From contig KB906767.1 of assembly GCA_000381625.1 (NCBI GenBank), positions 3,739,304-3,803,303 of the forward strand: a stretch of 64,000 nt of DNA. The letters are read 5' to 3'. This stretch comes from Bryobacterales bacterium KBS 96 (GTDB taxonomy: Bacteria > Acidobacteriota > Terriglobia > Bryobacterales > Bryobacteraceae). Made by a program: the position numbers and the translations under genes. Below, one piece after another: positions 1 to 64,000 of the stretch. Below the pieces are notes generated by a model that ran no database searches, had not been told where the DNA came from, and saw only the letters and a list, made by a program, of their open reading frames with translations. The stretch's first letter is position 1. The number at the start of each line of letters is the position of its first letter.

Positions 1-785
<785 letters not shown>

Positions 786-796
786 TTAGCTGTCCT

Positions 797-1348
797 TTAA
801 GATACCGGAGAGAGCTGCTGGCGCAGCGCCTCAAGCCGTCCAAGCAGCGAGCCGTCGTATTCTTTGGAGCCGAACCGCGCGACGATTCCCCCGATAATGG
901 CCCCGTTGATCCTGTAGAGCGGCCTGACGCGCTTTCCCGTCGCTTCCACAAGCGCTTCCTCGACAGCTTGTTTTTGTTCGCCGGTTAGATCCGTTGCCGA
1001 GGTAATTTCCACGCGCGCAAGACCCAGTCGAATATCGATGGCCTCTTCAAAGCTCTCCAGGATGTGCCGGAGGTCTTTTACGCGCCGGTGTTCGACGATA
1101 ACCATGAGAAAATTGCGAATAAGTCGGTCCAGGCCATCTTCCTCGATGAGTTTCCCGACTAACGCGATTTTTTTACTCCGGGAAACCGCCGGCGATTGGA
1201 GAACCCGGTGCAAATCGGGCGAGATATCCAAAAGCTGCACCGCTTTTCGAAGCTGTTGCACGGCCTGCTCCGGAGCCAGATCCGAATCGGGAGCGAATAC
1301 AGCATCGGCAAGAGCGTCGGCGTAATGGATGGATAAAGCATTCGTCAT
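797..1348 (-). CDS. atpH: F1F0 ATP synthase subunit delta
   Basis: Peripheral-stalk subunit that ties the b dimer to the top of the alpha3beta3 head. The 183-residue product is the normal size. It has the all-helical N-terminal domain (IHYADALADAVF) and the conserved C-terminal segment with GGIVARFGSKEYDGS, in which this family usually has GG.. RIGD..iDgSv. The ATG overlaps the stop of atpF by 4 bp, so the two genes are translationally coupled. The neighbours on both sides are ATP synthase genes, which settles the assignment. Confidence 0.96.
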   Translation of the reverse strand: MTNALSIHYADALADAVFAPDSDLAPEQAVQQLRKAVQLLDISPDLHRVLQSPAVSRSKKIALVGKLIEEDGLDRLIRNFLMVIVEHRRVKDLRHILESFEEAIDIRLGLARVEITSATDLTGEQKQAVEEALVEATGKRVRPLYRINGAIIGGIVARFGSKEYDGSLLGRLEALRQQLSPVS

Positions 1349-1938
1349 GCGCTGACGACTCTCCTCGGCAACGCGTTCGCGAACGAGCGGACAAGCCGAT
1401 CGCGATCGGCTTCGTTTACGTTATCGCGCAAATGCGCCGTCGCCAGATCGACCGCCAACTGAACCGCATGCTGGCGCAACGTCAATTGCGCCTGACGCCG
1501 CAGCGACTCGATCTCGCGAGCGGTGTGATCGTAAATCCGCTCCATGGCCAGTCTGGTTTCCTCGTCGATGCGTTGGCTTTCTCGCTGCATCTCCGCTTTG
1601 GCCGCTTCGCGCAATCGTTGGATTTCGGCGCCGAGCGTCGCCATCTTGCGGTCGACCTCGGACGATCGGAATTCGGCTTCGATTTTTAGCCCGGTTGCAT
1701 CCTTAATGGCTCGCTGAATCTCTTCGGTGCGCGCGTTAAAGAAAGCAGGACCCTTTCGATAGGCCCAGTAACCGATGCCGCCGACGAGCAGGGCGAAATC
1801 AATCCATTTCCAGATGACCAGCGGGTCTTCATTGGATTGAAGCGCATTTCGATACGGGTGCGCAGAACGCTGCTCCTGCGCGCTTGCAGAAACCAGAATG
1901 GCGCCGGAGAGCGCCGCCAAAAGGAAAAGCCGTCTCAT
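1345..1938 (-). CDS. atpF: F1F0 ATP synthase subunit b
   Basis: Peripheral-stalk subunit of 197 residues. The N-terminus (MRRLFLLAALSGAILVSASAQ) looks like a cleavable signal peptide. A second hydrophobic segment (WIDFALLVGGIGYWAYRK, around residues 45-62) is the real membrane anchor. After it comes a long charged helix with the alanine, arginine and glutamate heptads typical of b (EEIQRAIKDATGLKIEAEF onward). A b subunit with a signal-peptide-like N-terminus is longer than the usual ~160 residues, but I recall such forms in Acidobacteria. It overlaps atpH by 4 bp and abuts the b' gene by one base. Confidence 0.93.
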   Translation of the reverse strand: MRRLFLLAALSGAILVSASAQEQRSAHPYRNALQSNEDPLVIWKWIDFALLVGGIGYWAYRKGPAFFNARTEEIQRAIKDATGLKIEAEFRSSEVDRKMATLGAEIQRLREAAKAEMQRESQRIDEETRLAMERIYDHTAREIESLRRQAQLTLRQHAVQLAVDLATAHLRDNVNEADRDRLVRSFANALPRRVVSA

Positions 1939-2387
1939 TAGGCGGCCCTCCGGCCCAACATGTTATCGATGATCTGTCTAGCAAGAGCACGGGCTTGCAC
2001 GGCCAGTTCCGCCGTGGCGCGATCGGTCTCTTCGGCTAGCTCCCGACGCGTCTCTTCGATCCGCGCTTCGCCGTGAGCACGCGCCGCCGAAATAGCCTGG
2101 GCCTGGTCCGCCAGCCAGCGCTTCCGCTGTGCTTCCTGCTCCCGGTGCAGATCCATTCTCGCAACCTGCAGCGCCTTCTCGAAGTCTGAAACCTTCTGGT
2201 CTGCCGCCGCAAAGGCCCGTTCAGCGAGCCGCCTCGCCCCTTCCGTTTCTTCGTTCCTTTTCTCAAGGACACGGTCCAACGGCCTGAAAAAAACATATTT
2301 CAGATACACCGTCAGAAAGACGAGCAAAAACATGGTCGGCACTGCTCTGAGCAGAAGTTCCGTGAGTTGCTTCAGTGTCGGATCCAT
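1938..2387 (-). CDS. F1F0 ATP synthase subunit b' (second b-type subunit)
   Basis: A second, shorter b-type peripheral-stalk subunit of 149 residues. One transmembrane helix (VPTMFLLVFLTVYLKYVFF, residues 16-34) is followed by RPLDRVLEKRNEETEGARR and a long charged coiled-coil helix. Having two different b genes in tandem implies a heterodimeric stalk, as in cyanobacteria and several other phyla. It is the first gene of the visible operon. No atpB (a) or atpE (c) gene lies immediately upstream, where the next gene is divergent, so the proton-channel genes must be elsewhere. The start codon lacks an obvious Shine-Dalgarno sequence. Confidence 0.9.
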   Translation of the reverse strand: MDPTLKQLTELLLRAVPTMFLLVFLTVYLKYVFFRPLDRVLEKRNEETEGARRLAERAFAAADQKVSDFEKALQVARMDLHREQEAQRKRWLADQAQAISAARAHGEARIEETRRELAEETDRATAELAVQARALARQIIDNMLGRRAA

Positions 2388-2728
2388 TCGAATTTGGAAA
2401 AGAGAGACGCGTTCAGGCGCACCCCTCGTGCGCGAGGATTTCTCGAAGATTTACGGTAGCACAAGAAGAATTATAGAATCAAGGCAAAGACGCCGCTCTA
2501 GCGCGCTATCCGTGAAACTTCTGGCGCCATTTTTACGGAGATTTACCTTTGCCGCAGGATAGAAATCCGTAGAACCTCGCCGGCAACCCTCCCCGCAGAG
2601 GCCCTTTGAAGATATTACTCCAATTTCTATACGAACGATCCCCGCTTCGCTCAATCCCCCCGCTTACTTCCACAGGCAAACAGTTCCTGGCGCGATCAGA
2701 TCCAACGGATTTAAGGAACCCATGTGCG
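2388..2728. other. Intergenic region between divergent atp operon and DUF4142 gene
   Basis: About 340 bp separate the divergent starts of the b' gene (minus) and the DUF4142 lipoprotein gene (plus). Promoters of both transcripts must lie here. I see no convincing -35/-10 pair, terminator, repeat or small coding sequence. AAGGAA at 2714-2719 is a plausible ribosome-binding site for the downstream plus-strand gene. Confidence 0.5.
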
Positions 2729-3286
2729 ATGCAGACCAATAACTGGATCGCGACCACAGGTTTGCCAGCGCTGGCCATCATGGCCTTGCTGATTGGGGCG
2801 GCGGCCTGCGAGGGAGCACACAAACAGGATGCGGCGGTCTCACCCAATGAGATCAACTTTCTCCAGGCGGTGCGACGCGAGAACGATGGCGACCTGGATC
2901 TGGCGCGGCTTGCCGTCCGGAACTCGAAGAATGCGGAAATCCGAGCATACGCGCAGAAAGTGCTTGCGAATCAAGAGATTGCGGAACGCGGCCTGGACGC
3001 GCTCGCTTCAGCGAAAAATGTGCAGTTGCCCTTGGGAGCCGGCGATGAGGACGCCGCCGAAGAAGCCAAACTGAAGGCCCTCTCCGGAGACGCCTTCGAC
3101 CGGGATTTCATCAAACAGATGATAAAGAATCACAAGAAGACGGTATCCAACTTCGCGAAGGAATCGAAGCATGCCGAGGATTCGGACGTAAAACAATACG
3201 CCTCGAAGACGCTGCCGCTCCTGAAAGAGCACTTGGCAAACGCAGAAACGATCCGTGACCAACTGGGCGGGCGCCCGAAGGGATGA
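2729..3286 (+). CDS. DUF4142 family lipoprotein (ferritin-like fold)
   Basis: 185-residue predicted lipoprotein. The start ATG at 2729 is chosen over longer options because AAGGAA sits 10 bases upstream and it gives a clean signal sequence ending in a lipobox (LLIGAAAC, Cys27). The body matches the DUF4142 pattern: NEINFLQAVRREN, a two-helix stretch ending YAQKVLANQ, then DRDFIKQMIKNHKKTV and a final helix (KTLPLLKEHLANAETI). The family forms a four-helix ferritin-like bundle, but most metal ligands are not conserved and its role is unknown. It stands alone between divergent and convergent neighbours, so context gives no clue. A periplasmic stress role is only a guess. Confidence 0.85.
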   Translation: MQTNNWIATTGLPALAIMALLIGAAACEGAHKQDAAVSPNEINFLQAVRRENDGDLDLARLAVRNSKNAEIRAYAQKVLANQEIAERGLDALASAKNVQLPLGAGDEDAAEEAKLKALSGDAFDRDFIKQMIKNHKKTVSNFAKESKHAEDSDVKQYASKTLPLLKEHLANAETIRDQLGGRPKG

Positions 3287-3287
3287 T

Positions 3288-3341
3288 CGTAATTAATGTC
3301 GCAGGCGAGACGATGCCTCGCCCCTGCAACCGAAGATTACG
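3288..3341. terminator. Inverted repeat between convergent genes, possible bidirectional terminator
   Basis: Stem-loop between the 3' ends of the DUF4142 gene (plus) and glyA (minus). An outer arm CGTAAT (3288-3293) pairs with ATTACG (3336-3341). An inner arm GCAGGCGAG (3301-3309) pairs with CTCGCC plus TGC (3317-3327), with a small bulge. There is no T-run on either side, so intrinsic termination is uncertain. The position between two convergent stops supports a 3'-end role. Confidence 0.5.
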
Positions 3342-3393
3342 AATGGCATCGGGTCGAGCATGCTCACAACGCCTCAATGCCGGAGCGAACTCG

Positions 3394-4674
3394 CTACACG
3401 GCGGCCATTTGCTGCCGCCATGCATAGAGCGGAAATCGCTCAGTCAGCGCCATAACGCGGTGGCGCACGTCGTCGATAACGCTTGCTTCCTGAAGATTGT
3501 CAAGCACCTGAGCAATCAGACGGCCTACTTCAACCATTTCCGTTTCGGCAAAGCCGCGCGTGGTAACGGCAGGACTTCCCAGACGGATGCCGCTCGGATT
3601 CAAAGGCGGGTTGGCGTCGAACGGAATCGAGTTTTTGTTGACCGTGATATAGGCTTCGTCCAGGGCCTTCTCGGCTTCCTTGCCGCGAACTCCCTTCGCG
3701 AACACGTCCACCAGCACAAGATGTGAATCGGTGCCGCCACTGACCACGCGGAAACCTTCCTTCTGTAGCGAGGCCGCGAGCGCCCGGGCGTTGGCGAGCA
3801 CTTGCGTCTGATAGCTTTTAAATTCGTCGGTCAGCGCTTCGAGGAAGCAAACGGCTTTCGCAGCGACCACGTGCACTAGCGGTCCGCCTTGGGTTCCTGG
3901 AAACACGGACTTGTCGATCGCTGGCCCGAACTTCTCGCGAGCCAGAATGAGGCCGGAACGTGGACCGCGTAGGGTCTTGTGCGTGGTCGTTGTCACGATA
4001 TCGGCATGCTCGCATGGATTGGGGTAAACGCCGGCCGCGACCAGACCCGAATAATGGGCCATATCCACCAGAAATGTCGCGCCGACCGAATCCGCGATCT
4101 CGCGAAATCGAGCGAAATCGATCGCCCGCGAATAAGCGCTAGCGCCCGCGATAATCATTTTCGGCCGGTGGTCGTCGGCGAGGCGCGCCACCTCGTCATA
4201 GTCGATCAGCTCATCTTCCTTGCGGACGCCGTACGCGACAACTTTGTAGAGCTTACCCGAGAAATTCAACGGGTGGCCATGGGTCAGGTGACCGCCGTGG
4301 GCCAGGTTCATTCCCAAAATGGTGTCGCCGGGCTGCAACACGGAGGCGTATGCCGCGGAGTTTGCCTGCGAGCCGGAGTGCGGCTGAACGTTGGCGTATT
4401 CCGCTCGGAACAGCTTCTTGGCGCGCTCCCGGGCGAGGTTTTCCACGATATCGGCAAATTCACAGCCACCGTAGTAGCGCTTGCCGGGATAGCCCTCGGC
4501 GTATTTATTCGTGAAGACGCTTCCGGTGGCTTCAAGCACGGCTTCGGAGGTGAAGTTCTCGCTGGCAATCAACTCGATGCGCGAGTGCTGGCGTTCGAGT
4601 TCCTTCTGGATGGCGGCGAAAATGTCTGGATCGACCTCGGCCAGCGGCCGGGCCATACGCTGCGTTTCAGTCAT
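3394..4674 (-). CDS. glyA: Serine hydroxymethyltransferase
   Basis: PLP enzyme that interconverts serine plus tetrahydrofolate with glycine plus 5,10-methylenetetrahydrofolate, the main source of one-carbon units in the cytoplasm. The 426 residues are normal for the bacterial enzyme. Visible signatures are [11 protein letters not shown] near the N-terminus, [15 protein letters not shown], the HSGSQAN turn, and the PLP lysine (about K233) in [14 protein letters not shown]. The ATG at 4674 gives the expected N-terminus. The gene is monocistronic here, with the next upstream gene divergent 200 bp away. No riboswitch-like element was recognised in its leader. Confidence 0.97.
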
Positions 4675-4874
4675 GTGGTCTGTTTTAATTGTCTTATAAC
4701 CGTCGATGCGTTGCAGCGCACTTTTGATACCCGCCTTGCGAGAGAATCCCGCGGAAGCGGAAGTAGTTCGCCATCAATTACTTCTGAGTGCCGGGTATGC
4801 GCGGCCCTTGGGCGGATGCGGCGCCCTGCCGCTGGCGCTCGACCTTAGTTGAATAGCGGGCCAAAATACTTCGC

Positions 4875-6014
4875 ATGAATACTCAGGAACAGATCGCAGT
4901 GGATTGGAAAGCAGTGCGCGAGCAGTTTCCGGCGCTTCGCAATCGCACTTACCTGAACACCGCTACATATGGGCAGCTTCCGGCGATGAGCTCGCAAGCG
5001 GCGGTCGAACATTTTGCCAGGCGTGACAGGTTGGCCTGCGCCGATTTCCTGAGCTGGTTCGACGAACTGGAGCCCTTGCGGACGAATATCGGCCGGTTGA
5101 TCGGCGCGTCCGCCGGAGACATTGCTTTCATTAGCAACGCGAGCCAGGCCCTCGGGCTCGTAATGGGCGGAATCGATTGGCAGGAGGGCGACGAAATCCT
5201 CACACTTGAGCACGAATTCCCGAATCAGCTTTACGCGGCGCAGTGCATTCCCGGTGTTCGAGGCGTTATTTCCCGGCCGGCGGAGATTCAGGAGAGCATC
5301 ACGGATCGTACGCGGCTCGCGGTGCTGAGCACGGTCAATTACACAAGCGGGCTGCGTCCGGATCTAGAGCCAATTGTTCGGCATCTGCATAGCCGGGGCG
5401 CGCTGGTCTATCTCGACGGCACGCAAAGCGTGGGAGCTCTGCGCATCGACTGCGCGGAGCTGCAGCCCGATTTCCTGGCTGTTGACGCGTATAAGTGGCT
5501 GCTCTCGCCAAACGGCGCCGGTTTCCTATACGTGCGTCCTGACGTTCGGCGGTGGTTAAGACCGAATGTCATCGGCTGGCGGAGCGATAAGGACTGGCAC
5601 TCGGTGGAGAACCTGCATCATGGAGCGCCGCGGTTTTCAGATACTGCCGAAAAATATGAGGGCGGCATGCTGCCGTTTCCTTCGCTGTTTGCGATGAAAG
5701 AATCCGTACAATTGCTGGTCGATCTCGGCATGGATGCGATTGAAGCTCGTGTGCTGGAATTAGCCGCGAAGCTTCGGGAAGAGTTGCTCGCGCTCGGCGG
5801 CAGCGCGTATCCAACGCTCGGCGGCAACTTTCTGGAGTCGCAGATCTTGTTGATGAGGCTGCCGGAGGTCGATTCGTCGCAGCTTGCGAAACGTCTGCAG
5901 GAGCAAGAGATTCACGTGTCCGCACGCCGCGAATACCTGCGCGTGTCCCCACATTTCTACAACGATGAAAGCGACGTGGAGGAGTTTGTCGGGGCAGTGA
6001 AGGCATATCTGTAA
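4875..6014 (+). CDS. Class V aminotransferase / cysteine desulfurase-like PLP protein
   Basis: 379-residue fold-type I PLP enzyme. It opens FPALRNRTYLNTATYGQLP, has the cofactor-binding SNASQALGLVM loop, the LVYLDGTQSVGALRID strand and the PLP lysine (about K207) in DAYKWLLSPNGAGFLYV. This pattern is the aminotransferase class V group that includes isopenicillin-N epimerase-like and selenocysteine lyase/cysteine desulfurase-like enzymes. The mobile-loop cysteine of true NifS/IscS is not evident, so cysteine desulfurase activity is doubtful. The substrate cannot be told from sequence or from the unrelated neighbours. It begins at ATG 4875. Confidence 0.85.
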   Translation: MNTQEQIAVDWKAVREQFPALRNRTYLNTATYGQLPAMSSQAAVEHFARRDRLACADFLSWFDELEPLRTNIGRLIGASAGDIAFISNASQALGLVMGGIDWQEGDEILTLEHEFPNQLYAAQCIPGVRGVISRPAEIQESITDRTRLAVLSTVNYTSGLRPDLEPIVRHLHSRGALVYLDGTQSVGALRIDCAELQPDFLAVDAYKWLLSPNGAGFLYVRPDVRRWLRPNVIGWRSDKDWHSVENLHHGAPRFSDTAEKYEGGMLPFPSLFAMKESVQLLVDLGMDAIEARVLELAAKLREELLALGGSAYPTLGGNFLESQILLMRLPEVDSSQLAKRLQEQEIHVSARREYLRVSPHFYNDESDVEEFVGAVKAYL

Positions 6015-6071
6015 TTCAGTCGCGATCGCGCCACGGAGAACAGAAGAGCCAACAGCACGCGGGAATCCAGG

Positions 6072-6437
6072 CTAGCGCTCTGCCCGCCAGTGCCGGAGCC
6101 GCTGAACGTACACGAGCAAATTTACAACACAAACAGCCACTCCGGCCGCAATTAAGAAGGATTCTGGGAGATTCGGGTAGACGATCGAATCGAGGTAGTG
6201 TACGAGGAACCCTCCGTGATATGGATCGATTCCGGCTCTTTCTTCAAAGAATTCTTCCACGAGCGTGAGCGGACATGGCCACGGACCCAACTCCACCAGT
6301 AATCCCCAGATGAGTGACGCAATGTGGAACGCCGCTAGAAACGATCGATTGCGCGTGAAATAGGCGCCGGTGATAACCCAGACGATCCAAGCCAGATGAA
6401 AAGCGAGAACGATTTCAGCTAAAATCCGGTACGTCAT
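6072..6437 (-). CDS. DUF2784 family membrane protein
   Basis: 121-residue integral membrane protein with about four hydrophobic segments (ILAEIVLAFHLAWIVWVITG, FLAAFHIASLIWGLLVEL, and FLIAAGVAVCVVNLLVYVQR near the end). The motif GPWPCPLTLVEEFFEE, followed by YHGGFLVHYLDSIVYP, is characteristic of DUF2784. Function is unknown. It lies convergent with the aminotransferase gene and divergent from the SDR gene, with no operon partner. Confidence 0.85.
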   Translation of the reverse strand: MTYRILAEIVLAFHLAWIVWVITGAYFTRNRSFLAAFHIASLIWGLLVELGPWPCPLTLVEEFFEERAGIDPYHGGFLVHYLDSIVYPNLPESFLIAAGVAVCVVNLLVYVQRLRHWRAER

Positions 6438-6517
6438 TCGAGTTCATCGGTTTCAATTATGCGCGCGATTGCGCGTTGGGCGCACTCTTCGCTTGCATTG
6501 AGGTCTACTGAAAATAG

Positions 6518-7399
6518 ATGTCCACTGAAATCGCGGATCGGATCGGTAAGCCGCTCGCCGTCATTACGGGCGGGTCGAGCGGAATTGGCGCGACGTTCGC
6601 GCGCAGGCTGGCGCCGGATCATAATCTGCTGCTTATCGCTCGGCGCAAGGAGCGGCTGGAGGAGCTTGCAGCCGAGCTTTCGAGAACCTGTGGATCGAAT
6701 GTCGAGGTAATGGCGGCCGACCTGACGGTTGAGCAGGATCTCGCGGCGGTGTCGGAACGGTTGGAGAACGCCAAGGACCTCGCGCTTCTAGTGAACAACG
6801 CGGGATTCGGAAGCCGGGGACGCTTCTGGGAAGCCCCGATCGACATGCAGGAACAGATGCACCGGCTGCACGTAATGGCCCCTTTGCGTCTGACCCACGC
6901 GGCGCTTCGCAACATGGTTCTGCACGATTTCGGCGGGATTATCAATGTGGCCTCGGTTGCGGCGTTCATACGAAGCTCCGGCAGCACAAGCTACTGTTCA
7001 ACAAAAAGCTGGATGACGGTCTTCACGGAAACGCTTCACCTGGAGCTAAGGAGCATCCGGTCAAATGTGGTCGTACAGGCGCTCTGCCCCGGCTATACGT
7101 ACTCGGAATTCCACGACACGCTGGGAGTGAATCGGGAGAAACTGGCGCCGCGATCGTTCTGGCTAACGGCGGAGGAAGTGGTGGATGCCTCCCTTGACGG
7201 TCTGCGGCGGCGTAAGTTGTTTGTCGTCCCCGGCTGGCGGTATCGCTTGCTGACATCGCTGGTGTCAAAGATTCCGACGCGGCTCCGAGTGGCGTTTGAA
7301 TCCGCCACGACAAAAGTCCGATCGGGACAATTAGCGTCTTCGAGAAAGGAACCCGTCGGCATCGGGCAGAGCGGCGCCGATCAGGCTCCTGACCGGTAA
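6518..7399 (+). CDS. Short-chain dehydrogenase/reductase (SDR)
   Basis: 293-residue NAD(P)-dependent oxidoreductase of the classical SDR type. The Rossmann motif VITGGSSGIGATFA is at residues 15-28, NNAGFGSRG follows mid-protein, and the catalytic serine plus YxxxK (Y159, K163 in SYCSTKSW) are present. The C-terminal part with CPGYTYSEFHDTLG and LVVPGWRYRLLTSL-like text resembles the DltE/YqjQ subgroup of fatty-acid or acyl-related SDRs, but the substrate is unknown. The last ~70 bp overlap the 3' end of the convergent nucleotide-sugar dehydrogenase gene, so the two share coding DNA on opposite strands. Confidence 0.9.
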   Translation: MSTEIADRIGKPLAVITGGSSGIGATFARRLAPDHNLLLIARRKERLEELAAELSRTCGSNVEVMAADLTVEQDLAAVSERLENAKDLALLVNNAGFGSRGRFWEAPIDMQEQMHRLHVMAPLRLTHAALRNMVLHDFGGIINVASVAAFIRSSGSTSYCSTKSWMTVFTETLHLELRSIRSNVVVQALCPGYTYSEFHDTLGVNREKLAPRSFWLTAEEVVDASLDGLRRRKLFVVPGWRYRLLTSLVSKIPTRLRVAFESATTKVRSGQLASSRKEPVGIGQSGADQAPDR

Positions 7400-8623
7400 C
7401 CCGCTCGATTCGATCTGCGCGCGCATGCCGTCGTCGGGTTTTTGCGCAATCACAAGGTGATCCGCCCAGCCGAGGGTATCCTCCAAGCGCGCATCCAGAA
7501 GTCGGCCAATATGCGGAATCTGTTGCAGGATGAAATTCCGATTACTGCCGTAGATCGCATCGAGTTGGATGTGCGGATCGAAAACGCGCACTTCGCGGCC
7601 CTTGCCGATTAGTTGTTCAAGCAGAGCGACGACGGGGCTTTCGCGGAGATCGTCGGTGTTTTCTTTAAACGCCAGACCCAGCACGCCCAAGCGCCTCGCG
7701 GGCAAATCGAGCAGCAGGTCAATCGCACGATGCAAATGTTCCTGGTTGCTTGGCAGCGTGGCTTCGAGCAGCGGCAGTTTCAGGTCAAGCCGGCTGGCGC
7801 GATGCGCGAGCGCTCGCAGATCCTTCGGCAGGCACGAACCCCCGAATGCAAAGCCCGGCTTCAAGTAGGCTGGCGATATGTTGAGCTTGCGATCCTCGCA
7901 GAGAGCGCTCATCACTTCCGCCGCATCCATCTCCAGTGACTCGCATACGGTTCCAATCTCATTCGCGAACGCAATCTTCATCGCATGGAACGCATTGCAC
8001 GCGTATTTGATCATCTCGGCGGCCCGCAGTGAGACGATACACGGCGGGACGTTCAGCGGGCGATAGAGCGCGGCGACGCACTCGGCCGCGGCGGCATCGT
8101 CGCTGCCGGCGACGAGCAACGACGGCTCCATGAAATCCGCGATGGCGCTGCCTTCGCGAAGGAATTCGGGATTAGCCACCACGCGAATGCCGGGGAAGCG
8201 TCGCAGCGGCCGGATGATGTGCTCTTCGCATGTCCCTGGAAAAACAGTGCTGCGGACAACGAGCAGCAGCGGTTTGTCGCGATGGGGAAGCAGCGCTTCA
8301 ATTTCGCCGACGACCCGGCGGAGTTGCTCAAGCCCGAGGCTGCCATTCTTTTCCGAAGGAGTGCCGACACAAATAAATGCTACATCCGCATCAGCCATCC
8401 CCTCGGCCAGCGAAATAGCCGCGTCGAAGCGCCCGCGCGCAACCGTGTCTCGAACGATTTCTTCGAGTCCGGGCTCGTAGAAGGGAGCGCAGCCTTCGTT
8501 AACGCTTCGTACTTTGAACTCATCGCGATCGACTCCGGTGACACGGTAGCCAAGGCGCGCAAGGCATGCCGCCGAGACGCAGCCAACATAGCCGAGTCCC
8601 AGGACGGCAATCCGCGAAGACAT
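7331..8623 (-). CDS. UDP-glucose/GDP-mannose dehydrogenase family protein
   Basis: 430-residue cytoplasmic NAD+-dependent four-electron dehydrogenase that oxidises a nucleotide sugar to the uronic acid, feeding surface polysaccharide synthesis. The dinucleotide motif VLGLGYVGCVSAACLARLG is at the N-terminus from ATG 8623; a longer upstream reading is rejected because it precedes the Rossmann strand. Catalytic Cys264 lies in AFGGSCLPKDLRAL, and LGLAFKENTDDLRESP marks the C-terminal domain. The SCLPKDLRAL and TDDLRESP wording is closer to GDP-mannose dehydrogenases (AlgD-like) than to typical UDP-glucose ones, so the substrate is left open. No glycosyltransferase genes adjoin it. Confidence 0.9.
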   Translation of the reverse strand: MSSRIAVLGLGYVGCVSAACLARLGYRVTGVDRDEFKVRSVNEGCAPFYEPGLEEIVRDTVARGRFDAAISLAEGMADADVAFICVGTPSEKNGSLGLEQLRRVVGEIEALLPHRDKPLLLVVRSTVFPGTCEEHIIRPLRRFPGIRVVANPEFLREGSAIADFMEPSLLVAGSDDAAAAECVAALYRPLNVPPCIVSLRAAEMIKYACNAFHAMKIAFANEIGTVCESLEMDAAEVMSALCEDRKLNISPAYLKPGFAFGGSCLPKDLRALAHRASRLDLKLPLLEATLPSNQEHLHRAIDLLLDLPARRLGVLGLAFKENTDDLRESPVVALLEQLIGKGREVRVFDPHIQLDAIYGSNRNFILQQIPHIGRLLDARLEDTLGWADHLVIAQKPDDGMRAQIESSGLPVRSLIGAALPDADGFLSRRR

Positions 8624-8748
8624 AGTAGATAGTATCGGGCAAAGAGGCGCGGACTTCACAGTTTCGCGGCTTATCGGAAGTTCAGCCAACGCCCGCGGCC
8701 GGCCTACCAAACAGCCGCGTGGGGTTCGGATGATATAAACAGAGGTTC

Positions 8749-10023
8749 GTGCAACCTGTAACTGCCAAAAAACCTTTCTTCGGCTGGTTCATTGTCATCG
8801 CCAGCATTGTCACATTCGGCATCGCCGTGGGCGTGCCGTATTACAACCTGCCGTTTTTCTACGACTACTTCCAAAAGAGCTATGGTTGGCGGCTGGACCA
8901 GATCACTCTGGGCTTCCCTTTGGCGGCGCTGCTCACCATTTGGGTGGGGCCGATCCTCATCCCGCGCTTCAGTCCACGCAAACTGATTCTGGCGGGCACG
9001 GCCGCCACGGCCGTAGCCCTCTGCGGCTTCGGTTTGATGGGCGGGTCCATCTTCGTTTATTTCCTCTTCTGGTTCATCTACACCGTCGGTTACCTTTTTT
9101 CCGGTCCCATTCCTCACCAGATTCTCGTTTCATACTGGTTTCGTAAAAAGCGCGGAATGGCGATGGGACTGGTTTATGTCGGCGTGGGCCTGTTCGGGGC
9201 GCTCGGGGCGAAGTTCGTCAAACCGCTGACCGAAGCGTATGGCTTCCACGCGGCGCTGGTGGTGCTGGGCCTGCTGATGTTTCTGACATGGCCGCTCGCC
9301 TTTTTCGTGCTTCGCGATAAACCGGGAGAAAAGGGATTGTTTCCGGACGGCCTCGCCACGCCGCCGCCCGATTTGAAATTGAAGCCGCACTCCTACGGCG
9401 CGCTATTGAAGAGCTGGCCTTTTTGGCTGCTGTTGATTGGCAGCATCGCCTCCATCGGCTCCATCGGGTCGATCAATTTTCACATGAAATTCGTGTTCCG
9501 CGACGAAGGCTTCACCAGTCAAACCGCACTGAACTCAGTCTGGAGCACCGCTCAGTTCTGGATCCTGATTTCGAGCATTGTCGGACGCCTCAGCATCGGA
9601 TACTTTGCGGACGTGTTTTCGAAGAAATGGGTGATGACCGCGACCTATTTCATCGTTGCCGCAACGATTCCGCTGCTGCTGATGGTGCGTCCTCCGAAGG
9701 ATCCAATCTTTTTCGCGCTGGTATTCGGATTCGCGATGGGGGCGGACTACATGTTGATTCCGCTGATGGCGGCCGAGCAATTCGGCGTGAATACGCTGGC
9801 GAGAGCCATGGCGATTATTCTGCCGGCGAACACGATAGGACAAACCTGGATTCCGCAGCTTGTCTCCATCATGCGCGAACACTACGGCAGCTACCAGACG
9901 CCGATGGCATGGGTGTTCGGGCTGGCCATACTAGGCGCCATCGCAATCGCGATTCTGCCTCGCTATACGCCGCTTGTGGAACCGGCAGGTTCGATAGAGC
10001 GGACAACGAGTACGCAGGCGTAG
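8749..10023 (+). CDS. MFS transporter, oxalate/formate antiporter-like
   Basis: 424-residue inner-membrane carrier with about 12 hydrophobic helices. The N-terminal GWFIVIASIVTFGIAVGVPY, the cytoplasmic loop YWFRKKRGMAMGLVYVGVG and the mid-protein break after FFVLRDKPGEKGLFPDG are typical of the OFA / monocarboxylate-like branch of the major facilitator superfamily. The start is a GTG with AGAGG only three bases upstream, a tight spacing. The physiological substrate cannot be read from the sequence, and no catabolic operon adjoins it. Confidence 0.85.
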   Translation: MQPVTAKKPFFGWFIVIASIVTFGIAVGVPYYNLPFFYDYFQKSYGWRLDQITLGFPLAALLTIWVGPILIPRFSPRKLILAGTAATAVALCGFGLMGGSIFVYFLFWFIYTVGYLFSGPIPHQILVSYWFRKKRGMAMGLVYVGVGLFGALGAKFVKPLTEAYGFHAALVVLGLLMFLTWPLAFFVLRDKPGEKGLFPDGLATPPPDLKLKPHSYGALLKSWPFWLLLIGSIASIGSIGSINFHMKFVFRDEGFTSQTALNSVWSTAQFWILISSIVGRLSIGYFADVFSKKWVMTATYFIVAATIPLLLMVRPPKDPIFFALVFGFAMGADYMLIPLMAAEQFGVNTLARAMAIILPANTIGQTWIPQLVSIMREHYGSYQTPMAWVFGLAILGAIAIAILPRYTPLVEPAGSIERTTSTQA

Positions 10024-10127
10024 CCAGGAGCAAGAGCGCCAGTGTGGATGGGTCGTTGAAACACGCCCGCAAAACGCCGCTCCTTTACAGTCGCGGTTCG
10101 GTGCAGGGTGTGTAACGCAGGAATCAC

Positions 10128-12863
10128 CTACTCATTGCGCAGCGCGGCCATGGGATCGACACGCGACGCTCCGCGTGCCGGCCACCATGCTGCGAAGAGA
10201 GCCACTCCGAGCATTACGAGAACCGTTCCGGTAATGGTGATGGGATCGTACGGCTTCAGCCCATACAGCATCGCCGCCACGTAGCGTGTCAGGCCGGCCG
10301 CCGCGACCATGCCGATGGCGATGCCGGCGGCCGCCAGCAACAAGCTTTCACGCAGGATCATTCGAAGCACCTGTCCGCTCTGCGCGCCCAGGGCCATGCG
10401 GATGCCGATCTCATTCGTCCGGCGTGCGACGGCATAGGCCATTACGCCATAGATGCCGATGCACGCGAGAACCAGCGCGAGCAGGCCGAGGCCGGAGCTC
10501 AACGCAGCAAATGCGCGCTCGTTCGAAATAGTAGAGTCGATCTGCTCCGTTTGGGTGCGTACGCCGAAAACCGGCAAGTCTTTGTCGACCGAGCGAACGG
10601 CTTCGCGAATCGCTTTCACGATGCCGGATTGGGCGGCTGCCATCTTCACTTCGAATGTCATGGGGCCGAGATTGGGAATTTGGGTGTACGGAAGATAGAA
10701 GGTTGGGGGAACCTGGTCCCGAATATCGCTATATTTTGCATTCCCGCACACGCCGACAATTTTATAATCGGTATCATTTCCGAACAGCTTGCCCAGCGGA
10801 TTCGCGTTCGGGAAAAATTCCCGTGCAAATTCCTGGTTCACGACGGCTACCCGCGGCGAGTTCGACCGGTCGTGTGCATTGAACGACCGGCCGTACAGAA
10901 TCGGAATCTCGAATGTACGGAAAAAAGCCGGATCGACGATGTTCATCCAGGCTGGCTGCTCTTTTTCCAGACGGGACTCGAATCCTTTCGGCGATACGGA
11001 TGTCGTCGATCTATTGTTTGCCACCAGCGCAGCCCTTGATAAGCTCGCCGATTGCACTCCGGGGATGACGGCGATTTTTTCGTGGATGCGCTCAAAAAGG
11101 GTGGCGGCCTGCTCCCCTTTGTAACGCGTATTGGGAGGATCAAGCATGAATAACAACACCCGCGCCGGATTGAAGCCGAGGTCTGTGCTTCGCAGATTTG
11201 CCAGAGTGCGGATAAAGAGACCGGCTCCGACGAGTAGCAACACGGAAAGACACACCTGGAGAATGATGAGGGCTTTGCCTGTTATTAACTTCGGAAGGCT
11301 CATAGTCGCGCGCATACCGTCTTTTAGCGCTGCGTTGATCTCCACGCGCGCCGATTGCCAGGCGGGAGCGAGGCTGAACAAAATACCCGTAAGCAGAGTA
11401 ATGCCAATGGACAGCAGCAACACCGGAAGGTCGAACTGAGCTTCGAGCTGGTTCGGCATCCAGGAATCCACAAGCAAGCGAGGGATCGCGTTGCGCAGTC
11501 CGTCGCCAGCGACGATACCTGCCGCTCCGCCGATTCCCGCGAGCAGCAAACCTTCCGTGAGGAGTTGCCGGGATATGCGCCAACGACCGGCGCCCAGCGC
11601 CAGCCGGACACTGATTTCGCGCTGCCGCGCCGTGGCGCGGGACAGGAGCAGATTCGCTAGGTTCGCGCAGGCAATCAGCAGGACCAAGCCAACAAGAGCC
11701 ATCAGGACAAGCAGAGGCTTTCGAAATTGGCTCCGTAATTCGTCCAAGCCCCTAGACCCCGTTGTCAGTCGCAATCGCGGCTGCGCGCGCTTCACTTTGT
11801 TTGGAAGTGTGTCCCGCACGGTGTGCGTGAGCACGAGGTCCAGGGCAGCCTGCGCTTTTTCCTCGTTAACGCCTGGATCGAGTCGCCCCATGATCAGAAG
11901 CCACCAGTAATCGGGATCGTTTAGAAGACTGCCGTTCTTCGCGGAATCATCGGGAAGGATGAGTGGCTGCATGGAGAGCGGAAAGAAAACGTCGGGATTG
12001 CCGCCGGTCTCCATGCCATGAAAGCTGGGTGGGTTGATGCCGACAATGGTCACGGGAAACTGATTCAACTCGATTTTTGTGCCGATAGCGGCGGGATCTC
12101 TCCCGAACTCCCGAGACCAAAAAGCATCGCTGATGACTGCGACCGCGCCGGCGTCTGGCTTCGCATCGTCCATGGGCATGATGGGTCTACCCACGATCGG
12201 GACGAGTCCGAGACTTTGGTAGTAGTTACCGGACACCAACTCGCCGCTTACAAGCCGCGCCTGCCCGCGGAGCACGCCCGTAACGCCCCAAATCGGCTTA
12301 AACGCAAATACAGACTGAAACGTTGTGTTCTGGCGCTGCATTGCTTTGAATACGGCGTAAGAAAATGACGTGCTGGTCGTGGCGCCCATCGGTGTCGAAC
12401 TGACATCGCCGTCGAGCGAATCCATCACCGTGTGTCGACCCGATACCCATGAGAAAAGCCGAAGCTGTCCCGGATTCTTGACGGGGATTGTCTTCCAGAG
12501 CGCCGTTTCCATCAGCGTGAAAATCGCGGTGTTCGCGCCGATGCCCAGCGCCAGTGAAAGAACGGCAACCGCCGTGAAGCCCGGCGATTGGCGCAGCATG
12601 CGGAAGGCATATCTCAAGTCGGCAGCCAGTTCGTAAATAAGCCGGAGGCCCAGGACATCGCGGCATTCGTCCTTGCGCGCTTCGACCGATCCAAATTCAA
12701 GTTGGGCGCGGCGTTTTGCTTCCTGGGACGCCACTCCGCTCCGGACAAGGTCTTCACAGTAACTTTCGATATGAAATCGAAGCTCACTGTCCATCTCCTG
12801 CTCCACGCTGGGCCGACGCGACACGGATCGCAACCAGGAGCGGAGACGCGCTATGAACTTCAT
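10128..12863 (-). CDS. Acidobacterial duplicated orphan ABC permease (ADOP, MacB/FtsX-like)
   Basis: 911-residue inner-membrane permease. A cytoplasmic N-terminal stretch (residues 1-85, VEQEMDSELRFHIE) precedes the first helix (FTAVAVLSLALGIGANTAIF). A MacB-type periplasmic domain, an FtsX core with LIACANLANLLLSRATARQREI, a second periplasmic domain and a second FtsX core (YGVMAYAVARRTNEIGIRMALG) follow. The duplicated layout without an ATPase gene is the ADOP family, very expanded in Acidobacteria. Its ATG overlaps the padR stop by 4 bp, so the two are coupled; padR-ADOP pairs are a recurring arrangement. Likely a macrolide/lipoprotein-type exporter component, but the cargo is unknown. Confidence 0.92.
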   Translation of the reverse strand: MKFIARLRSWLRSVSRRPSVEQEMDSELRFHIESYCEDLVRSGVASQEAKRRAQLEFGSVEARKDECRDVLGLRLIYELAADLRYAFRMLRQSPGFTAVAVLSLALGIGANTAIFTLMETALWKTIPVKNPGQLRLFSWVSGRHTVMDSLDGDVSSTPMGATTSTSFSYAVFKAMQRQNTTFQSVFAFKPIWGVTGVLRGQARLVSGELVSGNYYQSLGLVPIVGRPIMPMDDAKPDAGAVAVISDAFWSREFGRDPAAIGTKIELNQFPVTIVGINPPSFHGMETGGNPDVFFPLSMQPLILPDDSAKNGSLLNDPDYWWLLIMGRLDPGVNEEKAQAALDLVLTHTVRDTLPNKVKRAQPRLRLTTGSRGLDELRSQFRKPLLVLMALVGLVLLIACANLANLLLSRATARQREISVRLALGAGRWRISRQLLTEGLLLAGIGGAAGIVAGDGLRNAIPRLLVDSWMPNQLEAQFDLPVLLLSIGITLLTGILFSLAPAWQSARVEINAALKDGMRATMSLPKLITGKALIILQVCLSVLLLVGAGLFIRTLANLRSTDLGFNPARVLLFMLDPPNTRYKGEQAATLFERIHEKIAVIPGVQSASLSRAALVANNRSTTSVSPKGFESRLEKEQPAWMNIVDPAFFRTFEIPILYGRSFNAHDRSNSPRVAVVNQEFAREFFPNANPLGKLFGNDTDYKIVGVCGNAKYSDIRDQVPPTFYLPYTQIPNLGPMTFEVKMAAAQSGIVKAIREAVRSVDKDLPVFGVRTQTEQIDSTISNERAFAALSSGLGLLALVLACIGIYGVMAYAVARRTNEIGIRMALGAQSGQVLRMILRESLLLAAAGIAIGMVAAAGLTRYVAAMLYGLKPYDPITITGTVLVMLGVALFAAWWPARGASRVDPMAALRNE

Positions 12864-13201
12864 AACTCCTCCGGCGCAGTGTTCAACACCACAGCGATCG
12901 TCTCCGCCATCCGGTTCCAGTAGCGAGTTTCTTCCTGGAGCTGCTTACGGCCAGCAGGCGTCAGGCGATAATACCTTGCTTTGCGTTTGTTCTCCGATTC
13001 ACCCCATTCGCTCGCGAGCAATCCGTTGTGCTGCAAGCGATAGAGGGCCGGATAGAGCGATCCCTGTTGAATTTCCAACCGATCCTTTGAAATCTGCTGG
13101 ATACGAAGCAGAACTCCGTAGCCGTGGAGCGGGCCCAGCGAGACAGCTTTAAGAATCAACATGTCCAGCGTGCCCTGCAAAAGATCGATTTGTTTGCTCA
13201 C
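12860..13201 (-). CDS. PadR family transcriptional regulator
   Basis: 113-residue winged-helix repressor. The GTG at 13201 is chosen because AGGAGAG lies 2-8 bases upstream and it gives the standard N-terminus SKQIDLLQGTLDMLILKAV. The wing and recognition region reads LEIQQGSLYPALYRLQHNGLLASEW, and the ARYYRLTPAGRKQL tail is diagnostic of PadR. It overlaps the ADOP gene by 4 bp and presumably controls that permease and itself through the inverted repeat at 13214-13250. The ligand is unknown. Confidence 0.95.
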   Translation of the reverse strand: MSKQIDLLQGTLDMLILKAVSLGPLHGYGVLLRIQQISKDRLEIQQGSLYPALYRLQHNGLLASEWGESENKRKARYYRLTPAGRKQLQEETRYWNRMAETIAVVLNTAPEEL

Positions 13202-13213
13202 CGCTCTCCTTTT

Positions 13214-13250
13214 CCGTCTAGGAGTAGAGTATAGCGTCTTTCCTAGACGG
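13214..13250 (-). promoter_or_regulatory. Perfect inverted repeat, likely PadR operator
   Basis: CCGTCTAGGA (13214-13223) and TCCTAGACGG (13241-13250) form a perfect 10-bp inverted repeat with a 17-bp AT-richer centre. The near arm begins 12 bp upstream of the padR GTG. A promoter sitting between the arms would be occluded by a bound dimer, which fits autoregulation. The match between arms is seen directly; the assignment to PadR is inference from position. Confidence 0.75.
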
Positions 13251-13367
13251 TCAAGGAGAATTCCGCTAAGGCCACTCGTTTCACTCGTAGTTCCGTGCTG
13301 GCAAGCAATTGGCCCTCGTCTCGTGAAGGCGTTTTGACTGATCAGTTCACCGTTCCACTCCCGCGGA

Positions 13368-13406
13368 CTGCCGGCTAAAGACCGGCAGCAGCACGATGAA
13401 TCGTGC
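13368..13406. terminator. Pair of stem-loops downstream of the TonB receptor gene
   Basis: CTGCCGG (13368-13374) pairs with CCGGCAG (13382-13388). Immediately after, GCACGA (13391-13396) pairs with TCGTGC (13401-13406). They lie between the stop of the receptor gene (13515) and the padR promoter. There is no U-tract, so they may be a 3'-end or REP-like element rather than a strong intrinsic terminator. A similar GCACGAT..GTCGTGC motif occurs near 47031-47047. Confidence 0.4.
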
Positions 13407-13514
13407 GCCACCCAAGTGGCCGCCCGGCGCCAGCACCGAAACCGCGACTGTAAACGAGCGGACGTTTTACTTCACGGGCGTCTTCAATAGTTCGGGATCG
13501 TAATCGACCGTACT

Positions 13515-16500
13515 CTAGAAATCCAGCCGCGCGCCGATCTGTCCCGAGCGGTATCCGCCGAAATCGGAGAATCGTGCGCTGGTAATTTGGCCGAAGTTGG
13601 GGCTCGCGATATTGAGGCCGGGATCGGTCAGATTCACGTGGTTGAGGATATTCGTAAAGGAGCCTTCAATGCGGAAACGAACATGCTCCGTGATGTTGAA
13701 GTACTTCGCCAATCCGGCCGAGAGATTCACCGTCCCCGGCCCCTCGACCACGCCAACTCCGGAATTTCCAAAACGGCCGATAGGCGCGACATCCACGCCG
13801 GGCGTATCGCCGATTGTGCAATTCGGGTGAGCGGGCGAAATAGCCTGTCCAGGACAAACAAACGCGCTTGGGTCGATCCACTCGTTACGATTTTGATTCG
13901 CCGGAATTCCCGAGCCGACGCGATCCGGGTGCTGGGCGCGCCCGAACAGAATGCCGGAACCCGTGCCCGATGGGTCGCCGCCGCTGAAATAGGGGCTTAG
14001 CCATGGACCGGTCTGCCAAAGGAAGAGCGAATTTAGCTGCCAGCCGCCGATCAAAGCATCGGCAAAGCGATTCATGTGTGAGCCGAGCTGGCGGCCTCGA
14101 CCAAACGGCAGATCGTATACAGCCGTTGAGATCCAGCGATACTCGCGTGTGCCATAGACGTTGCCGTATTCCGCGTGACGATCGTACAGATCCGCCGCTC
14201 GCGCTCCGCCGGTCTCGCCCGCCCAGCCGGTATTGTTCGGTCCCTGGTTATCGGCAAGATTCCTCGCCCAGGTAAAAGCGGAGTCGAACGTCAGACCGGA
14301 GTGGAAGCGGTGATTCGCTTCAAGCTGCAGCGAGTTGTAATTGGCGATCGCGCCGGTAGTGCGTGTCTGAATCGTGCCCCAATTCGGGAACGGCCTATCT
14401 GTCAATGGGCGCGATACCGCATATTGAGTGGAATAATACATCTGGTTCAGATTCGGCGCCCAGACGAGGTGATCGGTTTTCATGCCGATATAAGAAATGC
14501 GGAGCCCAGTATCCCACCCAAGATCGTGCTCAATCGAGAAGTTCCACTGGAGGGCATAAGGATCCGGAAAATCGATCTGATTTGCCGTTCCGAAATAGGC
14601 CGTGCCGTATTGCGGCTCACTAAGACCGCTGCCTCCCGCGCTGATCTGCGGCCATAGAAACGCAGGCGCGCCACCGGTTCCGATGTTCTGAAACTGGCGC
14701 ACATCACTTTGCAGAGTGCCTGTGAGCGAATAGAACACACTGCCCAATACTGAGATGTTATACATGCCGAACCCGCCGCGAATGACGGTTTTGCCGTTTG
14801 CCGTCGGCCTCCAGGCAAAGCCGAAACGCGGCATGAAACGAAGCTTCGGCACTTCTCGCAGACTGTCGGGCAAACCGGCTTGCTTTGCGGATAGAACTGG
14901 AGTGCAAGGCGCGCCGTTGATCACCGGACCCTGATCTGTGTAGTTCGGGCACGCGTTGAAATCCGCGAGATAGCCGGGAGCCAGCAGGCTTTGTTTGCCG
15001 GTTGGGTAAACCACACGGCCGGATAGCGGAACGCTCGGATCGAAATTGCCGATATTTCCGTTCACATCGATGTACGACGGGTGGTACTCGTAACGCAGAC
15101 CATATTCCAGTGTCAGCTTCGAGCTGACCTTAAAGGAATCCTGCGCGAAATAGTTGTAATGCCATGTACGGCCGTCGTTATCGCTGTGCACGATGGCGTA
15201 AGCGGTGTTGTTGGGCGCTCCCACCAAAAAGTCGGCGACGTCGTTTCCGGTGAAATTGCCGGCGAACGAGTAGTTGCCGTAGTTATCGCCGCCGATAAAA
15301 CCCAGGGGGCTTACTGCTTGAATGTGCCGGATATCGAAACCGAATTTCATAGTATGCCGGCCCTTAGTCCAGGTGAGATTGTCGTTGAGCTGGTACATTC
15401 GCGAAGAATTATTGCCGTTGAGCCGGTCGGCAGTAAGCGATGTCGTTGCTCCACTGAAATCGATCTCGGGCAAGCCATTGAACGGGAACGTAGGTCCAAT
15501 GCCGTCGATCGCGAGCGACTTTGCGAACGCCACGCCATCGAACGCATTGCTGTTGCCGTAGTCGTCCCAGGTAAATCCAAAGCGGAATTCGTTGACCAGC
15601 GTGGGCAGGATCGAGTAGTTATGCGACACAACCAGCATCCGCAGCCGTTCGTAATTCTGGCTGGAGGGCACCAGCAGTTGGTTCGGCTCATCCTGGTTAA
15701 TGTTCTTGTAGGTGTACCGCGCAAACATCGACTGCTTGGAGCCGAAGTACTGATCGCCGCGAATATCGAATTGATTTGAAGTGTAACTGTTCGAGCGGTT
15801 ATCGATGTAGTTCGCCTGTTGTTCCGTCGCCGAACTGCTCGCGTTTGGGAGGGGATACAGTTTGAGAATCTGCTGCGCCACGGGATTTATCGCGCTCTGC
15901 GGAATGATGTTGTTCGGATAGGCGGCGTGGGTGAAAGGATCTCTCACAATGAACGATTGCCCGCTGAAATCGCCATTTCGCATGGCCTGCGTAGGCACCG
16001 TATCCTGAATGGTGGCTCCGCGCGGGAACTGAAATCCTTCGTAGGTTCCGTAAAAGAACGTTTTGTTGTGGCCGTTGTACAAATGCGGGATGACAACCGG
16101 ACCGCCCGCTGTTATTCCGAAATCGTTGCCGATTTTTTGCGGTTTTTCCGTCTGCCCGTACGCTGTCGCGTCAAAGGCTCTGTTCTGGTGATACCAGAAC
16201 AGGCTCCCATGCAAATCGTTTGTGCCGCTTTTCGAAAGCGTCGTTATTTCGCCAGGGTCCCCGTATTCCGCGTTGTTGCCCACACCATCGACGCGCATGG
16301 CGGAAATCGATTCGATGGAGGGGAACGCCTCCGTTAACGGTGAATTGCCGGTGACGTTTGTCGTGGAGATGCCGTCAACAGAGGCTTCCGATTGCGATGG
16401 CAAACCGCCTTGGATCGAGAACGATCCGGTTTTATTGCCAGAGTCGCCCGAGTCGGCTTGAACGCCTGGGAGCGCCGAGAGGAGGCCATAGGGACTTGTA

Positions 16501-16976
16501 CTGCCGTTCGCGCGGGTGTTGGCTGGAAGGTTGAGAATCTTCTGCGAATCGTAGCTCGCGGAAATCTGCTGCGTATCGGTTGTGATCACACCGGCCTGGC
16601 TTTCGACTGTGACGGCTTGCGTAGTCTGACCTACCCTCAGCGCGACATCGACCCGCAATACCTGGCGCGCGATCAACTGCAAATTCCGGACGGTTTCGCT
16701 CTGGAAACCAGGCTGCGTCACTTCAATCTTGTAGTGGGCGGGCTTTAGATTTACCTGCGTGTAGTCGCCGTGGACGTCGGTCGTCGCGGTGTAGGACGAT
16801 CCTTCATCGACGTTTGTGATTTGAACTGTAGCCCCCACGACAATGGCCCCCGATGGATCGGTTACCGTGCCGAGGATGGTTCCGAGAGTGGATTGCGCAA
16901 GCATACTGCCCGCGAGGAGAAACAGCCCGAAGCTGACCCGGGCCAAAGGTCTGGTCATTGCGGTCATGGGAGACAC
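13515..16976 (-). CDS. TonB-dependent receptor, Oar-like with carboxypeptidase-regulatory domain
   Basis: 1153-residue outer-membrane protein. A signal peptide ends near SMLAQ. An N-terminal Ig-like carboxypeptidase regulatory domain (GTVTDPSGAIVVGATVQITN to EVTQPGFQSETVRNL) is followed by a plug (GSFSIQGGLPSQSEASVDGI) and a very large beta-barrel ending with the aromatic-terminal strand IGARLDF. Size and layout match Oar-like receptors, which Acidobacteria carry in dozens. The ligand is unknown; such proteins are often linked to oligosaccharide or peptide uptake. It is followed by padR and its permease, 313 bp away, with no sign of co-transcription. Confidence 0.93.
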   Translation of the reverse strand: MSPMTAMTRPLARVSFGLFLLAGSMLAQSTLGTILGTVTDPSGAIVVGATVQITNVDEGSSYTATTDVHGDYTQVNLKPAHYKIEVTQPGFQSETVRNLQLIARQVLRVDVALRVGQTTQAVTVESQAGVITTDTQQISASYDSQKILNLPANTRANGSTSPYGLLSALPGVQADSGDSGNKTGSFSIQGGLPSQSEASVDGISTTNVTGNSPLTEAFPSIESISAMRVDGVGNNAEYGDPGEITTLSKSGTNDLHGSLFWYHQNRAFDATAYGQTEKPQKIGNDFGITAGGPVVIPHLYNGHNKTFFYGTYEGFQFPRGATIQDTVPTQAMRNGDFSGQSFIVRDPFTHAAYPNNIIPQSAINPVAQQILKLYPLPNASSSATEQQANYIDNRSNSYTSNQFDIRGDQYFGSKQSMFARYTYKNINQDEPNQLLVPSSQNYERLRMLVVSHNYSILPTLVNEFRFGFTWDDYGNSNAFDGVAFAKSLAIDGIGPTFPFNGLPEIDFSGATTSLTADRLNGNNSSRMYQLNDNLTWTKGRHTMKFGFDIRHIQAVSPLGFIGGDNYGNYSFAGNFTGNDVADFLVGAPNNTAYAIVHSDNDGRTWHYNYFAQDSFKVSSKLTLEYGLRYEYHPSYIDVNGNIGNFDPSVPLSGRVVYPTGKQSLLAPGYLADFNACPNYTDQGPVINGAPCTPVLSAKQAGLPDSLREVPKLRFMPRFGFAWRPTANGKTVIRGGFGMYNISVLGSVFYSLTGTLQSDVRQFQNIGTGGAPAFLWPQISAGGSGLSEPQYGTAYFGTANQIDFPDPYALQWNFSIEHDLGWDTGLRISYIGMKTDHLVWAPNLNQMYYSTQYAVSRPLTDRPFPNWGTIQTRTTGAIANYNSLQLEANHRFHSGLTFDSAFTWARNLADNQGPNNTGWAGETGGARAADLYDRHAEYGNVYGTREYRWISTAVYDLPFGRGRQLGSHMNRFADALIGGWQLNSLFLWQTGPWLSPYFSGGDPSGTGSGILFGRAQHPDRVGSGIPANQNRNEWIDPSAFVCPGQAISPAHPNCTIGDTPGVDVAPIGRFGNSGVGVVEGPGTVNLSAGLAKYFNITEHVRFRIEGSFTNILNHVNLTDPGLNIASPNFGQITSARFSDFGGYRSGQIGARLDF

Positions 16977-17384
16977 CTCTACTTCTCTTGAGAAACCAGA
17001 GAAAACAGAAAAACTTGTTTTAGACAGTAGCAGGAAACGAGTTGCAGAGGAATTACTAAGTTATGGCAAATCGATTAAGAAATATCCATGGAAGCGTCGT
17101 AGGTGAGTGCCGTGATTCCGTGCCGGGCGTTCAGTCCGAAAGCGGACATTGGTCATCCCAATCGCGGCATGGGCTTGTGGCGATCCGTACAGTTTAGGCC
17201 GGAATTCCGGCGAACCGGGCAATCGCAGCGGCATTGGTTCGCGTGCTCACTCCGGCTTGAGCCGGTAATCGAACCCCAGCGGGTCGGCGCCCGACGCGGA
17301 AGCACTCGGCCTCTCATGCAAATCTCGCCGAGACGAGTCGCGGCGCAGCAACCTGAGAGCTTTCGCCACCATGAACTCAAATTG
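16977..17384. other. Intergenic region upstream of the TonB receptor gene, unexplained conserved-looking DNA
   Basis: About 400 bp between pccB and the receptor gene. The part nearest the receptor (16980-17060) is AT-rich and probably holds its promoter. The part at 17150-17380 is GC-rich, with several short dyads such as CCGGAATTCCGG (17201-17212). On the minus strand it holds a GGTTCGATTAC stretch resembling a tRNA T-loop. I could not fold a complete tRNA from it. It may be a remnant of a dispersed element. No protein-coding gene is supported. Confidence 0.35.
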
Positions 17385-18932
17385 TTACAACGGTATGCTG
17401 CCGTGCTTCTTCTTTGGCATGGTGTCCACCTTATTCGCGAGCAGCCGCAACGCGCGAATCACTTTCGGACGTGTTTCGTGCGGCTCAATCACGTCGTCGA
17501 TGTAGCCGCGCTCGGCCGCGACAAACGGATTGGCGAAACGTTCTCTGAACTCATGCACCTTTGCTTGCCGCGCCTGTTCCGGATCTTGCGCGCGTCCGAG
17601 TTCGTGGCGGTAAAGGATATTTACGGCGCCTTCCGGCCCCATCACTGCGATTTCGGCTGTCGGATACGCGAAGTTCACATCGGTGCGCAGATGCTTCGAT
17701 CCCATTACGCAATAGGCGCCACCGTACGCTTTTCGCGTAATTACCGTGATCTTCGGAACCGTGGCCTCGGCGTAAGCATAGAGCAGCTTGGCGCCGTGCC
17801 GGATAATTCCGCCGAATTCCTGTTCTGTTCCAGGCAGGAATCCCGGCACGTCCTCGAACGTCAGGATGGGAATCAGAAACGCGTCGCAAAAGCGAACGAA
17901 ACGCGCCGCCTTCGTCGAGGAATTGATATCCAGGCAACCGGCCAGGTGCGCCGGCTGGTTCGCCACAACGCCGACCGTCGTCCCGCCCACGCGCGCGAAC
18001 CCGATCACGATATTGCGCGCGAAGTGTTCGGCAATTTCAAAAAAATAGGAGTCGTCGACCACGCGCCGGATCACATCCTTAATGTCGTACGGTTTGTTGG
18101 ATTCCTCCGGAATCAGCGTGTCCAATTCGAGATCCTGCCGGCTGTCGGAATCGTTGGTGGGCGCTGGCGGTACGCCGTCCAGATTGTTCTGCGGCAGAAA
18201 CCGCATCAGCTCGCGTATGCTGCGCAAGCAGTCGGCATCGTCGGCCGCGAGGAACTGCGCTACTCCACTCTTCGTGTTATGTGTCAGCGCGCCTCCGAGT
18301 GTTTCCTTGTCCACGTCTTCGTGCGTAACGGTTTTGATGACATCGGGTCCCGTTACGAACATGTGACTTGTACGATCCACCATGAAGACGAAATCGGTCA
18401 GGGCCGGCGAATACACAGCGCCGCCGGCGCAGGGTCCCATGATGGCCGAGATTTGCGGAACCACGCCGCTCGCGAGCGTATTGCGAAGGAAGATATCCGC
18501 GTAGCCGGCAAGCGACACCACGCCTTCCTGAATGCGCGCTCCTCCGGAGTCGTTCAATCCGATCACGGGCGCCCCAACCTTTAGGGCCAGATCCATGATC
18601 TTCACGATCTTCTGCGCGTTCGCTTCGGAAAGTGAGCCGCCGAACACTGTAAAATCCTGCGCAAACACGAATGCCTGGCGTCCATGAATCAATCCGTGAC
18701 CCGTGACGAACCCGTCGCCATCGATTACGGACTGTTCCATACCGAAGTTGCGGCAGCGGTGGCGAACGAGCTTGTCGAGTTCTTCGAACGAGCCCTCGTC
18801 GAGCAGCAGATCCACCCGCTCGCGCGCCGAAAGTTTGCCCTCGCGGTGCTGGCGCTCCTTCCGTTCCGGACCGCCCCCCGCCTCCGCGCGCGCATGGCGC
18901 TCCCGCACCTTATCGAGACCGCTGCTGCTCAT
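17385..18932 (-). CDS. pccB: Acyl-CoA (propionyl-CoA type) carboxylase, carboxyltransferase beta subunit
   Basis: 515-residue carboxyltransferase that moves the carboxyl group from carboxybiotin to an acyl-CoA, most likely propionyl-CoA to methylmalonyl-CoA. Family marks are [50 protein letters not shown], the oxyanion-hole glycines of [16 protein letters not shown], and [11 protein letters not shown] with [13 protein letters not shown] in the second crotonase-like half. The biotin carboxylase/BCCP partner is not in the window. Its start lies 23 bp inside the 3' end of the VWA gene upstream, so the two are probably transcribed together, though with no obvious functional link. Confidence 0.93.
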
Positions 18933-19959
18933 TTGCGTTCTTAGCTTCCTCCCGGTTCACATAATAGCCGTCGCGGGCGTGGACTTCGGCGTGGGGATGC
19001 TTTTGCCGGGCCGCCTCGCTCAATTCCACTCGAATATGGCGATAAGCGCCAGGCTGCGCTCCCGAAGGCGCATGATAGACGAGCGAATAACGATCACGAA
19101 TGCGCTCCAAGACTTCCGCGAGCTTTCGTTCCGGCTTTGACGCGGCGATCGCCTGCCCGCCGGTCGCCGCAGCCAGCGGGTACACATCGTCGAACGCAAA
19201 ATCGGAGTTAATCACGGCGCCCGGGCGCGCGGCGGGCGGGTGCGGGTGGCGGCCCACGACAATCGCGTCAAGCAGCGCATCGGCCGTGTACAAGTCCCGC
19301 AAGACATCGTCATGACGCACGCCGTAGGACATGCCGTCGTTATCGGTGACGATCAGGATCGCTCTGCGCTGCATCGTTGCCTGCCGGTTTCGTTCCAGGA
19401 ATTTCGCGGCCGATTGAACGGCGGCGTTGATGCGCGTGCCGGAACCGAACGGCTGCTCGTGGGCTGCCTGTTCGATCGCCTGTGCAATCTCAGCGGGATC
19501 GCTTGTCAGCGATTGCTCGATCCACGTGTCACGGCTGAAGACCATTACGGCGACTTGATCCTGCGGCGTCAGTTTGCGTAGCGCGCTTGTCGCGATGGCG
19601 GCAATGTCTTTCAGGTATTTCTGCACGCTGCCGCTCACGTCCAGCAGCAGCACGAGTTCGAGCGGCACCGATGAATGCCCGAAGTAGACGATTTGCCGGG
19701 GCTTGTTTTCGTCGAGAATCACAAAATCCTGCTGCGCCAATCCGTTAATCTGGCGCTGTCCATCGACCACTTCGGCGTCTACCTGCACGTCCGTCACGCT
19801 CGCGTGGTAGATCGGTGTTTGCGCCGGTGTATCGGCCACCGTCTGGTTGGGACCGGGATTTCCGGGAATCGCGGCTCCGGAGGAAGGAGCTACCGCCCCC
19901 GACCATGCGCCTGCGCTACAGATGACCAGTGAGACGATAAGACACAACGGCGCGCGCAT
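18910..19959 (-). CDS. VWFA-related domain protein (acidobacterial type), exported
   Basis: About 349 residues from ATG 19959; an in-frame ATG at 19968 and a TTG at 19980 are alternatives. A signal peptide ([20 protein letters not shown]) precedes [22 protein letters not shown], the usual lead-in of the acidobacterial VWFA-related family. A von Willebrand A domain follows with a MIDAS motif [10 protein letters not shown] and [13 protein letters not shown]. It is likely a periplasmic or surface metal-dependent binding protein of unknown partner. The start codon overlaps that of divergent selB, so each gene's promoter must lie within the other's coding sequence. Confidence 0.88.
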
Positions 19960-21832
19960 GTCAGACATTCTCAACGGCAAAGGGGGACTCGTTCTGGGGA
20001 CCGCCGGCCATATCGATCACGGCAAAACAACGCTGGTCCGCGCGCTCACTGGGATAGAAACGGATCGACTGACGGAAGAAAAAAAGCGCGGCATTTCGAT
20101 CGATCTCGGCTTTGCTCATTTGACGCTGCCGGACCAGAGGCGGGTTGCGCTGATCGATGTTCCAGGCCATGAACGCTTTATCAAGAATATGCTGGCGGGC
20201 GTGGGCGGCATTGACGCCGTGCTGCTGGTAGTCGCCGCCGATGAAGGGGTGAAGCCGCAAACGCGCGAGCATTTCGATATCTGCCGCCTCCTGGGCGTGA
20301 CCAGAGGTCTTGTCGCTCTCACCAAGATCGACAGTGTCCGGCAGGAATCGATTGCCGCCGCCACGTCGCAGGTACAAGCACTGTGCGCCGGAAGTTTCCT
20401 CGAAGGCGCTCCTGTCATTCCCGTAAGCGCACACTCGGGGCAAGGGCTTGACGCGCTGCGGACGAGCCTCGCCACTTTGTCTTCGAGCATTCCGGGACGG
20501 TCTACGTCGGGATTCGCACGCTTGCCGGTCGACCGCAGCTTCACGATGCAGGGCTTCGGTACGGTAGTGACAGGCACCTTGTGGAGCGGTGAATTAAAGA
20601 CAGGCGACACCGTCGAATTGCATCCTCTACGGGAGCGTTTTCGAATTCGCGGGCTTCAGGTACACGGAAAGCCGGTCGCCAGCTCGGCGGCGGGGCAGCG
20701 TACGGCCGTAAATCTCGTGGGAGTGGAAGCTCACCAGATCCGCCGCGGGTTCGTACTGGCCCCACCCGAAACGTTCGAAACCACGCAAATTGTGGACACG
20801 CGGCTCGAATGGCTGGACGCGAAATACGCCACCCGTTCCCGGCAGACGTTACATCTTCACATCGGGACTTCCGAAACCATGGCGGACGTACGGCTGATCC
20901 AGACGGTAACTCCCGCGCAAACGCTCTCTCGCGTTTCGGTGCGCGAGCCGCTCCTAATCCTTCCAGGCGATCGATTTGTGCTGCGGATACCGAACGCTAC
21001 CATTGCGGGCGGTTTCGTGATTGACGCCTTTCCCCCTATCCGTCTCACGCGAGCCAAAACGGCGGAACGGTTGAAAACGCTGGCGGAGGCGGATGACATG
21101 GCGCGAGTGGAACTTCTGGTCGCGGAGAGCGCGCAGGGCCGCCGGCTGGCTAATCTCATGCGCCTGACCGGCTGGACACAACCGAAAATCCGGCAGCTCG
21201 CGGAAGCAAATCCGCGATTGATACTGTACGAGGCCGGTCAGCGCATCGTGAGCAGTACTTGGCTGGCTCAGAAGCGTCAACAGGTGATCAAATGGCTGGA
21301 AGCGTTCCACGCGAGTAATCCCGCCGCGAAGGGCGCGCCCACTCATCAGATTCGTAGCGTACTCATGTCGGGCGTCGAACCTGGAATTACGGATTTCATT
21401 CTCCAGAATATTCCGCAGATACGCGTTGAGGGCGAGTTAGTCGCGCTCACGCAACACCAGGCACAATTGAATCCCGAGGAAATCCGCGCCCGCGACCGCA
21501 TCGAGCAAATCTATCGGGATGCCGGATTTCAGCCTCCATCGATGCAGGACGCGCTAGCGAACGGCGGGATAGCGCCTGCCCGCGCTCGTGCGATTTTGGA
21601 AGCGCTTGTTAAGGACGGAAAGCTGGTGCGGATCGCTCCGGACATGATCTTTCACGGCTCCGTGCTCGTCCATATACGAAAGTCGCTGGCCTCTCAAAAG
21701 GGCCGGCGATTCTCGGTGCCGGATTTTAAATCGTGGACCCAAATCTCACGAAAATATGCGATTCCGCTCCTCGAATATCTTGACCGCCAGCACGTCACAC
21801 GCCGGGATGGCGATATGCGGATTGTTCTATAG
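19958..21832 (+). CDS. selB: Selenocysteine-specific translation elongation factor SelB
   Basis: 624-residue GTPase that carries Sec-tRNA to UGA codons marked by a SECIS hairpin. The G1 motif GHIDHGKTT is at residues 17-25, switch II is [13 protein letters not shown], and the guanine-binding motif is TKID. EF-Tu-like domains II and III follow ([20 protein letters not shown]), then C-terminal winged helices ([20 protein letters not shown] and the [12 protein letters not shown] ending) that bind SECIS. ATG 19958 is used because upstream in-frame codons precede the G domain; no clear Shine-Dalgarno is seen. selA, selC and selD are not in the window. The gene implies that the organism makes selenoproteins. 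Confidence 0.96.
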
Positions 21833-21884
21833 GCGTTGCGGGATAGCTGCCGAGGGTCGTGACTCGTCTGCTACTCTAAAGCTG

Positions 21885-22056
21885 CTGACGGTACGCGAAA
21901 GCGTTGAAAAAGGGAACCTAGTGCAATTCCAGGACTGCCCCGCAGCGGTAAGCAGGAACGAACGCCCATTAAGGCACTGTCTTTCAAAGAGACGGGAAGC
22001 CGGGCACTAGTAAAGCGCACAAGCGCCTTGCCTGCAAGTCCGAAGACCTGCCGCAG
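21885..22056 (+). promoter_or_regulatory. Cobalamin (adenosylcobalamin) riboswitch
   Basis: Leader of the btuB-like gene. It has the ordered conserved blocks of the cobalamin aptamer: AAAAAGGGAA (21907-21916), GACTGCCCCGCAGCGGTAA (21933-21951), GACGGGAAGCC around 21993-22003, and the B12 box AGTCCGAAGACCTGCC (22037-22052). The order, spacing and downstream vitamin-B12-receptor-like gene make this assignment strong. High cobalamin should lower expression of the receptor. Confidence 0.95.
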
Positions 22057-22057
22057 C

Positions 22058-22102
22058 CCGCGTTAATACACGCGGATTTCGTGTTGCCTCGAGGGAGGGC
22101 AA
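22058..22102 (+). promoter_or_regulatory. Expression platform with Shine-Dalgarno-sequestering hairpin
   Basis: Downstream of the B12 box, CCGCG (22058-22062) can pair with CGCGG (22071-22075). Competing with it, ACACG (22068-22072) can pair with CGTGT (22080-22084). TTGCC (22084-22088) can pair with GGCAA (22098-22102), closing over the GGGAGG ribosome-binding site. No U-run is present, so control is more likely at translation initiation than at termination. The pairings are seen in sequence; the switching order is inference. Confidence 0.6.
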
Positions 22103-22105
22103 ACA

Positions 22106-24523
22106 GTGAAACGGCTTTTTCCTTTCACATTCATCGTTCTTTGTGCCTCGGCGGCGAGTTTCGCTGCCGATTCCGCCGCCATCTCAGGACGTGTTCTCGA
22201 TCCGTCCGGGAACGCGGTCGCGCGCGCCGAAGTTCATCTCGATCAGTCGACCGGCGCCGCGTTTCTATCCGCCGACACCGCTTCGGATGGCGCTTACTCT
22301 TTTTCCGACGTTGCGCCGGGTAATTATTTATTGGAGGCATCCGCGCCGGGCCTATCTCTGAAGCGGCCCGTCACAGTTCGCCTGGGGGGCGGGGAGACGA
22401 AGCAGCTCGATTTGGATCTCGTACTCTCGGCGCAACGCAGCCAAGTGACGGTCACGTCCGCCGCAACTCCCCAGTCCGTCGACCAAACTTCGAAAGCTCT
22501 CTACGTTGTGAATACCGCGGAAGCCGAACGGCGCGGGCTGTTCACGGTGTCGGATTCGTTGCGCCTTGTGCCGGGCCTGCGGGTCACGACCCGCGGCGGC
22601 CCCGGCGGATTTACAACAATTCAAACTCGCGGCCTCCGCGCAACCGATACCGCCATTCTCGTCGACGGCTTCCGCTTGCGCGATGCCACCGCCGTGCAAG
22701 GCGACGCCAGCTCGTTTATCAGCGATCTTCTGCTGGTCGACAGCTCCCGCATCGAAGTTCTCGAAGGCTCCGGATCGTCTTTGTATGGAACGAATTCAAT
22801 TGGCGGGACCGTGAACATCATTACCGGCCAGGGCGGCGGCCCACTTCACGGCGATATCGATCTACAGGGCGGTGGCTTGGGCCTTTTTAGAGGACTGGCG
22901 CGCGTCGCCGGCGGCGCGTTGCACAATCGCCTGACATATTCCGGCGGGCTCGCTCACTTGAACGAGACGCAGGGCGTCGAAGGCGGCACTCCGGCCCGGA
23001 ACTGGTCGGGGCAGGGCAGCGTTAATTACGCGCTGACGTCGGCGATTCGCATTAGAGCGCGGCTGATGGCCGACACCGATTATCTTCAGTACCAGACCAT
23101 TCCCTATCCGGTGAACTCACCGGCTTCGACGTTCATCCAAGCGGTCCCGCTATCCTCCGCCCAACTGCAACTGGCGAACCGCGGCTTGCCGTTCAATACC
23201 ACCGGCGCCACCTTCGTTCCTGCCTTGAACGACTCCGATGCGCGGCGCAACGGTCACTTCATTACCGCTCTTTTCCATCTCGACGATCAGGTGACGACGC
23301 GCCTATCCTGGCGGCTCTACTATCAGAGCGCCGGCACGCATCGCGATAATCTCGATGGACCCCTAGGTCCTGTAGGAGCGTATGAACCCTCATTTCACAC
23401 GTCGGACCTCTATGATGGCCATGTCGATACCGTTCAGGCGCGCGCCGATTACATCGCCGCTCCATGGCAGGTCATCACAGCGGGCTACGAATTTGAACGG
23501 GAGCACTACGAAAATTTTAGTACCGATGCAAACCCTGACCCCACGGCGAGAGTCTACTCGCTAATTAATATCGTGCAGCGCAGCAATGCCGCGTTTGCGC
23601 AGGACCAGATGCAACTGTTCAGCGGACGCCTGCTGGTTCTGCTGTCAGGGCGGTTCCAGAACTTTCAGCTCAATACTCCTCTATTTCTTGGCGGAATCTC
23701 CCCTTATTCCGGCATTCCGCTGCCATCGCCGCCAGATTCCTATACGGGCGATGCCTCGGTTGCTTATTTTATTCGCCACACTTCGACGAAGCTGCGCTCG
23801 CACGTGGGCAACGGCTACCGCGTTCCATCGGTTTATGAGCGCTTCGGAACGTACTTCTTCGGAGGCGCATTCACCGCGTATGGCGACCCGCGACTGAGTC
23901 CTGAACGAGCGATTTCCGCCGATGCCGGCCTCGATCAATATCTCTGGGGCCAGCGCCTGCGATTGAGCGGCAGCTTCTTTTACACTCGGTTGCAGCAGGT
24001 CATCGGCTTCGATACGCTCGGGCTGATCACGCCGGCGACAGATTCCTATGGCCGCTATGGAGGCTATTTCAACACCGGCGGCGGCATTGCCCACGGAGTT
24101 GAAGTCAGCGGCGAATTCCGGCCCAGCCGCAACACTGCAATCGACGCGTCGTATACCTACACCAATGCCCTTGACCGCATGTCTCAGTTCACAACGGAGA
24201 CTGGAGCGAACCCCATTCAAACGCCGCGCATCATTCCCCATACAGTGACTCTCCGCGCTACCCAGCAATTCGGGAAGCGGGTGGAGGCGGCCATGGACTT
24301 CGTAGGCGGCAGCGATTTTCTGTATCCCCTTTACGGCCTTGCCTATCGTTTCGATGGGCCGCGACAGCTCGGGTTATCGGCCAGTTACACAGTTCCGCTA
24401 ACGGATCGTTCTAGCATGCGGTTCTATGCTCGCGTTTCAAACACTCTCAACCAACAGTACTATGACGATGGTTTCCTGACGCCTCGGCGGTGGGCGGTGG
24501 GCGGCGTCCGCTTCAGCTTCTGA
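22106..24523 (+). CDS. btuB: TonB-dependent receptor, BtuB-like, under cobalamin riboswitch
   Basis: 805-residue outer-membrane receptor. The GTG start lies about 7 bases after GAGGGAGGG. A signal peptide (FPFTFIVLCASAASFAADS) is followed by a carboxypeptidase-regulatory-like domain (ISGRVLDPSGNAVARAEVHL), a plug domain (GGFTTIQTRGLRATDTAILV to EVLEGSGSSLYGTNSIGGTV) and a 22-strand-type barrel ending VGGVRFSF. The riboswitch in its leader argues that the ligand is cobalamin or another corrinoid, which is stronger evidence than the receptor sequence itself. The N-terminal extra domain is not found in E. coli BtuB. No btuCDF genes are adjacent. Confidence 0.88.
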   Translation: MKRLFPFTFIVLCASAASFAADSAAISGRVLDPSGNAVARAEVHLDQSTGAAFLSADTASDGAYSFSDVAPGNYLLEASAPGLSLKRPVTVRLGGGETKQLDLDLVLSAQRSQVTVTSAATPQSVDQTSKALYVVNTAEAERRGLFTVSDSLRLVPGLRVTTRGGPGGFTTIQTRGLRATDTAILVDGFRLRDATAVQGDASSFISDLLLVDSSRIEVLEGSGSSLYGTNSIGGTVNIITGQGGGPLHGDIDLQGGGLGLFRGLARVAGGALHNRLTYSGGLAHLNETQGVEGGTPARNWSGQGSVNYALTSAIRIRARLMADTDYLQYQTIPYPVNSPASTFIQAVPLSSAQLQLANRGLPFNTTGATFVPALNDSDARRNGHFITALFHLDDQVTTRLSWRLYYQSAGTHRDNLDGPLGPVGAYEPSFHTSDLYDGHVDTVQARADYIAAPWQVITAGYEFEREHYENFSTDANPDPTARVYSLINIVQRSNAAFAQDQMQLFSGRLLVLLSGRFQNFQLNTPLFLGGISPYSGIPLPSPPDSYTGDASVAYFIRHTSTKLRSHVGNGYRVPSVYERFGTYFFGGAFTAYGDPRLSPERAISADAGLDQYLWGQRLRLSGSFFYTRLQQVIGFDTLGLITPATDSYGRYGGYFNTGGGIAHGVEVSGEFRPSRNTAIDASYTYTNALDRMSQFTTETGANPIQTPRIIPHTVTLRATQQFGKRVEAAMDFVGGSDFLYPLYGLAYRFDGPRQLGLSASYTVPLTDRSSMRFYARVSNTLNQQYYDDGFLTPRRWAVGGVRFSF

Positions 24524-24632
24524 GAGCCGCTCCGTTGGTGAATACGACTTCGGTCGCAAGCTCAATCCAAGAATGCGTACACTGGTACAGCACCGAAACG
24601 AATGTTTACCGGCAGCGATCTTACTAAAATTC

Positions 24633-24663
24633 TCCCGCCCGCTCCCGAGCAGGAATGGCGGGA
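24633..24663. terminator. Stem-loop in intergenic region after btuB-like gene
   Basis: TCCCGCC (24633-24639) pairs with GGCGGGA (24657-24663), with an inner GCTC/GAGC dyad. It lies 110 bp past the btuB-like stop and 120 bp before the FG-GAP gene. It has no U-tract on the plus strand, so it is only a possible 3' end. Nothing else was recognised in the rest of 24524-24783. Confidence 0.35.
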
Positions 24664-24783
24664 CCTGAAATGATCTCCAAATACTAGAAGGAATGCGACT
24701 ATGGAAATCTGATCAAATCGTTTATAGCTAGAGAGAATCCAGTTTCGGTTGTCAATCCGTTATTTCTGGGGGTTAGGAAAAAA

Positions 24784-25719
24784 GTGATACGACGTTTTCT
24801 TATTGGAATCGCGCTGCTCTCGATGGGCGCCGCTTCCGCTCTGGCTCAGATAGGCGTTCCGCCTCGAGCTGACTTCGACGCCGATGGCAAAACAGATTTT
24901 GTCGTCTGGAGGCCCACTACCGGGGTTTGGTATGTAACTCCAAGCAGTACGAGCGTTCCATTCGGAGAACAATGGGGGTTGCCGGATGACGTCCCATTAT
25001 CTGGAGACTTCGACGGCGACGGAAAGACGGATTTTGTCGTATGGCGGCCCACCACCGGAGTCTGGTACATTAAGCCAAGCAGTAATCTAAATGCGCCGTA
25101 CGGCGAGCAGTTCGGCCTCCCGGGCGATATTCCGCTCAGCGCCGATTTTGATGGAGACCACAGGGCCGACCTCGTGGTATTTCGTCCCTCTAACGGCACT
25201 TGGTACATCAGGCCGAGTAGCAACCCGGCAGCCCCGTACTCTGAACAATGGGGGGCGACCGGCGATATTCCGCTGGTCGCCGATTTCGATGGCGACGGCA
25301 AAATTGACCTCGCAGTCTGGCGGCCTTCCAATGGAACCTGGTACATCAAGCCGAGCAGCAATCCAGCAGCCCCGTACACCGTACAGTGGGGTCTGCCCGG
25401 CGATATACCGATTGCCGGTTACTTCCAGGGTAACCGGGGCGCCGACTACGCCGTGTATCGCCCGTCGAATGGCACTTGGTACATTCTGCCGGCGGATACA
25501 GGTTTAGCTTACGGGCGGCAGTTCGGCTTGCCCGGCGATATACCGGCGCCGGATGACTTTGATTTCGACGGAAAAACGGATATTGCGATCTGGCGGCCCA
25601 CAGACGGCGGCTGGTACTACGTTCCCAGTAGTGCGCCAACTAGTTGGAGGCTGAAGCAATGGGGCGTCTCGGGCGATAAAACGGTTCCGACCACTGCGTC
25701 CCAAGGCACATTCTTCTAG
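24784..25719 (+). CDS. Secreted FG-GAP/VCBS repeat protein
   Basis: 311-residue exported protein. The GTG start gives a signal peptide (FLIGIALLSMGAASALAQ). Then come six repeats of about 46 residues with the core DFDGDGKTDFVVWRP..GVWY, and a short seventh remnant at the C-terminus. The DxDxDG loops are calcium-binding sites as in integrin-type beta-propellers; repeat five (YFQGNRGADYAVYRP) has lost those acidic residues. Repeats three and four are almost identical at DNA level (GTACATCA.GCCGAGTAGCAA type stretches), suggesting recent duplication. Function is unknown; surface adhesion or carbohydrate binding is plausible. No partner gene is adjacent. Confidence 0.85.
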   Translation: MIRRFLIGIALLSMGAASALAQIGVPPRADFDADGKTDFVVWRPTTGVWYVTPSSTSVPFGEQWGLPDDVPLSGDFDGDGKTDFVVWRPTTGVWYIKPSSNLNAPYGEQFGLPGDIPLSADFDGDHRADLVVFRPSNGTWYIRPSSNPAAPYSEQWGATGDIPLVADFDGDGKIDLAVWRPSNGTWYIKPSSNPAAPYTVQWGLPGDIPIAGYFQGNRGADYAVYRPSNGTWYILPADTGLAYGRQFGLPGDIPAPDDFDFDGKTDIAIWRPTDGGWYYVPSSAPTSWRLKQWGVSGDKTVPTTASQGTFF

Positions 25720-25836
25720 AGCGCGGTTGCTTCAGGGCCGGGTTTTATTCACGTAACTCGACTGGCAGGGAGGCGCAATGGACAGCCGCAACGCCCGGAC
25801 CATTACCCTCCCGCGCAGCCATCGGGTGACACGGTT

Positions 25837-26241
25837 TTAACGTGCTTTACCGGTGCAGAGCTTTTTATATTCGTCTTCCAGCTTTTTCAGTTGATCGTCA
25901 GACAGGCGTTCCAAATCGATCACTGAATTTCGAGCTCCCCGCAGAGCTTTGATCAATTCATCCAGCTTCAGGTGGATAGCTCTGCTATCGCGGTTCTGGG
26001 TATTCTGAATAAGGAAGACCATCAGAAACGTAATGATGGTGGTGGCCGTATTAATCACGAGTTGCCAAGTATCCGAAAAGCGGAAAGTTGGGCCGGATGC
26101 CGCCCAAACCACAATCAGCCCGACCGCGCCCAGGAACGCCATCGGCGTGCCCACCAGATCGGCCGTTCGCTTAGCGAATCCGCGGAACGCCTCTTTGAAC
26201 CCTGCGCCACTCTTCCTTTGCCGCTTGTCTGCACTCTCCAC
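25837..26241 (-). CDS. Low-affinity iron permease family protein
   Basis: About 134 residues from a GTG at 26241 that has AAAGGAG six bases upstream; a GTG at 26277 would add 12 residues. Two membrane segments (MAFLGAVGLIVVWAASG and TWQLVINTATTIITFLMVFLIQ), the TQNRDSRAIHLKLDELI motif and a charged helical tail match the low-affinity iron permease family (Fet4-like), which in bacteria is a short two-helix form. Transport activity of the bacterial forms is not well established. It lies downstream of unrelated genes and has no operon partner. Confidence 0.85.
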   Translation of the reverse strand: MESADKRQRKSGAGFKEAFRGFAKRTADLVGTPMAFLGAVGLIVVWAASGPTFRFSDTWQLVINTATTIITFLMVFLIQNTQNRDSRAIHLKLDELIKALRGARNSVIDLERLSDDQLKKLEDEYKKLCTGKAR

Positions 26242-26327
26242 CTTGATCTCCTTTCGGTACGGCTGTTGCGCCGCCACTTGCCTCGTTGGCTAGGATAGCG
26301 AGATGAAGGGAGATTGCGCAGTCCCTA

Positions 26328-27500
26328 TCAATGCGGCTTGAGTACGATCTTGATGCAATCGTCCTGCTTCTTTAAGAACATCGCGAAGCCCTCGGGAGCA
26401 TCTTCGAGCCGCATCCGGTGCGTAATGATGAAACTGGGATCGATTTCTCCTCTTTGAATCCTGTCGAGCAGAGGACGCATATACCGCTGTACGTGGCACT
26501 GCCCAGTCCTGATCTTTAAAGACCGATTCATGACGGAGCCCATTGGAAACTTATCGATAAATCCGCCATAGACGCCGATGACAGAGACGGTGCCGCCATT
26601 GCGGCACGCCATAATCGCCTGCCGCAATGCAACGGGGCGGCCCGTTTCCAACATCATGGCCTGTTTCGCGCGATCATAGGCCCCGATAGCCCCCGGTGCA
26701 TGCGCCTCCATGCCTACTGCGTCGATGCACGCGTCAGGCCCTCGCCCTCCCGTCATCTCCTTCAGCGCGTCATGAACGCTGAGTTCTTCGTAATTGATCG
26801 TCTCCGCGCCCGTTTTTTCCCGGGCCATTGCGAGGCGCTCCGGAAACCGGTCGATGGCGATGACACGCTCTGCTCCAAGTAGAAACGCGCTCTTCATCGC
26901 GAGCAGGCCGACTGGCCCACAACCCCAAACCGCAATCGTGTCGCCGGGTTGAATATCGCACATCTCCGCGCCCATGTATCCGGTCGGGAAAATATCGGAA
27001 AGGAACAGAACCTGCTCGTCCGTCAACTCTTCCGGAACTTTGATCGGGCCGACGTCGGCGAACGGCACACGCGCATACTCGGCGTGCCCGCCTGCATATC
27101 CCCCGAGCAGATGCGAATAGCCGAACAGTCCGGCGGGGGAATGCCCCCACATTTTCTCAGCCATCCAGGCATTCGGATTGGAGTTTTCGCATACCGAGAA
27201 CAACCCGTGCTGACAGGAGAAGCAACTACCGCAAGCTATGGGAAATGGGACTACGACTCTGTCGCCTTTTTGTAGGTTCTGTACACCGCGGCCGGTCTCA
27301 ATGACTTCCCCCATGAATTCGTGCCCCACAATGTCGCCGCTCTCCATGGTGGGAATAAAGCCGTTGTACAGATGCAGATCGGAGCCGCAGATCGCAGTGG
27401 ATGTGATTCTCACAATGGCGTCGCGATCGTTCAGGATTTTCGGATCGGGCACGTTTTGCACTCGCATGTCGTGCTTACCAATCCAACAATTAGCTCTCAT
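26328..27500 (-). CDS. Zinc-dependent alcohol dehydrogenase (formaldehyde dehydrogenase-like MDR)
   Basis: 390-residue medium-chain dehydrogenase. Catalytic zinc ligands are in [11 protein letters not shown] and GHEFMGEV. The structural zinc cysteines are [15 protein letters not shown], and the coenzyme motif is [19 protein letters not shown]. The inserted segment [16 protein letters not shown] matches the glutathione-independent formaldehyde dehydrogenase-like branch often annotated as zinc-dependent alcohol dehydrogenase. The ATG follows a strong AGGAGGAAAG site. The substrate is not certain. Confidence 0.92.
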
Positions 27501-27565
27501 CTTTCCTCCTCAATATTGAAAGGAGCGTCTCGGGGACTGTTCGCAATCCCCCAATTCACTTCGTG

Positions 27566-28507
27566 CTACTCCGCCGGCCGTGCCGCGTGCATACCGCGGT
27601 GAATGCTGGCGTCGGATTTTGCGACCTCACCGGTTTCCATAAACTGCTTGAGTCTTCGCAAATCCTCTGCGACTTGCTGTCCGGGTGCAAAGCCAAACAA
27701 CTTTGCGAGACTTGCGCCAACGGCGCCGCCCGGAGGGACGTATTGCATTTCCACACGGACGAGAGTGCCGCGTCCGCCCGGGGCCCTCTCAAAACGCACA
27801 GATCCGGAGTGGTGTATTTCGGAACCATCGAGCGATCGCCACGCGATGCGTGTTGGCGCTTCATCTTCCACCAGTTCGGCGTCCCACTCGACCGTCTTTC
27901 CACCCAGCGCTCTCGTCTTCCAGTGGGATCGGCCTTCGCCGGTGATTTGTACGGAGTCGAGGTACTTCATGAAACTCGGCAGATTGCTGAAATCACGCCA
28001 GAATCGATGGACTTCCTCCGGTGGACGCCCAATGACAACGGTCTTTGTAACGCTAGTGCCGCTATTCTTCGTCATCCCGCCGCCATCGCGACCGTTGCTC
28101 AACTGCTGACCGCAGCGCACGTCGAGCGCCATCACTGCAACGACCGCTGCCGTTGCCGTCGCCACCTTGGCCCGGTTGTTGTCGTCAGAGCTTAGGGCCG
28201 AGCCGAGGGACGCGAGATCCATCAGATCGCCCGCCACCCGGCCCCACATCCAGCCCGCAGGCCGAGGCTGCGACAAGATTCCGATGCCTGCCGCGAGTTC
28301 GCGGAACCCGTAGAAGCGCAACGTCGTCCGGGTTCGGCCTTTATTCTCGAGGCCGGCCAGCCTTGCAACGGCACGAGGCGCTGCAACTTCGGCGAGGCCC
28401 AGACCAATGCTGAACCATCCCAAGCCGTTTGCAAGCTGCTCTTCCTGGCTGTGTTGAGATTCGTCAGGACGCGACTCCGCATGCCGCCTGTTTGTTTGTA
28501 GTTCCAT
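27566..28507 (-). CDS. SRPBCC (polyketide cyclase-like) protein with N-terminal membrane region
   Basis: About 313 residues from ATG 28507 (MELQTNRRHAES); the longer upstream reading has no supporting features. The first half is a membrane-associated segment (NGLGWFSIGLGLAEVAAPRA, then ELAAGIGILSQPRPAGWMWG and ATATAAVVAVMALDV). The second half is an SRPBCC/START-like ligand-binding domain (KTVVIGRPPEEVHRFWRDF to EDEAPTRIAWRSLDGSEIHH). This two-part arrangement recurs in soil bacteria; the ligand is unknown. It is the nearest gene downstream of hypB, 148 bp away on the same strand, so read-through from the hydrogenase operon is possible. Confidence 0.85.
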   Translation of the reverse strand: MELQTNRRHAESRPDESQHSQEEQLANGLGWFSIGLGLAEVAAPRAVARLAGLENKGRTRTTLRFYGFRELAAGIGILSQPRPAGWMWGRVAGDLMDLASLGSALSSDDNNRAKVATATAAVVAVMALDVRCGQQLSNGRDGGGMTKNSGTSVTKTVVIGRPPEEVHRFWRDFSNLPSFMKYLDSVQITGEGRSHWKTRALGGKTVEWDAELVEDEAPTRIAWRSLDGSEIHHSGSVRFERAPGGRGTLVRVEMQYVPPGGAVGASLAKLFGFAPGQQVAEDLRRLKQFMETGEVAKSDASIHRGMHAARPAE

Positions 28508-28655
28508 ATCTTCTGCCTTGCTTGACTCGAGCGGTCCGCTCGGGAGACCCCCACGCGTCTTCGCTACGGCACTGAGACTCTGACGGAATTGCCGGTGTTT
28601 CCCACGTGAAACCAACAGTCCCGTGGGCTGGCGTCGAGATTGCTAAAAAAAGAGC

Positions 28656-29333
28656 TTATGAAGCAGGGGATCGAACCGCCGATTTTTCTTGCAAGTACGC
28701 CAGCAGTTCATCCATTCCCTGCCCCGTTTTTGCCGACAGCTCAAAAACCTGTATACCTGGACGGACGGCTTCTATATTGGCCCTGGCCGCGGCGCGATCG
28801 AACTCGACGACCTCGGCGAGATCCATCTTTGTGATAATAGCGACATCCGCGCTGTTGAAGATGGTCGGGTACTTCAACGGTTTGTCTTCCCCTTCGGTTA
28901 CGGACAAAAGCACGAGCCGGAGATCCTCGCCCAAGTCATACGAAGCCGGACAGACAAGATTGCCGACATTTTCAATCAATAAAATGTCCAGTTCTTTAAG
29001 ATCCCAACCTTCTAACGTTCGATCGACCATGGCCGCTTCGAGATGGCAGAGGGATCCGGTTGTGATCTGCTTGACGGGCGTCTGGCTGCGCGCGAGCCGT
29101 TGTGCGTCATTGTCTGTTGCGAGATCGCCGACCAACGCCGCAGGACGGCATTGCTGCCTCAACATCGTCAATGCTCTTTCCAAGAACGTCGTCTTGCCCG
29201 ATCCAGGGCTGGATACCAGGCTCACCACGAATACGCCTGCCTCCTGAAAGCGGCTTCGCAGCGCGTGAGCCACTTCGTCGTTGTGCTTCAGTACATTCTG
29301 CCGGACTTCCACGATGCGGGGGGTCGTGGTCAT
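28656..29333 (-). CDS. hypB: Hydrogenase nickel incorporation GTPase HypB
   Basis: 225-residue GTPase that, with HypA, inserts nickel into the large subunit after the Fe(CN)2CO centre is in place. It starts at ATG 29333, overlapping hypA by 4 bp. The P-loop is VSSPGSGKTTFLERAL, and metal/switch residues are in the ENVGNLVCPASYDLGE region. There is no histidine-rich N-terminal nickel-storage segment, so it is the short HypB type. It is the last gene of the 17-gene hydrogenase operon. Confidence 0.97.
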   Translation of the reverse strand: MTTTPRIVEVRQNVLKHNDEVAHALRSRFQEAGVFVVSLVSSPGSGKTTFLERALTMLRQQCRPAALVGDLATDNDAQRLARSQTPVKQITTGSLCHLEAAMVDRTLEGWDLKELDILLIENVGNLVCPASYDLGEDLRLVLLSVTEGEDKPLKYPTIFNSADVAIITKMDLAEVVEFDRAAARANIEAVRPGIQVFELSAKTGQGMDELLAYLQEKSAVRSPAS

Positions 29334-29677
29334 TCCGCCAACTCCAGCGCCCAAATTTGCAGCTCGAGGCCATGAACGACTTCGGACGCGGGCATGCCGC
29401 ATTCAACACAACAAAAGCATTGGACAGACCGAATACTGCGTTCTGCGTTGCAATTAGAGCAATATACGGAAACCGGAACGTCTTCGATTACTAACGGGCA
29501 AGCGGCGAATCTGGTTTGCTCGGACGCAAGTTCGTACGCCGAGAGCAACGCCTCTTTCACCACGCCCGAAAGAAGGCCGAGTTTCAGATGAATCGCCTCT
29601 ATGCCGACATCGCCGCGACGCTGCGCCTCTTCGTCCACCATGTCTAAAATGCTGAGGGCGATAGAAAGTTCATGCAT
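29330..29677 (-). CDS. hypA: Hydrogenase maturation nickel chaperone HypA
   Basis: 115-residue metallochaperone. ATG 29677 is chosen because it yields the invariant MHELSIA start, where His2 and Glu3 help bind nickel. The zinc site is formed by C73xxC76 (CSNC) and C90xxC93 (CVEC). It overlaps hypF upstream by 8 bp and hypB downstream by 4 bp, which implies coupled translation. It hands nickel to the large subunit with HypB. Confidence 0.97.
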   Translation of the reverse strand: MHELSIALSILDMVDEEAQRRGDVGIEAIHLKLGLLSGVVKEALLSAYELASEQTRFAACPLVIEDVPVSVYCSNCNAERSIRSVQCFCCVECGMPASEVVHGLELQIWALELAE

Positions 29678-31940
29678 GGCACTCTCCACGCAAGGCTATT
29701 GCTCCTAGCGCTGCCTGCCCGAGGCTGATCCCGCCATCGTTCGGCGGAACAGCAGAATTGGTCCAGATGCAAATGGGCTTGCCGTTTAATAGCGACTTAA
29801 CGGTTTCGAGCAATAATTCGTTTTGGAAAACGCCGCCGCTCAGAACGACGGTGTCGAGGCCGTTCGCTTCGCAAAGCGTTGTGGCCGCGCAAGAGAGGCT
29901 CTGTGCAATCGTAGTGTGGAACGCACGCGCGATTTCAGTTTTCGAGCGGTCGCGCAGGCAGTCGTCAATCACACCGTCAAGCAACGGTCTGAAGTCCAAC
30001 TCTTCACCGTTGATCGGAAACCGATAAGCGTCGCGATTCGAAGCCCGCTGAGCGATCTGCTCCAGCCACATGGCCGCCTGCCCTTCGAAAGTGATCTCCC
30101 GAGTGAAGCCAAGGAGAGCGGCAACGACGTCGAACAGCCGTCCCATGGAAGTGGTTTCGAAGCTGCGTACGTTCTTTCTGAGAAACTCGACCGACCGGCC
30201 ATACCGGTTGTCGAAATAGAATGGCGGCTCGGTGAAATCCACCGAAGTGTGTAGCTGGCATAAGAACCCTGCGGCGCACTGCACCGGATTGCGGGCGGCC
30301 GCATCGCCCCCAGGCAGACTTGCGCTTCTGAGATGCAAAACCCGCTTAAGCCCGCCGGCCAGGCTGCCGGTGAAGAACTCGCCGCCCCAGATCGTTCCGT
30401 CGTCGCCGAAACCGGTCCCATCGAAACTAACGCCGACCACGCACTTGTCCCATGCCTGCCGTTCGGCAAGCACCGAGGCAATATGCGCGCGGTGATGTTG
30501 GACGGCCAGCGCCCGCGCCGACGGAAGTTCCAGCGCATGACTCGTCGAGGCATATTGAGGGTGAGCATCGTGAACAATCAGCAGATCATCCCAATCCACT
30601 TCATACATGAAAACTAGATCTTGAATTGTGGAGCGGAATGATTCCAGCGATTCGTAATGCTCCAGGTCTCCGATGTGCTGGCTTACGAACGCCTGGTCAT
30701 CGACCACGAGAGTGATCGTGTTTTTCAGATCGGCTCCCACGGCGAGAATCGGGCGCTTCGATGGCAGAATTGTAACCGCGCCTGGCGCATAGCCACGTGA
30801 TCTGCGCAAGATCACCGGTCCGAACGGTCCGGCGCGTGCCACGGAATCGTCCACGCGGCGCGCGATTGGCCGTTCGCCAATCAGAAACGCATCCGCGATG
30901 CCGGCTAGCCGCTCTCGCGCATCGTCGTCTTTGTAGGCGATCGGCTCACTCGACCGGTTGGCGCTGGTCGCAACCAGAATGCCAGGCGCCCCGGCTGCGA
31001 AGAGTAGGTAGTGCAGAGGCGCGTACGGCAGCATCACGCCAAATTCGGCATTTTGTGGCGCCACGCCGGGAAGTGCTACTTTCGCCGGCGCGAGCACGAT
31101 GGGCCGGGCAGTAGACGTGAGCAGCGCTTCGGCTTCTGTCGATAGTTCGACGACGCGATGCGCAGTAGCGAGATCTTTCACCATCAACGCGAACGGCTTT
31201 TCCTTGCGATACTTCCGTTCTCGCAGGGCACGAACCGCTTCCATATTCTGCGCGTCACATGTTAAGTGATATCCTCCGATGCCTTTCACGGCGACGATTC
31301 GCCCTTCGGCGAGTAATCGAATGGTGGCGTTTATGCTGGCTGCATCACGGTTGACGGCCTCACCGTCAAATTCCAAAAAATAACCCGGTCCACATGCTGG
31401 ACACGCGGCCGGTTGAGCGTGAAAGCGCCGATCGATGGGATTGCGATACTGAGTGGCACAGAGAGCGTCCAGCGCCCAGTCCTTCATGGTCGTATTCGAG
31501 CGGTCGTAGGGAAGTCGCTCAACGATCGAATAGCGCGGACCACAATTCGTGCAATTGATGTACGGGTAAAGATATCGTGAATCGGCCGGATTGAAAAGTT
31601 CGCGCAGGCACTCTTCGCAAACGGGCAGATCTGGTGAGATGCGAACAGACGGATGCCCGTTGCGGCGGCTTTCGCGAATCGTAAACTCACGCAGTCCCGA
31701 AACTTCGGACGGCTGAATGTCGATATCCGCAATCCGGGCGGCGGCGGGCGGCTGCAACGTGAGTTCGCGGAGAAAGGCATCCAAATCCGGTTCATCGCCT
31801 TCAATGTGGATGTCGACTCCGCCGCTTTCGTTCAGCACCCATCCAGCGAGCGAATTCGCATGCGCCAGGCGAAATACCAAGGGCCGGAAGCCCACGCCTT
31901 GCACGATGCCGCGTACGTGGATGGATCGAGCTTCTGTCAT
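29670..31940 (-). CDS. hypF: Carbamoyltransferase HypF
   Basis: 756-residue enzyme that makes the CN ligand precursor from carbamoyl phosphate and transfers it to the C-terminal cysteine of HypE. Domains in order: acylphosphatase (residues 1-90, GIVQGVGFRPLVFRLA), two zinc-finger motifs (CEECLRELFNP..CTNCGP and CPACGPGYF), a YrdC-like domain (GGYHLTCDAQNMEAVRALR, KPFALMVKDL) and a Kae1-like domain (AVQHHRAHIASVLAE, VVLSGGVFQNELLLETV). The length is normal. It sits between the glutaredoxin-like gene (4-bp overlap) and hypA. Confidence 0.98.
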   Translation of the reverse strand: MTEARSIHVRGIVQGVGFRPLVFRLAHANSLAGWVLNESGGVDIHIEGDEPDLDAFLRELTLQPPAAARIADIDIQPSEVSGLREFTIRESRRNGHPSVRISPDLPVCEECLRELFNPADSRYLYPYINCTNCGPRYSIVERLPYDRSNTTMKDWALDALCATQYRNPIDRRFHAQPAACPACGPGYFLEFDGEAVNRDAASINATIRLLAEGRIVAVKGIGGYHLTCDAQNMEAVRALRERKYRKEKPFALMVKDLATAHRVVELSTEAEALLTSTARPIVLAPAKVALPGVAPQNAEFGVMLPYAPLHYLLFAAGAPGILVATSANRSSEPIAYKDDDARERLAGIADAFLIGERPIARRVDDSVARAGPFGPVILRRSRGYAPGAVTILPSKRPILAVGADLKNTITLVVDDQAFVSQHIGDLEHYESLESFRSTIQDLVFMYEVDWDDLLIVHDAHPQYASTSHALELPSARALAVQHHRAHIASVLAERQAWDKCVVGVSFDGTGFGDDGTIWGGEFFTGSLAGGLKRVLHLRSASLPGGDAAARNPVQCAAGFLCQLHTSVDFTEPPFYFDNRYGRSVEFLRKNVRSFETTSMGRLFDVVAALLGFTREITFEGQAAMWLEQIAQRASNRDAYRFPINGEELDFRPLLDGVIDDCLRDRSKTEIARAFHTTIAQSLSCAATTLCEANGLDTVVLSGGVFQNELLLETVKSLLNGKPICIWTNSAVPPNDGGISLGQAALGAIALRGECHA

Positions 31941-32182
31941 TCACTCACGCTCCCGCCGACCACACAACCGCGCCCCTGCCAGCCAATCTGCACGGCCTTG
32001 CCGTCCTCCACCAGAACAGGCACGGTGCGCTGTCCACCACTTGCCTCACGCATACGCTTCAAAGCCTCAGCGTCGACCTCAACGTCGTACTCCTCGAAAT
32101 CGCGCCCGTTCCATTCGAGCCATTCGCGCATGTCGCGGGTGTAGGGACAGCTTTTAGTTCCGTAAAGCTCAGTTTTCGCCAT
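31937..32182 (-). CDS. Glutaredoxin/NrdH-like small thiol protein in hydrogenase operon
   Basis: 81-residue single-domain thioredoxin-fold protein. It starts MAKTELYGTKSCPYT, with the redox-type CPYT at residues 12-15, and contains the cis-proline segment RTVPVLVEDG and a GWQGRGC glycine-rich end. The second cysteine of a CxxC pair is a threonine, so it is a monothiol-type protein. It overlaps hypF by 4 bp and the SIS gene by 14 bp. A role in maturation or in redox protection of the hydrogenase is inference from placement. Confidence 0.85.
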   Translation of the reverse strand: MAKTELYGTKSCPYTRDMREWLEWNGRDFEEYDVEVDAEALKRMREASGGQRTVPVLVEDGKAVQIGWQGRGCVVGGSVSE

Positions 32183-33356
32183 CGCTATCGACCTCCAAAA
32201 GCTCGCGGATCGAATGGTAGATGGAGGCCTGCACTTCCTGGATGCGCGGAATGTAATCGGAGCGAACGATCAGCGCGTGGTCGGCCAAGCCTCGCCGCAG
32301 GATTTCGCCGCCATCATAACCGAGCAACGCCACCGTCAACAGTTTTCGTTTTCGCGCCTCCTCCAGAGCGATGATGATGTTGCGCGAACCGCCGCTGGTT
32401 GAAATCCCGATTGCAATGTCGTTCGGGCGCGCCTGCGCAATCAACTGGCGCAAAAAAATGACCTCGGTCCCCACGTCGTTCGCGAGCGCAGTGATATTGG
32501 CCGGTTCCGCGGAGAGAGAAATGGCGGGAATGCGCGCGTAACCGTGCGGCGGCAGCACGCAGTCGATAGCCCAGTCGTTGGCGTCGGTAGCTGAGCCTCC
32601 ATTGCCGAAAAGAATGAGCTTCCCGCCTCGTGCAACGGAGTTCCGAATGGCGGCGGCGGCTGCGACGATCTTTTCCGATTCCTCGTTGGCGACTTGTGCT
32701 CGGAGGTTCGCGTCTTCCGCGACTTTCATTTGAATGGACGCGGCCACCTCTTCAATGATTCCGGCGTTCTCCTGTTTCTGCTGGCCCAGAAATGGATAGA
32801 GAAAGCCGGCCTCGCCGATGTCCTGTCCGAGTTCCCGGTGTTCGAAGAAGACATGCACCGTCTCCCAAAGCGTGTGATACAGAATTTCGATCGCCTCCTG
32901 ATGGAGGAATGGATCGGAGGTAACGGCCTCGACTGAGTACGAGCCCTGCCGCCCCGGCAAGGCGAACGTCATGCATCCCCGCTCTTGAGCCCAATCGAGC
33001 GACGCTTCCACTTCAGCATCGCCTGCCGGTGGTCCGAAGCCCATGACGATGTCCTCGGGCAGCGCGATCGATTCCAGCCATGGGCCGAACAGAGGGGACA
33101 GATCGAGCGCGGGCAGCGCTCGTTTTCCGACAATGACCGGATGAACGAATTCGACGGACACGTGCTGAGCGTCGGTGGCATAGGGCCCCCGTCCAAACGC
33201 CAGCAGTCGGCCGCCTTTGAGAAAGCGGTCCGACATCTCGCGGCAAGCGATAGCGAGACGCTGCGCCTCACGGGAGAAAAGCGCAGTCAGGAGTTCGTTG
33301 CGTTTGAGAAGCGACTCTTCGACTTGCTTTGCGAGTTGGGAGCGGCTGGCCAGCAT
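32169..33356 (-). CDS. Double SIS-domain protein (GmhA/sedoheptulose-7-phosphate isomerase-like)
   Basis: About 395 residues from ATG 33356, which falls one base after the hypE stop. It contains two SIS sugar-phosphate-binding domains. The first (residues ~10-185, GGRLLAFGRGPYATDAQHVS) is divergent. The second (residues ~200-390, GGKLILFGNGGSATDANDWA, then IAIGISTSGGSRNIIIALEE) is clearly GmhA-like. A GmhA-like gene is a known member of actinobacterial-type hydrogenase loci, but its substrate there is not known. The fused tandem form is less usual than single-domain GmhA. Lipopolysaccharide heptose synthesis is unlikely given the operon. Confidence 0.88.
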   Translation of the reverse strand: MLASRSQLAKQVEESLLKRNELLTALFSREAQRLAIACREMSDRFLKGGRLLAFGRGPYATDAQHVSVEFVHPVIVGKRALPALDLSPLFGPWLESIALPEDIVMGFGPPAGDAEVEASLDWAQERGCMTFALPGRQGSYSVEAVTSDPFLHQEAIEILYHTLWETVHVFFEHRELGQDIGEAGFLYPFLGQQKQENAGIIEEVAASIQMKVAEDANLRAQVANEESEKIVAAAAAIRNSVARGGKLILFGNGGSATDANDWAIDCVLPPHGYARIPAISLSAEPANITALANDVGTEVIFLRQLIAQARPNDIAIGISTSGGSRNIIIALEEARKRKLLTVALLGYDGGEILRRGLADHALIVRSDYIPRIQEVQASIYHSIRELLEVDSDGEN

Positions 33357-33357
33357 A

Positions 33358-34395
33358 TCAGCAAATCCGCGGCAAAGGATCGCCGACGAGCATATCGATG
33401 ACGCGCGTGCCTCCATATGATGTGGCCCCGAGGACCGCTCCAGACGGCTGTTCGCGAATTTCGCCGATCAGCGTGGCGGCGTGCCCGCCGGGAGTATTCC
33501 GGAGAGCATCCAGCGCTCTGTCCGCGTATTCCGCATCCAGGACCGCTAGAAACTGTCCTTCGTTCGCGATGTGCAAAGGATCAAGGCCCAGCAGTTCGCA
33601 TGCGCCGCGCACCGTATCCCGGACGGGCACCGCATCCTCAAATAACCACACTCCCAGGCCGCAGTCTCGCGCCAGTTCGTTCAGCGAAGTAGCCACGCCG
33701 CCACGCGTGGGATCGCGCATCCAATGAATGCCCGGGCCTGCCGCCCGCGCCATCGCTTCAATCAGCGGAAGCACGGAACGTGTATCGGAGCAGATCTCGC
33801 CTTCCAGATCCAACTCGCCACGGGCGAGCAGAACCGTGATGCCGTGATCGCCCACCGGGCCGCTAATCAAAACCTTGTCACCCGGCCGTACCGAGGCGGC
33901 CGAAATCGAGATACCAGGGATCACCCGGCCGATTCCGGTAGTCGAGATATACATTCCGTCGGCTTTGCCGTGTTCAACTACCTTCGTATCACCGCCCGAA
34001 ATGACGACTCCGGCGTCGGTTGCGGCCGTGCCCATGGCACGGACCTCAGCCTCCAAAACCTCGGTCGGCAATCCCGCTTCGAGCACATACGTTACGACCA
34101 GCGCTTCCGCTCTTGCGCCTGACACGGCAAGGTCGTTCACGGTCCCGTTCACGGCCAGTTCACCGATGGAGCCACCCGGAAATCGCAGCGGCTTCACAAC
34201 GAAGCTGTCGGTCGTAATGGCGATGCGTGTTCCGTTAATGCTGATGTGCGCCGCGTCCCCTAAAGTCTCGATGCGGTCGCCAAACAGAAGTGGTGCGAAA
34301 AGGCCTTCCACAAGCCGCCGGCTCGCCTTGCCTCCGGCTCCGTGGGCCATTTCAATCTGCGCGTCGCGAAAGCGGATCTTGGGAGCGGCGTCCAT
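33358..34395 (-). CDS. hypE: Hydrogenase expression/formation protein HypE
   Basis: 345-residue AIR-synthase-like enzyme that dehydrates the thiocarbamate on its own C-terminal cysteine to thiocyanate, the CN donor for the Fe centre. The N-terminus has QIEMAHGAGGKASRRLVEGL. The ATP-binding part has MGTAATDAGVVISGGDTKVVE and RDPTRGGVATSLNELA, and the protein ends exactly in PRIC, as the mechanism requires. It begins 11 bp after hypD and ends one base before the SIS gene. Confidence 0.98.
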   Translation of the reverse strand: MDAAPKIRFRDAQIEMAHGAGGKASRRLVEGLFAPLLFGDRIETLGDAAHISINGTRIAITTDSFVVKPLRFPGGSIGELAVNGTVNDLAVSGARAEALVVTYVLEAGLPTEVLEAEVRAMGTAATDAGVVISGGDTKVVEHGKADGMYISTTGIGRVIPGISISAASVRPGDKVLISGPVGDHGITVLLARGELDLEGEICSDTRSVLPLIEAMARAAGPGIHWMRDPTRGGVATSLNELARDCGLGVWLFEDAVPVRDTVRGACELLGLDPLHIANEGQFLAVLDAEYADRALDALRNTPGGHAATLIGEIREQPSGAVLGATSYGGTRVIDMLVGDPLPRIC

Positions 34396-34406
34396 CCTAC
34401 ATCTCG

Positions 34407-35537
34407 TCAGACTGCGGCGCCGATCCGTGTAAGAGTCTCGTGCTTACGGTGCTCGTAGTTGTAGTAAGCAGCGCATGACCCTTCGGACGAAACCATCAGA
34501 GCGCCGACCGGCCGTTCGGGAGTACACTCTTTTCCGAACAATTTACACTGCACCGGCTTCAGCACGCCTTTCAGCACTTCACCGCACTGTGCCGCTTTCG
34601 GATCGGTGACGCGCACGCCCGGAACGGCAAAGCGGTGTTCGGCATCCCAGTCCTTATAGGTATCGCGAATCCGCAAAGCGGACTGGGAGATAAAGCCCAT
34701 GCCGCGCCACTCGAAGTACGACCGCAGCTCGAAGACCTCGGCCATGGCCTTGAGCGCCGCGCGGTTGCCCTCCCACGGCACTACGCGTTTATATTGATTC
34801 TCCACTTTTGCCTCGCCTGCCTTAAGCTGCCGGAGCAGCATTACGACGGCTTGCAATACATCGACGGGCTCAAATCCCGATACGACGATCGGCTTTCCTT
34901 CATTGCGCGCCACCCACTCGTAGGGCCGGCACCCGATAACGGTTGACACATGTCCCGGACCGATGAACGCATCGATTCGCATGTCCGGCGAGTCGAGAAT
35001 TGCGCGTATCCCCGGAATAATGGTCACGTGGTTACAAAATACAGAAAAGTTAGTTACTCCTAGCGCCTTCGCGCGCATAAGCGTCAGGGCGGTGGAGGGC
35101 GCCGTGGTTTCAAAACCAATAGCGAAAAAGAGAACGTGCTTGTCCGGATTCTTCTGCGCCAGTTTTAGCGCATCGGAAGGCGAGTAGACAATTCGCACGT
35201 CCATGCCGCGCGCCTTGTGCTCGAGCGGGCTGCCCTCGCGGCCGGGTACGCGCATCATATCGCCAAATGCCGTGAAGATAACGTTCGGACCTTTCGCTAT
35301 CGACAACCCATCGTCGATGCGGCCCATCGGAAGCACGCAGACCGGACACCCCGGGCCATGCACCAAGTCGATATTCGGCGGCAGAATATCCTTCAAGCCG
35401 AAGCGATAAATGGCGTGAGTATGCCCGCCACACACTTCCATGAACCGGTACTGCCGTCCGAGATCGGCGAGGCGACGAATCTCGTCGGCGGCTTTATGAA
35501 TCACGCCGGCATCCCGGAATTCATCTACGAATTTCAT
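34407..35537 (-). CDS. hypD: Hydrogenase formation protein HypD
   Basis: 376-residue Fe-S protein that, with HypC, holds the iron while CN and CO are attached. ATG 35537 gives the standard MKFVDEFRD start; a longer reading is unlikely. Marks are FMEVCGGHTHAIYRFG, the HGPGCPVCVLP cysteine pair, IGFETTAPSTAL and the C-terminal cysteine cluster including KAAQCGEVLKG and CKLFGKECTPERP. It lies 10 bp after hypC and upstream of hypE. Confidence 0.98.
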   Translation of the reverse strand: MKFVDEFRDAGVIHKAADEIRRLADLGRQYRFMEVCGGHTHAIYRFGLKDILPPNIDLVHGPGCPVCVLPMGRIDDGLSIAKGPNVIFTAFGDMMRVPGREGSPLEHKARGMDVRIVYSPSDALKLAQKNPDKHVLFFAIGFETTAPSTALTLMRAKALGVTNFSVFCNHVTIIPGIRAILDSPDMRIDAFIGPGHVSTVIGCRPYEWVARNEGKPIVVSGFEPVDVLQAVVMLLRQLKAGEAKVENQYKRVVPWEGNRAALKAMAEVFELRSYFEWRGMGFISQSALRIRDTYKDWDAEHRFAVPGVRVTDPKAAQCGEVLKGVLKPVQCKLFGKECTPERPVGALMVSSEGSCAAYYNYEHRKHETLTRIGAAV

Positions 35538-35547
35538 GGAAAAACTC

Positions 35548-35841
35548 CTACGGGCCGGCCTTCCGATCATGATCGCTTAAGCCGTACCCCTTCACCTCTT
35601 GCATCACTGCTTCGTTTTCGCCAAGCATAGTCAGTGTTTGCAATTGATCGAGAGCCTGTTCCTCGCTGATCTTGCTCATTGCAAATCCGACATGAACAAG
35701 CACCCAGTCTCCAAGCTGCAATCTCTCATCCTGTAGCAGCCCAGTGTCTATGTGCCGCCGCACTCCCGCAACCTCCACCAGCGCGCGGCTTTCTTCACCA
35801 GGAAGCAGTTCCACAATCTTGGCCGGTATAGCCAGACACAT
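35548..35841 (-). CDS. hypC: Hydrogenase assembly chaperone HypC
   Basis: 97-residue HypC/HupF chaperone with the required N-terminus MCLAIPAKIVEL; Cys2 is the iron ligand shared with HypD. GDWVLVHVGFAMSKISEEQA is the second family hallmark. The protein is slightly longer than the usual 75-90 residues because of a polar tail (VKGYGLSDHDRKAGP). It is preceded 10 bp upstream by the 35-codon small ORF. Confidence 0.97.
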   Translation of the reverse strand: MCLAIPAKIVELLPGEESRALVEVAGVRRHIDTGLLQDERLQLGDWVLVHVGFAMSKISEEQALDQLQTLTMLGENEAVMQEVKGYGLSDHDRKAGP

Positions 35842-35851
35842 GCTGAACCCC

Positions 35852-35959
35852 TTACATCATTTCCATTTTGATGTAGCGCCTGAAATCTCCGAAATTCATC
35901 GCGACGCCCGCCACCACGGCTGCGGCAATAACGATTCCCGTGATCTTGAGTGCTTTCAT
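35852..35959 (-). CDS. 35-residue membrane microprotein in hydrogenase operon (DUF6893-like)
   Basis: A short ORF of 36 codons whose ATG begins at the base next to the stop of the maturation protease gene and which ends 10 bp before hypC. The product starts MKALKITGIVIAAAVVAGVA, one hydrophobic helix, and ends with a basic amphipathic tail (FGDFRRYIKMEMM). The pattern of a single helix followed by D-x-RRY-x-KM looks like the short DUF6893-type proteins; this match is from memory. The zero-gap position in a tightly packed operon argues that it is translated. Possible role: membrane anchoring or docking for a soluble hydrogenase without a Tat signal or anchor of its own. Confidence 0.72.
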   Translation of the reverse strand: MKALKITGIVIAAAVVAGVAMNFGDFRRYIKMEMM

Positions 35960-36487
35960 TCAGTAGCCCTCCCCGGCTTCTGCATACACAGCAATCTCTC
36001 CCGTACTTTCAAATTCCTGGACTAATGCACGGACAATTTCGACGGCTGGATCGACGGCCGCTTGCACCGCATCGCTGAGCCCCATAACGCCTTCGCTGCC
36101 GCCAAGCACAGCCGGTTGGCATCCGACCAGTAGAATTCGCTTAAACTGAGCACCCATGTTCTTTGCCAGCACGAGAACCTTGGCCGGATCCAAGCTATGC
36201 GAATTGACGCACGCATCTCCAGCGTTTTCAACCAGGCAATTCACATCGGGCTCGATCACATAGAGCATGCCCGGCATGCCGCCTCGGGCAGTCGCGTCCA
36301 CCAGAATTGTGAGATCGTGGCCATCCAGGAAAGCAAAGGCCAAGTCAATCGCGCGTATGCCGAAATCCACAACGCGCACGTTATCCGGCCAGTCGCAAGA
36401 GGCTAGTTTTTGAGCGACCACCACACCGAACGAATCATCGCCGTGAAAGATGTTGCCGATACCGCCGATGAGGACAGACTTGCTCAT
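35960..36487 (-). CDS. Hydrogenase maturation protease
   Basis: 175-residue endopeptidase of the HyaD/HoxM group that removes the C-terminal peptide of the large subunit after nickel insertion. The N-terminus LIGGIGNIFHGDDSFGVVVAQ carries the acidic nickel ligand, and LDGHDLTILVDATARGG and VNSHSLDPAKVL supply the other expected Asp and His. Its target here is probably the large subunit at 39824-41623, which has a 21-residue tail after DPCLPCGVH. It overlaps the 416-residue gene by 4 bp. Confidence 0.95.
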   Translation of the reverse strand: MSKSVLIGGIGNIFHGDDSFGVVVAQKLASCDWPDNVRVVDFGIRAIDLAFAFLDGHDLTILVDATARGGMPGMLYVIEPDVNCLVENAGDACVNSHSLDPAKVLVLAKNMGAQFKRILLVGCQPAVLGGSEGVMGLSDAVQAAVDPAVEIVRALVQEFESTGEIAVYAEAGEGY

Positions 36488-37734
36488 AAATCGATATCGC
36501 AGCCGCTGCTGTCGCTCGGAATCGGCTCGATTTCCGAGCCCGAAAAGAAAAAGCGATGGCCGGCTTGTCGCATCTCGCCCAGATCGCGCCCCGGATCGTC
36601 TTCGATCACGACTGCCACGTGGACGTTATCTTCGTAGTCCTGTTCAATGGCTTCGACGACAGCCGTTCTACCATCGAGCAGCGTATCGAATATATCGGCG
36701 CGCTTGCCGGGCCGAAGCCGGACGCGATCTCCCTTCTTCACGTCGATACCTGAAATGCGGGTGCTCGTGCTTTGTGGAGCTTCCGCCCAAGCGCTCGATG
36801 CGTTCCGGAGGTCGATTCCCAATTGGGACCGCATGCCGCGAATAGCGCCGTGTAATTGCATCAAGTGCTCTGCTGGATTCGCTTCGAGTCTGTCGAGAAT
36901 TTCCTTTGCCCGCTCGTCAGATTGCCGCATTTCCGCCTTTTCGGCGTCGGTCATGGTCAGAATGCGAAGACTGAGGATCTCATCGATTTCGGTTCCATCA
37001 AATAGATCGCCGCTGCTTTCGGGAGCGATTTGCGGGTAATCGGATAGGATGATCGGCGACCCGAGCAACATGTCATGTGCGCCTTCCTCGCCTACGAGAA
37101 CAGGCCACACGCCAACGTTTTCGCAGCCTACCGCAGCTTCGCGGAGCGGATCGGGCGGATCTGTTTGAGACACAAACTCGCCATCTCGCACCGTCAGCAC
37201 CGCGTGTGCAGAGGCGAGGGAGCGCAGCAGCGCTTCGTCGCGAGTGAACTTTTCTAGCGCGGCCGTATTGCGGACGCGCACGCTGATCCGAAAAACCGCA
37301 TCCTGTACGAGTACCGCCCGTATCTCTACTTCGCCTTCTAGGAATTCCTGCCGGTAAGCGCCGCCCCGCCCGGCCGCTGGAAAAGAAAACTCCTCCCGAT
37401 GCGGATTGGAGACGATCGCGTCAAAACTGAGATCGTGAATCGGAACGCTGCCTTCGATCGCCTCTTGCCAGCACTGCACGCCGGCGCCGCGCTCCACGAC
37501 TTGCAGGAACCGCAACGTTACGTTGAGATGCGAATGTGCGCCGCCGAGGGCCAGACATTCCATTTGAAAATACGACCGGTCAGAACCCGTCTGCCCGATC
37601 GCCCAAGCTTCCGGATACAATACGCCGAAATTCCAGCGTTGTCGATTCTTCAAAGCCGACGTCCGGTAAGGATAAAGAATATAGCCTTCGTACAAAACGG
37701 CGCGCGCGATCTTGTCCACCAGTTCTGAGTTCAT
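36484..37734 (-). CDS. Conserved hydrogenase-operon protein of unknown function, 416 residues
   Basis: Not assigned to a characterised family. There is no signal peptide or membrane helix. The N-terminal ~290 residues (DKIARAVLYEGYILYPYR, RQRWNFGVLYPEAWA) form an unknown mostly beta-rich domain. Residues ~330-400 (GDRVRLRPGKRADIFDTLLD, TAVVEAIEQDYEDNVHVAVV) look like a small SH3/KOW-like barrel. I recall proteins of this kind beside group 1h hydrogenases in Actinobacteria. It overlaps the DUF6084 gene and the protease gene by 4 bp each, so it is very likely expressed with them. A maturation or assembly scaffold role is inference. Confidence 0.8.
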   Translation of the reverse strand: MNSELVDKIARAVLYEGYILYPYRTSALKNRQRWNFGVLYPEAWAIGQTGSDRSYFQMECLALGGAHSHLNVTLRFLQVVERGAGVQCWQEAIEGSVPIHDLSFDAIVSNPHREEFSFPAAGRGGAYRQEFLEGEVEIRAVLVQDAVFRISVRVRNTAALEKFTRDEALLRSLASAHAVLTVRDGEFVSQTDPPDPLREAAVGCENVGVWPVLVGEEGAHDMLLGSPIILSDYPQIAPESSGDLFDGTEIDEILSLRILTMTDAEKAEMRQSDERAKEILDRLEANPAEHLMQLHGAIRGMRSQLGIDLRNASSAWAEAPQSTSTRISGIDVKKGDRVRLRPGKRADIFDTLLDGRTAVVEAIEQDYEDNVHVAVVIEDDPGRDLGEMRQAGHRFFFSGSEIEPIPSDSSGCDIDL

Positions 37735-38384
37735 GACACTTCCAGCGGCTGTTCCGCCAACGCCAGCAGGCGTTCAACAGTCTCATCAAAGGTCGCAATG
37801 CCTTCTTTTATCTTGAACCGGTAAAGTTCGTTGAATGCATCACGTCTCAGGCACAGCCACGTCATATTGGGATAGTGGAGATCCATCATCTCTTTCCAAA
37901 CCCGGACCGGCAAACGAAAACGAGCTTCCTTATTCCACGGGACAGGGGCTGCCTGAAACGCCGCTTGCCCCGAATCGTAAAACACGGTGCCGCTGAACAG
38001 AAACGTTAGCGGGACCTCGCCGTCCTCAAGAGCATGGAAATATTTCGCGCTCGCGACGGTGAGATCGAACGTGCAGGGTACGCTAATCGGGTAGACAATG
38101 CTGCCCGTAAAGGAGGGGACGTTCACGGTGGTATTGGCCCACAGCATGGTCCGGAGCGTCTGGGCCCAGCGCTCCGGTTCGCCGAACAGATCCCGGAGTT
38201 GCTCCTGCTCTTGTGGTTTGTAGCGGCGCCGCGGCGCTTCAATCTGAATCTGGCACCGAAGCAGAATTGCGTGGACCGGCTGTTGTTCCGCCTGATTCGT
38301 CAGGCGCAAGTGAAACGCCAGCGCCGGGGTTGCCAGATCGCGCGCGGGTTCGACGTTGACAATCTGAAAGTCGAGATCAGGCAT
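37731..38384 (-). CDS. DUF6084 family hydrogenase-associated protein
   Basis: 217-residue soluble protein of unknown function. The opening LDFQIVNVEPARDLATPALAFHLRL and the segment WAQTLRTMLWANTTVNVPSF followed by SIVYPISVPCTFDLTVA agree with what I recall as DUF6084. No catalytic motif is evident. It overlaps both neighbours (4 and 8 bp) in the hydrogenase operon. I recall the same three-gene block (DUF5947, DUF6084, the 416-residue protein) from other high-affinity hydrogenase loci, which points to a joint function. Confidence 0.8.
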   Translation of the reverse strand: MPDLDFQIVNVEPARDLATPALAFHLRLTNQAEQQPVHAILLRCQIQIEAPRRRYKPQEQEQLRDLFGEPERWAQTLRTMLWANTTVNVPSFTGSIVYPISVPCTFDLTVASAKYFHALEDGEVPLTFLFSGTVFYDSGQAAFQAAPVPWNKEARFRLPVRVWKEMMDLHYPNMTWLCLRRDAFNELYRFKIKEGIATFDETVERLLALAEQPLEVS

Positions 38385-39021
38385 ATGTTTTTATCCGCGC
38401 CGGACGAGAGCGTTGTTTCAGACCGGCAAAATAGGTTGAGATCGCTTCCCAAACCTCACTGCCGCCCGAAAATCCCGACCAGTGTTGCCGGATCAGGCCC
38501 GTCAAGCGGTAGCATTCGTCAATTGGCGCCAGGTAGTATTCGCGCTCGTGCTTGACGCGGTTAACGAGCAATGCCTCTGTATCTGCCTGCATGCTCCCTA
38601 GCACCGGATTGAGATCGACGATCTCTTCCCAGAAATCGGCATCGAGAGCCGATTCCGTTGCCCCTGCAGGACTCGGATATAGCGCTGCAACTTGGCCGGA
38701 CACGCTCGATTTATAGAAGAACACCAGCCCTATGGGAATCATGAGACTGTTCCAGAGTGCATCGTCCAGGCGAAAATCGTCGAGGTATCGAACGTCGCGA
38801 GACACGCGGCGGTATTGTGTCTGGCCGTTGCCGCTGAACAAAATGGCGCACGGGTCGCACGCACAGAGGATACGGCGGCTTTGAGGGTCGATTAAGTGTT
38901 GGTGCTCTTCGGAAAGCCGCGCGGCACAGAGTTCGCATATCTCCACAGGCGGAGGCTTCTGCACGAATTTTCGAAGCGACGCCAGACCGCGCACCGCCGC
39001 GTGTTGGGTTCTTATACTCAT
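38377..39021 (-). CDS. DUF5947 family hydrogenase-associated protein with cysteine cluster
   Basis: About 214 residues from ATG 39021, which overlaps the NifU-like stop by 4 bp; a longer upstream reading would run through that gene and is rejected. The N-terminal part has a metal-binding pattern EICELC (C29, C32) and ILCACDPC (C53, C55, C58), followed by SGNGQTQYRRVSRDVRYLDD. This matches DUF5947 as I recall it. The five cysteines could bind zinc or an Fe-S cluster. Function is unknown, but co-occurrence with group 1h hydrogenases suggests a role in maturation or electron transfer. Confidence 0.8.
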   Translation of the reverse strand: MSIRTQHAAVRGLASLRKFVQKPPPVEICELCAARLSEEHQHLIDPQSRRILCACDPCAILFSGNGQTQYRRVSRDVRYLDDFRLDDALWNSLMIPIGLVFFYKSSVSGQVAALYPSPAGATESALDADFWEEIVDLNPVLGSMQADTEALLVNRVKHEREYYLAPIDECYRLTGLIRQHWSGFSGGSEVWEAISTYFAGLKQRSRPARIKTYA

Positions 39022-39560
39022 AAGCCCGCGCTGGCCATCAGATTCGACAGAGGCACAAAATCCGGCGTAGGAGGATCCCGAAGGCCTTCGACGATCACGT
39101 TCGTGATCTCCGGCGCGGCCTGATAAATTACAGCTTCGATCGACGCCTTTACAGGCGCACCCGACCATACGCGATCGCTATCGAAACGCAATCGTACAAC
39201 ACCCTCCTCAATAGCCAGCAGCGAAACGCCCGTCATGCGAGAACCGAACATTCGCTGCAATTTTTCCACAGCACAGTTCACTCGCGTCTCGAGATCGTCG
39301 GGGTGGAGACCGTGCAGAAGCAGGACACTGCTTACGAGATCGTCAGCGGCTATGCGATCGATAATTGCCTCTCCGGCAGGCCCGGATGCAGCTGCAATCT
39401 CCATCATCCGTTCCAACCCGGCGGCATGGAAATTCAACACCGCTTGTAGCAAATCCACCGTTATGCCACGCAGTTTTGGATCTTCGACAGACTCCGCCCG
39501 GCGAACCAGTTCTTCGATTCTGTCGATCCATTGCTGCGAGCCCACTTCCTCATGCGCCAT
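39018..39560 (-). CDS. NifU-like protein lacking the CxxC motif
   Basis: 180-residue protein. The N-terminal half is helical (QQWIDRIEELVRRAESVEDP, then VDLLQAVLNFHAAGLERMME). The C-terminal ~75 residues follow the NifU/Nfu domain plan (LQRMFGSRMTGVSLLAIEEG, VRLRF, a final PEITNVIVEGL). At the place where Nfu proteins have GxCxxC, this sequence reads DRVWSGAPVKASIEAV, so the cluster-binding cysteines are absent. It therefore cannot bind a [4Fe-4S] cluster in the Nfu way and may act as a scaffold or partner protein. It lies directly after the 63-residue ORF. Confidence 0.82.
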   Translation of the reverse strand: MAHEEVGSQQWIDRIEELVRRAESVEDPKLRGITVDLLQAVLNFHAAGLERMMEIAAASGPAGEAIIDRIAADDLVSSVLLLHGLHPDDLETRVNCAVEKLQRMFGSRMTGVSLLAIEEGVVRLRFDSDRVWSGAPVKASIEAVIYQAAPEITNVIVEGLRDPPTPDFVPLSNLMASAGL

Positions 39561-39587
39561 TTTGCCTCCGGTTGAGATGGGCCGCGA

Positions 39588-39779
39588 TCAGGCCGGCGGC
39601 ATGTTCGGCATCCGCGGATCGATAGGTCCCTTGCTTTTCGGATCGATACTGGTCGAATCACGGGACGTGCGGCCGCCACGTTCGCGCCCAGGCTCCGGGC
39701 CTTTTCGTTTCAGCATCTCCTCACCCCGGTTCGTGCCGGGTGTGTGTGAGGATATTCCCGACTTCTTCGTGTGCGCCAA
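39588..39779 (-). CDS. 63-residue basic microprotein downstream of hydrogenase large subunit
   Basis: A TTG at 39779 preceded five bases upstream by AGGAGG (39785-39790), the best ribosome-binding site in the neighbourhood, gives a 63-residue product. It begins MAHTKKSGISSHTPGTNRGE and ends PRMPNMPPA. An internal ATG at residue 22 would give 42 residues. The protein is very basic, rich in Pro, Gly, Lys and Arg, and probably disordered. It fills an otherwise unexplained gap between the large-subunit gene and the NifU-like gene. Possible roles are chaperone or assembly tag; no family was recognised. The evidence is position, Shine-Dalgarno site and an open frame only. Confidence 0.55.
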   Translation of the reverse strand: MAHTKKSGISSHTPGTNRGEEMLKRKGPEPGRERGGRTSRDSTSIDPKSKGPIDPRMPNMPPA

Positions 39780-39823
39780 AGTAACCTCCTCAACTTCCGA
39801 AAGCCCAAGGAACGACTCCACAA

Positions 39824-41623
39824 CTAGGAGTGAGCGCCCAGCATCGACGAGTGCTCCTGCCGGAGCACCTTTCCATTCCCCAGGTACATGTGAACTCCGC
39901 AAGGCAGGCAGGGATCGAAGCTTCGCACCGCTCGCATGATATCGATGCCCTTGAAGTTTTCCGGGCCGTTTTCTTCGAACAAAGGCGTGTTCTGAATCGC
40001 GTCCTCGTAGGGCCCCGGCGTGCCGTATATATCACGTGGGCTCGCATTCCATGGAGTTGGCGGATACGGATGGTAGTTCGCGATCTTCCGATCGCGTATG
40101 ACCACGTGATGCGACAGCACTCCGCGCACGGCTTCGTGGAAGCCGCAGCCGATGGCCTCGTCCGGAACCTTGAAGTCCGACCATGTTTGAGTTCGTCCGC
40201 CGCGAACCGCGTTCAGAGCCTTCTCCACAAAATAGAGCGCTGCCGCGGCTGCATAGGCTTGAAAATAGGTGCGCGCCCGGTCGCGTTCAATCGCGTTGCT
40301 CCATTGCGGGATGCTCCATTCGAATTGCGTTTCAGGCAGCAGCGCGGTCTTCGGCAGATTGATCTTGACGCTCTGACCCGTGGCTTGGATATAGCCGATG
40401 TCGACCAAATTGTTTAGCGCCGTCGCCCATAGCCGCGCAATTGGGCCGCCGCCGGTGTCTAGGGCAAGGTGATCACCTGTATTCTTATCGAACCAGCGTG
40501 GCGACATCACCCACGTATACTTTCCCTTGAAATCGCGCTTCTGCGGTTTCGGTGTCGTGGTCTGATTCCACGGATGTCGCTTATCGATGGCGTTGCCGAG
40601 CGGGTCGGTTTTGACGAATGTCTCGCCGGCATTCTCCCAATCGTTGTAGTAGGAACTGCCGAGCAGGATTCGCATGCCCAGATTGATATCAACCAGATCG
40701 TTGGTCACGACCTTGCCGTCAACAATCACACTGGGCGTTACGTACATAGCTCGGCCCCAGTTCGACATGTTTTCGTACTTATAGTCGCAGGCAGCGGGAT
40801 CGTTGAAAGAACCCCAGCAGCCGAGCAGAATCCGGCGCTGTCCTACCCGCTCATATCCCGGCAGCGCTTCATAGAAGAAGTTGAACAGATCATCGTGCAA
40901 CGGGACTGCTTTCTTTACGTACTCGATGTACTTCATCAGGCGGACCAGGTAATCGGTGAAAACCTGAATCGTCGGGACCGTGCCTACGCCGCCCGGGTAG
41001 AGAGTCGACGGATGAACGTGCCGGCCTTCCATGAGGCAAAACATCTCGCGAGTGAGACGGCTCATCTGAAGCGCTTCGCGGTAGTACTCCCCGGTGAACG
41101 GATTCAGCGACCGCATGATTGCCGCGATGGTCTTATACCCATGTTTATCCGCGTTCGGAGCGGGCGTATTTTCCGCCTTGTTCAGAACGCTCGGATTTGT
41201 TTGCTTCACCATCTGCTCGCAGAAATCCACTCCGACCAGGTTGTCCTGATAGAGGTTGTGGTCGAACATGTATTCGGCGGCTTCGCCCAAATTGATGATC
41301 CACTCGCCCAGTTCCGGCGTCTTACACCCGAACGCCATGTTCTGCGCGTAGACAGCGCAGGTCGCGTGATTATCTCCGCAGATACCGCAGATGCGGCTCG
41401 TAATAAAGGGCGCGTCGCGCGGATCTTTGCCCTGCATGAAGATGCTGTATCCGCGAAAAATGGATGATGTGCTGTAGCACTCGGCCACCTCTTGGTTATC
41501 GAAATCGATCTTGGTAAATATGCCGAGGCTGCCGACGATCCGAGTGATCGGATCCCAATTCATTTCGACCAGGTTTCTGCTCTTTCGCTCCGTGCCGGTC
41601 AAAGGTTCCGTCGCTGTCGCCAT
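39824..41623 (-). CDS. hhyL: [NiFe]-hydrogenase large subunit, group 1h (high-affinity type)
   Basis: 599-residue catalytic subunit that binds the NiFe(CN)2CO site and oxidises H2. The N-terminal ligand motif RICGICGDNH is at residues 77-86 (C79, C82). The C-terminal motif is DPCLPCGVH (C572, C575, H578), followed by a 21-residue tail that the maturation protease should remove after His578. The opening VEMNWDPITRIVGSLGIFT and the HPWNQTTTPKPQKRDF style of insertion are those of the actinobacterial-type group 1h enzymes. It follows the small-subunit gene by 15 bp. The enzyme class scavenges trace H2 and is oxygen-tolerant. Confidence 0.95.
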   Translation of the reverse strand: MATATEPLTGTERKSRNLVEMNWDPITRIVGSLGIFTKIDFDNQEVAECYSTSSIFRGYSIFMQGKDPRDAPFITSRICGICGDNHATCAVYAQNMAFGCKTPELGEWIINLGEAAEYMFDHNLYQDNLVGVDFCEQMVKQTNPSVLNKAENTPAPNADKHGYKTIAAIMRSLNPFTGEYYREALQMSRLTREMFCLMEGRHVHPSTLYPGGVGTVPTIQVFTDYLVRLMKYIEYVKKAVPLHDDLFNFFYEALPGYERVGQRRILLGCWGSFNDPAACDYKYENMSNWGRAMYVTPSVIVDGKVVTNDLVDINLGMRILLGSSYYNDWENAGETFVKTDPLGNAIDKRHPWNQTTTPKPQKRDFKGKYTWVMSPRWFDKNTGDHLALDTGGGPIARLWATALNNLVDIGYIQATGQSVKINLPKTALLPETQFEWSIPQWSNAIERDRARTYFQAYAAAAALYFVEKALNAVRGGRTQTWSDFKVPDEAIGCGFHEAVRGVLSHHVVIRDRKIANYHPYPPTPWNASPRDIYGTPGPYEDAIQNTPLFEENGPENFKGIDIMRAVRSFDPCLPCGVHMYLGNGKVLRQEHSSMLGAHS

Positions 41624-41638
41624 TTCATCCCTCTTTCG

Positions 41639-42697
41639 TCAGTAGCTTGTCGGCTGATAGCCGGTGGTTAATTTCGGCCTGCGGTGGCGCCACCGCGGTT
41701 CTTTGTTCCCGCTCGCGTTGGTGATGGATCGGAGACTCCGGATGAGCGATCCGTAGCTGACGACGATCACGGAGGAGAGACTCGCTCCAGGAGGCTGGTC
41801 CATGAAAGGCATGAATTTGTCGGGGAAACCGGGCATCGTACAAGCAATGCAGATGCCTCCCACATTGGGACACCCGCCGATTCCGCGCATCCAACCGCGC
41901 TTCGTCACGTTACAGTTCGCTACTGGACCCCAGCAGCCGATCTTCACCAGGCATTTGGGCGATCCATATTCGTGCGCGAAATCTCCCTGTTCGTAATACC
42001 CGGCGCGATCGCACCCTTCGTGAACCGTTTTGCCGAACAACCAAGTGGGCCGCAACTGTTCATCCAGCGGAATCATCGGAGACAGGCCAGCCGCTTGATA
42101 GAGCAAGTAGAGTACGGTCTCCATCATGTTGTCGGGCTGCACGGGACAGCCGGGAACGTTCACCACCGGCAGACCCGCGGCCGATCGCCACGACTTGCCG
42201 AGATAATTGGCCAGCCCCATACAGCCGGTGGGATTTCCGGCCATCGCATGAATGCCGCCATAAGTAGCGCACGTGCCGGCCGCAATCACACCCCAAGCCT
42301 TCGGCGCCAAGCGGTCAATCCATTCGCAGGTGGTGATCGGTTGCCCGGTATTGGGATTGGTGCCCAACGCGGCCCAGTAACCTTCGCGCTTAATTCCTTC
42401 GTTGGGAATCGAGCCTTCCACCACCAAAACAAACGGATCGAGCTGGCCCTTTTCAGCTTGATAGAAAAATTCCATAAACTCATCGCCGACTTCGGTCGCC
42501 AGCACCGGATTGTGGAGGTGGACTTTGGGCAGTCCGGGGATCGCGCCCATCACGACGTCCTCAATGCTGGGCTGTTCCGCGTTTGTGACCGAGATCGTGT
42601 CTCCATCACAACTCAGACCTGCTGTGATCCAGAGGATGTGAACTTCGGAAACGGCGGACTTGGGTGCGGAGGGCGGCTGGAGCGACTGCGTAGCCAT
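41639..42697 (-). CDS. hhyS: [NiFe]-hydrogenase small subunit, group 1h
   Basis: 352-residue Fe-S subunit. ATG 42697 is preferred because AAGGAGG lies about six bases upstream. There is no Tat signal and no C-terminal anchor, so the enzyme is cytoplasmic. The proximal-cluster motif reads GLSCDGDT (C30, D33). In group 1h enzymes an aspartate replaces the usual cysteine ligand, giving a 3Cys-1Asp cluster linked to oxygen insensitivity. Other ligands are in GTCATYGG, VPGCPVQPDNM and the C-terminal block with KIGCWGPVANC and GGCPNVGGICIACTMPGFPD. It is the first gene of the operon, so the promoter lies in 42698-42986. Confidence 0.95.
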   Translation of the reverse strand: MATQSLQPPSAPKSAVSEVHILWITAGLSCDGDTISVTNAEQPSIEDVVMGAIPGLPKVHLHNPVLATEVGDEFMEFFYQAEKGQLDPFVLVVEGSIPNEGIKREGYWAALGTNPNTGQPITTCEWIDRLAPKAWGVIAAGTCATYGGIHAMAGNPTGCMGLANYLGKSWRSAAGLPVVNVPGCPVQPDNMMETVLYLLYQAAGLSPMIPLDEQLRPTWLFGKTVHEGCDRAGYYEQGDFAHEYGSPKCLVKIGCWGPVANCNVTKRGWMRGIGGCPNVGGICIACTMPGFPDKFMPFMDQPPGASLSSVIVVSYGSLIRSLRSITNASGNKEPRWRHRRPKLTTGYQPTSY

Positions 42698-42794
42698 AAG
42701 GGCCTCCTTTGGGTGCAGCAATCGGTGGACGTGGAGTGCGGGCGTTTGTTACGAAAAAAAGCAGCCCGGTTTGCGTCACCTAACCAAGTACGGC

Positions 42795-42810
42795 GTTCGT
42801 AAATACGAAC
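42795..42810. promoter_or_regulatory. Perfect palindrome in the hydrogenase/lhr divergent intergenic region
   Basis: GTTCGTA (42795-42801) and TACGAAC (42804-42810) form a perfect 7+2+7 inverted repeat, 98 bp upstream of hhyS and 177 bp upstream of the lhr-type gene. The shape suits a dimeric regulator. Which regulator is unknown; the site lies in the likely promoter of the hydrogenase operon. The remaining 289 bp of 42698-42986 show no other feature I can name. Confidence 0.5.
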
Positions 42811-42986
42811 ACATATTGCACAGGACCACTCCCTGGCGGCCTTGGGCCGGAACTGAGCCGCCGGCGCCTCGGCGTGCGTACTCTATTTGCGAAACTTCGC
42901 ATGAAGTAAACGACACTGATAATTGCGCGCCATTCTATTGCCAGACGCCGACAGTACATGCGGCATTCTAGTACTAGGTACTGCGC

Positions 42987-45900
42987 ATGGTTTTAGCCGG
43001 ATTCGATCCTCTTGTCGAGCGCTGGTTTACGAACCGGTTTGGCTCACCGACGGCGCCGCAAACCGCTGGCTGGCGCGAAATTTCCGCGGGCCACGATACG
43101 CTGATCTCCGCGCCCACTGGTTCGGGCAAAACTCTGGCTGCGTTTCTTATTTGTCTGGATCGGCTGATTCGCGCTGGGCGGGCGGGAACTCTGAAGGACG
43201 AGACACATATCGTCTATGTTTCGCCGCTGAAAGCCCTTAGCAATGACATCCACCGCAACTTGGAGATGCCGCTCGCGGAAATCGCCGCGTTGGCCGCGCG
43301 GGAGGGCGTTCCATTTATGCCGATCCGAACGGCGGTCCGGACGGGCGACACGCCCGCCGGCGAACGCACGAAAATGCTCGCCAAGCCTCCGCACGTTCTC
43401 GTCACAACCCCCGAATCGCTCTTCATTCTCCTCACCGCCGAAAAATCGCGCGAAATGTTGCGAACGACATCCACCATCGTTGTCGACGAGATTCACGCCA
43501 TGGCGGACGACAAACGCGGCTCTCACCTGGCGCTATCGATCGCGCGGTTCGATGCGCTGACGGCGAAACGGGCACAACGCGTCGGACTCTCCGCGACCGT
43601 CAAGCCGATCGAAGAGGTCGCCTCTCTGCTTGGCCCGGCGACACGAATTGTCGACATTGGCCACCGGCGCGAAATGGAGCTTGCGGTCGAGATCCCGCGT
43701 GACGAGCTGTCGTCCATCGCGAGCACGGAAACGTGGAACGACATCTACGACCGCATCGCGGAACTCATTCTGGCCCACAGGACCACGCTGGTCTTCGTAA
43801 ATACGAGGCGCCTTTCGGAACGCATCGCGCATGCGCTGGGAGAGCGCTTAGGCGCGGGCGCCGTACTGCCGCATCACGGAAGTTTATCGCGTCAAATGCG
43901 TTTTGACGCTGAGTCCCGTTTGAAAAAAGGCGAGGTACGCGCCGTGGTTGCCACGGCATCGCTTGAGCTGGGCATCGATATTGGAACGATCGATCTGGTA
44001 TGTCAAATTGGCTCGCCACGGTCCATTGCAGTCGCCCTGCAGCGAATCGGCCGTTCCGGACACTGGGTGGGGGCAACGCCGCAAGGCCGCCTGTTCGCAA
44101 CCACTCGCGATGAACTCGTTGAATGCGCCGCAGTCGTTTCAGCGATTCGCAAGGGCCATCTCGAATGCATCGAAATTCCGCAAAATGCGCTCGATATCCT
44201 CGCGCAGCAGATCGTCGCCGCGGCTTCCGCGGACAGCTGGGCGGAAAACGATCTCTATGAACGATTCCGTTCGGCCTACCCTTACCGCAATCTCGCTCGC
44301 AAGGATTTCGCTGATGTTGTCGAAATGCTTTCCGAAGGATTTACGACGTCGCGTGGAAGAACCGGGGCACTGCTGCACCGCGACCAGGTGAACGGGCGTA
44401 TCAAGGGCCGGCGCGGTGCGCGCCTCGCCGCCATCACCTCCGGAGGAGCGATTCCGGAGAACGCAAACTACGCTGTGATCGCGGAACCGGACGGCAAAAC
44501 CGTCGGGACTCTGGATGAGGATTTCGCCGTGGAGAGCCTCGCCGGAGACGTATTCTTGCTCGGCACTCACTCTTGGCGCATCAAACGCGTCGAACCCGGC
44601 CGCGTTCGAGTGGAGGATGCACACGGCGCAGCGCCTTCCATTCCATTTTGGTTGGGCGAGGCGCCAGGACGCTCACGCGAGTTGTCGGCCGAAGTAGCAA
44701 ACGTTCGCGAGCGCATCGCCGCCGATCCGGAACCCGAGCCAGCGTTTCTCATTGCCGATTGCGGCCTGGATGAAGCAGGCGCGAGGCAGGCCGCCGCGTA
44801 CGTCCGGGCTGAGATTCGCGAACTGGGGGCATTGCCTTCGCAAACGACCGTCATCGCGGAACGGTTTTTTGATCAATCCGGTGGAATGCAACTGGTGCTG
44901 CACGCGCCGTTCGGCTCACGCATCACGCGAGCCTGGGGACTCGCCCTTCGGAAACGCTTCTGCCGCACATTCAACTTCGAATTGCAGGCCGCCGCAACCG
45001 ATAACGGCCTGGTGCTCTCTTTGAGCGATCAACACTCGTTTCCGCTCGATCTCGTATTCGCGTTTCTGAAAGCCGCGACGGTGGAGGACGTGCTCCGGCA
45101 AGCGCTGGTGGCCGCGCCGATGTTCGGCGCCCGCTGGCGATGGAATACAACGCGAGCTTTGGCCATCCTCCGATTCCGGAGCGGAGCGCGAGTACCCGCG
45201 CCCATACAACGCATGCGGGCGGACGATCTGCTCGCGGCGGTTTTCCCGGACCAGGTTGCTTGCGCCGAGAATCTCACGGGTCCGATTCGCATTCCGGATC
45301 ATCCGCTTGTGAAGGAAACGATGGAGAATTGCTTGCACGGGGCCATGGACCTCGACGGTCTGCGCGAGGTTCTTCGGCAGATCGAGGATGGGCGTACCGG
45401 CGTCCTCGCGGTGGACACCGCGCAAGCCTCCCAGTTTTCGCACGAGATTCTGAACGCGAACCCATACGCGTTTCTGGACGATGCCCCGCTCGAAGAGCGG
45501 CGTACGCGGGCGGTTCAACTGAGGCAAACTCTCGGGACGGATATCACTGGCGAAGGAATTCTTGATCCGGCGGTAATCGACGAGGTATCGTCCGCGTCTT
45601 GGCCGGAGCCGCGCGACGCCGATGAACTGCACGACGCCCTGCTAACGTTGATCTGCTTACCGCCGGTGCGGGAATGGCGGCAGTTCTTTGATGAACTGGC
45701 GGCAGCCGGGCGGGCTTCCGTTATCAATCGCGCGAATACGGAATTCTGGGTCGCCACCGAACGCGCGTCGACTACGGGTGAACCCGACGTAGTCGTTTCC
45801 GGCTGGATGGAATCGATTGGACCGGTGAGGGCGTCGGAGTTGGCGGGCAAACTCGCCTTTCCATTCGAAACGATCGAAACAGCACTTTTGAAACTTGAGT

Positions 45901-47009
45901 TGCAAGGGCAAGTGCTGCGCGGGCATTTCCGTAATACAGCCGGGGAAATCGAGTGGTGCAACCGTCGTATTCTGGCGCGTATTCATCGCGGAACGCTCGG
46001 TCGTTTACGGCGGGAAATCGAACCCGTAACTGCCCTCGTATTCGAACAGTTCCTGCAAGCATGGCAGCACGTCTCACCGGGAGCGCAACTGCACCGCGCC
46101 GACGGAACGCTGCAAGTGATCCGGCAACTGCAGGGATACGAAATTCCCGCTGTGGCCTGGGAATCGGAAATCCTGGCGCGGCGGGTCGCGAAATACGATC
46201 CCGATTTTCTCGACGAGCTGTGCTTCTCCGGCGAAGTGATGTGGGCGCGCGTGTCGCCCCATCCCGCCATTGCGGAGAACCGCCGCGTCCGGCCGACCAG
46301 GATTGCGCCGGTTGCCTTGTTCTTGCGAGAAGACGCCGGTTGGCTGATGACCGGACGGGCGGCGCCCGATTCGTCGGCGCTGTCGCATGCGGCTCGCGAT
46401 GTCTTACTTGCCCTGGAACGGAATGGCGCCAGCTTCTTCATCGACCTGGCGCGGCAAACCGGGCGGCTGCCGAGCGAAGTGGAGGATGCCCTGTGGGAAC
46501 TTTTGGCCGGAGGATTCGTTACGGGCGATGGATTTGATAATCTGCGCGCGCTGATCGATCCGAAACGGCGGCGCGGTGAAGGCCGCGGCCATAAGAAGCG
46601 GCCGCGCCATGCCGCGGGACGATGGGCGTTGTTGCACAACAATGGCATTGGAATCGCCCGCGACGAACGCGCTGAGCGCTTTGCCCGCCAGTTACTCCTG
46701 AGGTGGGGAGTGCTGCTGCGTGACTTACTAGTTCGGGAAACGCTTGCTCCGCCATGGCGGGAATTGCTGCCCGTATTGCGACGGATGGAAGCCCGCGGAG
46801 AAATTCGGGGAGGGCGATTCGTTTCGGGCTTCACGGGCGAACAGTTTGCCCGGCCTGAAGCGATCGAGCTTCTGCGCATGATCCGCCGTGACCCGGACAG
46901 AAATGCGGCCACTCATGTCGGAAACGCCGATCCGTTAAATCTCACCGGCATCATTCTGCCTGGTCCGCGTGTTAACCGCCTTGCCACAGTCGAGTTGATG
47001 CCCGCGTAG
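42987..47009 (+). CDS. lhr: Lhr-type ATP-dependent DNA helicase
   Basis: 1340-residue superfamily 2 helicase that translocates 3'-5' on single-stranded DNA and is linked to DNA repair. Motif I is SAPTGSGKTLAAF (K48), motif Ia VSPLKALSNDIHRN, motif II VDEIHAMADDKRGSHLALS, motif III GLSATVKPIEEVA and motif VI ALQRIGRSGHWVG. The long C-terminal part contains the Lhr winged-helix and beta-barrel core (ALLHRDQVNGRIKGRRGARL), then a C-terminal extension as in full-length bacterial Lhr. It is divergent from the hydrogenase operon and has no obvious functional tie to it. Confidence 0.94.
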   Translation: MVLAGFDPLVERWFTNRFGSPTAPQTAGWREISAGHDTLISAPTGSGKTLAAFLICLDRLIRAGRAGTLKDETHIVYVSPLKALSNDIHRNLEMPLAEIAALAAREGVPFMPIRTAVRTGDTPAGERTKMLAKPPHVLVTTPESLFILLTAEKSREMLRTTSTIVVDEIHAMADDKRGSHLALSIARFDALTAKRAQRVGLSATVKPIEEVASLLGPATRIVDIGHRREMELAVEIPRDELSSIASTETWNDIYDRIAELILAHRTTLVFVNTRRLSERIAHALGERLGAGAVLPHHGSLSRQMRFDAESRLKKGEVRAVVATASLELGIDIGTIDLVCQIGSPRSIAVALQRIGRSGHWVGATPQGRLFATTRDELVECAAVVSAIRKGHLECIEIPQNALDILAQQIVAAASADSWAENDLYERFRSAYPYRNLARKDFADVVEMLSEGFTTSRGRTGALLHRDQVNGRIKGRRGARLAAITSGGAIPENANYAVIAEPDGKTVGTLDEDFAVESLAGDVFLLGTHSWRIKRVEPGRVRVEDAHGAAPSIPFWLGEAPGRSRELSAEVANVRERIAADPEPEPAFLIADCGLDEAGARQAAAYVRAEIRELGALPSQTTVIAERFFDQSGGMQLVLHAPFGSRITRAWGLALRKRFCRTFNFELQAAATDNGLVLSLSDQHSFPLDLVFAFLKAATVEDVLRQALVAAPMFGARWRWNTTRALAILRFRSGARVPAPIQRMRADDLLAAVFPDQVACAENLTGPIRIPDHPLVKETMENCLHGAMDLDGLREVLRQIEDGRTGVLAVDTAQASQFSHEILNANPYAFLDDAPLEERRTRAVQLRQTLGTDITGEGILDPAVIDEVSSASWPEPRDADELHDALLTLICLPPVREWRQFFDELAAAGRASVINRANTEFWVATERASTTGEPDVVVSGWMESIGPVRASELAGKLAFPFETIETALLKLELQGQVLRGHFRNTAGEIEWCNRRILARIHRGTLGRLRREIEPVTALVFEQFLQAWQHVSPGAQLHRADGTLQVIRQLQGYEIPAVAWESEILARRVAKYDPDFLDELCFSGEVMWARVSPHPAIAENRRVRPTRIAPVALFLREDAGWLMTGRAAPDSSALSHAARDVLLALERNGASFFIDLARQTGRLPSEVEDALWELLAGGFVTGDGFDNLRALIDPKRRRGEGRGHKKRPRHAAGRWALLHNNGIGIARDERAERFARQLLLRWGVLLRDLLVRETLAPPWRELLPVLRRMEARGEIRGGRFVSGFTGEQFARPEAIELLRMIRRDPDRNAATHVGNADPLNLTGIILPGPRVNRLATVELMPA

Positions 47010-47139
47010 CGGTAGCCTAAAGCGCTGTAGCGCACGATTTGTCGTGCCGACGGGCCGTTCGGTGCCCGAACACTACTACGCTGTGACTCAGTACACTAAG
47101 AGCACGCTGTACTCAGAGCCACTTCAATCTCATTCACAA

Positions 47140-48045
47140 ATGGCCTCGTCTAGAACGAAAAAAACTCTCGCGGGCAAACTGCCTGCTTCTATTCCGGAGC
47201 TCGTCATCATCACAGGATTGAGCGGATCGGGAAAAGGGACCGTGTTGAAGGCGTTCGAGGATCTCGGCTTTCATGCAGTCGACAATCTGCCTATCGCGCT
47301 GGTTCCAAAATTCGCCGACCTGACGCACGATTCAAAGAGCGCCAAGCGCTCCGCACTGGTGATCGACATTCGCGAAGGAGAGTCGCTGAGGGAGTTTCCT
47401 GCGATGTATCGCAAGCTGCGGCGCACCATTAACGCACGCCTGCTCTTTCTCGATACGGCGGACGATGTGTTGCAGCGCCGTTTCAGCGAAACACGCCGCC
47501 CGCATCCGCTCGGCGTTGAGGCGCCCGTCATGGGCAGCATCAATGAGGAACGGGCACAACTGGCGCCAATCCAGGCTCTGGCGGACGTGACAATCGATAC
47601 GTCCAAGCTGAACGTTCACGAACTACGCGGGCTGATTTTCCAGCAGTTTCGAAGCGGCGATGGAGAAGGCAAGATCCTGATTCAGGTGAACAGCTTTGGA
47701 TTCCGGCACGGTGTTCCCGCCGACAGCGATCTCGTTTTCGACGTGCGCTTCCTGCCCAATCCCAACTACATTCCCGAATTTAAGAAGCTGAGCGGGCGGC
47801 ACCCGAGCGTTGCGCGCTACATCCGATCGTTTCCCCAGACCACGGAGTTCATCAACAAAATCTCGGATCTATTGATTTATCTGATTCCCCACTATATGCG
47901 CGAAGGCAAGAGCTACCTGACGATCTCGTTCGGATGTACAGGCGGCCACCACCGGTCCGTATTGATTGCGAGTGAGATTCGGAAACGCCTTGCAAACGCC
48001 GGATTCCAGGTGAAGGAAACACACCGCGACATCAATAAGGGCTGA
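47140..48045 (+). CDS. rapZ: RNase adapter / nucleotide-binding protein RapZ
   Basis: 301-residue P-loop protein of the RapZ/YvcJ family. ATG 47140 is chosen over a GTG at 47044 because the P-loop region then has the normal N-terminal length. Walker A is ITGLSGSGKGTVLKAFEDLG (residues 24-43). The signature DNLP follows, then DTADDVLQRRFSETRRPHPL and the C-terminal FGCTGGHHRSVLIA. In enterobacteria RapZ controls GlmS through small RNAs; in other bacteria it affects cell-envelope metabolism. Targets here are unknown. Confidence 0.95.
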   Translation: MASSRTKKTLAGKLPASIPELVIITGLSGSGKGTVLKAFEDLGFHAVDNLPIALVPKFADLTHDSKSAKRSALVIDIREGESLREFPAMYRKLRRTINARLLFLDTADDVLQRRFSETRRPHPLGVEAPVMGSINEERAQLAPIQALADVTIDTSKLNVHELRGLIFQQFRSGDGEGKILIQVNSFGFRHGVPADSDLVFDVRFLPNPNYIPEFKKLSGRHPSVARYIRSFPQTTEFINKISDLLIYLIPHYMREGKSYLTISFGCTGGHHRSVLIASEIRKRLANAGFQVKETHRDINKG

Positions 48046-48067
48046 CAGTCCTTCGGCCAATTAAGAA

Positions 48068-48934
48068 TCATCGCCCGGCCGCTTGAGGGCCACTAAGCAC
48101 GACCGCATCAGCGTGCTGGTAATCGGAATAGTGCTCTTCCTCTCGCGTGCGAATGCCGTAAAAGCCGAGCACACGGGCATTCACTGCTTGCGAGAAATGA
48201 ACGGGCAGCCATACGTTTCCTTCGACCGGATCCTGATTTAATTCGAACTGGGTCCCCGGGCGAACCTTCGCTATGAAGTAGCCGAACTCCACGGGTTTGA
48301 TCACTTTGGCCGTCACGCGCACCCAGTTATACGTGGCCTTATCGATCCACATGCGCCCGTTCATTCCGGTCAAAACTCGGGCTTTTTCTACCGGGGGTTG
48401 GTAATCGGGCCGCGGGAGCGCATCCAGCACGTAACATGTGTGACCTCGGACTACTTCCTCACCGGCATATTGGAACTGAAACGCTGCCGTCATCTGACTC
48501 ATCAGCAAATGCTCCTCCGCGCGCCCGCTTTTATACTTCTCTATACGTGCCTGAGTTGCGCTTTTTGTTTCGTGATTCCGGCGCTTTACCTCAGCCTTGA
48601 GTTTGCTCTGCTCCTGGGATTTCTGAAGAGTTGAGAGAGGCTCGCCATTGAGACGAATCAGCTCGTTATAAGGCGAACCGTTGATCATCAGCACGCGGTA
48701 CATCTTTTCCTGTTTGCTGACCATGCCGCCGGAATCGTCCAGCTTCATGCTGATGTCCTGTTCGTTGTACGAGTAGTTAGGCGCCGCTTTCCACGACGCA
48801 TCGTTGACCGCCACCGATTTTTTGACGATCTCCTCGATATTGGGTTGTTGCGCCGCGGAGTAGCATACGTGCGCCGTGAGCAAAAGACTGGCTATCGAAG
48901 CAGTGAGCTTCCAGCTTCGCGACACGTTTCGCAT
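48068..48934 (-). CDS. Exported outer-membrane lipoprotein-sorting-like protein (LolA/LolB-like fold)
   Basis: About 288 residues from ATG 48934. A signal peptide (WKLTASIASLLLTAHVCYSAA) is followed by a beta-rich domain that includes YSYNEQDISMKLDDSGGMVS, YRVLMINGSPYNELIRLNGE, GEEVVRGHTCYVLDALPRPD and WIDKATYNWVRVTAKV. This wording resembles periplasmic LolA-like proteins often found downstream of ECF sigma genes. Exact function is unknown. It lies 144 bp downstream of the anti-sigma gene on the same strand, so it may be part of that regulon. Confidence 0.72.
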   Translation of the reverse strand: MRNVSRSWKLTASIASLLLTAHVCYSAAQQPNIEEIVKKSVAVNDASWKAAPNYSYNEQDISMKLDDSGGMVSKQEKMYRVLMINGSPYNELIRLNGEPLSTLQKSQEQSKLKAEVKRRNHETKSATQARIEKYKSGRAEEHLLMSQMTAAFQFQYAGEEVVRGHTCYVLDALPRPDYQPPVEKARVLTGMNGRMWIDKATYNWVRVTAKVIKPVEFGYFIAKVRPGTQFELNQDPVEGNVWLPVHFSQAVNARVLGFYGIRTREEEHYSDYQHADAVVLSGPQAAGR

Positions 48935-49078
48935 GTCTTCGCTCGTACCTCCCCAAAACCTATATAGCAAATTCCTGGTCCTTGCCGGCGGCGGCGGCTC
49001 TCGATAAGTTTCAGGTCGGCCTAGTACCTGAAGAAGGCAGACAACATTTGCGGACAAATTACTTGCAGGCTCGCAGGC

Positions 49079-49846
49079 TCAGCGCACCACGCGACCGAGG
49101 AGCCAAGATGCGGCAATGACGACGGTGACCGCGGCGAGATGAGAGCCGAATACGTGGGCTGCGTTCAACACCGGGCAATAGGTGGTTAGAACCAGCAAAG
49201 CGGAAGATGCCGCGAGCAAGCCGATAATTCTCACCGCCGCCGCCCTATCGAGCCAGGCCCCATGTCTCGCAATGCCCAACCCGAGCAGGAAGGTGAGGGC
49301 CGCAATCTCCAAGCCGCGCAGGAAACAACTCTCTGAAATGCTGGCGAGATCGATGTTGTATTGACGATGGAAGCTGATTGCGACAACACCTACGAACACG
49401 AGAACGGCGACTGCGGCGGCGGGCCTTACGGCGATACGGCGCCGTGAGCCGGGTATCATTTCGCGGGAAAGCGAATATCCGGCAAGCGCGGCCGCGACAC
49501 AAATCGCACCGAACAGCGCTACCCTGGTCACCGCTGCCTGCGCCTGCCATCCACCGGCGCCCCACATCCAGACCCCCAGAGCCAACGCGATAACCACAGG
49601 TATCAGGTAGAGCAGCGCCAGCACAGGTCCGGGTGGCACGGGCCGAACCGGTTTAAGATCGTCCAGAATTTCGGGGGGAATGCCGGACGAGGCAAGGTGG
49701 CCGCGTTCAGTCAGCTGCCGCATCGGCCCCATCCGAATATAGAGATTCCGGCACCGGCTGCATCGCGTAAGGTGCTCCTGTGCTTCGGCCGGCAGAAGTG
49801 AATCTCCCGTTCGATCAAGGTAGATATTCATCTCCTGGCAGGTCAC
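49079..49846 (-). CDS. Anti-sigma factor with zinc-finger and six membrane helices
   Basis: 255-residue inner-membrane protein that presumably holds the neighbouring ECF sigma factor inactive. The N-terminal zinc anti-sigma motif is C3 ... H25xxxC29xxC32 (EHLTRCSRCRNLY). About six hydrophobic segments follow, from LALLYLIPVVIALALGVWMW to the C-terminal AAVTVVIAASWLLGRVV. The GTG start overlaps the sigma gene stop by 4 bp, the usual layout of such pairs. The signal sensed is unknown. The membrane part resembles the NrsF/DUF1109 style. Confidence 0.88.
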   Translation of the reverse strand: MTCQEMNIYLDRTGDSLLPAEAQEHLTRCSRCRNLYIRMGPMRQLTERGHLASSGIPPEILDDLKPVRPVPPGPVLALLYLIPVVIALALGVWMWGAGGWQAQAAVTRVALFGAICVAAALAGYSLSREMIPGSRRRIAVRPAAAVAVLVFVGVVAISFHRQYNIDLASISESCFLRGLEIAALTFLLGLGIARHGAWLDRAAAVRIIGLLAASSALLVLTTYCPVLNAAHVFGSHLAAVTVVIAASWLLGRVVR

Positions 49847-50454
49847 GATTCGTCACCTACCGCCGTTGGTCCGGCTGGCGGCCTCTCAAGCAGGGAACGT
49901 AGCCGGTCGTATGCGCGGTGCGCCTTCTGTTTCACCGCGCCCGTAGTTGAGGAAGTCACACGGGCCACCTCTTCGACAGTCATTCCCAGCACTTTCAGCA
50001 TCGTCAAGACCTCACGCTGGGATTCCGGGAGATAGTTCATCAATGTATCGAAATCAGGGGAGCCTTCGGCCTCCGATTGTGTGGAGATCGCCCGCGCTTG
50101 GAGGATATCCGGGTCCACGGCCTCCTCGTGATGGACCGTCCGGCGCAGCTTCCGGTAATGGTCGACGCGTACATGGCGGCCAATGGAATATACCCAGGGC
50201 AGCACAGGCTCGCCCGGCCGGTAGGTGTGCCGTGCCCGGTGTATACGCAACAGCGTTTCCTGAACAAGATCGTCCGCCGCAAGCCGGCCATCGGGCATAC
50301 TAAGGAAGAATCGGATTAAAACTGGCATCAGCGCCTGCATCAGTGACTCTGCGGCAGCCCTATCCGCCTCCTGATACCGCCGCATCAACTGCTCAAGCAC
50401 AGGAGGTGCGTCATCGAGAGGCGATATTGACTCCTCACCAGATAGTTCGCTCAT
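49843..50454 (-). CDS. ECF-type RNA polymerase sigma factor
   Basis: 203-residue sigma-70 family regulator. Region 2 is at residues 40-105 (DGRLAADDLVQETLLRIHRA, PWVYSIGRHVRVDHYRK). Region 4 is at residues 135-190 (LPESQREVLTMLKVLGMTVE, VARVTSSTTGAVKQKAHRAY). No region 1.1 or 3 is present, hence ECF type. It is coupled to a membrane anti-sigma factor. Its target promoters cannot be told here; no convincing autoregulated promoter was found in the repeat-bearing region upstream. Confidence 0.93.
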   Translation of the reverse strand: MSELSGEESISPLDDAPPVLEQLMRRYQEADRAAAESLMQALMPVLIRFFLSMPDGRLAADDLVQETLLRIHRARHTYRPGEPVLPWVYSIGRHVRVDHYRKLRRTVHHEEAVDPDILQARAISTQSEAEGSPDFDTLMNYLPESQREVLTMLKVLGMTVEEVARVTSSTTGAVKQKAHRAYDRLRSLLERPPAGPTAVGDES

Positions 50455-50821
50455 GCCCGCCGAATGGTCACCCCGCGTCGGCCTCGCACCAGCTTACTCC
50501 AGCAACAACGGGGACGGACCCCGTTATCTCCACCATTCCAATCGCAAATGCTTTGGAGGCAATCCCCTCGGAATTTCCGGCCCAATCTACTGCCCGCCTT
50601 AGGGACGGACCCCTTTTCCGGGCACTATTGTGGGGACGGACCCTCTCTTTTCGCGTTGTTTTGTTGGTTATATTTTATGGTTTCGTAACGAACCCCTCTA
50701 TTTTGATCGGCTCTGAACGCTCGTTTTCGCTTTCCTTGAGTTTGAAAACCTAGGCGGCTGCGCGAACATAGCGAACTTTGAAGCGTGATGTAAAACTGTA
50801 GGTCTGGCAAACCGAACCGAA
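50455..50821. repeat. Intergenic region with three copies of the GGGGACGGACCCC repeat
   Basis: 367 bp between divergent genes. Copies of the 13-bp imperfect palindrome lie at 50510-50522 (extended to AACGGGG...CCCCGTT), 50601-50613 (first base A) and 50632-50644 (ends CCCTC). The right half (50650-50760) is AT-rich and may hold the promoter of the ATP-grasp-like gene. No coding sequence is supported. See the RAYT relic at 57191. Confidence 0.75.
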
Positions 50822-52174
50822 GTGGCACAGCTTGATGAGGCTGTTGCCCGCTATCACAAGCTTTTCGAGAGCCAAGGCGCCCGGGATCTTGGTTGGGCCG
50901 AGGCTTTGCAGGAACGAATGCGGGAGGCGCGATTAGTGGAATCGGGCCGTCTCGTCGCTCCAATTTTGCGCCCCCACTTCCTTGCCAAGCATCAGCAGAC
51001 CACACTGATCCGCGCCGTTGAAACCTTTTCCGCGGCGCTGGACGAGATCGAGCCGATCATCACAGGGAGCCCGGCACTCATGAGCCGCTTGCAGATGCTG
51101 CCGGCAGAGAAGCTCCTCGCCCAGATACCCTCCGGGCAATCGAGGTTCAGCATAACCAGCGTAATGGATGCGCATCTGACTAACGGTTCTGTACGCATCG
51201 GCGGCATTCGACCGAACATGCTCCCGGCGGTGGCATATTCCGGGGCTTTGTCCGACCTCTTTCTCGATCTGCCCATTTTAAAGGAATTCAGGCGTGGACA
51301 TTACCGAATATCCAAAATGGGCAATCCGAAGCAGCTCTTGCTCGCCGTTTTGAAGGCATGGAAGGAGTTTGGAGGTAAAACCGCGCCTCGAATCGCCATT
51401 CTGGAGCTGAAGCAGCAATTTTCAGGCGAATCCACAGAAAGCCTACTGCTCGCCGAGTTGTTCGCACGAGGAGGCCTATGTGCGCGCGTCCTTTCGCCAG
51501 ACCAGCTCGAGTACCAAAACCGAACGCTGCACTCCGGCGATTTCGACATTGATATCGTTTTTCGACGCACTTCCGCGCAACAGTTGCTCGTGCGGCACGA
51601 TCTGTCGCATCCGCTGCTCGAAGCCTACCGTGATCGGGCCGTCTGCATGGTGAACGGCTTCCGGTCCGAACTCGCACACCGTCTGGCGTTTTTCGAATTG
51701 CTTACGGATGAAGCAATAACCACCAAGCTTGCGGCGGTGCATCGGAAGGTTCTCTCGCAAATGGCGCCATGGACCCGGGTGATGGCCCACGTCAAAACAA
51801 GGTACCGTGGCACAACGATTGATCTTCCGGACTTTGTTTTGAATAATCGGGAACGGCTCGCACTCCGGCCCAACGAACATTCCAGCGAAGAGCCAACGTT
51901 TGTCGGTCTTGAAACAGATCGGCGGCAGTGGGGTCGAGCGCTACAACTCGCGCTTCAATCGCGTTACGTCGTCCAGGAATATTCGCCAGCGCTCACAGGC
52001 ATTTTCCCGATTTATCAGTATGGGGATCTGCAGATGCGCGAGATGCAGATTTCAGTTCACCCGCATGTGTTTGCAGGAGAAGTGCATGGAGCGTCGGCGG
52101 TGCTGCGCCCCGCCTCGAACGGAGTCACGTCGCCATTGGCGATCGCGCCGGTGTTGTTGCTCGAAAAAATCTAA
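50822..52174 (+). CDS. Probable circularly permuted ATP-grasp domain protein
   Basis: 450-residue cytoplasmic protein with no signal peptide or membrane segment. The central and C-terminal parts read like circularly permuted ATP-grasp enzymes: MDAHLTNGSVRIGGIRPNML, PRIAILELKQQFSGESTESL, the GDFDIDIVFRR strand, VNGFRSELAHRLAFFELLTD and the late segments QSRYVVQEYSPAL and QISVHPHVFAG. These enzymes join peptides or amines to carboxylates. The GTG start lacks a clear Shine-Dalgarno; a CTG six codons upstream is possible. No macrocyclase, peptide or amine-ligase partner adjoins it. The family call is by eye and moderate. Confidence 0.6.
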   Translation: MAQLDEAVARYHKLFESQGARDLGWAEALQERMREARLVESGRLVAPILRPHFLAKHQQTTLIRAVETFSAALDEIEPIITGSPALMSRLQMLPAEKLLAQIPSGQSRFSITSVMDAHLTNGSVRIGGIRPNMLPAVAYSGALSDLFLDLPILKEFRRGHYRISKMGNPKQLLLAVLKAWKEFGGKTAPRIAILELKQQFSGESTESLLLAELFARGGLCARVLSPDQLEYQNRTLHSGDFDIDIVFRRTSAQQLLVRHDLSHPLLEAYRDRAVCMVNGFRSELAHRLAFFELLTDEAITTKLAAVHRKVLSQMAPWTRVMAHVKTRYRGTTIDLPDFVLNNRERLALRPNEHSSEEPTFVGLETDRRQWGRALQLALQSRYVVQEYSPALTGIFPIYQYGDLQMREMQISVHPHVFAGEVHGASAVLRPASNGVTSPLAIAPVLLLEKI

Positions 52175-52196
52175 TCTGACGGCGCCGGCATACCGG

Positions 52197-52865
52197 CTAG
52201 AAAACGCGTCGGCGGAGCCGGCTGATGGAAAACTTGGCCGTATCCGCTACCGCCATCACGGCCATAACGCCGGCCTGCACCGGATCGGTGACAACCAAAT
52301 CGCACGCCTCGGGGACGCTCCCCGCCATATTCAAACTGATGACCAGGGTGCCCTGCGATCGAACTTCACGCACCGCCGTTTCGATGTCACCACCCATAAG
52401 AGAACCGGCAAGAACCAGCGCTCGTACGCGGGGGAGCCGCCGGACTGCGCGGACCGCGGCCGCCAGCGTTTCCTCCCCAACCAGAGGTATGGTGTCGATG
52501 GAAATGTGCTCACCTCGGATATTATGGCGGTCGGCCTCCGCGATTGCGCCCAGCGCAACTTGACCGACTTGTGCGCCACCGCCGATGATGATGATGCGCT
52601 TGCCGTAGATCTTCTCAAGCGTCTCCACGACGTCCGCCGAGCGAACCACCTCCAGCTTTGCAAGATCGCCGGCGAGCTCTTGGGCTGAACCAGGCAAATC
52701 AAGCTCGAAATAGACTCGTGTGTCCGGCGCAACCTCATCAATGATCGAAACCGAGTGGATATCGCCGTTGTGTCGAGCGATGACGCCGGTCAACTGATGC
52801 AGAACGCCCGGTCTGTTGAACGCGACAATCACGAGGCCGGCCCTGCCGCTGGCGCTGTCTGTCAT
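52197..52865 (-). CDS. ACT domain protein with C-terminal DUF5612-like domain
   Basis: 222 residues. An N-terminal ACT domain (residues ~10-80, LVIVAFNRPGVLHQLTGVIA, DIHSVSIIDEVAPDTRVYFE) suggests small-molecule sensing, usually an amino acid. The C-terminal half (KRIIIIGGGAQVGQVALGAI, RALVLAGSLMGGDIETAVRE) is a Rossmann-like domain that I match to DUF5612, known mainly from archaea. It overlaps the KdsC-type phosphatase gene by 4 bp, so the pair is probably made together. Function is unknown. Confidence 0.72.
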   Translation of the reverse strand: MTDSASGRAGLVIVAFNRPGVLHQLTGVIARHNGDIHSVSIIDEVAPDTRVYFELDLPGSAQELAGDLAKLEVVRSADVVETLEKIYGKRIIIIGGGAQVGQVALGAIAEADRHNIRGEHISIDTIPLVGEETLAAAVRAVRRLPRVRALVLAGSLMGGDIETAVREVRSQGTLVISLNMAGSVPEACDLVVTDPVQAGVMAVMAVADTAKFSISRLRRRVF

Positions 52866-53428
52866 TCGATGACTCCATACTTTTTCAGCAACTCGTTCCA
52901 GATGCCTTTTGTTTGCAACAGTAGTTCAATCACTTCGCGCACGGCTCCCGAGCCGCCCGACGCGTCGGTGGTCGCCATGGCGACTTCTTTGACTTCCCGG
53001 CGCGCGTTGGCGGAGGCAAACGTCAGCCCAACTCTCCGCATGATAATCGCATCGGTCAGGTCGTCGCCAACATAAGCAACTTCTTGTTCGTTAATGCGAG
53101 AATCTGCCAGGATCTTTTCGAGAATCGGGATCTTTTCTATGTGTCCCTGGAATACATAGGACATGCCCACCTGGCGGGCGCGCTCAGCCGTTGCGGGCGA
53201 ATTCCGCCCGCTGATGACGCCGGTCTTGATGTCGTACCAACTCAGCCAGCGGAGCGCGATCCCGTCCTGCGAGTCGAATCCTTTGGTTTCGGCCATGCCG
53301 CCTTGCCCATCCGGGACCAGGTAGAGCTTTCCGTTCGTGAGCACGCCGTCTACATCCATCAGCAGCAGCTTCACGTTCGCTGCTTTCTTCTCGAATTCCT
53401 CGCGGTTTACTCGCGGATTCAGTTGCAT
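52862..53428 (-). CDS. kdsC: KdsC-type HAD phosphatase (3-deoxy-D-manno-octulosonate 8-phosphate phosphatase-like)
   Basis: 188 residues from ATG 53428; an upstream extension contains repeat DNA and is rejected. The HAD nucleophile motif is LLLMDVDGVLTNG (D25, D27). Motif II is VISGRNSPATAERARQVG, the lysine lies in HIEKIPILEKIL, and motif IV is VAYVGDDLTDAIIM. This C0-type layout is that of KdsC/YrbI. In Kdo synthesis it removes phosphate from Kdo-8-P. Other sialic-acid-type phosphatases look alike, and no kdsA/kdsB/kdsD is adjacent, so the substrate is likely but not proven. It is coupled to the ACT-domain gene. Confidence 0.85.
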   Translation of the reverse strand: MQLNPRVNREEFEKKAANVKLLLMDVDGVLTNGKLYLVPDGQGGMAETKGFDSQDGIALRWLSWYDIKTGVISGRNSPATAERARQVGMSYVFQGHIEKIPILEKILADSRINEQEVAYVGDDLTDAIIMRRVGLTFASANARREVKEVAMATTDASGGSGAVREVIELLLQTKGIWNELLKKYGVIE

Positions 53429-53503
53429 ATAGCTTAGGGTACGCGGCGCCCGTTTGGCGGCATGATGATCGCCTGGCGGAAGAAGCCGTATTCGGCTCTC
53501 GTT

Positions 53504-53550
53504 GGGGCAGTTCGGATGGGGACGGGGCAGTTCGGATGGGGACGGACCCC
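53504..53550. repeat. Tandem 20-bp repeat ending in a GGGGACGGACCCC copy
   Basis: The 20-bp unit GGGGCAGTTCGGATGGGGAC occurs twice head to tail (53504-53523 and 53524-53543), and the second copy runs into GGGACGGACCCC (53538-53550). It lies between the divergent kdsC-like and tilS genes, about 50-95 bp before the tilS start. It is likely part of the local REP family; it could also influence transcription of either gene. Confidence 0.8.
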
Positions 53551-53598
53551 TCGGCACGAGGGGAATTCCTGGACTCCATGTGATGTAAGTAATTTAAA

Positions 53599-55053
53599 AT
53601 GTGGTCATTGAGAGATCTTCTGGATCGCTTTGCGGAAATCCTTCGCGTACGCCAAATGGTTCGCAGCGGAGACCGAATCGGAGTTGCTGTCTCTGGGGGC
53701 GCCGATTCCGTCGCTCTCCTCCATCTCTCGACGAGGGTTGCTCCTGAGTTCGGCATTGAAATCGTGGCCGTTCATGTCAACCATCACCTGCGCGGAACGG
53801 AATCGGATGCCGATGAAGTGTTCGTTCGCGAACTGGCGGCACGGCTTAGCGTAGACCTCTTTCGAGACGATGCCGATGTTTCAGACCTGCACGGCAATCT
53901 GGAACAGGCCGCACGCGATGCGAGGCGGTCGATTTTCGGTTCGCTAGTGGCCCGAATGAGTGTAGATCGTATCGCAACCGGGCACACTCTTAGCGATCAG
54001 GCCGAGACCGTCCTCTTCCGCCTTTTCAGAGGCACCGGCGTGACGGGGTTGGCCGGAATGCGAGCGGTGAGTGGGGACGGACCCCTTCGGCCGCTCCTCT
54101 TTTTCACACGTGAAGAGATCCGAGAGTGGCTGAGAACAAATGACTTAGCCTGGCGTGAGGATTCATCGAATGCCGATACGCGATTCCGCCGGAATTACCT
54201 CCGCCACGAACTGATTCCGCGAATTCGGACGGAGTTGAATCCGAACCTGGAACGGGTTCTGGCAGGAATAGCATTCCGCGCCCAGGCAGAGGAGGACTAC
54301 TGGCACGACGTCATCGAGCCGCTGTTCTCTCGTTTTGCCAAGCCCTTCGAACGTGGCATCCTTGGCGACGTTTTATTCCTCCAGGATCAACATCTTGCGG
54401 TGAGGCGCCGGCTGTTGAGGCGGGCATGTCAAGCGGTAAAGGGAAATTTGCGGGCACTTGACGGCAGCCATATCGACGCCCTTCTCGCGCTCTGCGCATC
54501 AGTGGAAGGTAATAACCGCCTTTTAATCCCAGGTGTGGATGCCCTGAGATCATACGGGAAAATACGCCTCGCGCCGCCCCTCGGGCCGAACGATCAGAAG
54601 CGGCATTATCGCGTCCCGATCCGGCCAGGCATTAATACGGAGTTGCCGTTCAACGCCGGCTCGATTCGCTTGGATCTGATTCAGGAACTCTCCGAAACGC
54701 AGTCATTTTATGTTAACGTCAAGGGTGAGACGGGTTATATCGAGACGGCAGAATTAAGTGTGGAAGCGATCGGGGGGCTGGCCGGGCTCGATGACTTGAT
54801 TGTCCGCAACTGGGAACCAGGTGACGAATACCGGCGGGCGGGGCATCTCAACAGCCACAAGATAAAGGCATTATTTCAGCAGGAGAAAGTTTTTCTGTGG
54901 GAGCGCCGTCATTGGCCGATTCTGGAATTTAACGGTGAGATCGTGTGGGGCCGACGCTTCGGGCCTGCGCATCAATTCGCCGCAAGAAGTTCCAGTGGAC
55001 CATTGTTGCTTCTGCGTTACCGGATGGCGTGTGAATCGAATAGTGCGATTTGA
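53599..55053 (+). CDS. tilS: tRNA(Ile)-lysidine synthetase
   Basis: 484-residue N-type ATP pyrophosphatase that converts C34 of the CAU tRNA(Ile) to lysidine so that it reads AUA. The PP-loop SGGADS is at residues 32-37, with IVAVHVNHHLRG and the HTLSDQAETVLFRLFRGTGV motif further on. TilS-type middle and C-terminal domains follow (RAGHLNSHKIKALFQQEKVF). The length is normal. One full GGGGACGGACCCC copy lies inside the frame (54073-54085), read as GDGP at residues 159-162 in a loop where homologues vary. Confidence 0.95.
   Translation: MWSLRDLLDRFAEILRVRQMVRSGDRIGVAVSGGADSVALLHLSTRVAPEFGIEIVAVHVNHHLRGTESDADEVFVRELAARLSVDLFRDDADVSDLHGNLEQAARDARRSIFGSLVARMSVDRIATGHTLSDQAETVLFRLFRGTGVTGLAGMRAVSGDGPLRPLLFFTREEIREWLRTNDLAWREDSSNADTRFRRNYLRHELIPRIRTELNPNLERVLAGIAFRAQAEEDYWHDVIEPLFSRFAKPFERGILGDVLFLQDQHLAVRRRLLRRACQAVKGNLRALDGSHIDALLALCASVEGNNRLLIPGVDALRSYGKIRLAPPLGPNDQKRHYRVPIRPGINTELPFNAGSIRLDLIQELSETQSFYVNVKGETGYIETAELSVEAIGGLAGLDDLIVRNWEPGDEYRRAGHLNSHKIKALFQQEKVFLWERRHWPILEFNGEIVWGRRFGPAHQFAARSSSGPLLLLRYRMACESNSAI
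54073..54085. repeat. GGGGACGGACCCC repeat copy inside tilS
   Basis: Exact 13-base match to the intergenic repeat, in frame within tilS, encoding GDGP in RAVSGDGPLRPLL. The context is close to what TilS normally has there, so this may be a tolerated insertion or a chance match. Confidence 0.6.
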
Positions 55054-55139
55054 ACGTCTAGGTAATAAGGGTCTTGTAGTAACCGGATTTTGACTATCCG
55101 GGCTGGCGGACTGGGAGCTGTCCAGCGAAAGGTGAGTTA

Positions 55140-57059
55140 ATGAATTCAAATGTAAAAACGGCGGTCTTCTGGATTGTCATCCTTTGCGCCGTCGTACTCG
55201 TGTGGATGGCCGTCCGCACCGGTCGTGGTCCCACGCCGAAGAATCTGGCCGTTTCCGAGTTCGTCAACCTTGTTCAACAAGATAAGGTCAAGGATGCGAA
55301 CATCACGGGAACCGAAGTTCAGGGAACCCTGGTGGACGGCACCGCTTACCATACCCAGATCCCCCCCAATTACACGGACATCTGGAAGATCCTGCAGGAT
55401 AAGAACGTAAAGTTCACCTGGAAGGATTCGGCAGGTAACGGCTGGATCGGCATACTCTTCAATGCGATACCGATTCTGATTCTGCTCGGGCTTTGGATTT
55501 TTATGATGCGGCAGATGCAGAGCGGCGGCAACAAGGCTCTCAGCTTTGGCAAGAGTCGTGCGCGTTTGCACTCGTCTCAGCAAAAGAAGGTCACTTTTAA
55601 GGATGTAGCTGGCGTCGAAGAGGCAAAAGAGGAACTACAGGAGATTATCGAATTCCTCCGCGAGCCTCAGAAGTACCAGAAGTTGGGAGGACGCATTCCC
55701 AAAGGCGTGCTGTTAATTGGCCCTCCGGGAACGGGCAAAACGCTGCTGGCCCGCGCCATTGCGGGCGAAGCGAATGTGCCGTTCTTCTCTATCTCCGGTT
55801 CTGACTTCGTCGAAATGTTCGTGGGCGTCGGCGCAAGTCGCGTTCGCGATCTATTCGAGCAAGGTAAGAAGAATGCCCCTTGTATTATCTTTATCGACGA
55901 AATCGACGCAGTCGGCCGCCACCGTGGCGCCGGTTTGGGCGGTGGTCACGACGAGCGTGAGCAGACGCTAAACCAATTACTCGTTGAAATGGATGGCTTC
56001 GAATCCAACGAGGGCGTCATTCTGGTGGCTGCCACAAACCGTCCTGACGTACTTGATCCGGCGTTACTCCGGCCGGGGCGCTTTGACCGGCGGGTTGTGG
56101 TGGATCGCCCAGACGTACGGGGCCGCGAAAGCATTCTTAAGGTTCACATCAAAAAGGTTCCGCTGTCCGATGACGTCGATCTTTCGGTGATCGCGCGCGG
56201 CACTCCGGGCTTTGCCGGCGCGGATCTCGCGAATCTGGTGAATGAGGCGGCGCTGCTCGCAGCGCGCCAGAACCGAAAAGTTGTGACGCAATCCGATTTC
56301 GAGCTTGCCAAAGACAAAGTTCTGATGGGCGTCGAGCGCAAGAGCCTGATCATGAACGATAAGGAAAAGCGCACAACGGCATATCATGAGGCCGGGCACG
56401 CGGTAGTAGCAGCCCTTATGGAACATGCAGATCCGCTTCATAAGGTAACGATTATTCCGCGTGGGATGGCGCTCGGCTTGACGATGCAACTGCCGCTTGA
56501 CGATAAGCTGTCGCATGATAAGAACTATCTCGAAGCACAGCTCTCGATTTTGATGGCTGGCCGGATCGCGGAAGAGATTTTTTTGCATCAGCTCACGACC
56601 GGTGCTCGTAACGATATAGAGCGCGCCACGGAAATGTCCCGCAAAATGGTATGCGAATGGGGTATGAGCGAACTCGGTCCGCTCAGCTTCGGTAAGCAGG
56701 ATGAGCAGATATTTCTGGGCCGCGAGATCGCTCAGCATCGTGATTACAGCGAGGCGACGGCGATTAGGATCGATGACCAGGTCCGCAGGTTGATCGAAGA
56801 AGGATATGGGCGAGCGCGGCGAATCATCGAAGAACGCTCGGATGCCCTGGTGCGCGTCGCGGAAGCCCTGCTCGAGCGTGAGGTGCTGGATGGATCGGAA
56901 GTGATTGATTTAATCAACGGTAAGGCGCTGAAGGCTTTTACCCCCAGACCTCCGAGTGGCAACGCAGCTCAACCGGTGATCACGCCGACTCCCCAGCCCA
57001 CGACGAATCCCGGCGCCGTTCCGGGCTTGTTGGGTGGGGGCAGCCCTCAACCGGCATAA
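55140..57059 (+). CDS. ftsH: ATP-dependent zinc metalloprotease FtsH
   Basis: 639-residue membrane-bound AAA+ protease that degrades misfolded membrane and regulatory proteins. Two transmembrane helices (residues ~7-24 and ~103-122) flank a periplasmic domain. Walker A GPPGTGKT is at residues 194-201, Walker B is [11 protein letters not shown], and the pore region has [17 protein letters not shown]. The zinc site HEAGH is at residues 416-420. The C-terminal tail is Pro/Gly-rich ([19 protein letters not shown]). AAAGGTGAG precedes the ATG. A strong terminator follows the gene. Confidence 0.98.
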
Positions 57060-57090
57060 ATCGAGACCTCAATACCGAAAGAGGAAAGAA

Positions 57091-57115
57091 GGACGGGTTT
57101 ACGCCCGTCCTTTTT
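57091..57115 (+). terminator. Rho-independent terminator of ftsH
   Basis: GGACGGG (57091-57097) pairs with CCCGTCC (57104-57110) around a six-base loop TTTACG, followed by TTTTTCTTT. It begins 32 bp after the ftsH stop. A classic intrinsic terminator. Confidence 0.93.
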
Positions 57116-57127
57116 CTTTGAAGCTAT

Positions 57128-57140
57128 GGGGACGGACCCC
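57128..57140. repeat. GGGGACGGACCCC repeat copy upstream of the RAYT relic
   Basis: Exact copy of the 13-bp imperfect palindrome, 51 bp before the transposase start and 13 bp after the ftsH terminator T-run. REP sequences commonly flank their own RAYT gene, which supports the pairing of this repeat with the adjacent transposase. Confidence 0.85.
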
Positions 57141-57190
57141 AATTTCTCTGCGAGGATTTCCGTCCAGCGCCCACTACATCTGAGAAACCC

Positions 57191-57878
57191 ATGGCGCGGA
57201 TATCCCGTCTCGTTCTGGAAAATGTGGCGCATCACGTGGTCGCTCGCGGTGTCGGTCAGATGCGCATCTTCCGTAACGGCTTCGACAAGCGCAAGTACCT
57301 GATGCGCTTCGCTCTCATTGCCGAAGAGGAAAATGTGCTGGTCCACGCCTATTGTTTGATGGATAACCACGTCTATCTCATCGTCACACCCTCCGATCCG
57401 AACGGCCTCGCGCGCTTGTTCCGCCGCATGCACACCTGGTGGGCAATGAAACTCAACCGCTGGCTGGAGCGCTCCGGCCACGTTTTCCAGAACCGCTTCC
57501 ACTCCTCACCGCTCGACGAGAACCATTACTGGACGGCCATGCGCTACGTCGAAGTAAATCCCCGGCGCGCGGGACTTCGGGCAACTCGAAGATTGGGAAC
57601 TCTCGTCGGCGAAAGCGCATCTGACCGGAGCACAAGACCCGCTGGTTCCCTTGGCGGAAGAGATCGGACGCAGGCGCTTCACCGCCGCGCAATGGCGAGA
57701 ATTCCTCGATGGCGCCGACGCGGAGAAGGAGCGTGCGCTGCGTTCGGCTCTCAAAGGCTCGCGCCCTTGCGGAGCCACCGAGTGGATCGTCACCTTGCAA
57801 GAAAAATTCAAGCGCAAGCTGTCCTCATCCCCCCGCGGACGCCCGCGTTTAACACGGCTGCGCCTCGCATCAGCTTGA
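57191..57878 (+). pseudogene. REP-associated tyrosine transposase (RAYT), frameshifted
   Basis: Y1/HUH-type transposase relic. The N-terminal ~128 codons read in one frame (LVLENVAHHVVARGVGQMRI, HAYCLMDNHVYLIVTPSD, RYVEVNPRRAGL). The expected continuation (QLEDWELSSAKAHLTGAQDP, then FTAAQWREFLDG and SPRGRPRLT at the end) is in the +1 frame from about 57577 to 57878. One extra base, or a two-base loss, near 57571-57580 therefore breaks the gene. The HUH pair, normally NHVHL, reads NHVYL (H60, Y62), so a catalytic metal ligand is also lost. The original frame runs open to 57892 but is meaningless there. It is surrounded by copies of its likely repeat. Confidence 0.88.
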
Positions 57879-57925
57879 AAATTCTCACATAACATACTGC
57901 TTCTGTGATCTAACAATGAGCCAGG

Positions 57926-58075
57926 CTACTCTTTGGCCACCGCACTCGTTAGCTCCGCTGACCGCACGGCGTAAATTTTTTGAATGGCTCGGGCGATCTC
58001 GTTTGCGACTCGTTCCGGCTTCTCGTCCTCGTCGAGTTCCACCTCGACTTTGAAATGCAAATACACTCGCTTCAT
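57926..58075 (-). CDS. Small conserved-looking protein, 49 residues
   Basis: ORF from ATG 58075 giving MKRVYLHFKVEVELDEDEKP and ending LTSAVAKE. It is acidic in the middle, with no membrane segment; the pattern of one beta strand pair then a helix (RVANEIARAIQKIYAVRSAE) looks like a real folded small protein. An upstream start at 58120 would overlap the divergent gene. No family was recognised. Confidence 0.55.
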   Translation of the reverse strand: MKRVYLHFKVEVELDEDEKPERVANEIARAIQKIYAVRSAELTSAVAKE

Positions 58076-58118
58076 GACTCTATTGTCGCCATCGAGCTCT
58101 CCGCTATCCTGATGGTTC

Positions 58119-58754
58119 ATGGCGGAACTGTGTCGAATCTGTAATACGCGCCGGGCGCGGCGCCGTTGCCCGGGAATTCACGGCGATATTTGCGCGGTCT
58201 GCTGCGGCAATCAGCGCGAGGTCAATATCTTTTGCCCGCTCGATTGTCACTACCTTCGCGAAGCGCGTCTTCACGAAAAGCCGCCGGAGGTCGATCCGAA
58301 GAACCTGCCGAATTCCGATATTCGCATTCACGAACGGTTCCTGCGCGATCACGAAGAACTCGTCCTCTTCTGCACGTTCACGCTGGCTGACGCCGCATTG
58401 CGCACTCCCGGCGCCGTCGATAGCGACGTGCAGGCTGCGCTTGCCGCGCTCATCCGCACGCACCGGACGTCGGAATCCGGTTTACTGTACGAAACACGGG
58501 CAGAAGACCGCATCGCAGCCGCTGTTCAGGGGTTATTTGAGCGCTCGCTCGCGGACTACCAGAAGACGCGACAAGAGAAGGAGGGCCTTTCGCCGTTCCG
58601 CAATGCCGAAATCCTGGGAGTACTCGTGTTTCTGGAACGCTCTGCCATTTCCAATCGGAACGGCCGCCCCAAGGGAAGAGCGTATATTGATTTCGTTCGT
58701 GAGCGGTTGAACATCAGTCCCGAAGCCGAGGCCCAAAGCGCACTGGTGACCTGA
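58119..58754 (+). CDS. Cysteine-rich N-terminal zinc-ribbon-like protein of unknown function
   Basis: 211 residues. The N-terminus holds a dense cysteine pattern CRICNTRRARRRCPGIHGDI then CAVCCGNQREVNIFCPLDCH, which probably binds one or two zinc ions. The rest is helical (HERFLRDHEELVLFCTFTLA, DRIAAAVQGLFERSLADYQK, GVLVFLERSAISNRNGRPKG). I recall uncharacterised proteins like this from Acidobacteria but know no function. The gene is monocistronic, divergent from the small ORF and convergent with the sulfatase. Confidence 0.75.
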   Translation: MAELCRICNTRRARRRCPGIHGDICAVCCGNQREVNIFCPLDCHYLREARLHEKPPEVDPKNLPNSDIRIHERFLRDHEELVLFCTFTLADAALRTPGAVDSDVQAALAALIRTHRTSESGLLYETRAEDRIAAAVQGLFERSLADYQKTRQEKEGLSPFRNAEILGVLVFLERSAISNRNGRPKGRAYIDFVRERLNISPEAEAQSALVT

Positions 58755-58784
58755 CGCACATCTGATCCATTTCTCGTTGGCTCC

Positions 58785-60230
58785 TCACGCGTATGGAAAC
58801 TCGCATGGCTTCAATTCCGCCGCTTTGTCGCCTGCTTCCTGAATCCGCGCCCGTAACCGCCCTTGCAATTCCTCCTCAACGCGCTTGGTTTCTTTTCGCC
58901 CAGCGAGATTCACCAACTGATTCGGATCGGCACGATTGTCATATAACTGGAATGAGGCGTAGGCTGGCGCATTCGGCTCTGGTTGAAACTTGCCGCTGCT
59001 GCGTGGCGCGGCCATGATGTAAGTCCATTCCGGCGTGCGCAGAGCACGCGCCACCCAAAACTCACTCATTTGGATAAACACTTCATTCCGCCAGTCCACC
59101 GGGGTGCGCCTCACGAGCGGTAACGTGCTCCTGCCCTGCATTGTGCCTGGAACCGCTATGCCCGCCGCGTCGAGAAGCGTCGGTGTGAGATCGACCATGC
59201 TCACCAATTCGCGAATCTCGCCACCGCCGTTGAAAATTGGGCCTTCCACGATAAGCGGCACGTGCGTCGAAGCATCATGGCCGCTGCGTTTATATTCGGT
59301 ATTCCGTGTCATAAAGTGGCAGCCGTGGTCGCTCACAAATACGACGATCGTGTTCCGGTCGAGATCGTTTGCTTTTAACTCCTGCCGAATGTCGCCCACA
59401 CACTCATCGATTTTCTTGATGCAGCCGTAATAATCGGGAAGCTGCTGCTGCCAGTCTCCTGGAAAGCGCCGGAGATCTTCGGGAACAAACGGGTTCTTGT
59501 GGCGCTCCGCATAACCTTTCGGCGCCACCATGCGTCCAAGGTCATTCTGCTGATGAGGCTCCAGATAGGACACGACCAGCAGAAAGGGCGATTTCTTGCC
59601 AACATTGCGCAGAAACTTCTTGGTCAGACCTGTCAGATAATCGGCGCGATATTCATCTTGAAAAACCATCTCGCGGCCATCGGAATCCCACATCGCCCCC
59701 ATGTATGGATGAGCGGTGATCTCAAGTTCATTTGATGCCTGCCAAAGGTTCAGGAATCCACCGCGTTGACTTGCCGGGACAGGACCCTGTGTATGCGCGG
59801 CGAGATGCCATTTGCCGATGTAATTAGCCGAATAACCCGCCTTGCGGAATTCGGTCGCGATGGTCGTCGCTTGCGCCGAAAGACCGATCTCGCCTCCAGC
59901 ATTCTTCCAGACGCCGTGCTTCGCCGGGTATTGTCCCGTGAAGAGGCAAGCGCGCGACGGACTGCATACGGGCTGGTTGGTGAACATGTGCCGGTAGAGT
60001 GTGCCTTGCCCGGCCATGGCATTCAGATTGGGAGTGAGATCCATCGGATTGCGCCCGTACGCTCCGATGGCGTCCCAGCGGACTTCATCTGCGATCACGA
60101 CCACTACGTTTGGCTTCAGTATGCCTGCGCCGGTCGTCTGCGCGCCAGCGCTCGCCGCTGCGCTTACTGCCACCGAATTCCGCAACAGGTGACGCCGGGA
60201 AATCCCAGCGCGGTCATTTCCGTTGGACAT
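58785..60230 (-). CDS. Tat-exported sulfatase
   Basis: 481 residues from ATG 60230, chosen because it places a twin-arginine signal (SRRHLLRNSVAVSAAASAGA) at the N-terminus. The formylglycine site is CSPSR (Cys89) in QPVCSPSRACLFTGQYPAKH. The metal site residues VVVIADEVRWDAIGAYG and IVVFVSDHGCHFMTRN match type I sulfatases (arylsulfatase A-like). Cleavage of sulfate esters from polysaccharides or mucin-like substrates is likely; the exact substrate is unknown. No sulfatase-maturating enzyme is nearby. Confidence 0.93.
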   Translation of the reverse strand: MSNGNDRAGISRRHLLRNSVAVSAAASAGAQTTGAGILKPNVVVVIADEVRWDAIGAYGRNPMDLTPNLNAMAGQGTLYRHMFTNQPVCSPSRACLFTGQYPAKHGVWKNAGGEIGLSAQATTIATEFRKAGYSANYIGKWHLAAHTQGPVPASQRGGFLNLWQASNELEITAHPYMGAMWDSDGREMVFQDEYRADYLTGLTKKFLRNVGKKSPFLLVVSYLEPHQQNDLGRMVAPKGYAERHKNPFVPEDLRRFPGDWQQQLPDYYGCIKKIDECVGDIRQELKANDLDRNTIVVFVSDHGCHFMTRNTEYKRSGHDASTHVPLIVEGPIFNGGGEIRELVSMVDLTPTLLDAAGIAVPGTMQGRSTLPLVRRTPVDWRNEVFIQMSEFWVARALRTPEWTYIMAAPRSSGKFQPEPNAPAYASFQLYDNRADPNQLVNLAGRKETKRVEEELQGRLRARIQEAGDKAAELKPCEFPYA

Positions 60231-60713
60231 GCCAATTCCCCTTAACCGTTTCTTAACGGCGAGGTGATTGTATCGCCTCGCTCGGCCAGAGCGAGTAGAT
60301 ACATTGATCAGTAAGACACATAACCAATTTAGGGACGGACCCCGGGATTTGCGCCGATCACCAGATTTATCCTCCCGCAACCTTTAGTAACCTTCCTCTC
60401 TATGTTGCACAATCCGACCTACTTTCAATGGCGACGGACCCCATTTTGACAAATAAGCTGCCGTAAAGGCCCCTGATGGCCAGGCGGGCTGTTCAGATTG
60501 CGGATGCTCTCGAACGGCCTCGATGGAAACCGGACAGACTCTCCGGCGTTTCGTTCGGCAGCGGCGAAAAAAGCAGGAAGCAGGAAGATGGCACGAGCGC
60601 GCGAATCCCGTTCATAACTGCGGGATTTCCTGGTATACTGAGTTCGTATAGCGATTTAGACCTGAGGCAAGGGATCTTTTGATCTTTTCCACACGCAGCA
60701 CGGGAGAACCAGC
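60231..60713. repeat. Intergenic region with two GGGGACGGACCCC-type repeats and clpX leader
   Basis: 483 bp between the divergent sulfatase and clpX genes. Repeat copies lie at 60332-60343 (AGGGACGGACCCCG) and 60430-60442 (GGCGACGGACCCC, one mismatch, with ATGG/CCAT flanks). The rest holds the clpX promoter near 60611-60639. A plus-strand open frame at 60476-60682 has no coding character and is not called. Confidence 0.7.
60611..60639 (+). promoter_or_regulatory. Candidate promoter of clpX
   Basis: TTCATA (60611-60616) and TATACT (60634-60639) with 17-bp spacing fit a weak -35 and good -10 of the housekeeping sigma factor, about 75 bp upstream of the clpX TTG. Assigned by eye. Confidence 0.45.
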
Positions 60714-61988
60714 TTGAAGCGCGCCGGATCCGATGATTCCCTCCGCTGTTCCTTCTGCCACAAAAGCCAAGACGTAGTCGGTAAACTCATTTCCTCCCCT
60801 AGTGATTACCCCCGCGCCTATATCTGTGACGAATGTATAGCGGTTTGCAATTCCATCATTGAGGATGATCGGCACGAGCAGAGCTACGGCGCCCCGGGCA
60901 AACTGCCCCGCCCGCTCGAACTCAAAGAGTACCTGGACCAGTACGTAATCGGTCAAGACGCCACGAAAAAGAAGCTGGCGGTGGCCGTTTATAACCATTA
61001 CAAACGTATCCAGATGAATAAACAGCGCGGAAGCGACGTCGAGCTTTCGAAGTCGAATATTCTGCTGATCGGTCCCACGGGAACCGGTAAGACGCTGTTG
61101 GCTCAAACCTTAGCCCGCATCCTGGATGTTCCGTTCGCGATTGTGGACGCGACGACGTTGACCGAGGCTGGCTACGTGGGCGAAGATGTGGAAAACATCA
61201 TTCTCCGGCTCTTGCAGAACTCCGACTGGGATGTGCAACGTTGCCAGACCGGAATCATCTACATAGACGAGATCGACAAGATCGGCCGCAAGGACGAAAA
61301 TCCGTCGATTACCCGCGACGTTTCGGGCGAAGGCGTGCAGCAGGCGCTTTTGAAGATCCTCGAAGGGACAGTGGCCAACGTGCCGCCACAGGGTGGCCGT
61401 AAGCATCCTCATCAGGAATTCACGCCGGTAGACACGACCAACATTCTTTTCATTTGCGGTGGCGCTTTTATCGGGCTGGAGAAAACAATTTCGCGGCGTG
61501 CGGGAACCAAATCAATCGGATTCATTCCGCCCGATGAGGCCAAGGACAATAAGCTCCGTCCAGGCGCGTCGGCCCGGCGCGATGTCGATCTGCTCGCCCA
61601 GGTTCAGCCGGTGGATTTGATCAAGTATGGATTTATCCCCGAATTCATCGGTCGCCTTCCGGTGGTGGCGGTACTTGAGGATCTATCGCGAGACGCTCTG
61701 GTGCAGATCCTGACCAAACCGAAGAATGCGATCATCCGCCAATATCAGAAGTTGTTCGAGTTCGAGAATGTTAGACTGAAGTTTAGCGATGAGGCCCTCG
61801 AAGCCGTGGCTTCTCTCGCCATGGAACGAAAAGTAGGTGCTCGGGGTCTGCGTATGATCCTTGAGGATCTGATGCTCGACCTGATGTACTATCTCCCCAC
61901 ATTCAAGAAGGTGCGGGAATTCGTCGTTACGAAAGAGATGGTACTTTCGCAGAAGATCAATATGGCTGTCCTTGAGAAGGCAGGCTAG
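60714..61988 (+). CDS. clpX: ClpX, ATP-binding unfoldase subunit of Clp protease
   Basis: 424-residue AAA+ unfoldase that feeds ClpP. The N-terminal zinc-binding domain has CSFCHKSQ and CDECIAVC. Walker A GPTGTGKT is at residues 120-127, Walker B is [12 protein letters not shown], and the pore motif is GYVGEDVE. The C-terminal region has [13 protein letters not shown]. The start is TTG, with GGGAGAA about eight bases upstream. clpP is not in the window; lon follows, as in many bacteria. Confidence 0.97.
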
Positions 61989-62002
61989 GGACAACCTCAC
62001 CG

Positions 62003-62008
62003 TATAAT
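62003..62008 (+). promoter_or_regulatory. Candidate -10 box upstream of lon
   Basis: An exact TATAAT lies in the 105-bp gap between clpX and lon, 85 bp before the lon ATG. No good -35 box is found at normal spacing, so a separate lon promoter is only possible. Confidence 0.35.
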
Positions 62009-62093
62009 CAGTCCTGCTAAAATCACCCTCAAGAGAAGGGTTTCCAGTAGTCCCGCTCCCCAGTCCGTGGGAATATCAGCGTAGCGCAAGCAC

Positions 62094-64000
62094 ATGGTCA
62101 CGACAAAAGATAAATCCGACACCAAGCGTCTCCCTATGATGCCGATCCGGGATGTCGTCATTTTCCCGTTCATGATGACGCCGTTCGTCGTGGGCCGGGA
62201 ATCGAGCGTCCGCGCTCTTGAAGAGGCGCTGGCCGGCGATCGGAAGATCTTTCTGGCGACTCAGCACGATGCGACCATCGATGAGCCGCGCCCCGACGAG
62301 ATTTACAACGTCGGCACGATCGCTAATATCGTTCAGAATTTGAAATTGCCCGATGGCAATATCAAAGTGCTTGTGGAAGGCGTCGAGCGCGGCAAAACTG
62401 TTTCCGTTTCCGAGGACGAAGGCTTCTTCCGTGCGGTAGTCCGGACCACTGCATTTCGGGTTGATCAGGGCAATCAGCTTGAGACGCTGGTCGGCCGTGT
62501 CACGAATCTCTTCGAGCAGTACGTAAAGCTCAGTCAGAACCTCAACTACGAAACCATGATCGCCGCCATTCGTGTGGACGATCCGGGCAAACTGGCCGAC
62601 ACTGTCGGCGCAAACCTGCAGCTTACGATTGAGGAGAAGCAGGAACTACTCGAGATTTTCGATCCCATCGACCGCCTGACGCGCGTCGCGGAGTTGCTCG
62701 ATATCGAAATTGAGAAGCTGAATGTCGACCGCACCATTCAAGGCCGCGTGAAGCGCCAGATGGAGCGGGCACAGAAAGAGTACTATCTCAACGAAAAGAT
62801 CAAGGCCATCCAGAAGGAGCTGGGCCGCGGTGAAAAGAGCGAATTCGATGAACTGAAGAAGCGTATCGAAACCGCGGGCATGACCAAAGACGGGCTCGAA
62901 AAGGCGATGGCGGAGTTGAAGCGCCTTGAAGGCATGCCTCCGATGTCGGCCGAATCCACGGTTTCCCGAAACTACCTGGATTGGCTGCTTGCGGTGCCTT
63001 GGAAGAAAAAAACCAAGGAAATTCGCGACCTGAAGTACGCCCGTGAGGTCCTCGAGAGCGATCACTACGGACTCGAAAAGATTAAAGAGCGCATCCTCGA
63101 ATTTCTTGCGGTGCGCCGGCTCGTGCAAAATCCGAAAGGCTCGATTCTTTGCTTTGTCGGCGCTCCGGGCGTCGGTAAAACATCACTAGGCATGTCGATC
63201 GCGAAGGCGACGGGCCGCAAGTTTGTGCGTATGTCGCTCGGCGGCGTACGCGACGAGGCTGAGATTCGCGGCCATCGCCGCACCTACATCGGCGCTCTTC
63301 CGGGGCAAGTCATCCAGATGATGAAGAAAGCGGGCACAAAGAACCCCATATTCATGCTGGATGAAATCGACAAAATGTCGATGGATTTCCGCGGCGATCC
63401 GTCGGCGGCGTTGCTCGAAGTGCTCGATCCGGAGCAGAACTTCATGTTCGTGGATCACTATCTCGACGTGGAGTACGATCTGAGCCAGGTATTCTTCATC
63501 GCCACCGCTAATGTGTTGCACACGATTCCGGCGGCGTTGCAGGACCGCATGGAAGTGATCAGGCTTTCAGGGTATACCGAAGTGGAGAAGTTAGAGATCG
63601 CCAAACGCTTCCTGGTCCCGAAGCAAATGAAGGATACGGGCGTTGCGGCCGACAGTATCGAATTTACTCACGAGGGTCTCCAGTCGCTCGTGCAGTCGTA
63701 TACCCGTGAGGCGGGCGTTCGGAATCTGGAACGCGAAATCGGCAATGTCTGCCGCAAAGTGGCGCGCAAAATTGTAGACGCACAGTCAACTGGCACGGAG
63801 GCGCCGCCGGAGCTCGACAATTCGGAAGTAGAAGAGGAACTGGCGCCGGCGCCGGAAGAGAAGACCAGAAAATCGAAAAAGCCGGCCAAGAAAGAAGAAG
63901 CAGTCTCGTTGATATCAATCGACAAGATAGTTGTGGACGCTCCAAAGGTTACTGAACTCCTGGGCCCCCAGCGGTTCCGCGACCTCGAACTCGAAAAGAG
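62094..64000 (+). CDS. lon: Lon protease, N-terminal and AAA+ part (truncated by window edge)
   Basis: ATP-dependent serine protease of the cytoplasm. About 635 codons are present; the Ser-Lys peptidase domain lies beyond the right edge. The N-terminal substrate domain (LPMMPIRDVVIFPFMMTPFV) and coiled-coil linker (RQMERAQKEYYLNEKIKAIQ) precede the AAA+ module. There, Walker A GAPGVGKT is at residues 356-363, with FMLDEIDKMS and GGVRDEAEIRGHRRTYIGAL. After the AAA+ lid (REAGVRNLEREIGNVCRKVA) there is an unusual charged linker of about 40 residues (562-602, SEVEEELAPAPEEKTRKSKK), before AVSLISIDKI resumes. Confidence 0.96.
   Translation, partial: MVTTKDKSDTKRLPMMPIRDVVIFPFMMTPFVVGRESSVRALEEALAGDRKIFLATQHDATIDEPRPDEIYNVGTIANIVQNLKLPDGNIKVLVEGVERGKTVSVSEDEGFFRAVVRTTAFRVDQGNQLETLVGRVTNLFEQYVKLSQNLNYETMIAAIRVDDPGKLADTVGANLQLTIEEKQELLEIFDPIDRLTRVAELLDIEIEKLNVDRTIQGRVKRQMERAQKEYYLNEKIKAIQKELGRGEKSEFDELKKRIETAGMTKDGLEKAMAELKRLEGMPPMSAESTVSRNYLDWLLAVPWKKKTKEIRDLKYAREVLESDHYGLEKIKERILEFLAVRRLVQNPKGSILCFVGAPGVGKTSLGMSIAKATGRKFVRMSLGGVRDEAEIRGHRRTYIGALPGQVIQMMKKAGTKNPIFMLDEIDKMSMDFRGDPSAALLEVLDPEQNFMFVDHYLDVEYDLSQVFFIATANVLHTIPAALQDRMEVIRLSGYTEVEKLEIAKRFLVPKQMKDTGVAADSIEFTHEGLQSLVQSYTREAGVRNLEREIGNVCRKVARKIVDAQSTGTEAPPELDNSEVEEELAPAPEEKTRKSKKPAKKEEAVSLISIDKIVVDAPKVTELLGPQRFRDLELEK

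Follow-up and report, generated by a model that had tools for sequence, protein, structure and literature searches.

DUF6893, a 35-residue membrane microprotein accompanying group 1h [NiFe]-hydrogenases across phyla, as a candidate for their membrane anchor

Which component couples a group 1h [NiFe]-hydrogenase (Hhy) to the membrane if neither of its structural subunits offers an anchor? Soil bacteria with high-affinity hydrogenases, those of group 1h among them, represent a main sink of atmospheric H2, and the group 1h enzyme enables such bacteria to live on the trace H2 in air. Other enzymes of this group were reported to feature neither a Tat signal nor a C-terminal helix in the small subunit and yet to be membrane-associated. 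This membrane association has been tied to the high affinity of the group 1h enzyme (PMC7174314). The question is raised again by a hydrogenase locus of Bryobacterales bacterium KBS 96, which was analyzed within a stretch of 64,000 nucleotides (contig KB906767.1), hereafter the window.

ORF and start-codon analysis of the window revealed an uninterrupted minus-strand run of 17 co-directional genes from 42697 to 28656, in the order (5' to 3') hhyS, hhyL, m1, NifU-like, DUF5947, DUF6084, X, protease, m2 (DUF6893), hypC, hypD, hypE, double-SIS, Uxx-star glutaredoxin, hypF, hypA and hypB. With the best starts, the intergenic gaps in this order amount to +15, +44, +27, -4, -8, -4, -4, 0, +10, +10, +11, +1, -14, -4, -8 and -4, which agrees with the preliminary description of one-strand genes spaced by -14 to about +45 bp. 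Gene identities were obtained by Pfam, NCBIfam and PDB searches, and these recovered both structural subunits, all six hyp genes and the protease named there. The latter is a hydrogenase maturation protease of the HyaD/HupD type (175 aa, 35960..36487, minus strand as for all 17 genes; TIGR00072, above cut-off). The hyp genes comprise hypC (35548..35841; TIGR00074), hypD (34407..35537; TIGR00075; likely start 35537 in an ORF open to 35570), hypE (33358..34395; TIGR02124), hypF (29670..31940; TIGR00143), hypA (29330..29677), whose 74.5 bits to TIGR00100 lie below the cut-off of 88.1, and hypB (28656..29333; TIGR00073, above cut-off; likely start 29333 in an ORF open to 29402). Two structural, six hyp and one protease gene leave eight accessory genes instead of the seven counted initially, namely those for a 63-aa microprotein (m1), the NifU-like protein, DUF5947, DUF6084, the 416-aa protein X, the DUF6893 microprotein, the double-SIS protein and the Uxx-star glutaredoxin; the two microproteins expected among them are both present. 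As dozens of other loci have this gene content too, the 17-gene set is not a product of chance. The operon is flanked by a helicase-like plus-strand gene (42987-47009) and an unassigned minus-strand ORF (27566-28615), and a consensus promoter scan yielded nothing beyond chance.

The enzyme itself belongs almost certainly to group 1h, as had been proposed, judging from structure-database scores, motifs and tree position. HhyL (599 aa, 39824..41623) matches Cupriavidus necator AH (5aa5, chain C) with 1114 bits compared to about 163 bits for the next solved hydrogenase, and HhyS (352 aa, 41639..42697; Pfam Oxidored_q6 and NiFe_hyd_SSU_C) reaches 603 bits to chain A of the same structure and 147 to the next. 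The translation of 39824-41623 contains the L1 motif TSRICGICGDNH and the L2 motif SFDPCLPCGVH, which are distinctive for group 1h (PMC5364354). A tree calculated from 111 large subunits with a quick method places the HhyL of the window inside the clade that includes the hhyL of C. necator, Streptomyces and Mycobacterium, at a large distance from other NiFe hydrogenases of its own class. Likewise, the description of the genome as acidobacterium-like is borne out by its closest named relatives, which are Bryobacteraceae MAGs with 93-95% identity. The host genome (6.69 Mb, two contigs) harbors a single NiFe large subunit. Neither HhyS nor HhyL shows a Tat signal or membrane helix; HhyS contains no RR within its first 30 residues, thus no twin-arginine signal, and its top 19-residue hydropathy of 1.23 does not indicate a C-terminal transmembrane helix. 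A second hhyS, an orphan without hhyL and 71% identical, is located 2.7 Mb from the operon (C1:6502150-6503148, plus strand; about 8150-9197 in locus L129) and is followed by a gene for a PAS-type sensor histidine kinase. In other acidobacteria, an extra hhyS is found directly upstream of the operon.

Gene order was compared in 113 loci, which were drawn from the host's class, from two plasmids and from named genomes belonging to several phyla. Most complete loci, including those of C. necator and Streptomyces, have the block hhyS-hhyL-NifU-like-DUF5947-DUF6084-X-protease in common, and the order of the hyp genes is variable. The accessory genes occur in other group 1h loci as well. Because Eichorst 2018 (PMC5900883) already drew such an arrangement in acidobacteria, including gmhA, glutaredoxin and hypotheticals, the operon type is not new; it is an ordinary, well-assembled group 1h set of a kind already known. 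The acidobacterial operons described (Edaphobacter aggregans, KBS 83, KBS 96 and Pyrinomonas; PMC5900883) have in common the structural genes, an HhyE-like protein, HupD, conserved hypotheticals, hypABCDEF as well as gmhA-like and glutaredoxin genes. The window differs from them in that hhyS is not duplicated upstream but present as the distant second copy, in the 63-aa microprotein between hhyL and the NifU-like gene, and in the loss of the NifU CxxC. The actinobacterial-type hydrogenase (AH, PDB 5AA5) encoded on pHG1 of C. necator H16 has a large subunit 78.8% identical by tblastn, shares the block from the small subunit to the protease and is accompanied by a DUF6893 ORF sited between the protease and hypF genes; however, the hyp order is different, the SIS protein has a single domain, and glutaredoxin and m1 genes were not found there. 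Among the 113 loci, the glutaredoxin gene was seen in Acidobacteriota only. The locus had further been called self-contained, which is a little strong, since m1, SIS and glutaredoxin genes vary between lineages and the second hhyS is unlinked.

Some loci depart further from this pattern. In the locus of Streptomyces cattleyicolor (pSCAT) the order is rearranged to protease-A-B-X-S-L-NifU-DUF5947, and no DUF6893 was found nearby. Three loci of Planctomycetota and Chloroflexota with deep-branching hhyL (L081, L095, L102) lack the genes for NifU-like protein, DUF5947, DUF6084 and DUF6893 within the DNA examined. They are among the first to branch off in the large-subunit tree and possibly represent a separate subtype; the equally deep L098 carries an ORF with the DUF6893 motif. 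Moreover, Methylacidiphilum fumariolicum was reported to be without the conserved hypotheticals.

With regard to the electron path, Hhy activity in Mycobacterium smegmatis was shown to require the NifU-domain protein HhyE, and this protein was proposed as electron acceptor (Islam 2019, PMC6883350). The M. smegmatis system and the window are both of group 1h, with the NifU-like partner gene adjoining hhyL. Nevertheless, the mycobacterial HhyE is a long form with the NifU CxxC and two further CxxC motifs, whereas the NifU-like protein of the window (180 aa, 39018..39560), a homologue of HhyE by position and sequence only, is a short, Cys-free form which lacks the C-terminal two-CxxC domain and carries DSDRVWSGAPVK in place of the NifU CxxC motif (WSGA within DSDRVWSGAP). 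In an alignment of 103 loci, in which the window's own sequence is present three times, the NifU CxxC is kept in 35, including all 15 long forms, which possess the additional CxxC domain at the C-terminus. The remaining 68 loci, all short forms and including the window and C. necator, have lost both this motif and the C-terminal domain. These losses, together with the hydropathy of the window's NifU-like protein, which indicates no membrane helix, make it improbable that HhyE both accepts the electrons and provides the membrane link throughout group 1h, with DUF6893 as an incidental companion, even though its necessity in M. smegmatis speaks for such a function.

A different pattern was observed for the DUF5947 protein (214 aa, 38377..39021; Pfam PF19372, 232 bits), which features a candidate metal site of the form CxxC-HxH-CxCxxC. 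Its five Cys are invariant in 97 of 97 loci and are accompanied by two invariant His (complete set C29, C32, H40, H42, C53, C55 and C58). As the CxxC of the NifU-like protein is lost in most loci while the Cys and His of DUF5947 are invariant, DUF5947 appears the likelier conserved electron relay of the two, an assignment that we regard as having an even chance of being correct. The site could also bind zinc in a structural role rather than a redox cluster. The AlphaFold model of DUF5947 is of high confidence (pLDDT 91), and its fold gave no match in the PDB below E 0.07 by Foldseek.

The remaining candidate for a membrane link is encoded by the ninth gene, m2 (35852..35959), which directly follows the protease gene. 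Its product of 35 aa (MKALKITGIVIAAAVVAGVAMNFGDFRRYIKMEMM) scores 25.4 bits as a protein against Pfam PF21833 (DUF6893; cut-off 24.6) and 23.5 bits in the whole-genome search, so that the match is borderline. The predicted protein consists of one hydrophobic helix and the tail DFRRYIKMEMM, corresponding to a C-terminal DxxRYxKxxxM that ends on Met. All 30 diverse members of an alignment (A1) have the final Met and the Tyr, and the Asp and Arg are nearly invariant. It is furthermore the sole one of the 17 operon proteins with a transmembrane-like segment: the 19-residue mean hydropathy reaches 2.18, followed by HypD with 1.81 and at most 1.44 for all others.

The position of this gene after that of the protease is retained across six phyla. 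An ORF with the motif adjoins the protease gene in 56 of the 66 loci that are complete in this region, and more were recognized by hand or with model A1; several of the ten others feature DUF6893 in another position or form. No mention of DUF6893 was found in the literature searched, and the gene tables for C. necator pHG1 and Streptomyces fungicidicus, which were taken from PLSDB and are known to be incomplete, do not list the ORF. The protein is small enough to drop out of such tables, and consequently knock-outs and heterologous expression planned from them would omit it.

Co-occurrence with group 1h hhyL was counted on matches above the Pfam cut-off. In the host's class, DUF6893 was detected in 20 of 25 hhyL-positive genomes (23 if three sub-threshold matches with the full motif are included) versus 0 of 274 hhyL-negative genomes. 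The corresponding values are 68/78 versus 0/43 for the Streptomycetaceae and 2/2 versus 0/198 for the Burkholderiaceae. As the genomes are related, Fisher values for these comparisons overstate independence and are not literal probabilities. Of the 68 copies in the Streptomycetaceae, 67 share the strand of hhyL and are encoded 3.7-4.8 kb downstream of it. The ten hhyL-positive genomes of this family in which DUF6893 was not detectable belong mostly to a divergent subclade, typified by S. cattleyicolor (L128), with about 70% identity to the enzyme of the window, and the protein was likewise not detectable in some planctomycete, Chloroflexota and verrucomicrobial loci. Weak matches in five hhyL-negative genomes (G026, G118, G163, G205 and G208) were confined to internal parts of the profile, fell mostly inside long ORFs and were dismissed as chance. 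Taken together, DUF6893 is very probably a component dedicated to the Hhy system. The operon might alternatively be nothing but a standard group 1h set with dispensable hitchhikers as small accessory genes, the enzyme meeting the quinone pool by diffusion or via respiratory complexes. This would suit the known operon type (PMC5900883) and the structure of C. necator AH, which was solved as purified S/L (5aa5). Still, without a function it is difficult to account for a 35-residue protein whose C-terminal motif and gene position are maintained in six phyla and which occurs exclusively together with hhyL, and we consider the hitchhiker explanation very improbable.

As to the kind of function, the simplest candidate for an anchor is a dedicated protein that combines a single helix with a charged, conserved tail containing a Tyr. 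DUF6893 is thus put forward as a strong candidate for a membrane anchor or coupling subunit of the group 1h hydrogenase, although on the basis of sequence patterns the odds of this role are about balanced. The positive-inside rule predicts a cytoplasmic location for the basic tail, on the same side of the membrane as the enzyme. Another possibility is a maturation or assembly factor which recruits the protease or the Hyp complex to the membrane, or shields HhyL during metal insertion, without being part of the working enzyme. Such a role stays conceivable by reason of the gene position after the protease in nearly every locus, often just before the hyp genes. However, Hyp maturation elsewhere works without a membrane microprotein, DUF6893 was not found in genomes of the host's class which possess only other NiFe hydrogenases plus their proteases, and in Verrucomicrobia its gene lies between those of the protease and HhyS, at a distance from the majority of hyp genes. 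A pure maturation function is therefore rated as rather unlikely.

In the preferred anchor model, the enzyme would face the cytoplasm, supplied with the full set of six Hyp proteins and a protease of its own; HypA-F and the protease would build and process HhyL. H2 would be split at the [NiFe] site, and the electrons would travel from HhyS through its clusters on to DUF5947; a putative scaffold would be formed by the NifU-like protein, DUF6084 (217 aa, 37731..38384; Pfam PF19562, 289 bits) and X. DUF6893 would reside in the membrane and dock the HhyS/HhyL-DUF5947 complex to its cytoplasmic face by the basic RYxKxxxM tail, so that electrons could reach the quinone pool. The last step, which would account for membrane association without a cytochrome b, is proposed tentatively and falls slightly short of an even chance; the overall explanation, i.e., a cytoplasm-facing Hhy with a DUF5947 relay and DUF6893 docking, seems fairly probable to us. 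An ORF of the DUF6893 type (4948-5166) was also observed directly upstream of the extra hhyS (5303-6361) in E. aggregans (L069), which hints that the partner of DUF6893 may be the small subunit.

A comparable task, the linking of a cytoplasm-facing, cytochrome-b-less hydrogenase to membrane quinone, was proposed for HucM of the group 2a hydrogenase Huc of M. smegmatis (PMC10017518). In contrast to DUF6893 with its approx. 35 aa, one transmembrane helix and tie to group 1h, HucM comprises about 188 aa with a coiled-coil stalk, and no relationship is suggested.

Tiny single-helix subunits encoded in operons of respiratory enzymes and easily missed by annotation are exemplified by the CydX-type microproteins. 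DUF6893 resembles them in size, single helix and operon setting; no homology is claimed, and its partner is a hydrogenase. The novelty of the locus appears to lie in an overlooked, phylum-spanning membrane microprotein, which makes the membrane coupling of group 1h directly testable. DUF6893 and DUF5947 are testable components that accompany the enzyme across phyla; the iron-sulfur motif of HhyE, an assumed component, does not.

The other microprotein, m1 (63 aa, 39588..39779), is basic, probably disordered and starts with TTG at 39779 behind a strong Shine-Dalgarno sequence. Relatives in group 1h loci of Acidobacteria, Verrucomicrobia, Planctomycetes and Chloroflexi share its tail ...ARDxTxIN...PIDPxMPxxPPA (in m1, ARDxTxIN...PIDPRMPNMPPA), and differences to the nearest relatives are mostly found at third codon positions. 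The conserved tail and this bias mark m1 as a real gene, and the latter excludes noise as an explanation of this ORF, which lies between hhyL and the NifU-like gene.

Protein X (416 aa, 36484..37734) belongs to no Pfam family and is predicted to combine a beta-rich N-terminal part, helices and a C-terminal SH3-like domain resembling the cytochrome b6f subunit PetP (TMt 0.68-0.78, Foldseek on the predicted structure). DrmAB gave the best Foldseek E-values for X but poor TM-scores and was rejected, leaving only the C-terminal domain believable. Sequence-profile searches of the PDB with DUF5947, X and DUF6893 returned nothing credible. The Uxx-star family glutaredoxin-like protein (81 aa, 31937..32182; NF041212, above cut-off) is present in its Cys form. 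The double SIS-domain (GmhA-like) protein (about 395 aa, 32169..33356; TIGR00441 / PF13580) is a fusion, as half-by-half comparison matched its first half best to the first and its second half to the second of two neighboring SIS genes in Chloroflexi and mycobacteria. Additionally, a cobalamin riboswitch (101 bits) is located on the plus strand of the window at 21872-22069.

Follow-up and report, generated by a model that had tools for sequence, protein, structure and literature searches.

A 35-residue peptide with a single predicted membrane helix, belonging to Pfam family DUF6893 (PF21833), was found to accompany nearly every group 1h [NiFe]-hydrogenase, the type that scavenges hydrogen from air. 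Of the 80 best hhyL loci, 63 carry the gene in the locus, two carry a weak copy and nine more genomes carry it elsewhere. We consider it the best candidate so far for the unknown part that ties this otherwise soluble enzyme to the cell membrane, although this docking role is inferred. The gene was first noticed in a window of 64,000 nucleotides from Bryobacterales bacterium KBS 96 (contig KB906767.1), and the observation made from the sequence alone was confirmed.

The gene lies at 35959-35852 on the minus strand (35 codons, ATG to TAA, MKALKITGIVIAAAVVAGVAMNFGDFRRYIKMEMM). Its ATG abuts the TGA of the hydrogenase maturation protease gene (GGGGAGGGCTACTGA|ATG), hypC starts 10 nt after its stop, and a Shine-Dalgarno-like GGGGAGGG (35967-35974, minus strand) lies 7 nt upstream of the ATG inside the end of the protease gene. 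Among the 372 ORFs of 30-60 aa in the window, only four have a TM-like stretch and only this one has the tail motif. The protein passes the Pfam gathering score of DUF6893 (25.4 vs 24.6 bits; residues 7-35 on profile positions 4-32 of 32), and 45 of the 48 relatives collected here also match the family. A transmembrane helix is predicted for residues 4-21 (35897-35950, minus strand; mean Kyte-Doolittle 2.2), followed by a conserved C-terminal tail of residues 24-35 (35855-35890, minus strand; GDFRRYIKMEMM) which ends in Met. AlphaFold2 with 48 relatives predicted one helix from residue 2 to 34 (mean pLDDT 91).

All the surrounding genes lie on the minus strand in the order hhyS (41639-42721; true start probably downstream of the listed TTG), hhyL (39824-41623; group 1h large subunit, 78.8 % identical to that of C. 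necator AH), a NifU/HhyE-like gene assigned by position and similarity (39018-39560), DUF5947 (38377-39168; start codon uncertain, overlapping the upstream gene), DUF6084 (37731-38384), a gene for a conserved 416-aa protein (36484-37734), the protease of the HycI/HyaD family (35960-36487), the 35-aa gene, hypC (35548-35841), and then hypD, hypE, a double-SIS protein gene and hypF (together 29670-35570). The 415-aa double-SIS (GmhA-like) protein (32169-33416) is embedded in the hyp genes and recurs beside hyp genes in many group 1h loci. The 416-aa protein has no Pfam family and is encoded as two genes (about 320 + 100 aa) in many Terriglobia, Chloroflexi and Planctomycetes. Its AlphaFold model (pLDDT 80) has a predicted C-terminal SH3-like domain weakly resembling the cytochrome b6f subunit PetP (TM-score 0.78 on the target; E-value 9e-3).

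Substitutions in the gene are those of a protein under purifying selection. Against the two nearest relatives, dN/dS is 0.11 (same genus) and 0.25, with differences by codon position of 18/8/47, and eight Burkholderiales sequences give a pN/pS of 0.24 with 99/35/202. When the same alignments were read in the other two frames, the pN/pS ratios were about 1 or above.

When 84,980 species genomes were scanned with HhyL and the 80 best hhyL loci were kept, an iterated profile search found the peptide in 63 of them (E ≤ 0.01). Loci and genomes are denoted here by L and G numbers, respectively. Two more loci have weak versions (L064 and L070), and the nine genomes with a copy elsewhere often carry it on the contig that holds the rest of a broken operon. 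Of the six left, four are contigs under 5.5 kb and two (L058 and L079) have reduced operons without NifU, DUF5947 and DUF6084. Of 71 measured copies, 66 lie downstream of hhyL (median 4.0 kb). The immediate upstream neighbour is the protease gene in 63 of 72 copies, whereas the downstream neighbour varies (hypA 28, hypC 13, hypF 13 and hhyS 5). In verrucomicrobial loci, where the accessory genes precede hhyS, the gene moves with the protease, and in mycobacteria it directly precedes the protease.

Genome samples of four phyla were also used to compare the presence of DUF6893 and hhyL. In Acidobacteriota, 11 of 13 hhyL-positive and none of 244 hhyL-negative genomes have it (P 1e-17). Of the two missing, G550 has a weak copy in place and G393 has hhyL near a contig end, and copies unlinked to the operon still occur only in hhyL-positive Acidobacteriota. 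In Chloroflexota, 17 of 18 have it and none of 143 without hhyL, apart from one match inside a 549-aa ORF, and the four genomes with only 38-45 %-identical relatives of HhyL lack it. In Pseudomonadota the counts over the cut-off were 1 of 1 and 0 of 248, and in Actinomycetota 17 of 25 and 5 of 222. Inspection of these five showed an operon remnant (L119, 7284-8397) where hhyL and most of hhyS are deleted but DUF6893 and the protease remain, a fragmented operon (L121, whose genome also has a copy on a short contig and a divergent copy without hydrogenase neighbours), two operons with protease and hyp genes of a related hydrogenase (L123 and L124), and one spurious match in a 795-aa ORF. Matches in G299, G729 and G807 lie inside ORFs of 549-795 aa and were taken as spurious. 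The first genome of each sample was chosen because it has the gene, but leaving it out does not change the result.

Not all hydrogenase loci carry a recognisable copy. Two of the eight Actinomycetota lacking a profile hit (G213 and G256) belong to a clade where synteny reveals a divergent form (PGLIREIRIWRM plus a short extension), also found in S. cattleyicolor (L094), which is outside the sample. A clade with 64 %-identical HhyL (L116-L118, in actinobacterial genomes G209, G188 and G185) keeps NifU, DUF5947 and DUF6084, and the protease where the contig reaches it, but has no recognisable DUF6893; L116 has an unrelated small membrane ORF at 11122-11352 after hypB. When the other subunits of loci lacking DUF6893 were examined for a compensating membrane helix, none convincing was found. 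In L112 (5300-6145) the 416-aa gene is truncated and the protease and DUF6893 are both missing. Variant forms were also observed. In L132, L133, L136, L138 and L131 (Terriglobales and other Acidobacteriota), a second, longer form (65-85 aa) with an extra segment and a half-repeated motif sits between the protease and hypC or hypA, while a short form is present elsewhere in the same genome. A subfamily ending in RYQQLRDM/RYKQLRDM (L122, 2134-2253, and L127, 6042-6143) lies away from the hydrogenase genes in genomes that have the hydrogenase operon.

The membrane helix is variable and interchangeable (median Kyte-Doolittle 2.28), but the C-terminal end is nearly invariant ([PK][DE]-I/L-x-R-Y-L/I-R/K-I-x-x-M-COOH). 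Counting from the C-terminus in 48 sequences, Asp/Glu is found at -11 in 47, Arg at -8 in 47 (Lys in one), Tyr at -7 in 48, Lys/Arg at -5 in 46, Ile/Met/Leu at -4 in 48 and Met at -1 in 48. As the profile search favours sequences with this tail, the exact invariance is an upper estimate, and divergent forms with RE for RY and with C-terminal extensions exist. The consensus contains no Cys or His. The sequence-only reading had described an amphipathic D..RRY..KM tail. However, the tail of the window protein is D-F-R-R-Y-I-K-M, and its helical hydrophobic moment (0.38) equals that of shuffled tails (0.37 ± 0.18), so that amphipathicity is not supported statistically.

The interpretation offered by the sequence-only reading, that a tiny membrane partner could dock a hydrogenase without Tat signal or membrane anchor, was partly supported. 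The refutation tests it had named were run and passed, as homologues sit at the same operon position across phyla, the start, helix and tail are conserved, and the substitutions show purifying selection. HhyL and HhyS have no TM helix and no twin-arginine motif is visible at their N-termini. Its remark that the gene is easily lost also holds, since the gene is absent from the gene tables of all five annotated plasmid records examined, including the well-studied C. necator pHG1 (these PLSDB tables are incomplete). It did not recognise the peptide as a member of a named Pfam family.

DUF6893 has a Pfam number but no function, and a full-text search of 5.39 million open papers, which did not cover subscription papers and preprints, found no mention of it. 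Literature searches for a small ORF in the hhy operon or for M. smegmatis MSMEG_2714-2716 returned nothing relevant. No PHROGs match was found, NCBIfam gave only a sub-threshold chance match, and no PDB chain matches the profile significantly (best E-value 0.12); the only close solved structure of the hydrogenase, 5AA5, is C. necator AH. The family itself was already known, and the new elements are its link to group 1h hydrogenase and the definition of its conserved tail.

It is nearly certain that the peptide is a real, single-pass small membrane protein and a near-universal part of the group 1h hydrogenase system. Its most likely role, for which our confidence is only slightly better than even, is that of a docking peptide. 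In this view the variable helix would sit in the cytoplasmic membrane with the basic C-terminal end on the cytoplasmic side, and the nearly invariant C-terminal dodecapeptide, ending in a free Met carboxylate, would bind a partner of the soluble complex (HhySL or its accessory proteins) and so hold the hydrogenase at the membrane where it feeds the respiratory chain. The existence of the gene, the selection on it, its association with the hydrogenase and its anatomy are established by our analysis, while the topology, the partner, the docking and any effect on affinity are inferred. The topology rests on charge only: the median net charge of the tail is +2, which fits a cytoplasmic C-terminus, but the N-terminal side is also slightly positive.

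Docking is plausible because none of the other conserved operon proteins (HhyS, HhyL, NifU-like, DUF5947, DUF6084, the 416-aa protein and the protease) has a convincing membrane helix. In addition, the 1h enzyme of M. fumariolicum is membrane-associated although both subunits lack anchors and signals; the authors suggest an unknown partner, and the purified enzyme has a lower affinity (PMC7174314). Only two bands (65 and 40 kDa) were described for it, and we infer that a 4-kDa peptide could have gone unseen on such a gel. Mycobacterial operons carry no cytochrome b anchor (PMC6883350). A membrane peptide with a fixed tail, inferred to be cytoplasmic, would be the simplest candidate for the partner suggested in M. 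fumariolicum, if the gene is present there, even though no physical interaction is known. We also considered that C. necator might lack the gene and so have a soluble enzyme, but this was rejected as the gene is present, unannotated, between the protease and hypF in C. necator H16 (L089, residues ending KDIRRYIRIRSM). The enzyme of this strain is reported as cytoplasmic (PMC7174314), so any anchoring there must be weak or lost on lysis. The 64 %-identity clade without recognisable DUF6893 and the lack of detectable amphipathicity in the tail also speak against docking.

The main rival, which we regard as less likely, is a maturation role. The peptide would recruit or regulate the C-terminal protease (or HypC/HypD) and bring precursor HhyL to the membrane during assembly, without being part of the finished enzyme. 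The constant linkage to the protease would equally suit this role, as would the joint movement of the two genes in verrucomicrobial operons and their joint absence from L112. In L081 (14813-15610) the protease and DUF6893 share one uninterrupted frame, which may be a natural fusion or an internal start; it was the only such case found in a search for fusions that would reveal the partner. On the other hand, proteases of this family (HyaD/HybD/HycI) act in the cytoplasm and are not known to have a membrane partner in other NiFe groups, the 64 %-identity clade keeps the protease without DUF6893, and unlinked copies exist away from the protease (L135 and L137).

Less likely still, the peptide may be an oligomer scaffold or electron-transfer adaptor that organises HhySL with HhyE/NifU or with a respiratory complex (cytochrome bcc-aa3 or bd) as a supernumerary small subunit, rather than simply anchoring it. 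Small single-helix subunits are common in respiratory complexes, the tail is far more conserved than the helix, and HucM, a small protein of the group 2a enzyme, is critical for oligomerisation and links that enzyme to the membrane (PMC10017518). However, the peptide has no cofactor ligands and no fixed respiratory gene neighbour, since unlinked copies sit among unrelated genes. A translational coupler or leader peptide acting only between the protease and hypC, suggested by the spacing of zero upstream and 10 nt downstream, is very unlikely given the amino acid-level purifying selection, the C-terminal motif fixed across phyla, the different downstream genes and the unlinked copies.

Compared with other systems, HucM of the M. 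smegmatis hydrogenase Huc would work alike, as a small accessory protein linking a soluble atmospheric-H2 hydrogenase to the membrane (PMC10017518). However, HucM is 188 aa and forms a tetrameric coiled-coil stalk, features not found in the 35-aa single-helix peptide, and no homology is claimed. The cytochrome b anchors of group 1 uptake hydrogenases (HyaC/HoxZ type) may share the role of tying the hydrogenase to the membrane, but they are multi-pass haem proteins serving Tat-exported enzymes, while the window protein has one helix and no His or Cys and serves a cytoplasmic enzyme. Supernumerary small membrane proteins of the CydX type are also about 35 aa with one helix and are encoded next to a respiratory enzyme; no sequence relation to them is shown, and here the conserved part is the C-terminal tail and not the helix.

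Group 1h hydrogenases are main players in the soil sink for atmospheric H2. How the cytoplasmic enzyme reaches the membrane is stated as unknown in the literature (PMC7174314, PMC6883350), and membrane association is linked to its high affinity. Our results name a specific, conserved and easily deleted 35-codon gene and a 12-residue motif in organisms with genetics, which makes the question directly testable, and provide a gene to include in any heterologous expression construct. They also give a function context to a Pfam DUF. It is possible, though tentative, that DUF6893 is the missing membrane subunit of the group 1h hydrogenases, a microprotein whose free C-terminus (-RYxRxxxM-COOH) would plug into the cytoplasmic enzyme and recruit it to the respiratory chain, setting its high affinity for atmospheric H2.
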